Positions 1 through 64,000 of a stretch of 64,000 nt of DNA are shown here, one piece after another. The stretch comes from Harmothoe impar (taxonomy: Eukaryota > Annelida > Polychaeta > Phyllodocida > Polynoidae), in NCBI GenBank assembly GCA_947462335.1, contig OX381714.1:59875800-59939799 (forward strand), written 5' to 3'. Position 1 is the first letter of the stretch; every line of letters begins with the position of its first letter. The position numbers were made by a program, and so were the translations under genes. The notes below the pieces were generated by a model. That model was not told the DNA's origin. It was given only the letters and a program-made list of their open reading frames with translations, and searched no databases.

Positions 1-1447
1 TGACCTTGGTGAATTGCCACGGGGCTCCCACCAACCCGAAGGGTATCCGTTTCCATTGCCACACTCCGGAAGAGGACTCGAAACAGGTGTACTTGCGACT
101 ATCCTCCTCCAACTCACATTGATGGTACCCCGAAAGTAGGTCAAGTGCTGTAAACACCGTGGGTTTCCTGGATGCCATATACAGGAATAAGCTACGTGTC
201 GTCGGCATCGGGTACTTGTCCTTGGCCGTGAGGAGATTCAAAACCCTGAAATCTGTGCATATCCGAGGCTTCCCGTCCTTCTTGGTTACCACCACTATCG
301 GGCTCCTCCAAGCACTATTACTCGGCTCTATGACATCCAGATCGAGCAGCTGTTGTATCTGTTCGTCGATTATGTCCATCTTCTGGGGTGAGTATCGATA
401 CGGGCGTGTACTGCAAATCCCTTGAGATTCATCCACTCGGATCTTCATAGGTGCCAACGTACAATGTCCGAGTTCCCCCATATCAAAGGCCAACGAATCC
501 ATGTTCCTCACCAGCATTTCCTTGAAATCGTCCTCCTGTACTGGGCTGATACAGGTCTTTCCCAAGTCCAACGCCCTTATCTTCTGTTCCTTCACTTCTC
601 TGGCCTCCTCCTCATCCTTTTCTGTTTCCTTGCCTCCCGTTTCCCTTTCGGTGTGCAAGGCATAGAGTTCCGCTTCCAGACCGTCCGTCTCGTCGGAGTC
701 CTTGTTTCTAATTATGTCCATCACGGCACAAATGTCTTTGGTACTTAACATGGGCATCTCCTGAGGGGTGGCGTACGCCAACACCTGGCCCCGGTCAACT
801 GTCACTGTCCCAGGTCCCAGGTTTGCCACTTTCATCCACCATTGTCTCCCCGGGGTATTAATGCATCCTTCCACGCATACAGCCGTGAGATATGATGGTT
901 CAAGCAACATGGCTTCTGCCTCCTCCTGGGTGGTCTCCCTCCAAGGCATTACCGCCACTATCTTTTCCTCATATTCTCCCAATTCAATTTCCTCCAGGCT
1001 TGATACCGGACAACCGGTAAACAATTCGACTTTTCTCTCATCCATTTTAATTTCTGCCTTTAAATTCCCCAATAAATTTCTTCCTAAAACGAGGGGATGA
1101 ATCAATCCCTTGAGCACATTGAAGGTGTAACACACACCCACCCCACCTATAGTGCAGCGGATGCGTATCGTTTCATCCACCGTGCACAAGGACTTATCCC
1201 CAAATCTCACCCTCTTCGGTCCGGTTTCTTCTGAACATATTATGTCCTCCGGGGCTAACTGGTCCCGGACAGTCTGTGAGATAAAACAGTCCGAAGCCCC
1301 GGTATCAACCAAACACTGGTGACCCTTGTTTCCAATTTTCAGATTAATAAATAAAGGAGAGTTTTCCGTTGATTTTTCCCGATCTGGTCCGTCCATCTGT
1401 GTCAACTCCACTTCAATAGATGATACGGACCGGTTAACTAGTTTCCC
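1..1447 (-). CDS. pol: Ty3/gypsy Pol, partial: aspartic protease and N-terminal part of reverse transcriptase
   Basis: The minus strand is open without a stop from the gag slippery site to the left edge of the window. Near its start comes the protease: the catalytic LVDTGAS triad motif, then a flap/ILG-type motif (LIHPLVLGRNLL). About 250 codons later the reverse transcriptase begins with the usual Ty3/gypsy sequence of motifs: RPYRYSPQKMDIIDEQIQ, VIEPSNSAWRSPIVVV, KKDGKPRICTDFRVLN, FTALDLLSGYHQ and FGLVGAPWQF. The YxDD catalytic motif, RNase H and integrase lie outside the window. The frame is -1 relative to gag and there is no need for its own ATG, so it is expected to be made as a Gag-Pol fusion. 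It is the 5' part of an element whose 3' LTR is not visible. No frameshift or stop was found in the visible part, so the copy may be recent. Confidence 0.93.
1438..1447 (-). promoter_or_regulatory. -1 ribosomal frameshift site between gag and pol
   Basis: Read on the minus strand, the last gag codons are CAG GGA AAC TAG. They contain G GGA AAC, a perfect X XXY YYZ slippery heptamer, immediately followed by the TAG stop. Slipping back one base gives GGG AAA CTA GTT AAC, which is exactly the open pol frame. The same heptamer is used at retroviral gag-pro junctions. I could not establish a downstream pseudoknot by eye. Confidence 0.8.
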
Positions 1448-4380
1448 TGGTTCTGAAACGAGACCTTCTTTCCTCCGGTTGCTTCGGGTCCTCCACCAGG
1501 CGAACTCCCGATGCTTCCCTTCAGCCATCTGCACGCATCCGTACTGTGGCCCATGCTGTCATGTATCAAGCAATACTTCTGGTTATCTTCACCCAATTCT
1601 GCCCTGCTCTTTCTTTCTTGCATTGTAGTAACTGGCCTCACCTGCAGTCTCTCCTGTTCCTGTTGTCTCAATCTTTGTTTCTGCTTGTTGTAGCTATCGG
1701 CCCCCTGATGAATATTACTCTCCGTCACAGGCGGATATGTTCGTGGGGCCTGGTATTGGAAACTGTTTGGTCGATTAAAATTTGGCCGAAACGGCTGAGG
1801 TCCATACCCCCCTCGTCCAGAACTCCCGCCTTGTCCCCTATACGGGTTCTGGTACGTCGGGTTGTATCCTCCGCGCCCCCCTTGAAAATTCCGGGGTCTT
1901 TGATAATCTTGGTACTGGCGGGCTCCTTGCCCAGTTGCATACGATGGAGCAGGGTTCGAATCCGCCTGCATAGTCATCATATTCATCATAGTAGACATCT
2001 GCTGTCGCAGCCCCTGGATGTCTGGATGCGACGCTTGCATTGGGGCCGATGCGGCCACGGGTTCCTGCTCCGGCGGCTCGACTTCAGCGAGGTTCAGGGA
2101 GACTCCTCCGGTTCTCTTCTCCAGGGTCTCCAGTCGGGTAGCATGGTCGATTGCCGCCTGAAAAGTAGTTTGGTGATTCCGAGCCAGCTCTCTAGAAATA
2201 GCGGGGGTCACTCCGGTCACAAATACTGACAACAGCGACCCGTCCGTATGACCCTCCGTCTCGTATTTCTTTATTTTCGCCGCAAACTCCATAACTGACT
2301 CATTTTTTCCTTGCTTCATCCTGTATAGATCTAGATGTTTCTGCCATTCTTCCCTCTTGTCCTTGAAGGTGGCTACCATGGCAGCCTTGACCTTTTCATA
2401 CGTGTCCTTATCCGCTTCCGGAATTCCCCGGAGCCACAATTTAGCTGTCTCCTTGATACAATATTTGGTCATCTGCAAGTGCTGAGCCGCATCCCATCCA
2501 CACAGGACCCGGAGTTCTTCCATTTGGGCGAAAAACTGAATACAGTCATCTCCCATTCCCGTAAAACTGGGGAGCTCGATTTTTGGTGACGGCGGCATAT
2601 CGTCGTCTCCGTCTTCACTCGAAGTACCGTGTTCACTGCTCTCCTCCCCGCTACTGTCCTCTCCTGGATCACCGCCTTCTCCACTATCACTCTCTTCACC
2701 TTGATTATGTCCGTCCCCTTGATTATTTACGTCGTTTTGATCATCAGCGTCGCTCTGATTATTAATGTCACCCTGATTATTATCGTCGCCTTGATTATTT
2801 ACGTCGTCTTGATTATTGACGTCGTCTTGATTATTGACGTCGTCTTGATTATTGACGTCGTCTTGGTTATCAGCGTCGTCTTGGTCGTTCCTATTTCTTC
2901 TATCCTGGATGCCTCCTCTACCGATGCCCCGTAAATTCCTAAATAGTCGTCCCCCCAAGCTAAACCGGTTCCAACCCTGTAACAAATCCCCTATCTCCTG
3001 TCCAGGCCGTGGAATTACCTGTTGTGCCCCTTCGGCCCTTTCTTGTAATGAGCCCTGCCCCGCTGCGGGAATCCCTTCCGGATAAAAGCGTTGTAATCTT
3101 CTGAAGACACGGTCCTCTTCCGTCTCACTATCGCTGTTTCCCTGGTCCCTCCAGGTGCGATCTATATTACTCCTATTACCTATTCCTTCTTCTAATTCCT
3201 TCTCCCCTCTTTCATCCGTGGACCCCTCGCGGTCGAGCTGGGTACTTCCCCCAGCTTCTGCACCTTGGGCAGAATTTTCTATATCAATCGGGGAACCAGT
3301 TCCTTCTCCCCGGGTAGATTCGACTTCCACCCCTTTTTCCGCTTCCGTGGCGGGTGCCTCTAGTCTGCCCTCTGTGTGATGTCCTATGTCGTGAATGACC
3401 CCTGTTGTCACTGATTCGGTGATGGCTTCTGATTCTTCCTCCTCGTCCACCGAACGTAGTTCTTTAGTATTGCCTCCGTCTTCGGTCTCCTCCTGGCTTC
3501 TTTCTGAAACCTGAAAATCCCCCTCCTTTTCTTCCTGTTTATCACTGGATTTATTTTCTGTGGTTTCCGAGAAGTCTAACTTCCTTCCCACCAAAGATGT
3601 TCCACCCCCTGTATGCCCTAGTAGCGATACTGCTGGAGTGTCGCGCACCTGAGAGCTATGGCGATTCTCACCTCTCTCACGAATGCCCGTGCTACACTGC
3701 CTAGGTGTGACTCTGAAAGTTATTTCAGCTTCCGAGCCCTCTTCAGTATCCTGTCCACACGTGCTGGTAGCCCCTCCTATGGCATACCCCTGCTGCTCGC
3801 CTGTGCTACTAGGTGTTACAGGTATGTCTCGAGCAAACCCGTGGACCCCCTCTGTTGTCTGATTATAATTCCTCGATCCCTGACTCAACACCAAATGAGC
3901 GTCGGGATCACTTTCCCAGGTCTCCCTTTGTGGAGTTCCCTGGGTTGATTCAAAGGGTTGGGGATTACCTGACCGCCGCCATGCCTCAGTCACAGGCTGT
4001 ATCCTATTGTCGCTGCCCAGTTCAACTGGGTCCGCACTACCCCCAGATCTCAGGACGCGTCCGGGTTGATCAGTCCCTTCGGCCTCCGTATCGACCCGGT
4101 CACCTAACGCTTCCACTACACTCTCACCTTCACTGCTATACACTCTGCCAACCTCACTGCCAATGTTACCTTCGCCACCACCTACCTGCGTTGGTACTAT
4201 TGCGCGGCCCCTACTCGTGACACCGTCTTGATCGGTGTCTCCCGCGGGCGGTCCTAATTGAGCCTGTAGCCCATCCGGTACGGGGAACGGGGTACCACTC
4301 ATCAGAAGACGAGAGGCTGCACTTGAGGTGCTCCACCAGTCTGTACGGTAAGTGTTTACAGTTGGGTCAAAATTAAGCAA
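1438..4380 (-). CDS. gag: Ty3/gypsy Gag polyprotein with very long acidic N-terminal region
   Basis: A 980-aa ORF. The Gag (capsid-type) domain is at about residues 595-760, marked by LPSFTG, KLWLRGIPEADK, TFKDKREEWQ and VMEFAAKIKKYE. A glutamine/glycine/arginine-rich stretch follows (about 800-900), then a zinc-knuckle-like CLIHDSMGHSTDAC near residue 937, in the nucleocapsid position. What is unusual is the first roughly 590 residues: low-complexity, rich in E, G, D, S, Q and T, with a tandem NNQDDV-type repeat. Typical Ty3/gypsy Gags are 300-500 aa, so this is about twice the normal length. The start chosen is the first Met of the frame; a second Met at residue 28 is possible. It ends at the slippery site and TAG before pol. 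Its role would be particle assembly and RNA binding. Confidence 0.9.
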   Translation of the reverse strand: MLNFDPTVNTYRTDWWSTSSAASRLLMSGTPFPVPDGLQAQLGPPAGDTDQDGVTSRGRAIVPTQVGGGEGNIGSEVGRVYSSEGESVVEALGDRVDTEAEGTDQPGRVLRSGGSADPVELGSDNRIQPVTEAWRRSGNPQPFESTQGTPQRETWESDPDAHLVLSQGSRNYNQTTEGVHGFARDIPVTPSSTGEQQGYAIGGATSTCGQDTEEGSEAEITFRVTPRQCSTGIRERGENRHSSQVRDTPAVSLLGHTGGGTSLVGRKLDFSETTENKSSDKQEEKEGDFQVSERSQEETEDGGNTKELRSVDEEEESEAITESVTTGVIHDIGHHTEGRLEAPATEAEKGVEVESTRGEGTGSPIDIENSAQGAEAGGSTQLDREGSTDERGEKELEEGIGNRSNIDRTWRDQGNSDSETEEDRVFRRLQRFYPEGIPAAGQGSLQERAEGAQQVIPRPGQEIGDLLQGWNRFSLGGRLFRNLRGIGRGGIQDRRNRNDQDDADNQDDVNNQDDVNNQDDVNNQDDVNNQGDDNNQGDINNQSDADDQNDVNNQGDGHNQGEESDSGEGGDPGEDSSGEESSEHGTSSEDGDDDMPPSPKIELPSFTGMGDDCIQFFAQMEELRVLCGWDAAQHLQMTKYCIKETAKLWLRGIPEADKDTYEKVKAAMVATFKDKREEWQKHLDLYRMKQGKNESVMEFAAKIKKYETEGHTDGSLLSVFVTGVTPAISRELARNHQTTFQAAIDHATRLETLEKRTGGVSLNLAEVEPPEQEPVAASAPMQASHPDIQGLRQQMSTMMNMMTMQADSNPAPSYATGQGARQYQDYQRPRNFQGGRGGYNPTYQNPYRGQGGSSGRGGYGPQPFRPNFNRPNSFQYQAPRTYPPVTESNIHQGADSYNKQKQRLRQQEQERLQVRPVTTMQERKSRAELGEDNQKYCLIHDSMGHSTDACRWLKGSIGSSPGGGPEATGGKKVSFQNQGN
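2695..2890 (-). repeat. 18-bp coding tandem repeat inside gag
   Basis: About ten imperfect units based on GATTATTGACGTCGTCTT (plus strand) encode repeated NNQDDV-like hexapeptides in Gag. The period is a multiple of three, so copy-number change does not break the frame. The repeat lies in the disordered acidic part just before the capsid-like domain. Confidence 0.85.
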
Positions 4381-6280
4381 TTAAGGGAAACTACTTTAGA
4401 TGCTATTGGTGTACTCTTACTCATGCAGTAATCCGTAAGAATTCATAGTCTCAGGTTTAGTCACTCGCTCAATGTAAGAATAGCCGTACATCTCCTACTC
4501 AAACATAAACATGAGAGTCCTGTACAGGTAAAAGAGTTTATTCATAATTGACAGATGAGCATTTCAGGCTTCTTTCTTGATCAACACTCTGGATGTTACT
4601 CAATCATATTACCTGACCAGAGTATACACATCTATTAATTTACTCTCAGGTCCACTCTACCATATAAACCACCCTTCAAAATACAAGACCAAACAAACCC
4701 AGTGATAACTTCTGCATGCAATTACCAGGTTAACTATCGTTTCAAAACCAAAAGATGTAGCCCTGAGTCAAAATAAAACCCTCAGGTGTAGAGCTACAGG
4801 TCGCGGTGATAAATTCATACTTCACCTTTTAGTCAGAGACGCACCCAGAGATGTATAATTCCACAGTACCATAATTGCAATTTGGTACACTCCATTGTAC
4901 ATTTGTATATTCAATTACAGAGTTAGACGAGATGAGGACTCGACGCAATAGACCTTATATATCCATAATTCCCCCACAGCTCGGGTTAAAACTTTCAACC
5001 TGTCTCGGATTTTCAACTTATTCCACTAATTAGTTTGATTACAATATTCCATACAATTCCAGATAAAAGACCTTTACATTGGCAATACAAACGACAGGAA
5101 ATTCAGTGGTGGCGGGTGATGGCAACTCTCAAATTATTTAAAGGCTAGGCCCGAATGCCTATCATAAAACCTGATTAATTTGCAGTGCATAATCGGTTGG
5201 GCGAACCCTCACCGAGTTATATCTCAACGCAATTCTCCATCCTCCAGAGACGGAGCCTCGATGGAGTAAATAAAAGATTTCTACTTACAGTTTGAATGGG
5301 TAAGTTCTTTCTTAAACTTAGGATACCGCTTGAAGGAATCCTCCAGGGCTTAGCCCTTTCCGGACTCCCTTTCACGGTTGACAGCCCAAGGTGAGTCTTA
5401 TTCTAGTAGGGAGCATGAAAGGTGTTCAGACAATAGTGCTGGTCGCTGTTGCAAGTAACTGCCTGGATATATCAACCCTGACGTTGGCATGGGGAGTCAA
5501 TCTCCAACCCCTACTACCACTACTGGCTGTTCTAACTCTGCATGGCGAGTAGGTTTTCTCCCAACTAACTCCTCCCTTTAACACGCAGATATTATATCGT
5601 GCTTGTCAATTCATTTTATCACTACGCATCACTTTAGGAACCACCATTATTATTTTTGTTACCCCTCTCTTCTCCATTTCTTCCAGAGGGGGACGACTAA
5701 ACGGCCGCTTTTTCCCCGCCTGGACGGCTACCAGATGTCCTATCATGCGTCATTCGGCCCGAAGTCTCAAAACACCCATCTATCTAACGGACTATATTTT
5801 TCACACTTTGGACAATACTATTATTCTTCACAAGCACTATTGTCACTTTTACTCGTTCACTGCGTCAGCCCTCATGCTTATCCAAACAAACAAGAGACCA
5901 TACTCCCTCCTAATGGATTAAACAGGAGGATATGTTTTCTAGAGACGCAGTCCCTAACTCCTAGCTGCCTAAAGGACCATCTCCACTTAAACTTATATTA
6001 ATATAATACCTTATAAATATACCCTCATATATTCACCCATTTGGGCACTGATCATGAATAAAAGGCATCTGCATACTTTCAATCTGCATACCGTCTCTTT
6101 ATAAACGATTCCTTCGCTATTAGGTAATATACAAAATACCGCTTTACTGTACTTATACAGTACAAGAGGGTGAAACCTGCACCTGATTCTTGCTGGTGGC
6201 TTTACACTTAACTGCCATTGCTGAGACCAGCAGTATGTAGAGGTACAGGGTTAGTGCAGGCCCCTCTACTAGTCATGTCA
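4381..6280 (-). other. Retrotransposon leader and presumed 5' LTR region, boundaries not resolved
   Basis: No gene is seen in this stretch upstream of gag. A 5' LTR and primer-binding site should lie here on the minus strand, and a TATA-like TATATTTATAAGG is readable on the minus strand near 6010-6035. Without the 3' LTR in the window the TG...CA limits cannot be fixed, and I found no primer-binding site that I trust. The right limit given is only a guess based on where unrelated repeats begin. Confidence 0.4.
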
Positions 6281-6389
6281 GAACCCTAATGTTGGCAATA
6301 TGTCCTGCCAAATCCATCCTTGTTAACATGAATAGAGGGGCGGACTGCCACAGTTGTATGAATATTGCATTTGTGCCACCCTTATGTCA

Positions 6390-6645
6390 CAATACACCGT
6401 GGGCCCCAGACGCGGAGGTTGCTGTGTCGATTTTCCATTTGTCAATTTCAAGAAATGCCAATGTCCTTTGTCAATTTCAAGAAGCACATTTTGTCCCTTG
6501 TCCCCAGCCCTCTTGTATCTATACTCTTGTCACTTGTCGATTTAAAAAGAATCTGATGTACCTTGTCGATTTCAAGAAATAGGTATTGTCCCTTGTCACA
6601 ATGATTAAAAAAGGCTCTTGTCGATTTTAGCCGTCTGGGGCCCTT
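6390..6645. repeat. MITE-like element with GGGCCCCAGACG ends and internal TTGTCGATTTCAAGAA repeats
   Basis: The ends GGGCCCCAGACG (about 6395) and CGTCTGGGGCCC (about 6630) are inverted repeats. Between them are about six degenerate units of the form CTTGTCGATTTCAAGAA separated by TGTCCC. A second locus with the same internal unit is at 59245-59440. Confidence 0.65.
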
Positions 6646-7266
6646 ACATTATGAGTGGTTTCTGCATGACAACGGTGCTGAAGCATAATACAGCTATTGC
6701 TAATGATACCAGCCACAATACATGAATGGACGCCTGCCTCCTCTAGTGGAGACAAAATGGTTTCAGACAATCTGAGTGGGCGATAATACAGGAAAGACAA
6801 AAGTGCTGACTCATACTGTGGTAAGTTGGTGGTTGAACCCCTGGCCGAGCTGCCGCAAGTGTGGTATAAAAAGGACCTCGTGCCAGCTTTGGTGTGGTTT
6901 AACTGGATTATGACAACATCAACAGCTGCCAAGCTACTTGTAACACACTTATCTCAAAGTTCTGTAAAATGTTACAATAATATGATAGAGGCTACGATAA
7001 GTTCATTAAAAATAAGCTATAAAACTGCTGGCTTTGGTCTAATTTAGTTGAACGCTGTCGTCATTAAGAGGATATTAAAACTGCAATATCAATAGGCTTA
7101 TAACGTTGCCAGCTTTAATCTTGTTTAGTTTAATGAACAGTGTCTCCATTAACATCTGCTAAGCTATGTTGATATTGGATGCCACTTGTGACACTCATTG
7201 TACAGCGCTGTACAGCATTAATGTCAGCATTAATTGGTGATAAAGGACGCCATAACGGCTTTTTAT
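6646..7266. other. Gene-free; diverged copy of a repeat also seen at 7514-7800
   Basis: Shared words in the same order link this stretch to 7514-7800: GATACCAGCCA/GATACTAGCCA, AGTGGGCGATAATA, a CCTGGCC motif, ATAAAAAG and an AACAACTG-like end. The copies are old. No ORF with coding character is seen. Confidence 0.4.
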
Positions 7267-7513
7267 CTCTTTAAGGACAGAATGATGCCTTAGTGCATCA
7301 TGCCCTTGGTTGTCATGATGCATGAATGCAGGCCTGGTAAGTAACTCGCCAGTGCTGCATTAAAGCATGATGCCGACCCTTCAAGGTTGAGACACTCCTG
7401 AAGGGTCGGCATGATCCACCAATGCAACACTGGTGAGTTACTTTCTGGGGCTGCAATGGTGCATAATGACGACAAATGTCATCGTTTAGCAACATCCATC
7501 CTTAAAGGGTTAA
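7267..7513. mobile_element. MITE family A copy (palindromic CCCTTTAAGGACGG element)
   Basis: It begins CTCTTTAAGGACAG and ends ATCCTTAAAGGGTTAA. Inside are the paired modules GATGCATGAATGCAG, GAGTAACTCGCCAG and GCCGACCCTTC...GGGTCGGC that define the commonest repeat in this window. Confidence 0.85.
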
Positions 7514-7800
7514 CTGATAATAATGGAGGCCATAACTGGTGTTTATGATACTAGCCAGGGGATATGAATGAACAGAATGCTCCCACTGGAGCTCAAAGAG
7601 CACCAGATACTAGCAGTGGGCGATAATAGAAGGAGATACTAGCAGTGGGCGATATTAGAAGGAGGCACAAGTTGCTGTGTGGGCGGTTCAGGCCCTGGCC
7701 AGGCCTCACCACAATGACTTGCATAAAAAGTGAACCCATAGTGCTGTTTATTAGCTGCATTATTCACAAATCAACAACTAACTTTTATTAAGGGGAGCAT
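7514..7800. repeat. Diverged repeat with local duplication, partner of 6646-7266
   Basis: It contains a tandem duplication of GATACTAGCAGTGGGCGAT with AGAAGGAG, about 7605-7665. Otherwise no gene is seen. Confidence 0.45.
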
Positions 7801-7913
7801 AAAGGCATTTTGATCTACGGGGCAGGTGACAGAAATGAGTTGGTGTGCAAATATTGCTCATGCATTTATTTTATTCTTTACTGTGGCAAAATGTCTTCCA
7901 CACTGAAAAAGTT

Positions 7914-8153
7914 AACTCGTCCCCAGACTCGTCTAAGTGACTGTCATAAAATAAACGAGTCAAAAGTTGTCTAACATATCAGGTTACCATCCCACAAATA
8001 GAATCTGGAGCTGGCAAATGTCGGGTTTTGGGCTGGCACATACCAAGTGGGTCTTCTATCTCCAGCTAGAAGACCCGCTTCCTTGTCACTTAGACAAGTT
8101 TTTGACTCGTTTATTTTATGACCGTCACTTTGAAGAGTCTGGAGACAAGTTTA
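7914..8153. mobile_element. Foldback (hairpin) element
   Basis: Arms of about 60 bp are inverted complements: GTCATAAAATAAACGAGTC near 7945 pairs with GACTCGTTTATTTTATGAC near 8105. A second inner hairpin, GGGTCTTCT...AGAAGACCC, lies near 8050-8078. Confidence 0.75.
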
Positions 8154-10299
8154 TTTTTTGAGTGCATTTCCATACTTCAAATGGGAAACATGCTTTTTAT
8201 GCTGCTCGCCCACCAGAGAATCTGGGGAAAAGCTGAGCCAATACAAGGAAGCCTATCTGTTGGGGATTCAAACCCTCATACACAAATGTCATCCTTGGTT
8301 TTCTCATTAGTGAGTTGCTGGCCAATCATTGTATGAGGAAGGACACTTTTTCCATTTCCACTTTAAGTAAATATTTGTAGTGGAGATTGAGACCATACAA
8401 TATCACCTCCACTGACTCCATTTATGCCAGACTCACTAGATCAAAACTGATATGAAACTGCATTCCACCCAATAGCCCTCTCTTACAACTGCACCATATA
8501 GATGACTATATATGCCTATGTGTAGGACAGAGACAGGCCTATCCATAATCTGACAGAGAGTCAGTATAATGGCAATGTATAGACACACATTCCCCGCCTG
8601 GTATTGACCACATCTGAAGTATGAAGCCATTACATTGGGATGAGCACTGGTTTGAACTGGCCGAGTGTGTGCGGTCCCCCCCCCCCCCCCCCCAGATGTA
8701 CCGTAGAATCTTGACAGTTTCATTTATTCTGAACGTATGGCAGGGAACCTCTGGTTTCATCATTCATTTTTGTATAGGTTTGTCCAGAAAGATTAAATAG
8801 AAATAAAAGTCTCGTGAAACAATTGCTCGATCGTACTTCTCCGTTGGCAGATTTCTAAAGCAGCTCAGGCAACAGCGAAAGATGGAGAACTTGAAAACAA
8901 AACAGCTGACAATTTCTAAATGGCCCCCAATAAATTCACCTCCATTGCTTCCTGTTCTCGTCAGGACACATCATTTTAGGACTGAGGGAGACAAAGGTTG
9001 GGTGGAAGTTAAAACCTTGGGGTGAACCTGTGATGTGACCAGAATGGGGAATTGAAACAGATGAGAAGGAACTAAACCATTATTTGCAACTATACTGAAC
9101 TCCGGTTACTAGCCAGTGCTGCATTTGTACAATATGCTGACAGTATCAGGTTGATACACTCCCGACGGAGCATCAATGCAGTGCCAGAGACATACTTACT
9201 GTGATGCATTGGTGCTTCATAACATCATATGAATATGAAACATTTAGGCATCTTGCTGCCCTTAACTGGTTTGGCTACAAAAAAAAATCGTTTGTGGGTG
9301 GTTTGTGAGGAGGAGGTGAGAGGAGGACGAATGACCTGGTGTTTACTGGCTCTTCGAGTGAAACTACAGCCCCTACTATTTTGTCATTTGAAAGCCCCTT
9401 GAAAATGCGTATTATTTTAACAGCCCCCTATTTTCTAGGAAAAGTCAGATGAGAGCCAACTGTTAGGAGGCCTTTTCAATTTAGCTTAAGTTATTCTGGA
9501 ATCATATAGATTATTCAAGTCATGTATGAAATGGAAGTGTTCATTATTTCTAAATCAATTGTGACAGCCGGTGATTCAGTACTTGCCAGTTATTGACAGC
9601 CTCTAATCTTTTACATCTATGTAATTGACAGCCCTCCTTTATTCTTGCTTCAGCGCACTCATAGGAATAGCTCTTTGGGGTTGTTACTGCAGTTGGTACC
9701 CATTCCTATACTTAGTACCCCCTCCCAGGGGTGAATGGTTACAGATGGGTACTGAGGCTGTAAGAAAGCCTGCCAGCTGCTGCTGAGCTTACATCACTCC
9801 TCATTGTTCTCTCACAAAGCTGTTTTATAAGGGCCACCACCCATCTCTGTCTTCTTGTCCTTCCTTCAAGGCTATCCTTCAATTCTTTGACAGCGGCACA
9901 GGAAAAGGCTGTGTGTTCTTCAATCTGAGTTTTATCTTCTTTTGGTGTGTAGAAAAGTGATGGTATGCACCGAAATTCAGCTCTCAGTGCTTCCTCACCT
10001 ACTTTTCTGTATTAACTGTCCTAGGTCATATTTGAATAATATTTGCCTTGTTGCTTTAAATTGCCTTTGTTGTACTAATTCCCATTATTATTGTTTTCTA
10101 TTTTTCTTTCTGGTTATTCCTTTTTTCACTTTTTTTTCCATTTTACCTTTTTCCTCTTTCTTTCCTTCTTTTCATATCTTATTCTTTCTGTATTCCTTCT
10201 CTCCTACTTTTACATTACATATCTCTCCTTCCCTTTCAGTCATATTCATTTCGTTATTCCCTTATGTCTACCAAGCTCCTGTCTTCTCCGCTCCCCACA
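8154..10299. other. Gene-free stretch
   Basis: No supported gene. It holds an 18-bp poly-C tract at about 8676, an old fragment of MITE family A at about 9105-9232 (GCCAGTGCTGCATT...TGATACACTCCCGA), and a T/C-rich stretch at about 10080-10210. ORFs here are short and compositionally biased. Confidence 0.5.
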
Positions 10300-11928
10300 A
10301 GTATGCTCTGGAATACAAAGCCTCTATCTTGAATCCAGAGCCCTGAGTCTATAAGAATAAAAGAAAAACCTTCCCTTGTCAGAGGCAGGACATTTCTTTT
10401 TAAGGTGTACACACATGTCAATAACCGAGAGACGCCCGTTAGACGGAGCTGAATGGCAAATCAATTCTGAAAAACACCTTTTTAACCCCAAATTGAGCCA
10501 CAGCCTTCTGACATTATTCCACCGGGTTACTTTTGCATGAAAAGACCAAGATGACTGCTAATAAAAAGCTCAATCACTGAATGGCGGTAGAAAATACTTC
10601 TTCTGCCAATAATGAAAACGAGGGTAGGAAAAACGTTTTTACTGTTGGACACTTGAGGGAGTCTGCCACTGCCCCAAGATGAATTGCCGTCCAAAAGCCG
10701 AGACCGATCTTCTGAAATTATCCGTGTTCTATTCTTAGAAACCCCATTACGTGAAGCATACGGTATGGGATGACAACTGAAACAAGCCACATCTCAGGCC
10801 GCTTCTTCTGCCACAAAGAGAAGGGCTCAATCTCCAAGCAGATTCTCCCATCCGCTTCTACTGGCATTACTTTCATCTCTGCCAAAACGCGGCAAATCAC
10901 CCTGAGAACTTGCCTACGCCATGCTTTTGAGACTCATTTATACAATTATGATTCAATTCAAATATTAAAAGGAAGATATGAAAAACAATTGTTTAAAATA
11001 GCAGAATTATTGGTCATGTTTTGATACCCGAAATTGAATGTAATGGTGGGATCTATTTTTGATGTATGGATATAGCACTGTGTTATGCAAACAGGAGAGC
11101 AGCCAAGTAGTACCATTTCCCTTCCTTGTTCCAAAAAAGAAGTCCAAGCCTTTTTGGCAGTCTTATTGAGACTGTGCTGAGAGAGTGAGAAGGACTGGGA
11201 TAAAAGGGTTCACTTACAAAGGAGGACAGTGACAGCCCTGAGTGTGACTAGACTTTCAAAAGATATGTAACCAGCCAAGCATAAAGGATGATCTGTTCTT
11301 TGGCATGGAGCATCATTTCTGCATGGCTACTCAAACATCTGTATTTGTGTTTGAAATGATATATGTGTTCTTATGATGTTACATCTTCTGTGTAACTCTC
11401 AGTAAAGGCAGGCCCTGGCTCTCCCTTACACTCATGTTTTAGTGAAATAGGATGTGTGGAGAAAAAGTAGTCGCTTGTTTCAGTTGATGTTAATTGTGCT
11501 AAAATGTGTGGTGCTAGTCTTTCAAAAGACATTTGTATTTGTCTTTGAAATGCTACATGCTTTTTGAAATTGTCTCATCTTTTTAATGACAGAGAGAAGC
11601 AATGTTAGAAACTGATACTCTCCCATCTTACTGCTGTGTTTGACGGTATGTCATGTGAGACTCCCTTCACAGTAGAATAAAAAGTAGACGTCCTATGACT
11701 ACTGCTTCTATGTTTTGATGTTGAGTTGCCTCTGATAATGTGTAATTGTGTGCTCAAACATATCACTTGTAATAGGATAGCATCGGTTCTGTTTATATAA
11801 CACAGTCATCCTAATGAACAAGTGAGCCCTGCCCTTCAGGCACACACATACACTGACTGTTGGTATAGTCTAATTGCAATATCCCCTTTGGCGACCATAT
11901 GTATCTCAATGAACTTTCTTAGTCCTTT

Positions 11929-12061
11929 CACCCTCTAGGGACAGCATAATGCATTAATGCATCATTACCTTGGTCATCAGGATACATGAATGCAGCCCTG
12001 GCGAGTAACTCTTCCCGGGCTACATTCAAGCTTTAGTGATATGCCATTCTTAAAGGGTTAA
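11929..12061. mobile_element. MITE family A, short copy
   Basis: It runs from CCCTCTAGGGACAGCATAATGC to TATGCCATTCTTAAAGGGTTAA and has only one of the inner hairpins. Confidence 0.75.
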
Positions 12062-12093
12062 AAATAGTATGCATGTACAGTGATGAATTATGC

Positions 12094-12273
12094 CCTTTTG
12101 TCATCATTTTTACCTGTGCTGCAATCATGCATCATGCCAACTCTAGAGGGTTGATACTTCCGTGATTTGTAAGCATGATACACCAATCCAGTACTAGCAA
12201 GCACAGCATTGGTGCATCATGACTGCCAGTGAGCATGAAGCATAGAGATATCATGAAGTGCTTAAAGGATTAA
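12094..12273. mobile_element. MITE family A, degenerate copy
   Basis: The modules TTTTGTCATC, TGCAATCATGCATCATGCC, GCATTGGTGCATCATGAC and the end CTTAAAGGATTAA are recognisable, but the 5' end is lost. Confidence 0.6.
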
Positions 12274-13034
12274 TAACATCAGGCTCATGGAGCAGCGATC
12301 CTTGTTGTACAAATTTGCTGCAACATCTGGGAAGTTGCCACGTCTATCATCCACCACAATAATCACAATTTACTCATCCCCCACCAATAGAGCAAAGCTG
12401 GGACCAATTATGCCAGCCTAACATTGAGGCCTCCCTAGATAGGCCCCTGGTTAGCTCCACAATAGGCCTGTTATAGCAGACTGGGGGCAGAACGTGATAG
12501 CAGCTTAGCAGGCAGTACACAGGCTGTATTGTAGTGATAAAACCAGCACCCCAGTGGCAGGGGGCTGTGGCTTCTACAATAGGACACATTGCGGTGTTGT
12601 TCATGAAGCAGCTATTCATGCTCCATGACAGTGTTCTGCCATTGGCGGTATAAAGTGCTGAGTCATCCACTCACAACAGGTCTGTGGCTGGCGTTAAACA
12701 TCTATGTTTGGTAGCCATTTTGTGAGAGATTTTCTATGATGCCATCTGTCACCTAATATTTTTTCAGCAAATATGTTTTCATAAGGCAAATCATAGTCTT
12801 CATATTCGCCATACTCACCAGGCCATAATATGATTATGAGTTGTGTTAAGCCTGGTTTGCTGGCTGAAACCAGCTTATAACAGTCTGGCTGCAGTTTCTA
12901 TTACACACGTTTCTCAAATCAATATTTCTTCAAAGATTGGATGCCAGAGATGCACCAATGACAAAATAAAAGCCAAAAGGGAAACAGCTTCTTCCCCTGC
13001 AGGTCCCTTAGAAGACCCTCTCTCTGTGGTTGAT

Positions 13035-13255
13035 AGAGGAGCCGTCTGAGTAGATCCCCAGCCCCTAATAGTGGCAATTACCCGCTGTAAATGAGCAGCG
13101 TTTGTTATCTGCCGAACCAAATAGCGGTGGAGCGGATTAACTCTGCGCGATTAGGCACAAAGAGTTGTACAACCAAACAGCCCCCTCCCCTTCAGATGTC
13201 TCAAGGAGCCGCGGCGTCTAAAATCATTAGGGAGCCTGCTCACGGTCTGGCAGAG
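13035..13255 (+). repeat. Inverted repeat block D, partner at 19055-19290
   Basis: It is inverted and clearly similar to 19055-19290, e.g. GAACCAAATAGCGGTGG against CTGCTATTTGGTTC, and shared GCGATTAGGCACAAAGAGTT. Its position does not fit the mirror symmetry of the 10.3-18.6 kb inverted duplication, so this partner has moved or is an independent element. Confidence 0.75.
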
Positions 13256-14828
13256 ATGTGAATTGCTAAGGAGGGTGGTTCTTGGTCGTCTACTCGGACC
13301 ATCCTTTGTCATCATTAGACGAGTGTTTTAGGTCTAGCGAGCTCCAAACTCCACTCAGTCTGCTCAGATTCATGGGATTCTCTGTGGATTTTAAGTTTGG
13401 TGCTCTGAATCTTCTTTGCTGATAACTTCTTTGCATCTATCATCCAAGATGCCTTTAAAGCTCATTGTAAAACCCGTCTGATAAACAGACCAAAATCTTG
13501 GATTCCAGGCTTAATTCAGCCTGTAGCATTTTCTCATATGCCCTTTAAAGTCTGCCTACAAGGAAGGCATTTGTTCCAATAAGTGAAATTTGAGCCAATA
13601 ATATTCGTCAGAACACAGCTCAATTTATTTTTCTGATACTGGCTTATGTAAAAGATAAGCTTTCAGTAGTACTATATTTTTATGCTGCTGTTTGATCCTA
13701 GTGCTAACATGTGAATTCCAAGTAAACGAATATGAGACCAATCAAATAAAACCTAAAAATATAGATAGTATTGGGGTGACCATCGAATGTATCCTGATGT
13801 CATCTGATATCCCCCTGATAGTACCAAACAGCCTGAACTGTGTTAGACATACAAAGAAGTAGTAAAACTTACTGGATGAGCGCCGTACACTTTCTATAGT
13901 ATCCTCACATCCTTGAGCTTCCACCCCTGGGGGCGTTGAAGAAGAAATGTGCTGTGCCTACTCATTTGAGAGGGGCCTAGAGGCTAAAAGGGGTTGTGCA
14001 CCTTAAATATACACAGTCGCCGAGTCCCGGGAGTCTGGACCAGTACGGAAAGGTTAGTACTGTAAAACCCTCTGATAAGCCTACCAAAGTTGGGATTTAG
14101 GCCTACAGCGACTCATAGCACTTTCTCAAAGTGAGGTGTTGCTCTCAATGGATGTTTTTTAATTCTTGTAGATAAAGTTAACAACTGTTTAAATGACTCA
14201 AAAATGGCTTTATAATAATCTCTACAAGAGAGGGGGTGGCTTATAAGAGAGGTAGACTCATCAGATGTTCTACAGTGTTGACATAATGCTCTCTTTGTTC
14301 TTCCCACAAACACCAGATGTTACTAACAGTACTCAAGCCTTCAATTCATGACACAACTGGTCCTCATAAGTTTCCAATATGGCAGTCATAAAAGCCTCAG
14401 AAGGATGAGTATAAGCCTTAACAAACACTAAGGATTTCCAGTGAGTGAGTTCTCTATCCCTCTCTGCAGGATAAACAGATGCAGATGCTTTTGCTTGTCA
14501 GCAGTTTTTCTCCTCCATAAAAGAATATGTGCTTCTCTAAAAAAAAGTCGCCTTTTGCTTGGCAGGTCTTCAGAGGGTTCTGATGATATGGAAAGAACTG
14601 ATGGCATCGGTGAGGCCCCGCCTGCCCTCAGAGCTATTGGTCAGTGGTTCCCCATTTGGGGGCTGGGATGCAAATGGTTGTTAGCTCACTGTGAGGAAGT
14701 GTTTTTTTCCTCTACAGGAAGATGTGGTGCTCTAAGAAGAGCCCTTTGGCTTGGATGGTGTTCAGAAGGCACTGATGGCCTCCTGGGCTGCCCTAACTGC
14801 CATATAGAGAAGGGCCCGTCTCGGCTTA
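13256..14828. other. Gene-free spacer of the inverted duplication, with an 80-bp direct repeat
   Basis: 13465-13545 and 14058-14138 are direct repeats: GTAAAACCC..CTGATAA, GGATT.AGGC.TA, TAGCA.TTTCTCA. No gene is seen. The approximate symmetry centre of the inverted duplication is at about 14.45 kb. Confidence 0.5.
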
Positions 14829-15372
14829 CCCGTTACGGGCCCTATAGTGCTTTAATGCACAATTGTCTTTGTCGTCTTTATGCATGAATGCAGCCCTGGG
14901 GAGTAAGTGGCCAGTGCTGCTTTGAAGCATCATGGGATAAAGGATGTAGCGCATTAAAGCACTATAGATCTGCTCCTTTACCCTTTTGTGAGCCCTGGCG
15001 AGTAACTCACCAGGACTGCATTTAAGCATCATGCCGACTTTATGAGGGTGAGACACTCCCGTAGGGTCGGCATGGTGCACCAATGCAGCACTGGCAAGTT
15101 ACTTGCTGGGGCTGCATTCATGCATCAAGACGAGAAAGGATGTAGCGTATTAAAGCACTATCTGCTACTTAACCCTTTAGTGAGCCCTGGCGAGTAACTC
15201 ACCAGAGCTGCGTTCATGCATCATGACCACCCTAGGGGGTTTGAGACACTCCTTAAGAGTCAGCATGATGCACCAGTACAGCACTGGCAAGTTACCAGCC
15301 AGGGCTGCATTCATGCATCAAGACGACAAAGGACATAGCGCATTAAAGCGCTATGCGGCCATTAAAGGACTA
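14829..15372. mobile_element. MITE family A cluster (two to three partial copies in tandem)
   Basis: The motifs AGTGCTTTAATGCAC, GCATGAATGCAGCCCTGG, GAGACACTCCCGTAGGGTCGG and GCGCATTAAAGC repeat three times. Inner units are joined without the usual CCTTAAAGGG ends. Confidence 0.75.
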
Positions 15373-16139
15373 ACTGCCATCTCGAGCTGCCCCTCTCTCT
15401 GCTAACTGCCATATGGGGCGCTAAGAGCTGCTCGTTGGAGGACCACTGTCACCTGATACAAAGTCAACCCTGGCCGGGTGGTGCGAGCAGCTCGCGAGAC
15501 GCTCGGCCTCAAACAGGGCCCGCTGTCTGTCTGTTTGCTCAGTGCTGATTGGTTGGCTGCTCACCGGGCACAGCCCGAGTGGGAATGAATGGGTCCGGCT
15601 ACCGACACCACCCGGAACTAGTTAAAGGTCCTCATGGTCCACAAGAAGTGAAGAATAAAGGCGATTTAAACTCAAACTCATAGTGTCATGGTCGTTTGGT
15701 TTGTGATATTAATCACATGGTTAAGGGCTGTGGGAAACTATAGCCAAGATTGCTAAATGCATTTGAGTAAAATGACAGAATCATATCTTTTCTTAAATGG
15801 CCATGGTGTAGTTATTTCTCAACTTGCCAGCAGCGGAACCTTAATGGTGTATGCTAAAGCACTGTCTATATGACAAACTACCTGTCAAAATTACAAAAAT
15901 ATTTATATATGATTATTGCATGATTGTACCCGAAGATGCACCCAACCCCAAAAACCTCTTGAATGAAAAGCACAGGGATACAATCCATTTAGGAATCCCC
16001 CAAAATAATTTTCAGATTTTTAACAGACACTAGTAGCTGTGCAGCATGATAGCCGGACCCCGAGGAATAACACTCAGAAGAACAGTTTATGTTGTTGATA
16101 ATCTTCCACAAAATGGCTGCCATCCAGTGTAGAGATACC
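15373..16139. other. Gene-free stretch
   Basis: GC-rich around 15460-15620, AT-rich after. No supported gene, RNA or mobile element is seen here. Confidence 0.4.
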
Positions 16140-16496
16140 TGCAGCAGAGCCTGGTGAGTGGATGACTCAGCACTTTATACCGCCAATGGCAGAACGCTGT
16201 CATGGGGCATGAATAGCTGCACCGTGAACAACACCACAATGTGTCCTATTGTAGAAGCCACAGCCCCCTGCTACTGGGGTGGTGGTTTTATCACTACAAT
16301 ACGGCCTGTCTACTGCCTGCTAAGCTGCTATCACGTTCTGCCCCCAGTCTGCTATAACAGGCCTATTGTGGAGCTAACCAGGGGCCTATCTAGGGAGGCC
16401 TCAATGTTAGGCGGGCATAATTGGTCCCAGGTTTGCTCTATGGGCAGGGCATGAGTATATTGTGATGATTGTGGCTGGTACTGGTGCACTGATATT

Positions 16497-16870
16497 CTTT
16501 GGCTCCCTATACGACCAATCCCTCAGTCACTATAGCCTAACTAAGTTCATCACTCTTTTGGCTCCCTATACGACCAAACTAGGTTAGTTAATATTGTCAG
16601 GTTGGTCAGCAACAACACACCTTAGTCTTTTCCATTCCAATTAGTTTTAGGCTAAGTCTTTTTGTGTAAGGCTTTAGTCATATGTTGTTTTGCCTCAGTC
16701 ATTTTTGAATAGCACTTGGTCATGCCTAGTCCTTTTGAGTAAGGCATTAGTCATATGTTGTTTTGCTTCAGTCATTTTTGAACAACACTTTGTCATGCCT
16801 GCCCAATGTCCCTACAACTAACCTGGATAGCCACTACAATCTAAGGACCAGGACATTCAGATTTTCTGTG
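16497..16870 (+). mobile_element. Interspersed repeat family E
   Basis: It starts near TTCTTTGGCTCCCTATACGACCAA. It shares AATATTGTCAGGTTGGTCAG, TTTTTGAATAGCACTTGGTC and a ..GATAGCCACT..AGATTTTCTGTGT end with 49827-50085 and, inverted, with 60985-61200. This copy is lengthened by an internal duplication of TTTAGTCATATGTTGTTTTG. Confidence 0.7.
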
Positions 16871-17215
16871 TAGACCCAACCACATGCTAGATGACGCAGA
16901 TGGCTCATCCATGGTTGTTATATTGTTATAGCCTCAGGGGATCCTGGAATTAGTCTGTACCAACAGCCACTGTGTGTCCCTGTATGGTTGGGCTCACTTG
17001 TTCATTAGGATGACTGTGTTATATAAACAGAACCGCTGCCATCCTATTACAATGATATATTTGAGTACACAATTACATGAGCTATATCAGTGACAACTCA
17101 ATCATAGGCCATAGAAAGAGCGACCGAGAGAGTTGTCCGGATCTCTTTCATATGGCTGCAGTGTGTTATTTTACTGATACAATCAAAACATATAGCCTGG
17201 TAAGGAGGGGTTGGT

Positions 17216-17231
17216 GGGGGGGGGGGGGGGG
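17216..17231. repeat. Poly-G tract
   Basis: A run of about 14 G after GGTTGGTG. Comparable C or G homopolymers recur at 8676, 28855, 57100, 59880, 59984 and 63134. Confidence 0.9.
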
Positions 17232-17467
17232 TCTGGCTCTGCTGCAAATCACAAAGACGCAAAGACGATACAATGTAACAAGGTATGAAACAGACAAATA
17301 GAAATGTCATTTGAAAGGTTAGCAGCTTACATTTCTAACTCAATTACGATTGCTTGAAACATTTTTTGCCTAAACCTATTCCCTACCCCTTTTATTATCT
17401 ACACAATCCAGTTTCAGGAGAGGAGAGTGCTTCAATTCATGCAGGAATGCAGCAATAAGGAATGAAG

Positions 17468-17799
17468 TAAGGGAGTTCTCATTTATTAATTGCAGGGGGT
17501 GGGTGGTGAGATTTTGCGCGGAGGGGCGACATTTTTTTACACCCCCCCTCGAGAGCGCGTGGAACATTTTGCGCCCCCTCCCCTTCACCAAAGGCGTCGA
17601 AAATTTTTCGCCCCCCCCCCTTTGAACTATAGTAACGCGCGGGCTTTTTTGCTAAAAAGGGGCTTTAATATTTACGCCCCCCCCCCCTCAAGAGGGGGCA
17701 GAATCTTTTACGCCCCCCCCTCAGGAGGGGTCAAAAAATTTTTACGCCCCCCCCCAAACCCACCACCCCCCCTGGAACTAATAGATGAACACTCCCTAA
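17468..17799. mobile_element. MITE family C
   Basis: The terminal inverted repeats are TAAGGGAGTTCTCATTTATTAAT and the complementary GAACACTCCCTAA, flanking an interior of alternating C-homopolymers and TTTTTACGCCCC units. Related copies are at 63151-63404, 44950-45165 and, less clearly, 32230-32507. Confidence 0.75.
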
Positions 17800-18659
17800 T
17801 AATGAACGAATACAGTCCCTGCATTACGCAGTCCTCAAACGGTTAACAGAGTGATATGAGTGGAAGGGAGATAAGGGAGCTGTCTTATCTGCGAGTTACG
17901 TAGAAGATCTAACATATTAAAAAAGGAAATATCATTTCACAGTCAAACATAGAGAAGTGTTCAGCCATGCAAAATGGATGCTGGGTGTGCTGGTGAGTAG
18001 AGCATCCTTTCAGCTTGGTGGTTTGGATGTCTTCAGAAAATATGGCGGCACTCAGAACTGCCTTGCTCTGTAAGTGAGCCCTTTTATCCCAATCCACCTC
18101 TCCACAGTAAAAGAAATGCTCTGAGCTCAGCCTTGTTTCAGTATTGCGCCCAGACGGTATGGGTTAGGTAATGGCGTCTAAGAATAGAACAAGGATAATT
18201 CAAGACAATTGGTCTCAGCTTGGAGATGGCAATTCATCTTGGCAGACTCATTCGAGTGTCCAACAGTAAAACCAATTTTCCTTCAGTCGTTTTAAAGTGG
18301 ATGTCATTATTGCCAGAAGTAGTATTTTATGCGACTGTGCAGTAATTGAGCTTCTTATTAGCAGTCATCTTGATCTTTCCATGCAATAATAACCTGGTGG
18401 AATAATGTCAGAAGGCTGCGGCTCAATTTGGGGTTAAAAAGGTGTTTTTCAGAATTGATTTGCCATTCAGGTCTGTCTAACGGGCGTCTCTCGGTTATTG
18501 ACATGTGTGTAGGACTTGAAAAGAAGTCTCACGCCCTGCGTGTGAAGGGGGAAGGTTTTTCATTTGTTCTTATCGACTCAAGGTGCTGGATAGAACTGGA
18601 TGTAGACTGTTGTATTACGTAGCAAACTTGTAGCTAAATCAAAGGAAAAGAGGAAAGCA

Positions 18660-18800
18660 AAATGGGAGGTTAGGAGAAAAATATGAATTGATAAGATTGA
18701 GAGAAAGAAAGAAAGAAAGTAAGAGAGAAAGAAAGAGAAAATGAAAGAAACAAACAAACAAACAAACAAACAAACAAACAAAAAAGAGAGAAAGAGAGAA
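18660..18800. repeat. GAAA and CAAA simple repeats
   Basis: GAAA-type repeats at about 18700-18745 run into eight CAAA units at about 18749-18780. The ORFs spanning this are compositional. Confidence 0.9.
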
Positions 18801-19054
18801 AGAAAGCCTAGAGGATGCCTGAATTTTTCAAGATCTCAAAATGATTCTAAAGATGCTAGAAGTCTGGCAATGGATAAGTTGTTTCAAGTTCAATCAAGCA
18901 ATAACCTTAGTGGAATGAGAAGCTTTATCAGCAAAATAGAATCAAAGCGTCAATCTACAGAAAAACATAACAATCTAGGCAGAGGAGGGAAAGATCTGAA
19001 ACATTAAAGAGGATAAGGGAAAGTGTAGGTGAACAAGAGACATCCTCCTTAGAA

Positions 19055-19290
19055 ATTCATCTTTGCGGTTCGTGAGCAGTTTCCCTAATGATTTTAGACG
19101 CCACCGCTCCTTTTAACATCAGAAGGGGGGGTGGCTGTTTGGTTGTACAACTCTTTGTGCCTAATCGCGCAGAGTTAATCCACTCGCTGCTATTTGGTTC
19201 GGCAGATAACAAACCCTGCTCATTTACAGCGGGTAATTGCCACTATTAGGGGCTGGGAATCTACTCAGACGGCTACCAACATAGGGAACA
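19055..19290 (-). repeat. Inverted repeat block D, right copy
   Basis: Reverse complement of 13035-13255, with small indels such as the run of G at about 19126. Confidence 0.75.
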
Positions 19291-19389
19291 TAGTCTTCTA
19301 TGGGACGTGCATTGCGTTTTTTCTATTTTGGTGCTTGTCTGGAACGCAATCATACAAATTGATATCAGAAATTGGGGGAGGTTAGTTTC

Positions 19390-19810
19390 TGGGCATTTTG
19401 GTATACCACTTGGTAGTCAGCCTTGCATGTAGGACATTTATACATACTACTAGGTTGTGCCTGTTGAAAAATGTCATTTCTATATACTACTGGGTTGGTG
19501 CCTAGTGTAATCCGGCATTTCTGTATACAACTAGTTTGGTAGCTGGTATGCATTTCTGTATACGACAGCAGTTTTCTATGTTTCAGAACGCAGCAGGGGC
19601 TGTGGTTTCTACGTTTGTTAACGACCAGAAATGATTGTACCATAAATTGGAGCCAGTACAGTGGCGGGTAGTTCTGGTAGAGAGGGGGCATTTCCATATA
19701 CTACCTGATCGTCATATCGTTATAAAATGGCATTTCTCTGTACTACAAGGCTCATTCCTGGACCAAAATGCCATTTCTGCACTACTCGGGTGGGCTTCCT
19801 GGTGTACAAA
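19390..19810. repeat. Degenerate tandem repeat, about 55-60 bp unit
   Basis: Seven or so diverged units share GGCATTTCTGTATACTAC and GGGTTGGTGCCTGG-like words. No gene is seen. Confidence 0.6.
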
Positions 19811-19919
19811 CTAATTCTATAATGCTGCTGATACCTACTGGAAAAATCAGCCATACTTAATTAAGCTTGATACAGTAGATCGTGGACACCAACAGTTACC
19901 CGCTGACCAACAGCATAGA

Positions 19920-20190
19920 GATTCGCTGGTATGCACATGTTTTAACAAGACCTCAGCTTGGAGAGCGAGTAGGCTATAGATTACCATGGGAAGGTGTGCA
20001 ATCAAAAGTCTTTTAACGAACCAATAGAGTCTACAGAGAGGAAGTGCTATCTAGGGTATGTTGTGTACACTACCTCTCTGTAGAGTCGTGCAAATATGAT
20101 CATGTACTTTTAGTTGTACACCTTCCCATGGTACCCTATAGCCTACTCAATCCCCAAACTGATGTCTTGTTAAAACCTGTGCTGGTAGGT
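19920..20190. mobile_element. Long hairpin (foldback) element
   Basis: Arms of about 125 bp pair almost end to end: GAGTAGGCTATAGATTACC near 19968 with its complement GGTACCCTATAGCCTACTC near 20130, and CTCTACAGAGAG with its partner near the centre at about 20057. Confidence 0.8.
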
Positions 20191-20616
20191 ATGTGACTGG
20201 TGTGTGGTCTCTGGAGAAGCCAGGACCTTATTGCTGCAGTTTGTTTAAGGCCTTGGCAATCGACGCATACCTGGGATAGTTTACCCCTGGTGTGGGCTCC
20301 TCGCGGAGTCAATCACCATTTGCTGCCTTATTTCATCACCTTTTTCTCCTGTGAATAGTTTACGGAGAACAACCACAACATTCTCTGCGAAGCATAGATG
20401 TTTATTGTAAATAAGTAAAACTGTACTGCTGGACCGATACTACTTCTTATACTGTTAAATTCCCTGCCCAACGTGTGTCGTATCTCTGGACAGTTTACCA
20501 TAGAGAGCATATCTAGCTTATACTTATTTATACACTTGGGTGGAAAGACAAAAGAATCTGCTTGCCTGTATAATACATATAAAAGGTGGCAGAAACATGC
20601 ACCACTGGTGTGGCAT
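20191..20616. other. Gene-free stretch
   Basis: No supported feature is seen; only short ORFs of no recognisable character. Confidence 0.4.
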
Positions 20617-20760
20617 AATTCAGTTAAACCACTGACAGAGCCCTTTACTCAGTATATTGGCTTAGTCACGGCTGAGTACACACGTCTGTGACTCGTGATC
20701 AACCTTAACTAGTTGTCGCCAATATACTAAGTAAAGGGTTCCTCGTGTGGTTTAACTACT
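20617..20760. mobile_element. Short foldback element
   Basis: CAGTTAAACCACTGACAGAG and CCTTTACTCAGTATATTGGC pair with GCCAATATACTAAGTAAAGG and the GTGTGGTTTAACT end. Confidence 0.7.
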
Positions 20761-21068
20761 ACATACAGCAGCATTTATAGCCTCTACTTCCGTGCCTGTG
20801 TCTCAGGTATATCGGTGTGGGTGAGAATTATTTCAGCATTGAATAACAACCAACCTACTCAAAGTAGACTGTAGGGTCTCCCTTGAGCACACTTCTATCT
20901 ATAGAGTTCTGTCTTATACCCCTCTGACTTCAAAGGCAGGAAGCTAAATCTGCTCCTCTCCCCTTCAGGTCCTTTGTAAATCTTCCTTGTGAGCTTTAAG
21001 GGTCTTGAACAATCACCAAACCCCTCCCCTTCCCTCACATCCCTGTGTAGACTGAGGCTGTTAAATCA
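20761..21068. other. Gene-free stretch
   Basis: Nothing supported is seen. The sequence is CT-rich around 20955-21050. Confidence 0.4.
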
Positions 21069-21306
21069 CCTTTAAGGACGGCATGAAACCTTAATGCAGT
21101 ATATCCTTGGTCGTTGTGATGCATGAATGCAGCACTAGCGAGTAACTCACCAGTGCTGCATTCATGCCGACCCTACGGGGTTGAGACACTCCCGAAGGGT
21201 TGGCATGATGGACCAATGTAGCTCCAGTGAGTTACTCGCCATGGCTGCATTGGTGCATCATGATGACCAATGTCATCTTTTAGCGACATCAGTCCTTAAA
21301 GGGTTA
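21069..21306. mobile_element. MITE family A copy
   Basis: It runs from CCTTTAAGGACGGCATG to GTCCTTAAAGGGTTAA with both inner hairpins. Confidence 0.85.
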
Positions 21307-21424
21307 AATCAGCTTTATGACCTGGGTGAGTAGCCTCTAGGATCAGCTATAGCCCTGAGAACCACCCACCGCTCCCTCATATACGTCTCAGCAGGCCGTA
21401 AACCCACACACTGCTACTCCTCTT

Positions 21425-21670
21425 GGGGCCAGAAAAGTGTGTTTTGGGTTACCCAACCCTACCTAACAGGGCTGACTTTTTGTCCAATTTATGAAAAAGC
21501 CTCAGGCAATTTCTAGGCTGTTTTGAAGTCCGTGAGTCGAGGGAACAGTTAGCCAGTTGGTCCCAGGGTTCACAAGTTATTTTTTGCATATTTTCTCAGT
21601 AAAGAAACAACTGTTTTTCTATCTTTTAATCTGACCTAAACTACCATAGATTTTCTGTCAAAGTAACATA
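21425..21670. mobile_element. MITE family B copy, 3' end degenerate
   Basis: The GGGGCCAGAAAAGTGTGTTT start and GGGTTACCCAACCCTACCTA match the family B element at 60205. The 3' inverted repeat is not recognisable. Confidence 0.55.
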
Positions 21671-22080
21671 GATCATACCCTTTGTTAATTTTGCCTGCCT
21701 ACCTGGTCTAGCTTTAAAGGTTTACACCAAGCAGCACAGCCTATCAGTATATCCCAAATGAAGGAACCTACGTCCCTTTCCCCCTAAGAATAAATGAATA
21801 TACTTCTAAATAACATGGCTGTTTTTTATTTCCTCGGACCAATGGCAGTAAAACCATCTATATGTATCCTCATCTATAGCTTTGGATAGATGAGGGCTGA
21901 AGAGAAACCCCACAGTCTAGCTTTCTTACTTTTTTCCAACTCTAGGCTCTATTTATATTGCTCAAGATCTAAACCATGAAGACCCTTCATAGACCATCAC
22001 TCAACCTATTTCTCTGGGAGGATGAAGATTTATTTATCCTGGATATCACAGTATACACCTAGCGTCTGGCTTTATCTCTT

Positions 22081-22315
22081 TAACTCTTTAAGGACGGCAT
22101 GTTGCTAAAATACAACATTTATCATCGTGATGCACCAAGGCAGCTCCGCCGCGTTACTCACTGACGCTGCCTTCATGCATCACACTGACCCTTCAGGAGT
22201 AATCACCCCCGGTCTGCATGATGCATGAATGCAGCCTCGGAGAGTTACTGGCTGCAAATACATCATGACGACCAAGGACATGATGCACTAATGCACTATG
22301 CCGTCCTTAAAGGTT
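22081..22315. mobile_element. MITE family A copy
   Basis: It runs from TAACTCTTTAAGGACGGCATG to ATGCCGTCCTTAAAGG, with diverged hairpins. Confidence 0.8.
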
Positions 22316-22724
22316 TAAAATCTCATTTTCCTTATGAATAAACCCCTCTTCTACCATGGAGCGGAGGGGGGAGGTCTTCCACCCAAAGTCCCAAAATACC
22401 ATAGCCTGTCTGTCTATTCTTATAGCAGTGCTATAAACCCCTGCAGGCTTCCTCCAGGGTGGACCACTATAAGCTTACTCCAGGTGCAGCCAACCAAGAG
22501 GTACTGCAGTCATTATCTAGAGTACCCTGTACCCCCACCCCACCCCTCAGACCCCCCCCCCCCTGCACCCCCACCATGCTATTTATAGCTCTAGGCAGCC
22601 TGTATATCAGCTGCACCCCAGAGCCATTTTGGAGGCAGGTATTACAGCTAGTTCTACCTGGAGCCCTTCCCACAACATGGTGAGGGTCCTGATGCATACT
22701 GTGTGATTGACTCAGAATAGTGCC

Positions 22725-22915
22725 TACCATAAAACCTCGCGTATAAGCTTAACTCAGGTATAAGCCACACCCCGAGTATAGGGCGATCCTATGAGCCGCA
22801 CCAGCAATCCGATTATGGTGATTTTTGTGCATTACTATAATGGCAAAAACTCGTGCATAAGCTGCACCCCAACTTGTAGCGTTCCTATAAGCCGCACCAG
22901 CGATCTGACTCGCAC
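22725..22915. mobile_element. MITE family D, diverged copy
   Basis: TACCATAAAACCTCGCGTATAAGC start and repeated ATAAGCCGCACC units, related to the better copy at 30891-31105. Confidence 0.6.
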
Positions 22916-23003
22916 ACTAGCGAATAACATTTATCACTAGCTTCTGAACATGCTCGGATGTAGGCTGGTGCCAAAGTGTAGAGTTTGAAGAAAATATAGT
23001 TGT

Positions 23004-23075
23004 CAGATCTACCGGGAATCGAACCCAGATCTCTCGCACCATAGACGAGTGTGCTAACCATTACACTACAGATCC
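23004..23075 (-). tRNA. tRNA-like gene or pseudogene, His-type anticodon AUG
   Basis: The minus strand folds as a cloverleaf: 7-bp acceptor (GGATCTG with TAGATCT, with terminal G-U pairs), D-arm GTGTAATGGTTAGCAC, anticodon stem CTCGT/GCGAG around loop CTATGGT, and T-arm CTGGG-TTCGATT-CCCGG with a good B box. Position 34-36 reads ATG. Genuine tRNA-His normally has GTG, so this is more likely a tRNA-derived repeat or pseudogene than a working tRNA. A TTTT pol III terminator lies about 15 bases downstream. No intron is seen. Confidence 0.6.
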
Positions 23076-23465
23076 TTGCCTGACTACTCTCTGCTCCCTA
23101 TGTTACTGGATTGCATTGACACACTAGAGGGGAGAAGGTACATGCAGGCTTACTCCTGGACACCTCAAAGAGGAGATTCTTCCATTGACTTGGCTCAGAA
23201 TATTGTCTATCACCACACCAAGAGGGAAACTACCAGAGAACAGCTGCGGTGCTGCCTAGAGCTTATAACCCAAACAGCAAACATTAACATGGATAGAAAA
23301 CATTGCCTCTGGGTATCGTATAAGCTCTACGCGCTACCCGCCCCCACACACTGCCACCCCCCCTGGTGGCACTGACCTACAACACTGCCCCCTGGTGGTA
23401 TATGGGGCGGTAAGCCCCGGTAGCAGCTATGGGGCGCGGCGTGCGGGTAACTGGGGTCTACAGTT

Positions 23466-23718
23466 AACCCTTTCAGGTCGGATGTTCATAAAAGATGACA
23501 TTTGTCATCGGGATGCATCAATGCAGCCCTGGCAGTAACTCGCGATCGCCGGTGCTGCATTGGTGCATCATGACAACCCTTCGGGAGTGTCTCAACCTCA
23601 GAAGGTCGGGATGATGCTTGAATGCAGCACAGACGAGTTACTCACCAGGGCTGCATTTATGCATCATGACGACCAAGGGCATGATGTATTAATGCTTGAT
23701 GTCGTCCTTAAAGGATTA
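23466..23718. mobile_element. MITE family A copy
   Basis: It runs from CCCTTTCAGGTCGGATG to GTCGTCCTTAAAGGATTAA with both hairpins. Confidence 0.85.
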
Positions 23719-24695
23719 AGTCTGGGAAATTTGGCAAAACCTCCTACTGGGAGGTCGTAATCCTCAATTATAGGTATTAGCACATCAACATCAGATAGCA
23801 TCACCTCACACCATTTAAATGGTAATTTAGGAGAAGCACACACTATATCGATATTCACACTTTCTCAGAGGTTCAGTGGTTTATCGTGGTCATCTATGAT
23901 GGACAGACAACCCTGGAGGGGATAAACCCAACCACAGGACATTTGTGGGTGCTCCCCTACAGTTTTAGCAATTACATTTCTTTTTGGGCAGCTTCACCAA
24001 ATCCTCTGTATGGATGTTGTACTGGAGAGATACTCACCAGGTTTGTGTTTGTGTGTATTGATTACAAAAGGGCCATTAAAGGGCTTTAGTTTGCCACAGG
24101 CAGAAATTACACTGCAATTGAAATTTACATAAGGCCAAAAAGAAAAGGTGCGTTTCAGGGAACATGGTCCGAGAATTAAGGTAGGTAGGTGGGATTTAAT
24201 TTTTGAATATTGAAAGGTATAAGGAATGAGTTGTGAATATCCACATCGACTCACGACTCACCAGAATAATTCGCTAATTCTTCCAGTAATATCAATAATT
24301 GTTGGATGCACTTAGGAAACTGTGATATCATTGAAACTATAATTTTTATTTTTTGGACTAATGCTTAAGTATAATCGGAAAACTAGGATATAATAAGTTT
24401 AAACTAAAATGTTCAACAATGGACTGATGGTTGAATATATAGGACAATTGAGCCCTGAGATATCACAATAATGCCCTGTGACAGCCTTGATAGAGTCGTA
24501 AAGCCAGTGCTACAACTCCCAGAGTCTGGTTATCTCTTATTAAATCCCGCTGCATTATTCAGATATCTAACGATGCTGGTTGGCGCCCCATTCCCCGCGT
24601 CCCCGGCACCGCGAGCCCCGAGCATGCTTTATGTATGGACGCTAAACCTGAGGGCTCAGCCGAGACTCGGACGCCATTGGCCACCCGGCTTCTTT
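23719..24695. other. Gene-free stretch with a fragment of family B
   Basis: A family B-like end (AAGGCCAAAAAGAAAAGGTG, GTTTCAGGGAAC) is at about 24131-24175. Nothing else is supported. Confidence 0.4.
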
Positions 24696-24953
24696 ACCCT
24701 TTAAGGACGGATGTCACTAAAAGATGATATTTGTTGTCATGATTCACCAATGCAGCCCTGCGAGTTACCGTGCGAGTAACTCGCCAGTGCTAAATTGGTA
24801 CATCATGCCGACCCTTCAAGAGTGTCTCAACCCCGTAGGGTCGGTAGGATGCTTGAATGCAACACTGGTGAGCTACTCGCCAGGGCTGCATTCATGCATC
24901 ATGACAAACAAGGACATGATGCATTAAGGCATTATATGATCCGTAAAGGCCTA
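24696..24953. mobile_element. MITE family A copy
   Basis: It runs from ACCCTTTAAGGACGGATG to ATGATCCGTAAAGGCCTAA with both hairpins. Confidence 0.85.
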
Positions 24954-25263
24954 ACCTACCAAAAAAAACTTCCTCCACAGTACAAGGCTCCTTTGCCCCA
25001 TGTGGTCATTTCCTAGACCAATGCTACAGTATTCCATCATACTTTTGTGTGATTGCTTCATTTATCCTATTTGATGATTGCTGGTTCCCTTCCCTCCCCT
25101 TCCCTTCCACTATAAGCGACTATGTAGGACTGGGACCAGCAAACAAAATGGCGCCTGTATAGTTTATACCTTACATTCCCACTGCCAGGGCCTGGTAGAT
25201 GTATGGAAATAACCTAGGCTACCTTGCTTCTATTTCTAGCTCCCTGGCCATCTCCTATGACTT

Positions 25264-25602
25264 TAACCCTTTCAGGGTCGCATAGTGCTTTAATGTGCTG
25301 TTTGCTTTCCCAGTGGGCATAGGACATTAAACCAACATTGATAGATAGTTGTCAATGCTGATCCAATATCGATGCAATGTTGATTCAACGTTGAACTGAA
25401 TGTTGTGCCCATTGGGTTATTGTCCTGATGCATGAAACTTGAAATTTAAGCAGCTTTGGTAGGTCTACTCGCCATGCAGGGCTGCATTCATGCATGATGC
25501 TGAAATGCAGCATTGGCAAGTTACTCGCTATGGCTGCATTCATGCATCAGAGTGCCAAAGGTCATATTGCATTAAAGCACCATCCGGCTCTCAAGGGGTT
25601 AA
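25264..25602. mobile_element. MITE family A copy interrupted by another MITE
   Basis: It runs from AACCCTTTCAGGGTCGCATAG to CGGCTCTCAAGGGGTTAA. The element at 25310-25417 interrupts its left part. Confidence 0.75.
25310..25417. mobile_element. Small MITE with CCCAGTGGGCA ends, nested in family A
   Basis: CCCAGTGGGCAT at the left pairs with TGCCCATTGGG at the right. The interior is made of ACATTGAT/ATGTTGATTCAACGTTG palindromes. It sits inside the family A copy at 25264-25602. Confidence 0.75.
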
Positions 25603-25944
25603 CCCTCTCAACCCCAACAGCCAGAACAATCTCCAGAAAAATCACAATACGACCAGGAATATCGCTTAAGAAGCTATTTACAATGCGCCCGGTAACCGTA
25701 AATAAATGACAAAATGAAATGGCCGACGATCCAACACTAATCCTTCACACCAGGAATGCTGGGAGTTGTTACCCGCGGGCACGTCTGAATATTTTATGAA
25801 TATCTCACTGCAGCATTTGCACATTTTTGTCAGATCTGTGAGGATTAAGGTGGAAAGGCCTGCAGACAGGTCTCCCAAGTCTACTCCCTCTCCCATCCTC
25901 ACTATAGCTCTTACAGGACTAAGGATTCATCTCCTCTTGTTGGC

Positions 25945-26570
25945 AGGATTTTTGTAAAAGAAAAAGAAATGCATGTAGTGTGCTTTGGATCACTTACACA
26001 GTTGTATTCAGAGGTGAGTACTACATCACTTAGCAAAACAAACAGTCATATTTATTTGTTTGTAATCTATCACTGAGTAGTCAGAGCTTCTTAATTTTGG
26101 GTGTCGATGGGTAGAGTTGATGTTTTCATCACTTTCTACAGGATCTTAGCCTTTTTGACTGTTTTGAATCAATGGAATCAGACTTGTTGGAAATGTATGG
26201 AAAATACAACACTCAATATTACACCACTTTTCGGTCGAATTATTGCTTAACCTTTTTGAGGATTTCGGTAAAAGAAAAAGAAATGAATGTACTGGGTGCT
26301 TCACTTGCACGGATGTATTCAGGGGTAAATACTACATGAATGAGCGAAACCAACAGGAGTAAATCTGTCACTGAACAGTCATAACTTCTTACTTGGGATC
26401 TCAATGAGAAAAGTTCATCTTTTCATTACATTACATCCCGCAGCATCTTTGCTTTTTGACTGCTTGTTAGAAAGTCATAGCCATCGATCTGAGAGATGTT
26501 TAATGAAGTATGGGAAATACAACACCCAGAATTACACCACTTTTCAGTCGGACGATTGCTTTACTCAACT
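25945..26570 (+). repeat. Diverged tandem duplication, about 315-bp unit
   Basis: 25954-26265 and 26269-26570 share, in order, GTAAAAGAAAAAGAAATG, GTATTCAGRGGT, TACTACAT, CTTTTTGACTG, GGGAAATACAACAC and TTACACCACTTTTC. No coding character is seen. Confidence 0.75.
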
Positions 26571-26582
26571 CGATCACCACTT

Positions 26583-26819
26583 GAGCCTTGAGGACCGCTT
26601 AGTGCTTTAATGTGCGGTGTTCCTTTGTGGTCATGATGCATGAATGCAGCCCCTGGTGAGTTACTCACCAGTGCTTCATGAATGCATCATACCTACTGTA
26701 CGGGGTTGATGGGTCAGCATGAGGCGCTAATCAAGCACCAATGAGTTACTTGCCAGAAATGCATTGGTGCATCATGACGACAAACAAATGTCAACCAAAA
26801 TGGTATCTTGCCGTCCTTA
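26583..26819. mobile_element. MITE family A copy, head to tail with the next
   Basis: It runs from GAGCCTTGAGGACCGC to TTGCCGTCCTTAA and abuts the next copy directly. Confidence 0.75.
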
Positions 26820-27123
26820 ACCCTTTAAGGAGGGATGTCGCTAAAAGATGACAATTGTCTTCATGATGCAAAACAGCAGCCCCAGCGAGTAACCTTACTG
26901 CATCATATCCTTGGTTGTCATGATGCATGAATGCAGCCCTGGCGATTAACTCGCCGGTGCTGCTTTGGTGCATCATGCAGACCCTTCGAGAGTGTCTGAA
27001 CCCTGTAGGGTCGGCATGATGCATGAATGCAGCCCTGGCAAGTTACTCGCCAGGGCTGCATTCATGCATCATGACGACCAAGGGCATGATGCTTTAAGAT
27101 ATCATGCCGTCCTTAAACGGTTA
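26820..27123. mobile_element. MITE family A, best-preserved hairpin copy
   Basis: It runs from CCCTTTAAGGAGGGATGTCGC to CATGCCGTCCTTAAACGGTTAA. The right hairpin is a nearly perfect 27-bp-arm palindrome, from CATGATGCATGAATGCAG through CTCGCC to CTGCATTCATGCATCATG. Confidence 0.9.
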
Positions 27124-28179
27124 AGCGTCACTGAAACCTCAGGAAAAGAACAGCTGAAACTTTAAGCTGAGTCATCAGTTTCTTTGGTGTCATCTTGAAA
27201 AGTCGCAAATCGAGAGGCATTGATAACAAATGATGGATTTCCGGGGTTTGTGAGTTTTGAGCCTTTTGTTGATTCGATAACAAAAGAGGCAATTTAAGGA
27301 CTTGGCTGTTATATGAAGAGTTTTATTGGCCAAGATTTTCTTTTTTTTTAGTTCAGACTCTGGTTACTCTTTATGACAAGACCTACTGAGGGGAGATCTG
27401 CGCTTCTTGTATTCCCCGAGGGGAGTTTGTGGAGTGTTTTACTGAGGTGTAGACGAGTTTAGGGTAGAACCAAACGTTCCAGACCCTGTTAGCACCATAC
27501 CTTGTTCTGAGTTATATTCATTTTCTATATTAATGATAATATCTCAAGCCTCATACTAGCCTGTGTGGTGGGCCACTGGGTCTAGCCCCAAATGGATCTT
27601 TCATAAGCTTCATGTGGTTCACTCTCCAAACTGGTTGTGCCACTAGACAAGGACCCTCTGTATTGACTCCATTTCTAAGTGTCAGATCTTTGTCTAAAAG
27701 AAAGATGCAATATGTCTCCCACCCCCAAATTGATATACCTTATTCTTGTCCAAAGGTGGACTATGTTTACCTTGCTTATTTACACTATTTATTTTGAGAC
27801 TATTTATTGGGACAGAATTGCCAGTTGACTTTAAAGCTTGGTACTCACCCAACTCTTATTGAAATAGTGACTGCTTGTAATAGGTCTTACCTGCAAAGAC
27901 AGAAAATAATAAAACATTATAACATGATTCGAGTTATTGGTAGACATGGCATACAGTCATTACAGGGGAATAACATGTTGTTCTGCCATGGGGTTTGTCG
28001 ATGCTTCTGGAATGGAAAGGATAGGTTAATGAAAAGAAAGATGCAAAGAAATAAAGAAATTTGAAATATCTGAGGCAATACTTTGCAATCTTTATTGACT
28101 GACCACTAAAACAACATGCTACCCCGACCAGTTATGTGAGCAATTAGGCAGTTGTTATCTTGCTATTGCATTCCACTTA
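27124..28179. other. Gene-free stretch
   Basis: AT-rich with only short ORFs. No gene, RNA or repeat is recognised. Confidence 0.4.
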
Positions 28180-28423
28180 GGCCCAAAAAAGGTTTGTTCA
28201 GGTAATATGGCAAGGAAATATTGGGTCGGTAGGTCGAATTTCTTTTTTAAAACTTTTCTTTTAAACATGAAAGTACTACCCAGCCTCTCTGAAGACACTA
28301 AAATTAACCAGAAAAGGGTAAAAATACGACAAATTATTCAAAATTGCATAAAAAACGTAGTATCGTCCCTATTTTGATACGGTTGGTTGGGTGACCTGAA
28401 ACAAACCTCTTTTTGTTTTGGCC
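28180..28423. mobile_element. MITE family B copy
   Basis: GGCCCAAAAAAGGTTTGTTCAG pairs with CTGAAACAAACC...TTTTGGCC. The interior contains CCAGAAAAGGG and GGTTGGTTGGGTGAC. Confidence 0.75.
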
Positions 28424-29329
28424 TAAGCCGTCCAGAGACAGGTACCTTTCCAATTCGCTTCTCCTTATTTGACATTACCAATCAAAACGACCACTTCTGA
28501 CAAAAACATAGTTATACACATATTGATGGGAAGTCCTTTTCTTTGAAATGTTTCTTTGGGTTAGCTGGACACATATTGCTTTTTCCACACAGAAAAAAAA
28601 AACAGAAAAAAATACTCCAACCTTTTGTGACATTGCAAGCTGACCTTTTCTTCAATGCTACTAAAACATGACAGTACCTGCCTTCTCATGCAGTTTTCAC
28701 TTCAAGACGTTTTGTCGATATTCCACAGACAAGAAAATCTCTGTTTATGGCCAGCAGCCCACAAGGAAGAGAATCAAACAGTTAGTTCTTTCACAAACGA
28801 CTTACAGAGAGAGCCCTATTTTATCTTCTGACAGAGAATCTGGATTCCTTTCACGGGGGGGGGGGGGGAGATGAGACATTTTTGAGCATTCGCATGGAAA
28901 TCAAATCTCTCCCCCTTGATACATAATGATCACACACTTGTGAGAGAAGTTACAACAACTTCCCAGAGAAGTGATATCTTTTTACAATATGTGCACTATA
29001 GATTATCAAGGATATATTCTGATATTCAGCCCAATGCCCATTAGCAATGCAATTGGGAAGTTTTGAAAGCAATTATAAAATACAATCATGAAAAATTCCT
29101 AGGGGCTAAATTGGCAGTGCAATAGCAAATGTCGAATTACAGCTGTGATTATTTAGACAATAGTCGACCTTTGTGTACCTAACCAGTAGGCAATATAGAC
29201 CGGTGCACGGCCAAGTTGGATGCAGGCTAGGGACTGGTAATAAGACCATCTACATGCAGAGGGTACACGGGAGACAGGAGGGGGGGCAGGACACTGTGGG
29301 GGAGGGGCGAGGTGAGCAGGGGAGTCATT
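28424..29329. other. Gene-free stretch
   Basis: It contains a poly-G tract at about 28855. Nothing else is supported. Confidence 0.4.
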
Positions 29330-29580
29330 AACCCTTCCAGTGCAGTGCTTTAATGCTGTCTTCCTTTCCTGCCAAGATGCTTGAATGCAGCAGCCCTGGT
29401 TAGTCTACTAGCCAGTGCTGCATTCAAGCATAATGCCGACCTTTCAGGAGCGTATCAATCCCATCGGGTCGGCATGATGCTTGAATACAGTGCAAGTGAG
29501 TTAATCGCCAGGGCTGCATTCATGCATCATAGCGTTAAAGGGCATGATGCATTACAGCACTATGCCTACCTTAAAGGATG
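29330..29580. mobile_element. MITE family A copy
   Basis: It runs from AACCCTTCCAGTGC to TATGCCTACCTTAAAGGATG with both hairpins. Confidence 0.8.
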
Positions 29581-30802
29581 ATTAAAATCGGACAGAGGCA
29601 CCTGCCGCGGGCACCAAAGTGTGTCTGTCTAAATACCAGCCGGGGCAGTAGGAGGGATGACATTTGGAGTTTAAGGAAATTGACATGTCTCTGGACATGG
29701 TCCAGTGGTTGAGAAGAATGGAATGATGGCCAACAATGGTTGATATTAAGTGGAATGACACTGGGTGTTGTGTCTGCTGTTAGCTTAGTCACATGATATA
29801 CAGCCTGTCATCAAAGATATCCTGAGAGGCTCCATACATCAACTTTAAATGCAATCAGATTAATCCAATCAATCTAGGGTTAATTCAGACACTAGTTCTC
29901 AGGTAGAGAATAGGAAACTGTACGGGACGCCATACTTCAACCAGTCACCCAATCTGTGACAAGAAATGGCGCCACCCCTTAAGGTCAATTACCTCTCTGT
30001 ACAGACATGGCCATCTTTATACAGTGGTGGGAAATATGTTTGAATTCATGCATTTGAATTTGATTCTGGACTAAGACTGTGTTCGTAGAGTGCCTCTGCT
30101 GGAGATTTAAGCCATACAGAGAGGCCTTCTTATCACTCCCTCTGCTGCAGAATGACAGCCCTCACACAGAACCAGTAACACACAGCCCCGGGAACGGGCT
30201 GCAGCAGATTGGTGTGTAGTCTGTGTGTAGCTGTCAGGATACATCTCGGTACCCGCAGACAAATTAAGTTGTGTCCTGTCAGGACACACCCGGCTCACAG
30301 CCCGGACTACTACTTCAGTACATTCTCCATCCCCACATTCTGAGGTACAGATCAACAGTGGTATTTCCTCTGAGGAGTCCAAATGGTCTAATATATCTCT
30401 GACTGATTTCTCCCCCTCCCTTTCTCTATATGTCTTGTTCCGCCTCCTCCATCTACCCCTTGTGCTCTACCTCTGTCTCTTTCTGCCGTCCTGTCACTAC
30501 TCCCTCTTTCCCTCTGCCTGATTCTCCTTGCATATTGCACTCTCATCCTTTTCCCTGTATCCCTGTCTCCCTTGCAATTTCTCTCCTCGCCCGCCCTCTC
30601 CCTCTCCCCCTCACCCTCCCTCTTCTTTATCTCATCCCCTTTTCCTATATTCATCCCTGTTTCTCTCCCTCTATATGAACTGCCCCCACACAGTTTCAGT
30701 AGGTAGTCACCACTGACAGTTCAACTGTACAGACCTCCCCCGCCTCCTCCCCTGGGCCCTCCCTCCACATAGACTCTGCACCAGCCGACATGACATACAC
30801 TT
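29581..30802. other. Gene-free stretch
   Basis: A pyrimidine-rich stretch at about 30410-30680 gives low-complexity ORFs on both strands. No gene is supported. Confidence 0.45.
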
Positions 30803-32150
30803 CATAAAGTGACAGGCAGGGAGCTGCAACTCAATCCCAGGGTTAGGGAGGGTCCTGCTGGGGGCTTCTGGAGCAGCCTTAGTAACCCTTTACCGTAAAA
30901 CCTCGCATATAAGCCACGGCTTAAAAGTACACGAGTCAGACTCAGCTTTCTTTTGATACCAAACATGTCTATATAGGGCGCGGCTTATACGGAAGTTTTT
31001 ATAAGTATACTACAGTACCAAATTAACAATTTTCATACCCCCTCTGCGGCTTATATAATCTGTCAAGGTTAGGGGTGCGGCTTATACCCGCGAGGTTTTA
31101 CGGTAATACGCTATTTCAGATCAAATGCAAAACAGTTGAGGCCTACTCTCAGCCACTGCCTCATGATATGATGACAAATGGTTCTGAAGTCGTCATAAAG
31201 TGACAGCTGGGACCTGCAACCCAATCTCAGTGTTAGGGAGGGGCCTGGTGGGGGTTTCTGGAGCAACTCACCATGCTGGCCCCTGAGCTACTCAAGAGTT
31301 CCCTTAACCCAGCATAATGCCTTAATGCATCATGCCCTTGGTATAGTCACCAGTTCTGCATTCAAGCATCATGTTAGCCCTACAGGGGTGATACACTCTC
31401 AAATCATCAGATGCAATGAAGCGGTGGTGACTTAGTCTCAGTCAATGCATTGATGCTTCATGATGACAAATGGTTCTGAGAACTTCATAAAGTGACAGCC
31501 GGGGACTGCAACTCAATATCAGTGTTAGGGCCTGGTGGGGCGGGACTGGAGCAACTCAACATGTTTCTTTTAACCCTTGAGTGGACTTCTTTGTCGTCAT
31601 AATGCATGAATGCAGCTCTGGCGAGTAACTCACCTGTAATTCATTCAAGCATCATGCTAGCCCTACAGGGGGATGATACCCTCCTGAAGGGTCGGCTCCC
31701 GTGCAGATCTGCAGAACTTATTCATTGGCACTGCATTATTGCATCGTGATGACAGATGGTTTTGGATACTGGCTGATATGACAGCAGAGGATCTGGAACT
31801 CAATCCAGGTCTCTTGGAGGGTCTTATCTGGGGCAGGACTGGAGCAAATCACTGAGCTGTTCGGGCAACCCAGGATGCTTCTTTAGCCCTTTAAGGGGAG
31901 CAGAATGCATTAATGCCATAGGCCCCTTCTTCGTCATGATGCGTGACTGCAGTCTTGGGGAGTAACCCACCAGTGCTCCTCTGGGGTTGATACACTCCCA
32001 AAGGATCAGACACAATGAAGCGGTGGCGACTTATTTAGTGACACTACATTGATGCATCATGATGACAAATGATTGTGAAGATTTCCTACAGCTGGGCCAG
32101 TAACCCGATCTCAGTCTCAGGAGGCGGCTCCTGGAGTAGCTCAGGAGGCT
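30803..32150 (+). repeat. Composite tandem array, about 295-bp unit
   Basis: The module AAAGTGACAGC.GGGA.CTGCAA, followed by CTCAGTGTTAGGGAGGG and GGGGGYTTCTGGAGCA, recurs at about 30805, 31195, 31488, 31783 and 32088. Degenerate family A fragments (TAATGCATCATGCCC, GATACACTC) lie between them. Spacing between the last four is 293-305 bp. The first unit is split by the family D MITE. Confidence 0.7.
30891..31105. mobile_element. MITE family D with TA target duplication
   Basis: CCGTAAAACCTCGCATATAAGC and GCTTATACCCGCGAGGTTTTACGG form the terminal inverted repeats, flanked by TA on both sides. The interior carries several GCGGCTTATA units. Confidence 0.85.
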
Positions 32151-32229
32151 GTGTGAGCAGCTCCAGGTTTCATTCAATGTGTACAACTGGGGGGACAGAC
32201 AGTGGGCCACTGTATTCAGGGAGGGCCCA

Positions 32230-32507
32230 TCTTTTTTTAACAACAGGGGAGGCAGTGAAATTTGTATGGATTCTATTTTCATCCTAAGGCTTCGAAATTT
32301 TTGCTCTGCCCAATGGGTTGGCAATCGGGGCTCTGCACCCTCTTGATGCATAGTAACGTGTGCGTTCTTCTGCTCGAAACAGGTGAAATATTTGTGCCTC
32401 AAGATGGGGTTGAAATATATACCCCCCCCCCCCTCCCCTTCAAGGGGTCGAAATCTTTTATGACCCCCCCCCCCCTCACCCCTGTAGTTAAGAAATGGGT
32501 ACTCCTC
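32230..32507. mobile_element. MITE family C-like element
   Basis: TTTTTTTAACAACAGGGGAGG on the left and CACCCCTGTAGTTAAGAA on the right are inverted. The interior has the poly-C and TTTTATGACCCC words typical of family C. Confidence 0.55.
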
Positions 32508-33290
32508 TACAGTGCTGTCTCTGGGTAGGCCGTGATGACAGCCTCCAGGATTAAACTGATACTGCTGTGAAGCTGCTCCTTCTTCCTAAATACCCTGAAT
32601 ATTAACAGGATTTACCACTCCCAGGAGCTACTTGTGGGTCTGAGCAGTTAAATTTGACACCGCTGGTTGTATAACAGTCGGCTTTAAGTGAGGGGCTTCA
32701 CGACTTCCTTCCGATTCAACCTATTCATTCCCAAAATTTAGGGAAGTGGCCATTTCTTTTTACGACAGATGAGAGGGAGGTTGGGTTGCTTGTGTGTATG
32801 GGGGAGGGGGGTACTAAGTAAAGGACATGATGGCTTGAGGCATCATGCCGTCCTCGAAGGGTTAAACCCCCAGGGACGGGTTCAGAGTAGGGCTTACCAC
32901 TGCCTAATGTAGGGAACAGATTAACAGCTGCTATGGGTATTTTGCAGTCCTTGAAGTAAGAAAAAGCTATACCTTCATCTAGAAATCCTACTTCAATACT
33001 ATTAGTTGAAATAGTGTTACCCTATGGAGAGGGAATCAGCGCATTAAATGAATAAGCTAAGGTGCTAAGCCTAGCTCTCAGAAGGTTATTAGTTTATAAG
33101 CATGGCGAAAACAGCTTAGGAAGAGATAAAGAAACAAGCAAAGATCTGCTGGTAATTTTGTTGGAATCTATCCATAGGGGCTATATGTGTGCGTATATAT
33201 ATATATATAGTTGACACCTTGATGGTGATTATTTCTCAGGTAGATGTGTGAAACCTGTACAATACGCCCACCCTCCACTCTTGAAATCCC
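32508..33290. other. Gene-free stretch
   Basis: A short family A tail (GGCATCATGCCGTCC, GAAGGGTTAAA) is at about 32833-32865 and an AT dinucleotide run at about 33195. Nothing else is supported. Confidence 0.4.
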
Positions 33291-33510
33291 CACAGTGCTT
33301 TAATGCATTATGTCCTTTGTCGCTATGATGCATGAATGAGGCCCTAATGAGTAGCAGTAGTGCTGCATTCAAGCATCATGCCGACGCTATGGGATTGATG
33401 CGCTCTCAAAGAGTCAGTATGATGCGAGTTGCTCGTCAGGGCTGCATCCATGCATCAGGACGACAAAGGACATACTGCATTAAAGCATCATGCAGTCTTT
33501 AAAGGGTTAA
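33291..33510. mobile_element. MITE family A copy
   Basis: It has AGTGCTTTAATGCATTATG at the left and CAGTCTTTAAAGGGTTAA at the right. The left terminus is diverged. Confidence 0.75.
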
Positions 33511-33606
33511 ATACGGGACACAGGTGATGCTCAGTGTAATCAATAGCTCGTCATCACAGAGGTCTAGGTGTGGATCCCAAGGACGCACCGTCGTTAAAAC
33601 TGTGTT

Positions 33607-33843
33607 AATCCTATAAGGACGGCATGTCACTATAAGAGGACATTTGTCGTCATGATGCACCAATGCAGCTCCACCGAGTAAGACGCCAGTGCTGCATTGG
33701 TACATCATGCCGACCCTTCAGGAGTGTCTCAACCAGGCAGGGTCCGCATGATGCTTCAACGCAGCACCGGTTAGTTACTCGCCAGGGCTGAATTTATGCA
33801 TTATGACGACCAAGGGCACAATGCATTAATGCATGATACCGTC
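33607..33843. mobile_element. MITE family A copy, left part, split by the Maverick
   Basis: It starts ATCCTATAAGGACGGCATGTCAC and runs to TGCATGATACCGTC, where the Maverick begins. The missing last bases are at 44359-44375 (ACCGTCCTTATAGGGTTA), which match this copy's own left end in inverted form. Confidence 0.9.
33838..33843. repeat. Maverick target-site duplication, left
   Basis: ACCGTC immediately precedes the left terminal inverted repeat and is repeated at 44359-44364. A 6-bp duplication is the known signature of Maverick/Polinton integration. Confidence 0.92.
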
Positions 33844-34262
33844 AGTAGTATAGTATGTATCGGAACGGGACTATAGTTAAGTACTGTTTATTACTCAATC
33901 GACATGCAGCCAATCAGAGGCCTCCATTTGGTCACGTGACCCGTTGCCATGGTAACGTGACCTACTTAGGGCTCTCAGCCAATCAGAAGCCAGCATTCTG
34001 GGTGACCTACTGACCTACTTAGAAGCTCTCAGCCAATGAGAGGCTGGCATTCTGGTAACTATGGTAACGTGACCTACTTACGTCACGTGACCTACTTAGG
34101 CTCAGCCAATCAGAAGCCGGCATTCTGGTAACTAGGGTAACGTGACCTACTTAGGGTTTGTTTGTAAACAACACCACGTGGCTCTCTTGTTTGTAAACAA
34201 CACCACGTGACACGTGACTGTTTGTAAACAAACAACGTATATATAGAAAAAAACACAACAAG
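33844..34262 (+). repeat. Maverick left terminal inverted repeat with transcription-factor-like site array
   Basis: It is complementary to 43919-44358. Inside are four units of about 55-70 bp, each opening with CAGCCAATCAG (a CCAAT box) and closing with GTGACCTACTTA. Palindromic GTCACGTGAC and other CACGTG E-boxes, a GTTGCCATGGTAAC (RFX X-box type) at 33943-33956, and three TGTTTGTAAACAA forkhead-like palindromes are also present. The inner end is TATATATAGAAA. Confidence 0.93.
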
Positions 34263-34351
34263 TTCCATCTTATGTTAAAATTATATTTTCGAATAAAAAA
34301 GCACATCTGTAACAGCGTCTATGTGTAACTACGCGCGTTCTCATTCAAACA

Positions 34352-34987
34352 CTATAACACTATCATACCGTAGCAGCAGCAGGTAGGACCGGAAGAAAAG
34401 CAAGCGCACGAGCAGAAGCGACGACACCATTTGCACCATCCGGCCGTCGCGTTGGTAGCCCTACTACCCGTCGCGCGTTCCACTAGAGCGGCTTTAAGAG
34501 TGACAAATGACGATTCTTTGTCGACGCGACTGCTAACATCAGCATCGGCAGCAGCATCGGCAGCATCGGCAGCAGCATCGGCAGCAGCGGCAGCAGCCTC
34601 GGCAGCAGCGGTAGCAGCAGTAGCAGCAGCGGCAGCAGCAGTAGCGTGAGCATTAGCAACAACAGCAGCAGCGACAGTAGCAAGGGCGGCAGAGCGGGCA
34701 CTAGTAGCGTTATCAGCGGCGTCATCGGCAGCCGCAACAGCATCAGCAGCAGCAGCGTCGGCATCGGTGGCATGAGTAGCTGCATCGGCGGCAGCAACAG
34801 CAGCAGTCACAGCCGCAGCGGCAACAACAACAACGTCATCACGACCCGCGTCACTAACAGCCGCAGTAAATGCAGCAGTAGCACGCTGAGCAGCACTAGC
34901 AGCAGCAGTAGCAGAGGCTACAGCATCAGCTTCACATTCGCGCGCCGCTTCGTCATTCCGCTTCATGTCACGGTAGCAACTTTCCAT
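34352..34987 (-). CDS. Unrecognised Ala-rich protein with Cys-rich C-terminus (Maverick left block)
   Basis: I do not recognise this protein. From the Met at 34987 it is 211 aa: a short charged head (MESCYRDMKRNDEAARECEA), about 140 residues made mostly of A with D, T and V in an (AAADA)n-like pattern likely to be helical, then a Cys-rich tail with nine cysteines (GWCKWCRRFCSCACF and CCCYG). The ORF extends upstream to 35104 through a 14-Leu run coded by a CTA repeat. However, the minus-strand TATA box at 35107-35120 would place transcription start at about 35083, downstream of that ATG, so I prefer 34987. It is transcribed divergently from the rest of the element. The trinucleotide composition means it could also be non-coding low-complexity sequence. 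Confidence 0.45.
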   Translation of the reverse strand: MESCYRDMKRNDEAARECEADAVASATAAASAAQRATAAFTAAVSDAGRDDVVVVAAAAVTAAVAAADAATHATDADAAAADAVAAADDAADNATSARSAALATVAAAVVANAHATAAAAAATAATAAAEAAAAAADAAADAADAAADADVSSRVDKESSFVTLKAALVERATGSRATNATAGWCKWCRRFCSCACFSSGPTCCCYGMIVL

Positions 34988-35017
34988 CACGAGGATCTGC
35001 AAATTGAGGCGCGGTGC

Positions 35018-35025
<8 letters not shown>

Positions 35026-35068
<43 letters not shown>
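35026..35068. repeat. TAG trinucleotide repeat (14 units)
   Basis: A perfect (TAG)14 run just downstream of the minus-strand TATA box. It would lie in the 5' leader of the Ala-rich gene. Confidence 0.9.
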
Positions 35069-35106
35069 CGTGAACGATGATGACGATGCTGAATGTGGTT
35101 TCACTC

Positions 35107-35120
35107 CCCTTATATACCCT
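35107..35120 (-). promoter_or_regulatory. Minus-strand TATA box for the Ala-rich gene
   Basis: The minus strand reads GGGTATATAAGGGG, a strong TATA box, about 120 bases upstream of the Met at 34987 and facing away from the plus-strand genes. Confidence 0.65.
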
Positions 35121-35620
35121 TACGCCCCGCCTTTTTTCAAGCCACCGGCCAGCTGCCCCTTCACGGCAGGTCTTTAGATCAGCCTTAAGTCGCTTACTAC
35201 GTGGCTCATCATCCCTCTAATCGCATTTTCCAGCCGCCAGCCGGCTGTCTGCTGATGACAGGCGAGGGTGATTTGTTTTTTTCTTTAGATATAAGCCGCT
35301 TACCACACGCGCACCCTCTAGTCACAGACAGAGTGACAGAAAGGGAGGGGGTCGCTTTGTTCACGCTACCTGTAGTTGTTTTTCTATACACACGCTGAGC
35401 CCATGACCCGTTAATCCTTTATACAGGTAACACGCGTTCAACTAATTACCCTATTGTATGACAGTCGGTACACGGATTTAATTTTAAACCGCCTTCCCAT
35501 CTGGGATCCATGTCTGGCGGGGTGGAAGGATCCAGCTGAAAAGTGTGATTAGGGCTTTTGTTTCTCTTATGCTAGCAGCAGGTCAGCATGCGACAGCTGA
35601 AAATGTCAGACTCGCCGCTC
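35121..35620. other. Divergent intergenic region of the Maverick left block
   Basis: About 500 bp separate the minus-strand TATA box from the plus-strand TATA box at 35622. Two 60-65-aa ORFs overlap here on opposite strands at about 35201-35398. Neither has a recognisable feature and I do not call them. Confidence 0.45.
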
Positions 35621-35621
35621 C

Positions 35622-35629
35622 TATAAAAG
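35622..35629 (+). promoter_or_regulatory. TATA box of the 216-aa ORF
   Basis: TATAAAAG followed by ACTGAGATGCG. Counting about 30 bases to a start site, the first ATG on the transcript is at 35847, the start of the 216-aa ORF. AAAAGACTG is shared with the box before the major capsid gene. Confidence 0.7.
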
Positions 35630-35846
35630 ACTGAGATGCGTCTCTCTTTCCACACACCCTTCTACCATCGCCGCCGACACCGCCACCGCCGGCCAGCCGA
35701 CCGCCGCCACCGCCTGCAGTCACCGCCATCACGCCAGCAGGGAATTTCGAGCTGAGTCTGCTTATTGCTTATTTTTTTTCTTTGAGCTTTTTGTTTTCTT
35801 AAATTTTTATTTTCACTCAGTCTTTTTTGTTTCGGAGGAAAGAAAT

Positions 35847-36497
35847 ATGGCGCTGCAGAGGGCGCGAGTTTCTAAAAGACGGTCGCGCGAACAAAGCGCT
35901 CTCCTCAACTGCCCGGCTATTTTTTTATCTCAAAGGAGAGAGCGTCACGTAGTTGAGGTTCACGCTTCTCTTGAGGCGTACCGAATTCTCGAGAAATGCA
36001 AAGCTGAGCGCCATCGTCGTTATACAAGAGCGGAAAAGGAAAACGTAGCGACATGGCCGAGAGCCGTCTTCTCAGAACAGCATTTACTCTACTATTGCAT
36101 AACAGCTGCTCTCAGCGCCCCCACTCGTTGGGCGTTTCATGAAAAGAAAGAGCGCCGCTACTCTCCTCACCCTGCCTCCTCTTATAAAGTGAGAATAAGT
36201 GCTATGAAACGATTCGACAAGCCGATCGGTTTCTTGGGAGCGACTGCAGCTCCCACTCGGTGGGCGCGCGTTGTGGCCGACGTGAACACGGTCTCTAAAC
36301 GTTTCGACGTCGTCACTTGTTATCCCGCATATTGCAACGCAGCCGAATTGAAGAAGATAGGGACGCACTATTTTAAACCATACGCTCCAATATGTATTTG
36401 TCACCGCCGCGCTCACACGCCTTATTGCTTTTTCGAGACGATCGTGTCACAACACAGAAATAGAAAAAAAAACGGCAAAGCGACGAGCTTTGCCTAA
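35847..36497 (+). CDS. Unrecognised basic 216-aa protein in the replicase position of the Maverick
   Basis: I do not recognise a family. The protein is basic, with Arg/Lys clusters at its start (RARVSKRRSR) and end (HRNRKKNGK). It carries an internal duplication: APTRWA at residues 91-96 and 135-140, and KRFD at 121-124 and 151-154. A Cys/His cluster lies near the C-terminus (C158, C163, C183, C185, H186, H190, C194) that could bind metal. It has its own TATA box 225 bp upstream and its start is the first ATG after it. It precedes the ATPase gene, where Mavericks often carry replication or accessory genes. With no polymerase in the element, a role in recruiting a helper or host replicase is an attractive guess, but nothing in the sequence shows it. 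An accessory host-interaction protein is equally possible. Confidence 0.6.
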   Translation: MALQRARVSKRRSREQSALLNCPAIFLSQRRERHVVEVHASLEAYRILEKCKAERHRRYTRAEKENVATWPRAVFSEQHLLYYCITAALSAPTRWAFHEKKERRYSPHPASSYKVRISAMKRFDKPIGFLGATAAPTRWARVVADVNTVSKRFDVVTCYPAYCNAAELKKIGTHYFKPYAPICICHRRAHTPYCFFETIVSQHRNRKKNGKATSFA

Positions 36498-36531
36498 ATG
36501 ATCAAAAAAAAAAACAAAAAAAAAAAACTAA

Positions 36532-36592
36532 TCTCCTCCTCCTCCTCCTCCTCCTCCTCCTCCTCCTCCTCCTCTTCTTCTTTTTTAAAAAA
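36532..36592. repeat. CTC trinucleotide repeat followed by A/T tract
   Basis: About 13 CTC units, then CTTCTTCTTTTTTAAAAAAAAAA, between the 216-aa ORF and the stem-loop. The 86-aa minus ORF over it is poly-Glu and is not called. Confidence 0.9.
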
Positions 36593-36602
36593 AAAATAAA
36601 TA

Positions 36603-36635
36603 TTTGTATCAGACTCCTCTGGAGTCTGATACAAA
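36603..36635. promoter_or_regulatory. Perfect 15-bp stem-loop between two Maverick genes
   Basis: TTTGTATCAGACTCC, loop TCT, GGAGTCTGATACAAA: a perfect stem with a 3-base loop, flanked by A/T-rich DNA. It lies about 105 bp after the 216-aa ORF and 210 bp before the ATPase. It may be an RNA processing or termination signal, or a cruciform; the function is unknown. Confidence 0.7.
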
Positions 36636-36717
36636 CATTTATGACTATTGAGTGAAAATAGAATTTTATCGCAAAAAAAAGTCACTTCTGCCGCCGCTAC
36701 TGTGACACCGGCCGGAA

Positions 36718-36735
36718 TCAATAAAAAGGTCGGCG
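36718..36735 (+). promoter_or_regulatory. Promoter-like motif upstream of the ATPase (AATAAAAAGGTCGGCGG)
   Basis: AATAAAAAG directly followed by GTCGGCGG. The same pieces, AAATAAAAAG and GGTCGGCG, recur before the major capsid gene at 41811-41838. The AATAAA could also end the transcript of the 216-aa gene. No ATG occurs between about 36750 and the ATPase start. Confidence 0.6.
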
Positions 36736-36842
36736 GACTTTTCTCCACAACCATTCACCACCGACCGTTCGAGTGAGAAACACAGCAGACAGTCAGACAC
36801 ACAACCGCTCTCTGACGCGTCCTGAAAAAAAAAAAAAAAAAA

Positions 36843-37562
36843 ATGTCCAGTAGTAAAAGCAAACTCTTCACAGAAATTCATTTCGACGCTCGACTACAAG
36901 GACCCTTTAGTTGTATCATTAGCGGTCCGTCGGGTTGTGGAAAATCGCGCTTGGTGGATCAATTTCTGAGCGACGTGAACAATTTGGTCACGCCGCCGGT
37001 GGAAAAGACTTTTTACCATTACGGCGAGTGGCAACCTCTGTTTGAAAAAATGGCAAATCGGTACGGTGTGGAATTCAGAGAAGGTCTTCCTAGCAAAGAG
37101 TCTATAGCGGGAGACGTGGAAGTAGCAGAAGACGCTGTACGACCCCACACTCTACTGATATTGGACGATCTGATGAGCAGTTCCAATCAGCAAGTGGTAG
37201 CCGACATCTTTACTAAATACTCGCATCACTGGAACGTGAGCGTCATATACATCACTCAGAACCTCTTCCAGAAATCACCCGACTTTCGAACTATGAGTCT
37301 GAACGCTCACTACATGATCGTTTTCAAGAACCCGCGCGACATGGGGCAAATAGCTAGTCTGTCTCGCCAGGTGTTTCCGTCCAACGCGGCGGCCCTCTCT
37401 AGTATATTTACCCATGAACTCAAGCGACCTCACTCATACCTCCTCCTGGACTTCAAGCAGTCAACACCTGACGATCTGAGAATACGCTCCTCTTTGACGG
37501 CCATACACTCTCAGCTAGTGTTCGTACCGCTAGACAAAAAAAAGAACAACAGAAAGCAGTAG
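36843..37562 (+). CDS. ATP: Maverick A32-like genome-packaging ATPase (FtsK/HerA superfamily)
   Basis: 239 aa. The Walker A motif GPSGCGKS is at residues 28-35 and Walker B LLILDD at 104-109, followed by the family-typical HHWNVSVIYITQNLF (129-142). The length and motif spacing fit Maverick/adintovirus packaging ATPases, which by family knowledge pump the genome into preformed capsids. The protein ends in a lysine-rich tail. The ATG follows directly on a run of about 18 A, as also seen (shorter) before the next gene. It is the first gene of a tightly packed plus-strand unit; the next gene starts nine bases after the stop. Confidence 0.95.
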   Translation: MSSSKSKLFTEIHFDARLQGPFSCIISGPSGCGKSRLVDQFLSDVNNLVTPPVEKTFYHYGEWQPLFEKMANRYGVEFREGLPSKESIAGDVEVAEDAVRPHTLLILDDLMSSSNQQVVADIFTKYSHHWNVSVIYITQNLFQKSPDFRTMSLNAHYMIVFKNPRDMGQIASLSRQVFPSNAAALSSIFTHELKRPHSYLLLDFKQSTPDDLRIRSSLTAIHSQLVFVPLDKKKNNRKQ

Positions 37563-37571
37563 CAAAAAAAA

Positions 37572-37904
37572 ATGTCTTCTCATCTACTCGAAAGACACTT
37601 TGGTACTCTCAAGCACTTAGCTAAGTGCTCGCCAAAGGACTGCTCGCATCTAATAGACTCTGGAAGCGACGAGCTGATCGCAGCGTTGAGTGAGATCTGT
37701 CACAATTTACTGGTAGGGAACATCCCGCTCAGCGACAAACAACTGGACAAGCTTCGAGAATCGGCTGACGTGTTGAGGGAGGTCGGCAAAAAATCTACGC
37801 CCATCAAAAAAAAGAGACGCGTCTTGGTACAAGAGGGAGGTTTCCTCATTCCGGCTCTCATAGGGATGGCCTTACCGCTTATAAAGAGCATTCTCCGTAT
37901 ATGA
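37572..37904 (+). CDS. Small conserved Maverick protein (KKKRRVLVQEGGF type)
   Basis: 110 aa. The N-terminal part is helical, with the pattern SHLIDSGSDELIAALSEICHN. It is followed by IPLSDKQLDKLRE, a basic KKKRRVLVQEGGF segment (about residues 84-95) and a short hydrophobic C-terminus. Proteins with this same order, ending in a lysine-rich stretch, VQ.GG and a hydrophobic tail, are widespread beside the capsid genes of Mavericks and adintoviruses. I recall them only as conserved proteins of unknown or virion-associated role. The ATG is preceded by nine A. The stop overlaps the next start as ATGA, which suggests coupled translation. Confidence 0.8.
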   Translation: MSSHLLERHFGTLKHLAKCSPKDCSHLIDSGSDELIAALSEICHNLLVGNIPLSDKQLDKLRESADVLREVGKKSTPIKKKRRVLVQEGGFLIPALIGMALPLIKSILRI

Positions 37905-39106
37905 GACACGTCATTCGACACCTACTCGCCGACAGCACCACCACCACCACCACCACCACCACTACCGCCACCACCAGCGTCATTGCCACCGGCGTCCCCA
38001 TGACGGACTCAGAGCAGCAACAACACTACAAACGTTTAGCGCTCGTGGATCCTGAGACGCTCTACAAATCATCACGAGCAGGTCTACTTCATCATGTGCC
38101 CGCTGCTGCTGCTACTACTAGCGCTGCTACTACTGCAGTCGCTGCTGCTAGTACTTCTACTGCTCCAAACCTTCCTCCTCTTCCTGATGAGCGCACTGAA
38201 AAGAACGAGAGTTCCGCTCCTGCCACCGCCGCCCGCCTACCCGCCGACATGGCCTATTACCACAAGCAGGCAGAGCAGTCCCTTCATCCCGACGCGGCCT
38301 TGCACCAGGTGCTACAGTTTATCTACAGGGACTTGGATTTAGTGTTGAACGACCCCACTTTGGAATCGCGCGAGAAAATGTTGAAATACCGAAGGTTGTT
38401 GAATAGATTGCAATTTTTTCTCGCGAATCCCCACAACAGCAACATCTCTTCGTCCTACTCTTCTTCGCCCCCGGCTCACCTCCGTCAGTCTGCTGAAGAG
38501 GCCAGCGCGTCCCTACTCGAGCGGTTGGCGAACCAAGTTCCCAAGAGGAGTCGCCGCCGGACCGTGGAGCTGTACAAACAATTGGAGAAATCCGGAGTGA
38601 TCAAGTGGAACGAGGACGGGGCGGTGCGCGAGATGTCGGGTCGGAGAATACCACCTGAGCATCGCATCAACATAGTGGACTTACTGAACGACGCCGCCAG
38701 GTTCAGGAAGACGGCGCCCAGACCGGCGGGCTACTCGCCGTTCACGAAAGCGCTGCGCGAAGCGGTTCCCACCACAGACGCCTTGATCGGAAACCATCTG
38801 TATAAAGCGAGCGGACCTGGCCAAAGTTTGGACACACGGCTTGCTGACAGAGGTCGGAAACGACCGAGCTTCGAATCGGAAGAAGGAGAAGCAGCAGCAG
38901 CAGCAGCAGCAGTAGCAGCAGCAGACTCTTCTCTGCAGGTGGTGGACGATCAATCCTCTGACGACGAGGAGGACGACCGTGAACTTTTCCAAACTCCGAC
39001 TTCCTATAGGAGCGCGCCGCGTAGTAAGAAAAGGAAAGCGCGCAACCGCCTAGCGGCGAGCTCGTCTTTCACGCCCTCAAGAGACCCGCGATGGGCAAAC
39101 CAGTGA
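37901..39106 (+). CDS. Conserved Maverick protein of unknown function with low-complexity N-terminus
   Basis: 401 aa. Residues 12-115 are low complexity (a Thr run coded by ACC repeats, then Ala/Thr/Pro). A helical segment follows (about 115-175, AEQSLHPDAALHQVLQF). The recognisable core is at about 218-300: KQLEKSGVIKWNEDGAV, RINIVDLLNDAARFRK and TTDALIGNHL. It matches my memory of a conserved Maverick protein with the pattern W-G-G-I, then NI-DL, then R/K-P-G-F, whose role is not settled. The C-terminus is acidic, then basic (RSKKRKARNR). It starts in a 4-base overlap with the previous gene and overlaps the integrase start by 16 bases. Confidence 0.82.
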   Translation: MRHVIRHLLADSTTTTTTTTTTATTSVIATGVPMTDSEQQQHYKRLALVDPETLYKSSRAGLLHHVPAAAATTSAATTAVAAASTSTAPNLPPLPDERTEKNESSAPATAARLPADMAYYHKQAEQSLHPDAALHQVLQFIYRDLDLVLNDPTLESREKMLKYRRLLNRLQFFLANPHNSNISSSYSSSPPAHLRQSAEEASASLLERLANQVPKRSRRRTVELYKQLEKSGVIKWNEDGAVREMSGRRIPPEHRINIVDLLNDAARFRKTAPRPAGYSPFTKALREAVPTTDALIGNHLYKASGPGQSLDTRLADRGRKRPSFESEEGEAAAAAAAVAAADSSLQVVDDQSSDDEEDDRELFQTPTSYRSAPRSKKRKARNRLAASSSFTPSRDPRWANQ

Positions 39107-40227
39107 AGAGACTGACCAAGAAGGAAAAAGAAAAGAAGCGCGTAGTAGCTAGATATACCGACGTCAAAGCGCCCTCCAGTTTCACTAGCGTGACTAAACT
39201 CCAGAAACAGCATTTTCGCCACCTGAACCCGGCCGTCATCCGAGATGCTTTAGTGTCGCTGGACGCCTACACTAAACATAAACCCATTCGGAGAAAATTC
39301 GCAAGGAACAAGACTATAACCGGCGCAATCGATCAGCAGTGGCAGATAGATCTGATGGACATGCAAGCTTTGGCGTCTCACAACGACCGCTTCCGGTACG
39401 TGGTGACGGCGATCGACGTTTTCTCTAGGTACGCGTGGGCCGTTCCCATTAAATCCAAGAGCGGCGCTGATGTCACCGAGGCCTTCCGAGAGATGACAGG
39501 CCCTGGCGAGAGACGACCGCGCACTGTTCAGACAGACAAGGGGAAAGAGTTTTTGAACAAGATCTTTCAAGATCACTTGAAGAGCGAGGGCATAGAGTTC
39601 TTCACTGGCGAGAACGACGACATCAAAGCTAGTCTAGTGGAGCGCTTGAACCGCAGTCTGAAGGAGAAGCTGTGGCGTTATTTCACACACAAGCGCACGT
39701 ATCGCTACGTAGACGTGCTGCACCATGTAGTGTCTTCTTACAATCGCACTCACCACAAGACATTGAAAATGGCGCCGGCTCAAGTCAGCTCGGAAAACAG
39801 CGAAACAGTTTTCTACCGACAAGATCTCCCAACTAACAAACAAATCGACGAAATATGGAAAAAGAAGAAAAAAACAAAGACGTCCGCCGTCGACGTCATC
39901 GCTCCGGGTGACAGAGTGAGGATGTTGAGAACTAAAGGCGCCTTCGACAAAGGGTACGAGGGAAACTGGCGCGAGGAAGTGGTCGACGTTGCTAAGACGT
40001 TGGGAAGCAGAGGGTTCGAGCTGAAAGACGACAAGGGCGAGGAGATAAAAGGCGTCTTCTACCCGGAAGAGGTTCAGAAGGTGTACAAGAGTCGTTACGA
40101 CAACAACTACCTGATAGACGAGGTGTTGCGCCGCAAGACCGTCGACGGTAAAGAGTTAGCTTTCGTACGTTGGTTAGGTTACGACGACAAGTTCAACGAG
40201 TGGATCCCCGTCAAAAAAATAACGTAA
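39091..40227 (+). CDS. INT: Maverick retroviral-type (rve) integrase with C-terminal chromodomain
   Basis: 378 aa, intact. The catalytic DD35E triad is visible: D87 (QWQIDLMDM), D149 (VQTDKGKEF) and E184 (SLVERLNRSLKEKLWRYF), with exactly 35 residues between D149 and E184 by numbering. Upstream is the family motif YTKHKPIRRKF. The C-terminal 341-378 is a chromodomain (IDEVLRRK, ELAFVRWLGYDDKFNEWIP), expected to guide integration to chromatin marks. By family knowledge it inserts the element and creates the 6-bp duplication, which is seen here. I see no clear N-terminal HHCC zinc domain. It sits in the middle of the virion gene unit, with four bases to the next start. Confidence 0.97.
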   Translation: MGKPVKRLTKKEKEKKRVVARYTDVKAPSSFTSVTKLQKQHFRHLNPAVIRDALVSLDAYTKHKPIRRKFARNKTITGAIDQQWQIDLMDMQALASHNDRFRYVVTAIDVFSRYAWAVPIKSKSGADVTEAFREMTGPGERRPRTVQTDKGKEFLNKIFQDHLKSEGIEFFTGENDDIKASLVERLNRSLKEKLWRYFTHKRTYRYVDVLHHVVSSYNRTHHKTLKMAPAQVSSENSETVFYRQDLPTNKQIDEIWKKKKKTKTSAVDVIAPGDRVRMLRTKGAFDKGYEGNWREEVVDVAKTLGSRGFELKDDKGEEIKGVFYPEEVQKVYKSRYDNNYLIDEVLRRKTVDGKELAFVRWLGYDDKFNEWIPVKKIT

Positions 40228-40231
40228 CAAA

Positions 40232-41350
40232 ATGAACATCACTCTACCTAGCAACAGCTCTATGGAGTATTATCCTGACAACAGCTTGACGTCTTTCCGA
40301 ACTCACTTCGACTCGCCGCTCCTTCTGCCCGAAGCGTACGAAGCGGCTCTGACTGAGATCATCCTCCCTACAGAATGGACTAACGTGCACGACGACGACT
40401 TGATCATCGTTGTTCCTCTGCGCACCAAAGGTTCGCTAGAGGAGGCGATCCAGGTTTTAAAAGAAACTAATTTCTCCGAAGGAAAAAAACCACAGGTAGA
40501 CTGGAAGAGAATGAAAAACGCGAACGGTCTGAGCAAGCTAACGTTCAGCTCAAAATTCCCGCTGAACTGGAAGGAAGCGAGCTATGTAACGGTGGAAGAG
40601 ATATCAGACACGTCGGAAGAGCAGCAATTGAAACCGGAAACAAAAAGGTTCAAGAGAGAGGTCGACTTGAGACAGAAGAATGCCGTATACAAGCAGTTCT
40701 TGTCCCCGGCGGTGAAGAAGAAGACGATCAGCCATCAAGCAAGACAGATGATCGAAAAGATGGAGAAGGACATGGGAGTGCGCAGTTTCATGCCAAACAT
40801 ATTCGAGATACCTCCTATTTTCACCGGAAGCAACCACACCCTAATCGAGCGCTTGAGTGAGACGTTGCGAGATGACAGACTAGAGGGCGACAGCTTCTTG
40901 CTCAAACCGATGCGGATCTTATCGTACGACGCCAAGACGAAACGCGTCACCATCAAACCGCCGAGACACTGTGCTGTCCTGCTGAGTCAGCATCTCGCAT
41001 GCGTTCTAGGCTTCGGAGAGAAGACGTGTTTCGCGTCGCCGACTACCGGCGCCTACTCGATGGATGTTTACGGGGACGTGCACTCTGTGTACATATACAC
41101 CGACATGATCCAGGAGAGACGTGTGGGCGACATGCAAGTGCCGCTGTTGCGCTGCGTGGCGGTGGACAGAGGCGGAAAGCGTCGAGGTGGCGTGCAAGCT
41201 ATCAGTTTTCCCCATTTGGATTATTTCCCCTTGAAATCCAAGAGGTTTACCGAGGTCGGCATCTATTTAAGAGACCGATCCGGTCATTCCATCCCATTCG
41301 GTAGAGGCGAGGTGACCGCGACACTTCATCTGAGACCTATTGAGCGCTGA
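40232..41350 (+). CDS. mCP: Minor capsid protein (penton-like single jelly-roll)
   Basis: 372 aa. The N-terminus carries the hallmark of Maverick/adintovirus minor capsid proteins: YYPDNSLTSFRTHFDSPLLL followed by YEAALTEIILPTEW (residues 13-49). The C-terminal half has the matching late motifs: VYIYTDMIQERRVGDMQVPL, LRCVAVDR, FTEVGIYLRDRSGHSIPF and VTATLHLRP at the end. By family knowledge it forms the capsid vertices. The middle (about 130-200) is charged and variable. It starts four bases after the integrase stop, with AACAAAATG context. Confidence 0.92.
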   Translation: MNITLPSNSSMEYYPDNSLTSFRTHFDSPLLLPEAYEAALTEIILPTEWTNVHDDDLIIVVPLRTKGSLEEAIQVLKETNFSEGKKPQVDWKRMKNANGLSKLTFSSKFPLNWKEASYVTVEEISDTSEEQQLKPETKRFKREVDLRQKNAVYKQFLSPAVKKKTISHQARQMIEKMEKDMGVRSFMPNIFEIPPIFTGSNHTLIERLSETLRDDRLEGDSFLLKPMRILSYDAKTKRVTIKPPRHCAVLLSQHLACVLGFGEKTCFASPTTGAYSMDVYGDVHSVYIYTDMIQERRVGDMQVPLLRCVAVDRGGKRRGGVQAISFPHLDYFPLKSKRFTEVGIYLRDRSGHSIPFGRGEVTATLHLRPIER

Positions 41351-41361
41351 AAGAGAAGAAA

Positions 41362-41790
41362 ATGATGCGTCAACGCGTTCCGTACTTTCCACCCAGGCGC
41401 ACCGTCGGCAGAGGGTACAGCGATTACTACAACGCGCAGCTGGGCAACGGCGTCAACGTGTACAGCGGGCGCTCTTTCCAGAGCGGGCACGGTTTAGGCG
41501 GCGCTCTGTTAGGTCTGATGCGCTCGGCTACCCCGCTATTGAAGTCGGTGGGAAAAACGCTGCTCCGCGCCGGTGTGGGCGTAGCTAAAGATGTGCTGGC
41601 GGGTCGGACTTTAAAGAGCAGCGTGAAAGACCGAGGCGCAGGCGCTCTGAAGAGACTGGCGAGTACGGCGTTCTCGGGAGGAAAGACGCCTGTCGCGTCT
41701 AAGAAAGGGTCGAAACGTCGTCGTGGGCATTCCCCTCAGACGGGCGGTGGCTCTTGCAAGAGACGTAGAGGGGATGTATTCGACCGGTAA
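41362..41790 (+). CDS. Core/membrane-active virion protein, adenovirus pX/pVI-like
   Basis: 142 aa, Gly/Arg/Lys-rich. After a Tyr/Asn-rich head comes a Gly-rich hydrophobic segment (GHGLGGALLGLMRSATPLL, about 43-61), then an amphipathic basic helix region (GKTLLRAGVGVAKDVLAG) and a strongly basic tail with two nuclear-localisation-like clusters (KKGSKRRR, KRRRG). This order is typical of the small virion core protein of Mavericks and adintoviruses and recalls adenoviral core or membrane-lytic precursors. It is a likely substrate of the protease encoded downstream. It closes the first gene unit; AATAAA follows at 41812. Confidence 0.78.
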   Translation: MMRQRVPYFPPRRTVGRGYSDYYNAQLGNGVNVYSGRSFQSGHGLGGALLGLMRSATPLLKSVGKTLLRAGVGVAKDVLAGRTLKSSVKDRGAGALKRLASTAFSGGKTPVASKKGSKRRRGHSPQTGGGSCKRRRGDVFDR

Positions 41791-41807
41791 GCGCCTAGGC
41801 GTTCAGG

Positions 41808-41838
41808 TATAAATAAAAAGACTGGAGGCGGTCGGCGT
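41808..41838 (+). promoter_or_regulatory. Combined TATA box and AATAAA before the major capsid gene
   Basis: TATAAATAAAAAG (41808-41820) contains both a TATA box and AATAAA. It is followed by ACTGGAGGCGGTCGGCG. AAATAAAAAG and GGTCGGCG are shared with the motif before the ATPase, and AAAAGACTG with the box before the 216-aa ORF. It would both end the upstream unit and start the capsid/protease unit. A 13-codon upstream ORF starts at 41854 in weak context and overlaps the capsid start. Confidence 0.65.
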
Positions 41839-41869
41839 CAGTCTGTCGGCCGCATGAAGAGAGAACACA

Positions 41870-43174
41870 ATGGCTTACGTACACGAGAGCAGTAACGAGT
41901 GCGCGCTCTCTGAGCTCGACCTGCACACCGTAGCGCCGACTCAGACTACTATCTTAAAGTCGTCTTTCCTGGGGATAGAAACAAAAAACTCTTTAGAGGA
42001 TGGAGGTAACATAAATTTCACCATCAACAAGTCGCAAGAGTACACAGACCTGAACGAGAATTACCTTCATCTGGAATGTCAAGTGCTAAAGGACGGAGCG
42101 GCGATCGAGGACACCGACGCGGTAGCTCCGGTGAACAACTTGGCTCACTCGCTCTTCAAAGACGTCCAAGTCTCCATCGGCGGTTTCAAAGTGTCTGGCA
42201 ACACCGAGACCTACCCTTACCGAGCTTACTTGGAAGGGTTACTCAACTACAACAAAGACGTGAAGGACGGCGTCATGAGCGCCCAGGGGTGGCATGAAGA
42301 TACGCCCGGTCAGTTTGACACGTTGACTGACGCGAATGCGGGGTACAAAGCGCGCAAGAAGCTAATCTCCAACAAGCGCTTTTCGCTGATGGCGCGACTG
42401 CACTTTGACCTGGCTCATCAACCGAAGCTCATCGTTGGAGAGACAGAAATCAATCTCACTCTGAAACAAGCGGCGCCCTCTTTCTATCTGATGTGCGCCG
42501 CTGACGGAGGCTACAGCTTGAAGATCTACAAAGCAAAGCTCTACGTGCGACGCGTGCTGGTGGCGGACGCTGTAGCGGAAACGCACGAGAGAGCGGTGAT
42601 AGAACACGGGCCCTTCGACTACCCGGTGAACAGAGTGGAGGTGACGACCTACGCCATCCCTCAAGGTAACAGAGATCACAGCTACACGCACTCCAACACA
42701 GGCCAGCTTCCCAAGTCGATGATGATTTGCTTCCTTGACCACGACGCCTTCAACGGTAGCTACACCAAGAACCCGTTCGAGATGAAGCATTACGACATCA
42801 GCTCGCTTCAAGTGATAGTGAACGATCAGAAAGTGCCGAACGACGCCTACGTGCCCGACTTTAAGACCAAAGCGGCCGTGAGAGAGTACTTGGCGCTACA
42901 CACGGAAACGGGGATGTACGAGGGCGCGCGCTCCTGCGGTATTTCATACGAACAATTCCTGAACGGTTACACGGTGTTCCCCCTCGACTTAACCCCAGAC
43001 AGATCGCACGACGGGTGTCGCGTGAACCTTATAAGAGCGGGTCAGCTGAGGGTGGAAGTCAGTTTCCGCTCGGCGCTACAAGCGACAACAACGGTGCTAC
43101 TCTACTTGGTGTACGACAACGTCGTCGAGCTGACCCGAGATCGACACCCCGTCACCGACTACCACATGAACTGA
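41870..43174 (+). CDS. MCP: Major capsid protein (double jelly-roll hexon)
   Basis: 434 aa. It carries the signature of Maverick/adintovirus hexons: a Ser/Glu-rich start, INFTINKSQEYTDLNENYLH, then VNNLAHSLFKDVQVSIGG and the very conserved TYPYRAYLEGLLNY (about residues 104-117). QGWHEDTPGQFD and RLHFDLAHQPKLI follow further on. By family knowledge it trimerises into the pseudo-hexameric capsomers of an icosahedral capsid. No stop or frameshift is present. The start ATG has A at -3 and G at +4. It opens the second plus-strand unit, with its own TATA box 60 bp upstream, and the protease start lies 29 bases after its stop. Confidence 0.96.
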   Translation: MAYVHESSNECALSELDLHTVAPTQTTILKSSFLGIETKNSLEDGGNINFTINKSQEYTDLNENYLHLECQVLKDGAAIEDTDAVAPVNNLAHSLFKDVQVSIGGFKVSGNTETYPYRAYLEGLLNYNKDVKDGVMSAQGWHEDTPGQFDTLTDANAGYKARKKLISNKRFSLMARLHFDLAHQPKLIVGETEINLTLKQAAPSFYLMCAADGGYSLKIYKAKLYVRRVLVADAVAETHERAVIEHGPFDYPVNRVEVTTYAIPQGNRDHSYTHSNTGQLPKSMMICFLDHDAFNGSYTKNPFEMKHYDISSLQVIVNDQKVPNDAYVPDFKTKAAVREYLALHTETGMYEGARSCGISYEQFLNGYTVFPLDLTPDRSHDGCRVNLIRAGQLRVEVSFRSALQATTTVLLYLVYDNVVELTRDRHPVTDYHMN

Positions 43175-43203
43175 AGACAAGACGGCGGTACTTGGCGTAT
43201 CGT

Positions 43204-43656
43204 ATGAACACGCTTGAAATAAGCAGAGTGTTGAAGGAAAACGTTCACACAAAACATCGTTTCCTGGGCGTTTTCTCTTGTGACACTATTCCGAAGCACC
43301 CTATCAAAGACACTTGTTTCGTGAGCAACACAGATCCGCAACATTTACCAGGTCAGCATTGGGTGGCGTTTTACGTGTCGAGCACGGGTGAAGTGTACTA
43401 CTTTGATTCCTTCGGCTTACCGCCGCTGAGTGCGGAGTTCTTGTCTTTCGTGGAACGCTCTGCTCCGTTCAAGTGGCAAAGAAACCGCATTCAACTACAA
43501 GACACTTCTGCTGACACCTGTGGACCTCATTGCGTTCATTTCCTAATTGAAGCATGTCGAACAAGAAACCCCAAGAAGTGCGTCATGCGCATGAGCAAAA
43601 TCCCAAAGCTGAGCGACCGGGTCGTGAGTCAGAAGCTATCGATGATGCTGTTGTGA
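43204..43656 (+). CDS. PRO: Adenain-like cysteine protease (C5 family), capsid maturation protease
   Basis: 150 aa from the Met at 43204; the frame is open further upstream but that part overlaps the capsid gene and has no protease similarity. The catalytic residues stand with adenain-like spacing: H52 in GQHWVAFYV, D68 in VYYFDSFG, Q99 in IQLQD and C106 in DTCGPHC. The Q-to-C distance of seven equals that of the adenovirus protease. By family knowledge it trims capsid and core precursors during virion maturation. It lies directly after the major capsid gene, probably on the same transcript. Confidence 0.94.
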   Translation: MNTLEISRVLKENVHTKHRFLGVFSCDTIPKHPIKDTCFVSNTDPQHLPGQHWVAFYVSSTGEVYYFDSFGLPPLSAEFLSFVERSAPFKWQRNRIQLQDTSADTCGPHCVHFLIEACRTRNPKKCVMRMSKIPKLSDRVVSQKLSMMLL

Positions 43657-43853
43657 CGGGTTGTTGCGATGGCGGCCGTTTCATGGAGGCAAAGATTCTC
43701 TGCCTTGCCGAAATGGTGTTGGATTTATCCAAAGTCGTGCAATGTCTATTGGAGAAAAGTCGTCCGGGGTGTGGTGGTGCGAGTGACGGCGGCGTGAGAC
43801 TTTGCGGCCTGTTGAGTTGCTGCAAATCGAAGAAGCAAGCTAAAAAAGCATAA
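43554..43853 (+). CDS. Possible 99-aa overlapping ORF at the Maverick 3' end
   Basis: It starts inside the protease gene in another frame (overlap about 100 bases) and continues 197 bases beyond it to a stop, about 30 bases before an AATAAA. It has a hydrophobic helix (FMEAKILCLAEMVLDLSKVV) and a Cys/Lys-rich tail (LCGLLSCCKSKKQAKKA). I know no homologue. It fills otherwise empty sequence before the polyadenylation signal, which favours it, but it could be spurious. Confidence 0.45.
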   Translation: MSNKKPQEVRHAHEQNPKAERPGRESEAIDDAVVTGCCDGGRFMEAKILCLAEMVLDLSKVVQCLLEKSRPGCGGASDGGVRLCGLLSCCKSKKQAKKA

Positions 43854-43884
43854 ACTTGTGTGTTTTTTCTGATTGAAAATGAAA

Positions 43885-43890
43885 AAATAA
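43885..43890 (+). terminator. Polyadenylation signal of the capsid/protease unit
   Basis: AATAAAGAATAAAATG: two AATAAA hexamers about 30-45 bases after the last ORF and just before the right terminal repeat. Confidence 0.65.
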
Positions 43891-43918
43891 AGAATAAAAT
43901 GAAAAGAAAAGAAATTAT

Positions 43919-44358
43919 CTTGTTGTGTTTTTATTTCTATATATAAGTTACATAACTTTTTTTTGTTTGTTTGTTTACAAACAGTCACGTGTCACGTGGT
44001 GTTGTTTACAAACAAGAAAGCCACGTGGTGTTGTTTACAAACAAACCCTAAGTAGGTCACGTTACCCTAGTTACCAGAATGCCGGCTTCTGATTGGCTGA
44101 GCCTAAGTAGGTCACGTGACGTAAGTAGGTCACGTTACCATGGTTACCAGAATGCCGGCCTCTGATTGGCTGAGAGCTTCTAAGTAGGTCAGTAGGTCAC
44201 CCAGAATGCTGGCTTCTGATTGGCTGAGAGCCCTAAGTAGGTCACGTTACCATGGCAACGGGTCACGTGACCAAATGGAGGCCTCTGATTGGCTGCATGT
44301 CGATTGAGTAATAAACAGTACTTAACTATAGTCCCGTTCCGATACATACTATACTACT
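43919..44358 (-). repeat. Maverick right terminal inverted repeat
   Basis: Reverse complement of 33844-34262, with about four substitutions and an indel at the inner end (extra CAAACAAA/AAGTTATGTAA). It ends CATACTATACTACT. CCAAT, CACGTG, X-box-like GTTACCATGGCAAC and TTTGTAAACAA-type sites are conserved in mirror order. Confidence 0.93.
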
Positions 44359-44364
44359 ACCGTC
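44359..44364. repeat. Maverick target-site duplication, right
   Basis: ACCGTC, identical to 33838-33843. The following CTTATAGGGTTA completes the split family A copy. Confidence 0.92.
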
Positions 44365-44949
44365 CTTATAGGGTTACACTCACAGATATAGAGGGGTGGG
44401 AGGGTAGTTTTTGCCATATACAGCGACAGCCTTGGTGATAAAATCGATGCCATATTGGGAAGAGAAATATAAGTAGTATGCCTTGACAACGTTGTCAGCC
44501 TTGTTGCGACAAGTGTCAATACATAGACCATGACAGGTCTATTTTAGAGGAACAGAAATAACTCTATAGGGGCAAAACGTTTGTTGCTGCCCCGTCAGTA
44601 ACAGTTCTAATGTAGACTATTTGAACAATAATTGTCCTGTGAATCTCCTGAAATAAGATATTTGCAAACATACCCATAACAGCCATTATGAAGATTCTAC
44701 TAAAACCAATGTAAACACAACTTTATTAGGAAAAGGTCGCACCCTTTCTGGCTGCATTGGTCTATAGGTGTTAGGCAGGAGGGAGGGGAGGGGAATCTTT
44801 GAGGACATTACAATGTCATTGATTGTCGATACGGTGCGGCAGTTTGTATGGGAGAACGACTCGGTTGTTAGAGGCCCCCGGCCGACAACGCACCTGGTGG
44901 GCTGCCACTTTTTACTGTGAGTTCTCTCCCGTTTCTAACCCTATTTTAG
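44365..44949. other. Tail of the split family A copy, then gene-free sequence
   Basis: After the family A end (to about 44375) no gene or repeat is recognised. Confidence 0.45.
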
Positions 44950-45165
44950 TTAGGGAGTGATCATTTTTTATCAACAGGGGGGGAGGAGGTAAAAAAATGT
45001 GGACCCCTTGACCGGTGGGGTGTAAACAATTTGGTCTGCGCACGAGCCGATTTTCGACCCGTAGGGGTGGGGGGATTTTTAGCCCGTGGACGGGGTGTTG
45101 ACAATTTTTTTGCACGCTCCGCGCAAACCCCCTCCCCCTGTTGTTAAAAAATGATCACTCTCTTA
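44950..45165. mobile_element. MITE family C copy
   Basis: TTAGGGAGTGATCATTTTTT and AAAAAATGATCACTCTCTTA are terminal inverted repeats, with a G-rich interior (GGGGGGAGGAGG, GGGTGGGGGGAT). Confidence 0.8.
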
Positions 45166-45308
45166 GACGGAGGTCCCTGATAATCTCTTCAAACCAACGG
45201 TATTGTAGGAGTTATTAGGTATTGGCGTAATGAAAACTCCTCTCTCGGGGAGGGAACAAAATTATTTTGGAGCGCTGATGTGGACATCCATGGACCCCAT
45301 CCCCAGTT

Positions 45309-45526
45309 GTTAACTCCTTAAGGGCCGCATCATATTTTTGCTTGTCATGATAAATAAATGCAGCCCTCGCAAGTAACTCGCTTCTAACATCATGCCGACC
45401 TTATTGGGGTTGATACATTAGCTCCCAAAGGGTCGGCATGAGACCAAGCCAGCTCCGGCGAGTTACTTGCCAGGGCTGGATTGGTGTATCATGCCGACAT
45501 ATGTCATGCCATCATTAAAGGGTTAA
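45309..45526. mobile_element. MITE family A copy
   Basis: It runs from TTAACTCCTTAAGGGCCGC to GCCATCATTAAAGGGTTAA. Confidence 0.8.
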
Positions 45527-46044
45527 AATATGACTACCTTCTATAGTATTTGAGATGCAGCACCCCTATATTATGCAGCCCCTCTGCTTCCCCTGCTTGG
45601 ACAGAACTTTTGCTGACACCAACATCCCACCTCTCCCTCTGCCCTCCTGCCTGCCCCCCCTAATCAGCCTATAGACCAATGCAGCAAGAAAGGGTGACTC
45701 TTCAGTAATAAAGTTGTGTTTACATTGGTTTTAGCAGAATCCTCATAGCATTGTCTGTAATGGCTATCTTTGCAAACTTTTGATATCAACAGATTCACAG
45801 CATAATTATCTTTCAAATGGTAAATATTAGAATGCAGGATTCTTAGGTTATATCCATGTATCTGTCAGTCACATTTCAGTAATGTTTAAATTCAAAATCA
45901 ACAACTTTTCTGAAAAGTCCCCCTTTCCTGCTACATTGACCTATACCCCTCAGCCTACCTCTGACTCTCCGACACCAGCAGCAGGTCCCAATAAAACACC
46001 CCACAATCAATGCTGCAGGACAAAGGGCTGCCACGGCTACTGAC
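45527..46044. other. Gene-free stretch
   Basis: 45700-45760 (AATAAAGTTGTGTTTACATTGGTTTTAG) is inverted and similar to about 44690-44765, so a diverged inverted pair brackets this region. Otherwise nothing is seen. Confidence 0.45.
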
Positions 46045-46745
46045 AGCTCTATGGTGTGAGGGGGAACAGTACAGGGCGGCTCAGTTGCTAGAGGGTGTCA
46101 GCCCTGCACAGACTAGCTACTGCCCATGGTGAGGGGTGAACAGTACTAGGGTCGGCTTAGCTAGAGAGGCTAGCGGTAGGGGTGTGTCCTACCAGACTAC
46201 CTCATTGTGGGGGTGAACAGGACTGGGGTCGGCTTAGCTAGAGAGGCTAGAGGTAGGGGTGTGTCCTACCAGACTACCTCATTGTGGGGGTGAACAGGAC
46301 TGGGGGGGGGCTCAGTTAGAGAGGGTAGAGGTAGGGGTGTGTCCTACCAGACTACCTCATTGTGGGGGTGAACAGGACTGGGGTCGGCTTAGCTAGAGAG
46401 GCTAGAGGTAGGGGTGTGTCCTACCAGACTACCTCATGGTGAAGGGTGAACAGTACTGGGGGGGGGGGCTCAGTTAGAGAGGGTAGAGGTAGGGGTGTGT
46501 CCTACCAGACTACCTCATGGTGAAGGGTGAACAGTACTGGGGGGGGGGGGGGGGGGCTCAGTTAGGGAGGCTAGCGGTAGGGGTGTGTCCTACCAGAGTA
46601 CCTCATTGTGGGGGTGAACAGGACTGGGGTCGGCTTAGCTAGAGAGGCTAGAGGTAGGGGTGTGTCCTACCAGACTACCTCATTGTGGGGGTGAACAGGA
46701 CTGGGGTCGGCTTAGCTAGAGAGGGTGGATGCAGGGGTGTTAGCC
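46045..46745 (+). repeat. Minisatellite, 77-bp unit
   Basis: About nine units of GTGGGGGTGAACAGGACTGG, GGCTTAGCTAGAGAGGCTAG and TGTCCTACCAGACTACCTC. Period 77 bp measured from 46207 to 46284. Some units carry expanded G runs (46461, 46539). Confidence 0.9.
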
Positions 46746-47170
46746 CTACCCAGACCATCTACACAACTTGGTGAGGGTCCTGGCGGCGTTTAGTCCTACC
46801 CAGATTCCTGCCACAACTAGGTAAGAGTCCTGGTGGTGCCTAGTCCTGTACAGACTCCTGCCACAACTAGGTAAGGGTCCTGGTGGTACCTAGTCCTGCC
46901 CAGACTCCTGCCACAATTAGGTAAGGGTCCTGGTAGTACCTAGTCCTACCCAGACTCCTGTCACAACTATGAAAGGGTCCTGATGGTACCTAGTCCTGCC
47001 CAGACTCTTGCAACAACTAGGTAAGTGTCCTGGTGGTACTTATCCCTCCCCAGACTCCTGCCACAACTAAATAAGGGTTCTGTTGGCACTTTGTCCTACA
47101 CAGACTCCTGCCACAACTAGGAAAGAGTCCTGGTGGCACCTAGTCCTACCCAGACTCCTGCCAAAAGGGT
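46746..47170 (+). repeat. Minisatellite, about 50-bp unit
   Basis: About eight units of CAGACTCCTGCCACAACTAG, GTAAGGGTCCTGGTGGTACC and TAGTCCTRCC, immediately after the 77-bp array. Confidence 0.9.
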
Positions 47171-47384
47171 CTTGATGATACATTTTAGATCTCCCCCAGA
47201 TGTAGGCAGTCATTGCCGTGACCCTGTGCAGCTCTTCGGCCTACAGCCCCGCTACAATCCTAACCACCGGACATACCCTACGTGATAGGACGCCGATAGC
47301 AGGAGCAAGGAATTGAACCAAGGCTATTGCTGGAAGCTGCCTAAAGAAGCAACGCCTTGGAAATGGGGCCAATGTAGGAGAGTA
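47171..47384. other. Unique spacer between minisatellites
   Basis: It contains GGAATTGAACCAAGGC, whose reverse complement resembles a pol III B box (GGTTCAATTCC); perhaps a SINE relic. Nothing else. Confidence 0.3.
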
Positions 47385-47830
47385 ACTCAAGGTTACGGGA
47401 GCAGCTCAGGGTCAGAGGAGCAGCTCAGGGTGCGGGGAGCAGCTCAGTGTGAGGGAGCAGCTCAGGGTGAGGGAGCAGCTCAGGGTTTGGGGAGCAGCTC
47501 AGGGTGAGGGGGAGCAGCTCAGGGTGAGGGGGAGCAGCTCATGGTGAGGGGAGCAGCTCAGTGTGAGGGCAGCAGCTGAGGGTGAGGGGGCAGCTGAGGG
47601 TGAGGGTGAGCAGCTGAGGGTGAGGGTGAGCAGCTGAGGGTGAGGGTGAGCAGCTGAGGGTGATGGTGAGCAGCTGAGGGTGATGGTGAGCAGCTTGGGA
47701 TGAGGGGGAGCAGCTCAGGGTGTAGGGAGCAGCTCAGGGTGTTGGGAGCAGCTTATGGTGAGGAGCAGCTCAGGGTGAGGGGAGCAGCTCAGGGTGTGGG
47801 GAGCAGCTCAGGGTGTGGGGAGAAGCTAAG
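47385..47830 (+). repeat. Minisatellite, about 20-bp unit
   Basis: About twenty units of GGGAGCAGCTCAGGGTGAG and the variant GAGCAGCTGAGGGTGAGGGT. ORFs through it are repetitive and not called. Confidence 0.9.
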
Positions 47831-47952
47831 TACAATTGTTGGAAGCCGCCCGGTGAACCTACAACAAAGGAATGGGGTCAGCGTCAGATGGCAGACATGG
47901 TTCGGGAGGAGTCACGCAGATGAGCGCCACAGTTGTAACGGCCTGTGAAGAT

Positions 47953-48194
47953 GTTAATCCTTTGAGTTCTGTATGTCGCTAAAAGATGAAATTTGTCGTC
48001 ATGAGACACCAATACAGACCTGGTGAGCAACTCGCCGGTGCTGCATTGGTGCACTATGCTTACCCTCTGGGAGTGTCTCAACCCCTAGGGTCGGCATGAT
48101 GCTTGAATGCAGCCCTGGCGAGTTACTCGCCAGGGCTGCATTCATGCATTATAACAACCATGGCATTAAGGCATCATGCCGTCCTTAAAGGGTT
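47953..48194. mobile_element. MITE family A copy
   Basis: It runs from AATCCTTTGAGTTCTGTATG to ATGCCGTCCTTAAAGGGTTTA with both hairpins well kept. Confidence 0.88.
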
Positions 48195-49555
48195 TAGGGA
48201 GGTTCCACCCAGAATAGCTCAAAGAGAATATGCTGATGTCTCTAGGAAGGCCACTCAGGGGGAATGATGCTGACAATGGTCCTTCTAGGTAGAGAGGTGT
48301 GTGGGGAGGGTGGAAGGCTTGGGGGGGGATAGACCGGGGAGTGATGGGGCAGAGGTAGCAGATAATGAAGTGATAACCCTTGAAGGTTAGTATATCCATT
48401 GATTGGGACTCAGGATTCAAGCCTCTTAAAACTGATCCATGGGCCCTCTTTCTGAGCTGTTACTGGCCATTTATAACATTTGAATGTCCCTTCCATCGAT
48501 GCTATACTTTTATAGTCTATTGAAGTAGGACTTAGAATTTGGTAAGAATGGGATATAGCCACTTAAAAATGGCCTAATCCATCAGTGACTTCCTAGTACA
48601 TGTACTACATTGGTGCATCATGCTAATTTCTTTGGCAGTCAGCGCTTACAAGTCCCCGTGCTACATTCATGCACCATGCCGTTAAAAAGTAATTAAAGCA
48701 CTATATATTCCCTTAAAGGCTATTTTGCAGCAATGCTCTCCGCTTACCAAACAGTTAAAATCGGACACTGTTCAAGTCATCCAACTCTGGACCTATGAAA
48801 CTTGGAGTGCTTGGTCAGCAGTTAATATAGAAATATATCACAATAATCGTTACTCTTCTGTATTATCACTAACATTTTCTGTAACTCCAATATCCTCTCC
48901 TGTTGAATATCTAGTTACAATAACAACGAACATTGGCCTTTTCATGTTTTCAAAAAGACAGTTTCAAAACTTGCTGACCTTTCATCACATTGCATGATAT
49001 TGGAAACTTTGTGAATATTGCAAACATCACAGGACACCACATACATGATGTCTCCAGATCATATTCTGCTGGAGGGTTCTGACTTAAACCCATACAGAGG
49101 TAGACGACTCTTTAAATGCCCAGCGCCCCTATATATATAGGGCTGAGTGCCTGTCCCGACTGCACTCTGACTGTTACTGGACGTGCAGTAAGATCTGCGG
49201 GTTTAAAGGCAGCAGGGCTGTTCAACTTGAATGAATGTTGAGATAGAAGCTAAGATTGGACTGCTTAAAGTCACACTTTAGGAACACTTTATGTCACTCC
49301 CTGGTGGGAAAAGAAGTAGGAAAACTCATACTTTCGGCGATATTTGTACAGGCAATTAACATTTTTCAATGCAGAAATTCAAGCAAAATTGCGGGAATTC
49401 CTACAATAACAGGAATAATGGCATCTCTTTTTATTCCAGTAAATGACACTTAACCCCACTTAGGTGTCAATACGCCCTTTCCATGAGATTTACAAGACAT
49501 TTACCCAACTAAAAGCCACTTAAAAGGTGACTTTAGGCAATAAAAGCTTTGCTTA
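48195..49555. other. Gene-free stretch with a decayed family A fragment
   Basis: Family A words (ATTGGTGCATCATGC, CATTCATGCACCATGCCG, CCTTAAAGG) are scattered at about 48605-48720. No gene is supported. Confidence 0.45.
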
Positions 49556-49680
49556 AATGCCACTGTTCATGCGGTGTGATGCATGGATGCAGCGTTCCTC
49601 AACATTATGCAACAGCGTTTTGTGGTGCGTCATGAAGACAAATAATACCTTAAGGCATCATGCCATCCACAAAATCTTTT
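49556..49680. mobile_element. MITE family A, 3' fragment
   Basis: GTGATGCATGGATGCAGC, GTGCGTCATGAAGACAAA and AGGCATCATGCCATCC are recognisable. Confidence 0.55.
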
Positions 49681-49826
49681 AGATCAAGAAAGCTGTTCTG
49701 GAATAGGTATAGCACTGTCTGCATACCCAATGGGAAAAGGCCCATTCTGAAGCTATAACAGGCTTACCCTTTGTATTTTTTTTGGTGTTGTTGTTGTTGT
49801 TGGGGGTGGGGTTGAATGCTATGCCT

Positions 49827-50085
49827 GTACTAATATTCTTTGACTCCCTATACGACCAACCTAGATTAGATAATATTGTCAGGTTGGTCAGTACTGACCA
49901 ACTCACCTTAGCCTTATTCATTTCAATGAGTTTTAGACTAAGTCATTTTAAGTACGGCATTGGGCATATGTTGATAATTTCATTTTTGAATAGCACTTGG
50001 TCATGTCTGACCAATGCCCCTATGACTACCCTGGGATAGCCACTCCAGACTTAGGGCCGGGCATTTAGATTTTCTGTGTGTGTAG
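49827..50085 (+). mobile_element. Interspersed repeat family E copy
   Basis: It shares TATTCTTTGACTCCCTATACG, AATATTGTCAGGTTGGTCAG and TTTTTGAATAGCACTTGGTC with 16497-16870. This copy lacks the internal duplication. Confidence 0.75.
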
Positions 50086-50218
50086 CATTTTGATGTATGC
50101 TTCCCCCCGCCTCTGTCTGGCCCTTGCCAGCCTCACCACCAGCCTGGGGCTATGGCTGGGTGCTACAGTGTGACCACTGAACCAGGTCTGCCACTATCCC
50201 ATGCATAGATAGCAGCGG

Positions 50219-50821
50219 TAACCCTGTGAGGGCCGCATAGTGCTTTAAGGTCCTATGCCCTTACTAGCGCCCTTTAGGCTGTGTCTCACGACCTTGGGCC
50301 AATGTTTTTGTCTCTGACCGGGTGCCAGCTCTGACCGGGTGCCAGCTCTGACCGGCCTGAATAAAAACGGGTTATTTAGGGCAGATGATGATAAAAATGG
50401 ACAATTAATGACTAGTTTAGAGAGATATAACATCCATTAACCTTTTCAGCCAAATTCTATCTCCATCTGCCCTAAATAACCCGATTTTATTTAGGCCGGT
50501 CAGAGCTGGCACCCGGTCAGAGCTGGCACCCGGTCAGAGCTGGCACCCGGTCAGAGCTGGCACCCGGTCAGAGCTGGCACCCAGTCAGAGCTGGCACCCG
50601 GTCAGAGACAAAAACATTGGCCCAAGGTCATGAGACACAGCCTTTACCTATGTCAATGTGCAATGGCCATGGCGATTAATGTGTCTATTGCGGCATCATA
50701 TTGACTATGTAGGGTTTGTACACTAATGCAGCACTGGTGAGTTACCTACCAGAACTGCATTCATGCATCATGACTATGAAGGACATGATACATTAAAGCA
50801 CTATGCGGCCGTTAAAGGCTT
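50219..50821. mobile_element. MITE family A copy split by a hairpin element
   Basis: The left part 50219-50277 (AACCCTGTGAGGGCCGCATAG) and right part 50642-50821 (to ATGCGGCCGTTAAAGGCTTAA) flank the element at 50278-50641. Confidence 0.75.
50278..50641. mobile_element. Foldback element with tandem 17-bp units in its arms
   Basis: GGCTGTGTCTCACGACC and GGTCATGAGACACAGCC are the ends. The arms carry different numbers of the unit CCGGTCAGAGCTGGCAC (about two on the left as complement, about six on the right). The next arm segment is CATCTGCCCTAAATAACCCG with its partner. Confidence 0.85.
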
Positions 50822-50985
50822 AAAGCAGGATACAGGAGGGTATAGGCTATACAGAGGACGCTATCCCCGGGTAATCAGTCCGTATGGCTGTCAGAAGAAG
50901 GTCGTCAGACAGAATACATGAGGGACCCCTCCCCTCCACACACATCACAATTAGCGTCCTGGACGACCATGCCGACAGGCGGGTA

Positions 50986-51135
50986 CCCTGTAAGGGCAGC
51001 ATGGGGTGGTAAGGCATGATGTCCTTTGAATGCAGCCCTGGCATGTAACTCACCAGTGCTGCATCCATGCATCATGCCGACCCTACGAGGTTGATTTAAA
51101 CCCGGTCGGTATAATGCACAAACCCAGCACAGACG
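50986..51135. mobile_element. MITE family A, truncated copy
   Basis: ACCCTGTAAGGGCAGCATG start, one hairpin, then loss of similarity after CCCGGTCGGTATAATGC. Confidence 0.65.
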
Positions 51136-51200
51136 AATCATAGTCAGTCACATTGATGAGAAATCAACATGAAAACTTGAGGCCTCAAGCTGTACTGAAC

Positions 51201-51446
51201 TCGTTAAGGATGGCATGTCGCTAAAAAATTACATTGGTCGCCATGATACACCAATGCAGCCATGGCGACTAACTCGCCGGTGCTGCATTGGTGCATCATG
51301 CTGACCCTTTGGTAGTGTCTCAACCCTGTAGGGTCCGCGTGATGCTTGAATGCAGCTCTTGCGAGTTACTTTCCAGGGCTGCATTCATGCATCATGACAA
51401 CCAAGTACATGATGTAATAATGCATTATGCCGTCCTTAAAGGGTTA
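51201..51446. mobile_element. MITE family A copy
   Basis: It runs from CTCGTTAAGGATGGCATGTCGC to TATGCCGTCCTTAAAGGGTTAA with both hairpins. Confidence 0.88.
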
Positions 51447-52708
51447 AAGGGTTATGGTGGAGAGGACGTCCAGGCAGACGCCAGTTAATGTGTCAGGGGC
51501 CCAGTGTTATCCCTGTGTATTACCATACGGCAGAATGGGGAGCGGAAAACGCAGAGAACCAGCAAAACGGAAGCTGCTGGCTCCTGCCTCCTTGTGGGAG
51601 GATTTGGTTTCTGGTCCTGCTCAAAATGGAGGCTTAGACCAACTGAAGGTTGGGATTTAAGGCATCAAAAGCCCAATTTGTGCCTAGTTTAGGTTCTTCA
51701 CTCCAACCTTTATTTAAAGCTGTGATATTCGAGTAAAATATGACAGATACAAAAGTAAATCAACTTAGCATGTTTCCCTGTTTGTTGGATGAATAATGAC
51801 ACACCTTATTTACACCTACAGTGAGGTGTGGGATATATGGGGACCTCCTATTGAATGTTATTACACCTCCAAGGTGTGGCACATCATGCTCAAACAACAG
51901 TGACAAATATATCTAAATGTTTTATGCGTAGAACAGCTAGGAATTCTGAAACTGCCCAATGTAAGTAGGGAGCAATTCTGGAATTGCCCTGCGCAGTTCC
52001 GGAATTGTACATGGGCAATTCCGGAACTGAGCTGGTTCCTATTCTGCGCCTGACATACATTCTAAGATAGAAGGGATTCTAAATGTGCGACATATTGTAA
52101 ACTACACACTGCAAATCGGTTGAGATTTGGAATCTGGTCTAACCCAGAGTGGATGCTTAGACCAACTAAAGCTGGGGATTTAAGGCGCCAAAAGCCCAAT
52201 TTGTGTCCAGTTTAAATTCCTCGCCTCCAGCATAGGCTCCCTGTCTGCTGAATGAATATAGATTCTATAAGATAGTACACTGTAAAGAGTTGGTTGCCAT
52301 ATTTGTAGATGTACAGTAGATTTTACTGTACGTGTACAATTGATTGTAGGTAAACAGTAGAATCTACTGTAGATCTAGAGTATGTACTCTACTGTAAATC
52401 CATTCTACTGTAGATTCTGCTGTAGATGTACAGTAGATTCTAATGTGTACATACCCTAACTATTTACAGTGTAGGTATTATAAATGTGTATAATATCATA
52501 AAGCTACACACTGCTGATAAAAATTGTATTTAGCCGAAATGTATATAGACAGATTTGGCATGTTAAACCCACATCAATCCACCATTTAGACCAATGTCAG
52601 CTAACACTGATATTTATGTCAATGATCGATACCAGACCAAAGTTTATCAATGTCGGATTGACTATCTGCCCAAACCTGCCCTTTCAGCATCTCTCCCTAA
52701 CTAGTGAT
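51447..52708. other. Gene-free stretch with a direct repeat and small palindromes
   Basis: 51640-51700 and 52155-52215 are direct repeats (GGGATTTAAGGC, AAAAGCCCAATTTGTG). 51965-52030 has GGAATTG/CAATTCCGG palindromes. 52290-52480 is a cluster of TGTACAGTAGATTCTACTGTA-like inverted words. No gene is seen. Confidence 0.5.
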
Positions 52709-52925
52709 TAACCCATGAAGTGCCACATAATGCTTTGACATGTCCTTTGCCGGCATGAGAGTCCACTCCATCAGTGCTGCATGCACCATGCCGACCCTAT
52801 AGTGTTGATATACTCCCAAATATTAGAATGCAGCACTGGCAACCAACTTGCCAGGGCTGCGTTCATACGTCATGTTGACTAAGGGAAACGCATACTAAGG
52901 CACTATGCGACAATTGAAGGGTTAA
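52709..52925. mobile_element. MITE family A, diverged copy
   Basis: It runs from AACCCATGAAGTGCCACATAATGC to ATGCGACAATTGAAGGGTTAA. Confidence 0.75.
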
Positions 52926-53004
52926 AAGTATCAATAATTCAACTGCTGCTAACCCCAATCTGTCACTGCACCCTCCGGAAGCTAAAACGATGTAGCTTAA
53001 TTAG

Positions 53005-53232
53005 CCTTCTAAGGTACGCGGTATGCCTTCTTAAATGTCGTGTCTTTTTGCTGTGATGATGTACTACTGCAGCAAATCGCCAACACTTTCAGACGCTTTC
53101 AACTAATTATTAGGGTTGTCGTTATAATGCATGGTGGTACCCTTGGCGAGCCGCTCGCCAGGTCTGCATTCAGACATCGCGATCACGAAAGGGCAAAGTA
53201 TATGATAGCATTATGCCGCCCTTAAAGGGTTA
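53005..53232. mobile_element. MITE family A, diverged copy
   Basis: CTTGGCGAGCCGCTCGCCAGG hairpin and TATGCCGCCCTTAAAGGGTTAA end are clear. The left end is weak. Confidence 0.7.
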
Positions 53233-53899
53233 ATAAACAACAAACCAATGCCTGTTACCCAACACTCTGCCGACCCTGGGTGGCCCTAATTGGCCAGCTG
53301 ATAATTAGTCGATCTATAACTAGTCTATATATAGTGCTACCCTGGGCATGATAGTTCCGTTATGGAGCATGGATATCTCATGATTAGGTAGGCATTGATG
53401 TTCTCTTTACCACTGACTGTACCACCAATTGGCGTTAATTTCTACATCCGCTAATCAAATCTACATACAGATATCAAATAACTTTGAACCACCCAGAAAA
53501 TCCTCTCACATCTTAGACTTGCAGAGGGATTGTACCAATTGATTTCTTGGGCCCAATATATGGGGGGGGGGAATAGATCGGTATGGTTAGAATTATCCTA
53601 GGTGCAATATTAGTGCTTATTGTGGGTATGAAGAACCTAATTCATAGTATCTTGGAAATGAAAATGGTTGACCATGGCAACAAATAATCTAAAATTTGAA
53701 TGTTCAATCGAGTCACCAAACCAGATTTCACATTTGTATCACCATATGCATGATTCCCATTAAAATGGGCGATTATCGACCCCATCATACATACATTTAC
53801 ACCACAGTTGGCTGAGAAAACTAAATAAATGGCCTAACTGTATTTTACGTACATGGCTGTATGTTGACGTGGTCTACTGAGCACACTGTCCCACTGTGA
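53233..53899. other. Gene-free stretch
   Basis: AT-rich, with a short poly-G at about 53563. Nothing supported. Confidence 0.4.
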
Positions 53900-54047
53900 G
53901 TGTAAGTCAGATATGATACGTGTGACTAGCTGCATGAGTGTTATAAGCCTTGGACAATGATAATTATCCGTGGCTGACACCTTAGACAATCACCCTGTCC
54001 TTGGCTTATATCACTCATACAGCAAGTGACTTGTATCATATCTACCA
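53900..54047. mobile_element. Short foldback element
   Basis: AGATATGATAC...CATGAGTGTTATAAGCC and GGCTTATATCACTCAT...GTATCATATCT are inverted complements, around GTGGCTGACACC. Confidence 0.75.
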
Positions 54048-54714
54048 TCCAAAGCACCCCTTTATCGCCCATCCCTCTGCCATGCTTGTTCCTATATGAC
54101 ATACAGTAATGACCAGTCTGGATGGTACTGCCCCCTCCTCATAAACTATGCAGTACCCTTACCTCTACTACACACATAACTCATATAGACGGGGGTTTAG
54201 ATGCTGCACTAATCAAACGTTAAGTGGACGGAACACACAGACTATACTTAGAGAACAGTCATTCAAGTCGGGGGGGGGGGACCAAAAGAAATTGGGCCCC
54301 TCGGGGGTACTACTTCTTTGCTCTCGTACCCGCTGCATAACACAGTGCTGGTGTCCCTAAACGAAACATAGTTCTTTGAAAGATGCTCAATTTCGATCAT
54401 AAAAAAATTTCAGATGATTCTGTAATTTAAATACTTGTCCTTCATATATTCCATATTATTTCATGATTATATGATTACATCAAAAGCATGGTGGAGGTAA
54501 GTTTTAAGGCTGATCAGCCAGTAGTCGGCTGAGATGAAAGAAGTGCCCGTAGGACGCGAGGCTAAGGAGTTCCCATTCACTGCATAATCTTTGGCATTTA
54601 TGCAGATTTTCATTGCTTAAAGTCGCTCTTAAAGAGACTTCATGTACAGTAAATGCCATGTTAATGTAAGAAAAGGGTCAAAATGATATTTAAGGAGCTT
54701 TAAGTGGCATAAAC

Positions 54715-54722
<8 letters not shown>
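54048..54722. other. Gene-free stretch
   Basis: Nothing supported; a short G run at about 54271. Confidence 0.4.

Positions 54723-54803
<81 letters not shown>
54723..54803. repeat. TA microsatellite
   Basis: About 40 TA units, nearly perfect. Confidence 0.95.
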
Positions 54804-54808
<5 letters not shown>

Positions 54809-55059
54809 TGCTTAAAGTGTGCCTTTAATCAGTCCAATCTTTGATTAAATGCCAATGTTCATGCAGTGATTGGTAGCATGGAAGGCTCCTGATGAAGACT
54901 AGCACTGTTAACTGGGTGTAAACTGTTGAGCCATGTCTGTGGCGACAACTAACGCAATTGTGCCTGACGGCAATGATGTCTGATAGCATTAGGTGTGGTT
55001 TCACCGTTCTATATATAGCTTATATCGGTAGCACAGCGACCCAGGGTATACTGAATCTG

Positions 55060-55425
55060 GGACCTGCTGGTTGGGCTGACAAAGGCTTCCGTATAATTAC
55101 TCTCGTTCCCAAATCCTTTTGAAGGAAGGCTCTGGTAACTGCTAAATGGTGGGATTTTGCTAGCCCTGGGCAACCCCTGCTGATAGGCTGGAACCAGTGA
55201 ACAGGAACACAAAATGGAACCAGAAAGGCTGATGGTAAAACTACCTAAATCTACCATCATACATTCTGGTTCCATTTCCTGTTCCTGTTCACTGGTTCCA
55301 GCCTACCAGCAGGGGTTGCCCAGACCCAGCAAAATCTCAAGTTCAAGGTCATTTGGCTGTCCCCAGAGCCTTCCTTCGGAAGGGTTTGGGAGCGAGAGTA
55401 CCATATAATGAGCTCACAGCTTGAC
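55060..55425. mobile_element. Foldback element with long arms
   Basis: GGCAACCCCTGCTGATAGGC pairs with GCCTACCAGCAGGGGTTGCC, and GGAACCAGTGAACAGGAACA with TGTTCACTGGTTCC. The outer arms include TTTGAAGGAAGGCTCTGG and CCAGAGCCTTCCTTCGGAAG. Confidence 0.85.
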
Positions 55426-55771
55426 AGGATAGCCCATGTCTTTGGGAAATTAGCAGGGCAATCAAATGTGAGGGGGAGAAGGGAGTTATCTTCACGGGTT
55501 TCCACTGTGAGTTGTAAAACTGGTGGTAAATATGGAAACCAGGACGATGCAAAGTTTATTGATGGTGCCTGTAAATGACACTTAAGTTAGGTGTTGTCAA
55601 TGTTTTCATTGATATTATCAATGTGGACCATAATGACCTCACAGTAGAGGGGCCTGGCCAGCAGGTCGCAGATTGAGTATAGCATCCAGACAACTACTAC
55701 AAATAGAGATAGCTGCCCGCCGCTGTTATTACCCACCATACCGCTACTCTAATCCTACTGAGTTACCCATA
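55426..55771. other. Gene-free stretch
   Basis: Nothing supported is seen. Confidence 0.4.
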
Positions 55772-56096
55772 TAACCCTGTAAGGGCCGCTTAATGCTTTA
55801 ATACATCATGCCCTTAGTCATCATGATTCTTTTAAATATAATTGAATTATTAGAACTAATATGGTGGGGAGAAGGCTTGTTAAATTTGAGCCCCTCTAAA
55901 TATTAATTGAAGTGCATTGCAGGAGGTCAACTCTGCATTGGTGCATCATGCTAATACATCGGAAGTGTCACAATCCAGTATGAATCCGCATGATGCATGA
56001 ATGCAGCCCTCGCGAGTTACTTGCCAGGGCTGCATTCATGCATCATTCCAACAAGGGTATATTACATTAAAGCACTATGCGGCCCTTACATGGTTA
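55772..56096. mobile_element. MITE family A copy with internal insertion
   Basis: It runs from AACCCTGTAAGGGCCGC to TATGCGGCCCTTACATGG. About 100 bp of AT-rich sequence (55830-55930) interrupts the left part. Confidence 0.75.
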
Positions 56097-56301
56097 GCAT
56101 TATGGTTGCTATGTTGGGAGTCTGTGTACAAAGCCCGTCCTGCTCCCACTGTGTGTTTATAGCAGCACACATTCTGCTTGACATTTATTGTCAATACAAT
56201 GCCTCCATGTGATTACCGGTGGGTTTTTGTTGTGGATCCAGCCCGCCACCCCGCGGGTATCGATTTGTTCTATTTTATACACGGTGATCAATACCTACCA
56301 T

Positions 56302-56520
56302 ATAACCCTTTAAAGATGGATGTCGCTAAAAGATGACATTTGTCGTCATGATGCACCAATGCAGCAAGTAACTCCCCTGTGCTGCATTGGTGAATCATGC
56401 TGACCCTTCGAGATTGTCTCAACCCCGTAGGGTCAGCATGATGCTTGAATGCAGTGCTGGAGAGTATACTCGCCAGGGCTGTATTCGTTCATCATGACAG
56501 AGGGTGGTTCCTAAATGGCT
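56302..56520. mobile_element. MITE family A copy
   Basis: AACCCTTTAAAGATGGATGTCGC start, both hairpins, degenerate right end. Confidence 0.8.
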
Positions 56521-56550
56521 AAGGGGTAATATGTAATTCAATGGGAATTG

Positions 56551-56585
56551 TATATATATATATATATTTATATATATAAATATAT

Positions 56586-56679
<94 letters not shown>
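56551..56679. repeat. TA microsatellite
   Basis: About 130 bp of TA repeats with a few AAA/TTT interruptions near the left end. Confidence 0.95.
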
Positions 56680-56681
<2 letters not shown>

Positions 56682-56838
56682 CCGCCCACTCCCATGATTA
56701 TTAGGTTGACTGAGAGGGGACACAGTTAAGGGATGTAATGTGGATTATTTGTAGTCAGTTTACTGTTTATGAGCATGTATACATGTCTGAGTTTACGAGA
56801 CTAGCATCTCTTTATTTCAACTTATTTGTTAGAGTAGC

Positions 56839-57184
56839 TTAACCCTATAGGGACGGCATAATGCTTTAATGCATCATGCCCTTTGTCGTCATGATGCATG
56901 AATGCAGCCCTGGCGAGTAACTGACCAGGGCTGCATTTAACTATCATGCCACCCCTACAGGGTTGAGACACTCCCAAAGGGTCAGCTGGGCCAGGCACGT
57001 GGCAAGCAGTTTCAAAGTAGGGGGGACTGAGGGATATTTTGACCCTTTTTGACCCCTTTTTACTTGACATTTTTGGTTTGACCTTTTTTGTCCCCACTGC
57101 CCCCCCCCCCCCGGTTGCAACGCCCCTGAGTCAGCATGATTCACCAATGCAGTACCGGCGAGTTACTCACTATCCTTTAACGGT
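56839..57184. mobile_element. MITE family A copy interrupted by an insertion
   Basis: ACCCTATAGGGACGGCATAATGC start; ATCCTTTAACGGTTAA end. The insertion at about 56987-57128 is flanked by GTCAGC on both sides. Confidence 0.75.
56987..57128. mobile_element. Unclassified insertion nested in family A, with GTCAGC duplication
   Basis: About 142 bp (GGCCAGGCACGTGGCAAGC ... CCCGGTTGCAACGCCCC) with several GACCCTTTTTGACC words and a poly-C tract, flanked by GTCAGC. Confidence 0.6.
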
Positions 57185-57410
57185 TAATGGCGAGTTACTC
57201 GCCTGTGCTGCACCAAGTTTAAAACTGCACCGTCCTACCTCACGGTTGGGTTGGCCTCTCTGCACTGCTGGTCACGTGACCTATTGGTCGATAGCCCGTA
57301 TTGACCGGATAGTCACCGCGGAATGGAGAAACAATGTTTCAGCGACCCCCGAGCACAATGCTAAAGAATAGCCTCATCCCATTGTGCCCACTGTGGGAGG
57401 TCGATTCTGT

Positions 57411-57648
57411 CTGGGCGGAACATTGCTTCAATGCATCATGCCCTTTGTCGGTATGATGCTTGAATGCAGCCCTGGCGAGTAGCTCGCCTGTGCTGCATTC
57501 AAGCATCATACCGACTCCATAGGGGTGATACTCTCCCGAAGGGTCAGCATGATGCTTGAATGCAGCACTGGCGACTTACTCGCCAGGGTTACATTAATGC
57601 ATGACGATAAGAACAAATTAAATCTCTTTGTTGCCATTAAAGGCTGAA
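57411..57648. mobile_element. MITE family A copy
   Basis: GATGCTTGAATGCAGCCCTGG and its partner hairpin are clear. The termini are diverged (GTTGCCATTAAAGGCTGAA). Confidence 0.75.
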
Positions 57649-58493
57649 TAATAGTGTCCTAACATTACAGCTACTTTAGGAGGTCGATCCTATGCTAACC
57701 GCTGCTGACTCGGCACACACAGTTGGTATTGACACATGGAACAATGGCGAAAATGACAAAGCTCTCCATTCTTTTTGTGGTGGTCAGTGATCCTGTTTAT
57801 TATGAAACTAAGGGCGCACTTTTAAGCCATTTTAGTGCCAATCTTTTAGATAAAATGGGCGACAGACATATTGCTATATGCTGTTCTATAGGCTAAATTA
57901 CCATGTACAGGGTACTGAGTTTGGTCTTGGTGAGAGTGCCGTTCTTCCTGCCGGTGGGGGAACACAGGTCACACATCACGGGGGTCAATGAGGATCAGTC
58001 TAGGTGACCTTGACCTTGTCCTCTGTTGTCATGGTGACCCTGTGGCATTGTGGGAAGGATTCCGCTGATCCGGGCGTGTTTAGGGTTAAGTCTGCCGCTG
58101 ATGCTGGGCGTGCCGGGGGTTAAAGCCTGCTGCCAAGACGCTACCAGCGGGTACCAGCGAAACCGGCAACAGGACGCCCACAGGACGCCGGGTGACAGAT
58201 TGCATCCCCAGCCTGCCAATACCTCCCCCCCCCCCTCTAGGGCCAATACCTCAATCACCCCCCCCCCTCTTGGCCTTATTCCTCCTACCGACACACCCCT
58301 CTACCTATCACTATAGACGTCCCATGCCTCCCCTTGTCTCCCATTTCAATCCTCTACTCTACACTCACCCCCTCCTCATAGGCCTCCTCCTCCTCACCCT
58401 GTACACTGGCCTGGCCCTCCGTGGTATCCCTATACTATACTGTAGGCATCACGCCCCAGCCCTTTTACGACCCCACTGACACCCCTGGCTGTC
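57649..58493. other. Gene-free stretch
   Basis: C-rich around 58200-58400. No gene is supported. Confidence 0.4.
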
Positions 58494-58650
58494 CCATCCT
58501 TATCCTCAACCTTTCCATCCTTATCCACAACCTTTCCATCCTTATCCACAACCTTTCCATCCTTATCCTCAACCTTTCCATCCTTATCCTCAACCTTTCC
58601 ATCCTCATCCTCAACCTTTCCATCCTTATCCTCAACCTTTCCATCCCGCT
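58494..58650 (+). repeat. Minisatellite, 21-bp unit
   Basis: About seven units of CATCCTTATCCTCAACCTTTC. The 98-aa and 63-aa ORFs over it are products of the repeat. Confidence 0.92.
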
Positions 58651-59240
58651 TTTCATCTTATTCTCAACTTTCCCATCTTTATCCGCCTTCCTATCCCCAT
58701 TCCTTTTACTGCCCTAGAGAGTGTAAATTACCTTTATTATGGATCTTACATCTTACTGATTGATTGTGACCTATTATTGATTATTGCCGCCTTACTTTTC
58801 CGCCAGAAATAATAGAGGTTGTATATAGAATCAGATTGTCCGGAAACAGGTGGTGTTCAACCAACATGAAGAATCTGGACGGCCATATTGGGAGACTTGG
58901 CAAAAGACCTGTTTACCAAAAAAAAAAAAAAAATTGTAGCAACAATGAAGGCAACGAGTTTGTATTCTGTGCTGCATACGTGATTCCACCACTGTCCTTT
59001 CAGTCTTTACAATACTGACGTACAACATTGTGAATACAGACATCATCCCTCTATACCCCCCCCCATCCCTGTCCCCCCCCTCCCCCTGCAGCCTGTGAGT
59101 GATGGAGGGGACCCCCCCCCCCCCCTACACCCCCCTCCCCCCATGCATCCCGTGTCTGGTTGGAATACCTGATGCACCCAGGGACCAGGCTGGGTGACTG
59201 GTGTAGGGGTGATGTGACTGGTGAGGCCCTTGATGGGGGT
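58651..59240. other. Gene-free stretch
   Basis: Poly-A at about 58919 and C-rich 59055-59140. Nothing else. Confidence 0.4.
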
Positions 59241-59445
59241 CCCCATGTCGCATGTCGATTTTAAGAAAATGACCATGTCGCATGCCTATGTCACTTAATA
59301 ATACTCATGTCCCTTGTCGATTTTAAGAACTGTCCATGCTCCATGTCATTATCTTTTTAAGCCTCATGACGCATGACACTAGGCCTCATGTCGCATGTCA
59401 ATTTTAAGAAATGTGCATGTCACCATATCGACTTTAGGGGTCTAC
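59241..59445 (+). repeat. CATGTCGATTTTAAGAA degenerate tandem repeat
   Basis: Five or six units of ATGTCGCATGTCGATTTTAAGAA, each about 35-45 bp. The same core unit is at 6420-6620. Partly inverted GGTGTAGGGGTGA words flank the array. Confidence 0.65.
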
Positions 59446-59623
59446 AGTCATACTGGTGGGCCGGGGTGTAGGGGTGACACTGACAAGTTGAAGTCTAGAT
59501 GTACCACCATACTATATACTGTACCGCTGTGTATAACAGACTATACATTGGGAGATATAATTACCTACTATGATTATACAAGACCTGTGCTCATATAACA
59601 TCAACTTTTAGTGTTTTAGTGCT

Positions 59624-59876
59624 TAGCCCTTTAAGGACGATGTCACTAAAAGAGGATATTTGTCTTCATGATGCACCAATGCAGCCCTGGCGAATAAATC
59701 GCCAGTGCTGCATCGGTGCATCATGACGACCCTACGGGAGTGTCTCAACCCTGTTAGGGGTGACACGATGCTTGAATGCAGCACTGTGGAGTTATTTGCC
59801 AGGGCTGCATTCATGCATCATGACGACCAAGGGCGTCCAAGGGCATTGAGGCATCATGCCGTCCTTAAAGGGTAAA
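59624..59876. mobile_element. MITE family A copy
   Basis: It runs from AGCCCTTTAAGGACGATGTCAC to CATGCCGTCCTTAAAGGGTAAA with both hairpins. Confidence 0.88.
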
Positions 59877-60023
59877 ATGATCTTTCACGACCCCCCCCCC
59901 CCCCCGTCTCCTGAATGTATATGTGCTGCACCAAGCGACATTGTAACACGGCTTTTAACGACATTTATACTTCTAGTTATAACACCCCCCCCCCCCCACC
60001 CATCACCTGGCTTTCCTCATGTT

Positions 60024-60558
60024 GACCCTCTAATGACCACATAGTGCTTTAATGCACTATTCCCTTTGTCATCATGATGCATGAATGCTACGCTGCCGGG
60101 CAACTAGCCAGGGCTTCATTTATACATCATGCCGACCCCACAGGGGTTGACACAATTCTGCAGGGTCGATATAAATGCAGTGAGTATTCTCGCTATCATG
60201 ACTAGGCCAAATAAAAAAGGAGGTGTGTTTCAGGTTACCCGACCCTACTTAGCAAAACAGGGCCGACCCTAGACATTTTTATCCAATTTTGAGAAAATGT
60301 TTATATTTGAAGTAACTTTGGGGTCATTTCACAGTCAATTTGATAGTCCATAAGTCAACGTCCTCGTCAGCGAGTCACCACTGAAGTTTACAAATCAATT
60401 TTTGGGTACTTTTCAGGCCAAAGTGAAAAAAAGAAATAAAAAAAGAAATCCGACCTAACCTACCTAGATTTGCAGACTATGTAACCTGAGACACACCTTT
60501 TTTTTGGCCCTACCAACGATATATCCCATTAAAGCGGTATGCGGCCCTTAACGGGTTA
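60024..60558. mobile_element. MITE family A copy split by a family B MITE
   Basis: The left part ends at 60204; the right part is 60510-60558 (to ATGCGGCCCTTAACGGGTTAA). Confidence 0.75.
60205..60509. mobile_element. MITE family B, nested in family A
   Basis: GGCCAAATAAAAAAGGAGGTGT..TTTCAGGTTAC pairs with GTAACCTGAGACACACC...TTTTGGCC. Flanking CTA on both sides may be the target duplication. Confidence 0.85.
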
Positions 60559-60984
60559 ATAAGCCCCGCCCATACAAGGCCCCGATGTATGAGGTTGGAT
60601 AAAGAGTGGCCGTATTTATAACTCTGTAACTTGATGCCCTGCGACTAAAAGGTTGTCGTACATGTAACCACTCTCCAAGCAGAGGTTTCATCCACTACTA
60701 CCGCCACTATTTCATCTCTGCCCAAATGGCATCCAATCACCCTCAAATCTTACCTATGTCGTATTTCTATGATTACAATACATTTAACTTTTCAGATATT
60801 AGTAGGGAAATAAATTATGAATTATAGTATTGCCAGCCATGGTTTTGTGGCAGAAATTGAAGAACTATTGGGAACTATTTTTCGTGTAGGTAGACTGCAG
60901 CTGTGATGCGGATATATACAAGCAGGTGAGTAGCAGTTTTCTTACCTTCCCCGACAGAAGAGTTCCTAAAGTCCATACACAGAT
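60559..60984. other. Gene-free stretch with a repeat also present at about 10850-11070
   Basis: CATCTCTGCC, CAATCACCCT, TTTATA/ATTACAAT, CAGATATTAGTAGG and ATCTATTTTT-like words occur in the same order at both sites. The element is unnamed and diverged. Confidence 0.45.
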
Positions 60985-61200
60985 AATCTAAATCCTCCGG
61001 CCCTTAGTCTATAGTGGCTATCCCAGGTTAGTCAGGCATGATTAAGTGCTATTCAAAAAAGACTGAGACAAAGCAATATATGACTAATACCTTACTTAAA
61101 AGCCGAATGCTCATTGGAATGGAGAACACTAAGGTGAGTTAGTCAGAACTGACCAACCTGACAATATGAACTAACCTAGGTTTGTCGATTAGCGAGGCAA
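60985..61200 (-). mobile_element. Interspersed repeat family E copy, inverted
   Basis: The complement of the family E words is readable: CTGACCAACCTGACAATAT, AAGTGCTATTCAAAAA and GTGGCTATCCCAGG. Confidence 0.7.
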
Positions 61201-61715
61201 GAAATGACTAACTAAGTTAGGTTCTAGGGACTGATTTGTTAGCCAGTACTGACTGATTTTGGAGCCTAACGATTATAACTGAGAGGTTGAGGCAGAGATG
61301 AGGTACACCTCTCTGACAGGAGAGTGCCATGTAATGATACGTGTAATATGATGGGGAGACCTTTACAGGCGGCTCAGTCTGATGCTGGTAAACATGTCAG
61401 CATTCATACAGCCTCACAGACAGGTGACCAGGGTCCATAACAGTGCAATACATGTCATGGCGCTGTGATTCTTTCAGAACTTTTGCAAACATTTTTTCAA
61501 TGTCCATGCTTACCAGTAGGTACTCAACATTAAGGCTTTCAAATTTGGGATATTTCGCACTTTTCCTATATTTGATAGCCCAAAAGAGGATTTCCCATGG
61601 TTTATTTTGCCTCTGGCCGCTGGGAACACCGCTCTCCCGTCCCCCCAAAAACATTTGCTGTAAAAGTCTGCAATCCAACACAGAAAGAAGAAACCGCGTC
61701 AAAAGGGAGTCCAGG
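61201..61715. other. Gene-free stretch
   Basis: ORFs of about 95-101 aa overlap on both strands at about 61400-61730, with no recognisable domain. Not called. Confidence 0.4.
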
Positions 61716-61885
61716 TTGCCTCCAGAATGACTCCCCTCTTTAGGGGAGCCCAGGCTGCTTGTGACTCCCTGGACTACCTAAAGGAATCAACTGGGGGAGT
61801 CACATAGTTCCCTGACTCACCTAAGGGAGTCACATGAGGACCTGGGTTTCCCTAAAGAGGGGAGTCATTCTGGAGGCAGCCTGGA
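61716..61885. mobile_element. Foldback element
   Basis: GCCTCCAGAATGACTCCCCTC pairs with GAGGGGAGTCATTCTGGAGGC. The interior holds several GGGAGTCACA words in both orientations. Confidence 0.88.
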
Positions 61886-63150
61886 CGCGGGTTTTTTTCT
61901 CTGTGAAAAATCAAAATAAGGTGGCCTGAATAGGAACGTGGTCAGGGAATTCTGGTGGATTGCTTTCTAATGTGAAACTAGAATCTAGAAATATATATGT
62001 GTGTACTAAACTCTGCTCCCCTGAATCTTGGCCCCAACATGTCATACAAGGTCTCTGGGAATTTCCTTATCTTAACTCAGCTTCTCACCATGTATGACAT
62101 CCTTATCCGGCCCATATTGCCATATTGACAGAGATTTATTGGGAATGATGTATTTATTCATCAAAATCCTTCATATATATACTAAGAAGCTCTATCTCTA
62201 TATATAGCCCGAATCCAGTGAGCCCAAATCATTTCTACATACCACAGGTTTCCATACCATGAGTTTTAAGCCAATATAAACCTTAGACCAAATATTTCCT
62301 ACCAAAGCTTCCTAGATGAATACACATATAGGCCAAATCCACAAAGCCAATATCCAGATATTGACAGTAATTTGTCATAAAACGATAGACCTCCCCTGAT
62401 TCCCTGGGGTGTATTTCGAATCCTCAGGTGGATTCACAACGACTGTCGGCTTTTCACCCGGTGCCAGAAATATTGATTTCCGGCGTTTTCCCGGGGTATA
62501 TCCCTCCGCTGCCGCAGTGGACCCCACAATGCACTTTGATTTTCTGGGTGGCTAGGTGCATATGTATCAGAGGTCAGAGGTCAATAATTGGTTTGATAGA
62601 TCACCGACAGGGGGCGCAACAGGCAAGGATGAACTCCGGGGGGCAGGGTCACGGAACAGCTCGATATCTGAGTATATTCCATGACTCCTATCAATGATTA
62701 ATTGAATCTATCTGTGAAGCAATCTGACAACAAGGCATGAACTCATTAAGGGCAGCTTAGTACAAATTTAGACTGGTATATGTAATCAAAAGACGTAATC
62801 CCTTTTGGATGTATTCCAATACAAATGTCTAGACTGTCGATGAAAGTAAATCCAGCTATGGTACATATATTTGATAACATATCAGTAGCTGGTCCTTTCC
62901 CTAGCCATATTCCAGATTATTCATATATATGAGTTAATAATAGCATATATATACAGTAGCAAGACCTTAGCTGTGCACCCAAACAGGACCAATCACGTAT
63001 ATATATATATGGAGTAAACACACAGTATGTAAGGGCTAACTGTATGATTAAGTAGCAGGAAGTGACTGGCGGCACACTGATGTGGGAGATGGGAGTGACT
63101 CAGCGGTAAGCAAGAGGCGGCCACACACCTGCCGGGGGGGGGGGGTGGTC
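61886..63150. other. Gene-free stretch
   Basis: AT-rich with short TATATA runs. No gene or known repeat is recognised. Confidence 0.4.
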
Positions 63151-63404
63151 TAGGGGAGTGTTCATTTATTAATTACAGGGGCGGGGGGTGAGATTTCGCA
63201 CAGAGGCGCGAAAATCTTGTACGTCCCCTCCATCAAGCGAACGTGGAATATTTTGCGCTCCCCTCACCGAAAATGTTTCTCCCCCCCCCCTTTAAACTAT
63301 AGTAACGTGTGTTGGGTTTTTTCTGCTAAAATGGGGCATCATTTTTAGCGCCCCCTCCCCAAACCCACCATCCCCCCTGTAACTAATGAATAAACACTCC
63401 CTAA
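63151..63404. mobile_element. MITE family C copy
   Basis: TAGGGGAGTGTTCATTTATTAAT and ATGAATAAACACTCCCTA ends; the interior matches 17468-17799 (TTTAAACTATAGTAACG, CAAACCCACC). Confidence 0.82.
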
Positions 63405-63514
63405 GGACTGGTGTGTGTGTGTAGGCAGGGGGAGGGGGGTAAGTACTTAGACATTAGTGGGAGGGGAGTGAGGAATAACCAGCCTGATAGATGTCAACAA
63501 CACACAGTGGCGTC

Positions 63515-63920
63515 AATGAACTCTATAGCGAGAATTCGGGTGGCTCTATCTGCGCGGCCATGTTAGTTCTGAGCTCAGGATCCCTCATGAGGCAGTGACT
63601 AGACACCCACACACCACAGCTTGCTAGGAATAGGCTGAATTACGAGAGCGGAACCAAGATCTCGCGAGATTGCCTGTGTCAATGTACGCACACACAGATT
63701 GGGGGAACAGGGCCACACCAGATATATTGTTATAACGATAATTCAGGCGGATCCGTGTGGGTGGCCATGTTAGTTCTGTCCACGGAATAACCCACAAGAT
63801 TTAGCCTGGTACCACACTCTCAACGACCATAGTTGCCAGGAACAAGTTACAGTCCGAGAGTAGAACCATGATCTCACGAGATTGCCGGTGTCAGTGTAAA
63901 CACAGCGGACAAGTTCACTC
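63515..63920 (+). repeat. Diverged tandem duplication, about 206-bp unit
   Basis: GGCCATGTTAGTTCTG at 63557 and 63763, then CCA.ATCTC.CGAGATTGCC.GTGTCA.TGTA in both units. Confidence 0.8.
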
Positions 63921-64000
63921 CCGTTTCATCGCTATATGACCGGGGTCCAGCGGCGGGGGTGTATAATAAGGGCCTACTGGCACTAAGGCATTAGTCAGTC

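What the first reader, a model, noticed from the sequence alone, without database searches (positions are those of the whole stretch)
33844..44358. A complete Maverick that keeps capsid, packaging and integration genes but has no DNA polymerase
Seen: intact terminal repeats, a 6-bp duplication, and intact ATPase, integrase, minor and major capsid, core and protease genes in 10.5 kb. Known: Mavericks/Polintons normally encode a protein-primed family B polymerase and are 15-20 kb. Here only about 2.6 kb of non-virion sequence exists and none of it looks like a polymerase. Ordinary non-autonomous elements lose all genes; this one has lost only replication, and the remaining genes stay open. That suggests a helper-dependent, satellite-like virus/transposon that makes its own capsids and integrase but borrows a polymerase from a full Maverick, a co-infecting virus or the host. 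A related lineage with a different replication mode is the alternative.
Basis: partly seen in the sequence, partly recalled or inferred. Interest (0 to 1): 0.92.

Follow-up and report, generated by a model that had tools for sequence, protein, structure and literature searches.

The report
Polymerase-less Maverick, amplified in hundreds
A virus-like jumping element that keeps its capsid, packaging and integration genes but has no DNA polymerase is present in this genome as many near-identical copies, so it is a thriving lineage that probably borrows its polymerase from a related, fuller element in the same genome.

Summary
In detail: a 10,515-bp Maverick with 392-bp TIRs (4 mismatches), TSD ACCGTC and open ATPase, PM, PZ, integrase, minor capsid, PW, major capsid and protease genes, but no family-B polymerase (PolB). 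It is not one deleted copy. In the same 1.51-Gb genome the 150 scored copies of its unknown 216-aa gene (X216) and the 97 scored copies of its major capsid protein are all 100% identical to the window's. In 12 of 12 fetched copies X216 directly precedes the ATPase. Ten of these had both ends read: all ten measure 10.41-10.54 kb between TIR tips, each with its own perfect 6-bp TSD. X216 is conserved at 79-97% in three database proteins. A tubeworm-associated relative has PolB followed by the same eight genes in order, so PolB is the piece missing. The genome also holds a related fuller Maverick family with PolB (32 of 33 scored without a stop), its own ATPase (47% identical) and a terminus sharing the nine-base tip and several motifs. 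Best explanation: a capsid-coding satellite of Mavericks, replicated by PolB in trans. The lineage is shown; helper dependence is inferred. The papers searched describe no such lineage.

The parts
33838..33843 (.). left target-site duplication ACCGTC
33844..34235 (+). left TIR, tip AGTAGTATA; four NF-Y-type CCAAT sites, five CACGTG, six TAGGTCA half-sites
34352..34987 (-). 211-aa Ala-rich ORF with Cys-rich tail; TATA-like box at about 35111
   Evidence: open in 13 of 13 copies incl. the window: 203-212 aa in the 10 seen to their stop, 3 run off the fetched piece; tail shortened in one, L051
35622..35628 (+). TATA-like box upstream of X216
35847..36497 (+). X216, 216-aa gene of unknown function in the place PolB holds in relative L009
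   Evidence: 3 database relatives at 97, 82 and 79%; 150 of 150 scored own-genome copies 100% identical; no Pfam match
36596..36642 (.). 22-bp inverted repeat with 3-nt loop between X216 and ATPase
36843..37562 (+). packaging ATPase (239 aa)
37572..37904 (+). PM-position ORF (110 aa)
   Evidence: 32% to L009, E 1e-10
37901..39106 (+). PZ-position ORF (401 aa)
   Evidence: 30% to L009, E 2e-7
39091..40227 (+). rve integrase, D87-D149-E184, C-terminal chromo-like region below Pfam cut-off
40232..41350 (+). minor capsid (penton-position) protein
   Evidence: two stretches 34-37% to L009
41362..41790 (+).
   Evidence: 37% to L009, E 9e-7
41870..43174 (+). major capsid protein (434 aa)
   Evidence: 75 homologs; 36% to L009, E 1e-84
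43204..43656 (+). adenain-like protease (150 aa)
   Evidence: Peptidase_C5 4e-5
43554..43853 (+). 99-aa ORF overlapping the protease end, possible gene
   Evidence: 97% identical in the copy at L030; no Pfam match
43967..44358 (-). right TIR
44359..44364 (.). right target-site duplication ACCGTC

Best explanation
It is a capsid-coding, integrase-coding satellite lineage of Mavericks that has lost PolB and kept the rest of the core. Shown: many copies with identical X216 or capsid proteins; in the copies read, TIR-to-TIR length of 10.4-10.5 kb, independent TSDs and no PolB where it would stand. Inferred: in cells where a full Maverick is active, that element's protein-primed PolB recognises the satellite's TIR ends (shared tip AGTAGTATA and motif set) and copies the linear satellite genome; the satellite's own ATPase, capsid proteins and protease package it, and its own integrase inserts copies at new 6-bp sites. 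X216 and the Ala-rich protein would be its early functions, perhaps recruiting the helper polymerase to the satellite ends.
For: Amplification without PolB: 150 of 150 scored X216 copies (1,880 first-look candidates) and 97 of 97 scored MCP copies (2,818 candidates) are full length and 100% identical; 10 of 10 copies with both ends read measure 10,410-10,537 bp, with matching, mutually different TSDs; pairwise substitutions 0.06-2.35% over about 3.6 kb in 13 copies, element CpG o/e 1.12 against 0.46 in the flanks. Loss of PolB alone: L009 has PolB (PF03175, 2.8e-9) then ATP-PM-PZ-INT-mCP-PW-MCP-PRO in the same order and strand; of the five loci, four carry PolB matches (L009, L011, L012, L013), L010 none. 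Helper at hand: 33 scored L009-type PolB places, 38-39% identical from residue 99 or 101 to 1401, 32 of 33 without an internal stop; of the 19 lying on contigs with a scored satellite copy, the nearest is 50.8 kb from one; 14 could not be compared. The C14 copy has its own ATPase (47%) and PM (44%). Terminus of the C15 copy: identical first 9 nt and 7 shared 10-mers against at most 4 in 500 shuffles and 500 genomic pieces. A 99%-identical integrase lies in a database cluster whose longest contig is 10,510 bp.
Against: No functional or expression data. The local alignment score of the two TIRs is only borderline (5 of 500 shuffles and 2 of 500 genomic pieces reach it), and AGTAGT ends are common to many Mavericks (PMC8097293). 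The candidate helper's second terminus, integrase and capsid genes were not read. In ATPase the 12 fetched copies show 0-2 synonymous and 0-7 nonsynonymous changes against the window, so no purifying selection is visible at this short range; X216 shows 0-4 synonymous and no nonsynonymous ones, but those copies were picked for identity. Searches score only the best candidates, so the perfect identity is partly a selection, and more diverged or PolB-bearing copies may be hidden. First-look candidate numbers are not copy numbers (the PolB query drew 6,982 with 33 scored).
Confidence: 0.6

Rival explanations
1. Autonomous lineage with a different replication mode: X216 is a replication initiator or origin-binding protein that brings host polymerases to the TIRs, so no helper is needed.
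For: X216 is conserved at 79-97% in three database proteins that differ by whole-residue gaps, has a TATA-like box upstream, and sits in PolB's place with a similar gap to ATPase (345 bp against 350 bp in L009; coordinates). The TIRs are packed with likely host-factor sites. The scored copies alone exceed the largest number of intact Mavericks reported for a vertebrate genome (38, PMC8097293).
Against: X216 has no Pfam match, no meaningful PDB match (one at E 0.87) and no distant database relative; its AlphaFold model is useless (pLDDT 33.6).
Confidence: 0.22
2. Helper is something else: another Maverick family of this genome (the 1177-1189-aa or 1400-1500-aa PolB classes) or an exogenous DNA virus.
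For: 129 PF03175 matches, some genes counted in pieces, include other open PolB classes; 20 stretches of 9.9 kb around such genes were fetched.
Against: 18 of the 20 stretches show a capsid gene, only 22-28% like the window's; none shows the satellite's terminus except a satellite copy lying beside one at L030. Most of their own termini were not read, and the 1177-1189-aa class was seen only with short flanks.
Confidence: 0.13
3. Passive spread: a deleted copy multiplied by host duplication or assembly artefact.
For: None found beyond the near identity of copies.
Against: 10 of 10 copies have their own 6-bp TSD in different flanks; one copy is inserted inside another copy; scored copies lie on nine contigs besides the window's; a 99%-identical integrase occurs in other data sets.
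Confidence: 0.02
4. The usual, still unseen form of this family carries PolB and X216 together, and the copies seen are one successful deletion derivative of it.
For: Only top-scoring copies could be inspected; PolB status of the 71-81% relatives (P0002-P0006, P0081-P0086) is unknown.
Against: 12 of 12 fetched copies lack it between X216 and ATPase; the L009-type PolB family found belongs to a different element with a 47% ATPase.
Confidence: 0.1

Closest known systems
Vertebrate Mavericks (Barreat and Katzourakis 2021, PMC8097293; passages and parts 1-2 of section 3 read)
   Same: (AGT)2//(ACT)2 ends, 6-bp TSD, core order atp-pm-pz and int-mcp-pw-Mcp-pro, TIR length near their mean of 402 bp
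   Different: No ppolb; 10.5 kb against 12.7-24.6 kb for intact elements; more copies than their maximum of 38 intact ones in one genome. Whether that survey would have caught PolB-less elements I did not establish; one passage takes up regions with hits to INT and pPOLB.
Adintoviruses (preprint PMC11071296; passages read)
   Same: Adenovirus-like capsid, protease and packaging genes with an rve integrase
   Different: Defined there by a PolB with an OTU-like domain, absent here. That text mentions genomes lacking recognisable PolB and integrase; this one keeps the integrase.
Protist endogenous viruses without detectable polymerase (PMC10120064; passages read)
   Same: Capsid-coding endogenous elements with no detected polymerase, replication unknown
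   Different: In protists; [quoted passage not shown] here no helicase is found and the rest is a Maverick core.
Virophages and satellite viruses (recalled; PMC11172284 seen in a search listing only)
   Same: Would make its own particle and depend on another virus for replication
   Different: Virophages depend on giant viruses; here the proposed helper is a related Maverick in the same genome.
Non-autonomous DNA transposons (recalled; definition seen in passages of PMC6431247)
   Same: Move with enzymes given in trans
   Different: Those usually lose all genes (recalled); here only the polymerase is missing.

Membership tests
Maverick/Polinton | TIRs with Maverick end motif and 6-bp TSD | tested here: met
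   motif from PMC8097293
Maverick/Polinton | rve-type integrase with catalytic triad | tested here: met
   rve 3e-13; D87, D149, E184
Maverick/Polinton | packaging ATPase and adenovirus-like protease | tested here: met
   Adeno_IVa2 22 bits (cut-off 21) and Peptidase_C5 23.7 bits (cut-off 21.3)
Maverick/Polinton | major and minor capsid proteins | tested here: met
   tblastn to the PolB-bearing relative L009: MCP E 1e-84, mCP E 2e-18. Double-jelly-roll fold itself not verified; PDB profile search gave only RNase A, best E 1.4e-4, taken as chance
[quoted passage not shown]
   absent also from the X216-ATPase interval of 12 of 12 fetched copies
Adintovirus | PolB with N-terminal OTU-like domain | tested here: not met
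   no PolB found
Adintovirus | hexon recognisable by BLASTp with adintovirus hexons | not tested
   no named adintovirus sequence was fetched
Satellite virus / virophage-like | own capsid genes | tested here: met
Satellite virus / virophage-like | needs a helper's replication enzymes | not testable with these tools
   inferred from absence of PolB and presence of an open PolB family
Polinton-like virus with alternative replicase | helicase, primase or other replication protein in place of PolB | tested here: not met
   no such Pfam match in the ORFs or six frames of the left region, apart from below-cut-off P-loop and helicase-type matches of the packaging ATPase; a replicase of unknown type, such as X216, is not excluded

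The most novel reading that the evidence does not exclude
An animal genome hosts a two-tier Maverick system: a full Maverick that supplies protein-primed PolB, and a compact satellite that makes its own capsid and integrase, has swapped PolB for a new early gene (X216), shares the replication-end code of the helper, and appears to outnumber it. It would be a virophage-like parasite living on a related endogenous virus within one animal genome.
Probability: 0.45. Interest if true: 0.92.

Novelty: new variant of a known kind. Interest (0 to 1): 0.83.

Why it matters
Mavericks are called self-synthesising because they carry their own polymerase. A lineage that dropped only that gene and then spread to at least about 190 loci (inference) separates replication from capsid and integration functions in nature, and makes several questions testable: whether Maverick PolB works in trans, what marks a replication end, whether Maverick capsids form, and whether satellites restrain their helpers. 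Any screen that requires PolB would miss such elements.

Tried and rejected
Structure of X216: AlphaFold with 4 sequences, pLDDT 33.6, no fold search made. X216 as a remnant of PolB: BLASTP against L009 PolB best E 27. IMG/VR: MCP, its alignment, X216 and integrase alignments gave no relative; a 17-nt TIR word gave 8 contigs, none of which matched the ten window ORFs by tblastn at E 1e-3. Phage records: no MCP match. PHROGs: transposase-type and weak other hits to the integrase, one weak hit (E 0.042) to the minor capsid protein, none to the other four proteins. MCP model: prediction queue full. PDB: minor capsid protein alone, 2 hits at E 0.4 and 0.66; MCP alignment, 48 sequences up to E = 1, all ribonuclease A, best 1.4e-4, rejected as chance. 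Host name: not established; Rfam and ARAGORN showed only one tRNA-like locus. Integrase tree: 46 rows; the window falls with P0079-P0086 (9 rows, 100/99); L009, L011 and the five rows from the genome's other PolB Mavericks lie outside, with long-branch warnings. The window's TIR as query of the own genome did not complete.
Full report
What is there. The element spans 33844-44358 (10,515 bp) with 392-bp TIRs differing at 4 positions, ends AGTAGT...ACTACT, and TSD ACCGTC. Between the TIRs lie, on the + strand, X216 (35847), ATPase, PM, PZ, integrase, minor capsid, PW, major capsid and protease, all open, and on the - strand a 211-aa Ala-rich ORF (34352-34987). Pfam identifies the ATPase (Adeno_IVa2), integrase (rve) and protease (Peptidase_C5). 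The left region shows no polymerase in six frames, and a relative's PolB finds nothing significant in the window. Names of PM, PZ and PW follow the order given for vertebrate Mavericks in PMC8097293 (parts 1 and 2 of section 3 read).

What is missing. A scan of bacterial and archaeal assemblies with the capsid alignment returned five loci in genome bins, which I take for animal contamination. L009, from a tubeworm symbiont assembly, reads PolB (1401 aa, PF03175 2.8e-9), ATPase, PM, PZ, integrase, minor capsid, PW, major capsid, protease, all on one strand. The window has the same eight genes in the same order with X216 where PolB stands. L011, L012 and L013 also carry PolB matches; L010, a mussel-associated contig with broken genes, shows none. 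So PolB has been lost or replaced in the window's lineage (inference).

Not one deletion. The genome holding the window has 1.512 Gb in 736 contigs. With X216 as query, 1,880 first-look candidates were found and 150 scored; all 150 are full length and 100% identical. With the major capsid protein, 97 of 97 scored copies (2,818 candidates) are full length and 100% identical. 57 of the 97 capsid copies have a scored X216 copy 5-12 kb upstream on the same strand, 54 of them at 5,995-6,060 bp (window: 6,023) and three at 5,395, 7,718 and 9,877 bp; 40 have none in the scored list. So at least about 190 loci are involved (150 + 40; inference). If all 1,880 candidates were complete elements they would make about 1.3% of the genome, but that was not tested. 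Twelve copies were fetched around X216: all 12 have ATPase and PM directly downstream and no PolB between. Both ends of 10 of these 12 were read: the tips lie 10,410-10,537 bp apart, each copy with a perfect 6-bp TSD different from the others; the stretch between PM and the right end was not read in them. One (L052) is inserted in another copy of the element, at the place of window 35451-35476. Thirteen copies differ by 0.06-2.35% substitutions; CpG o/e is 1.12 in the element and 0.46 in the flanking window. In PMC8097293 the largest number of intact Mavericks in one vertebrate genome is 38.

The non-virion genes. X216 has database relatives of 97, 82 and 79% identity with lengths 216, 217 and 211, differing by gaps of whole residues. 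Capsid and integrase relatives show similar steps (95, 81, 79, 80, 73, 72%; 99, 94, 81, 80, 80, 77, 77, 71%). The Ala-rich ORF keeps its start and a TATA-like box in 13 of 13 copies; 10 are seen to their stop, 3 run off the fetched piece, and L051 has a shortened Cys-rich tail. Neither has a known fold or function. One integrase relative (99%) lies in a cluster whose longest contig is 10,510 bp, the size of the element, in other data sets; the contig itself could not be read.

A possible helper. L009's PolB as query finds 33 scored places in the same genome, 38-39% identical from residue 99 or 101 to 1401; 31 of 33 have a 1364-aa open frame, and 32 of 33 no internal stop. Of these, 19 lie on contigs that also hold a scored X216 or capsid copy, the nearest 50.8 kb away; for 14 no comparison was possible. 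Pieces around two copies show a larger element. In the C15 copy a 510-aa gene stands before PolB, a 312-aa gene after it, then a terminus. The C14 copy shares 767 bp of the C15 upstream piece at 99.3% and goes on with a DUF5662 gene, a Death-domain gene, an ATPase 47% identical to the window's, PM (44%) and, by eye, an ORF in the PZ position. So it is a fuller, related Maverick; its capsid, integrase and left end were not read. Its right terminus was confirmed by 40 scored places of 421 candidates: apart from the query's own, all 39 lose homology at query base 292-305, just past the tip at base 291. The two termini share AGTAGTATA, CCAATCAGAAGC, TGACCTACTT and CACGTG sites: 7 shared 10-mers, at most 4 in 500 shuffles and 500 genomic pieces; the alignment score is borderline (28; reached by 5 of 500 and 2 of 500).

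How it most likely works. Shown: integration with TSD, recent amplification, open genes, no PolB in copies examined. Inferred: PolB in trans from the related Maverick copies the linear genome from TIR ends, after which the element's own proteins package and integrate it. The 345-bp interval between X216 and ATPase, close to the 350 bp between PolB and ATPase in L009, may mean that X216 replaced the PolB gene, but this is one comparison. A different replication mode built on X216 and host polymerases is the main rival.

Against. Only the best-scoring copies could be seen, so an older PolB-bearing sister may be hidden. ATPase changes between copies are 0-2 synonymous and 0-7 nonsynonymous. No transcript, particle or replication evidence exists here. 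First-look candidate numbers (1,880, 2,818, 421, and 6,982 for the PolB query) are not copy numbers.

Compared with print. Searches of the open library and passages of PMC11071296, PMC11071308, PMC10120064, PMC6431247 and PMC8097293 gave no capsid- and integrase-coding animal Maverick lineage without PolB. Protist elements without detectable polymerase, and virion-gene genomes lacking recognisable PolB and integrase, are mentioned there; PMC11071308 also notes a Tlr1 element with integrase and a helicase in place of PolB. Starrett 2021 was not held.

Noticed in passing
33844-34235 and 43967-44358: Each TIR holds four NF-Y-type CCAAT sites, five CACGTG and five matches to WAWNTRGGTCA (a ROR-type site, recalled); the other 53.5 kb of window has 4, 3 and 1. 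Possible host-factor origin/enhancer.
   Followed up: partly
36596-36642: Near-perfect 22-bp hairpin with a 3-nt loop between X216 and ATPase; none in the matching gap of L009.
   Followed up: no
L052, with L068 and L069: A polymerase-less copy inserted inside another copy of itself.
   Followed up: yes
L030:8381-9901: A polymerase-less copy lies right beside or inside a PolB-bearing Maverick of another family.
   Followed up: no
L014-L021: A second PolB class, mostly 1175-1189-aa open frames, on many contigs and 22-23% like L009 PolB; what element carries it was not read.
   Followed up: no
L009-L013: Maverick contigs, probably from animals, sit in published bacterial genome bins (symbionts of tubeworm and mussel, others).
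   Followed up: partly
L077, L076: The candidate helper Maverick carries Death-domain and DUF5662 genes.
   Followed up: no
window 1438-4380 (-): 980-aa open frame that looks by eye like a retrotransposon gag protein.
   Followed up: no
window 23004-23075 (-): tRNA-His-like gene with anticodon ATG, unusual for histidine (recalled); perhaps a tRNA-derived repeat.
   Followed up: no
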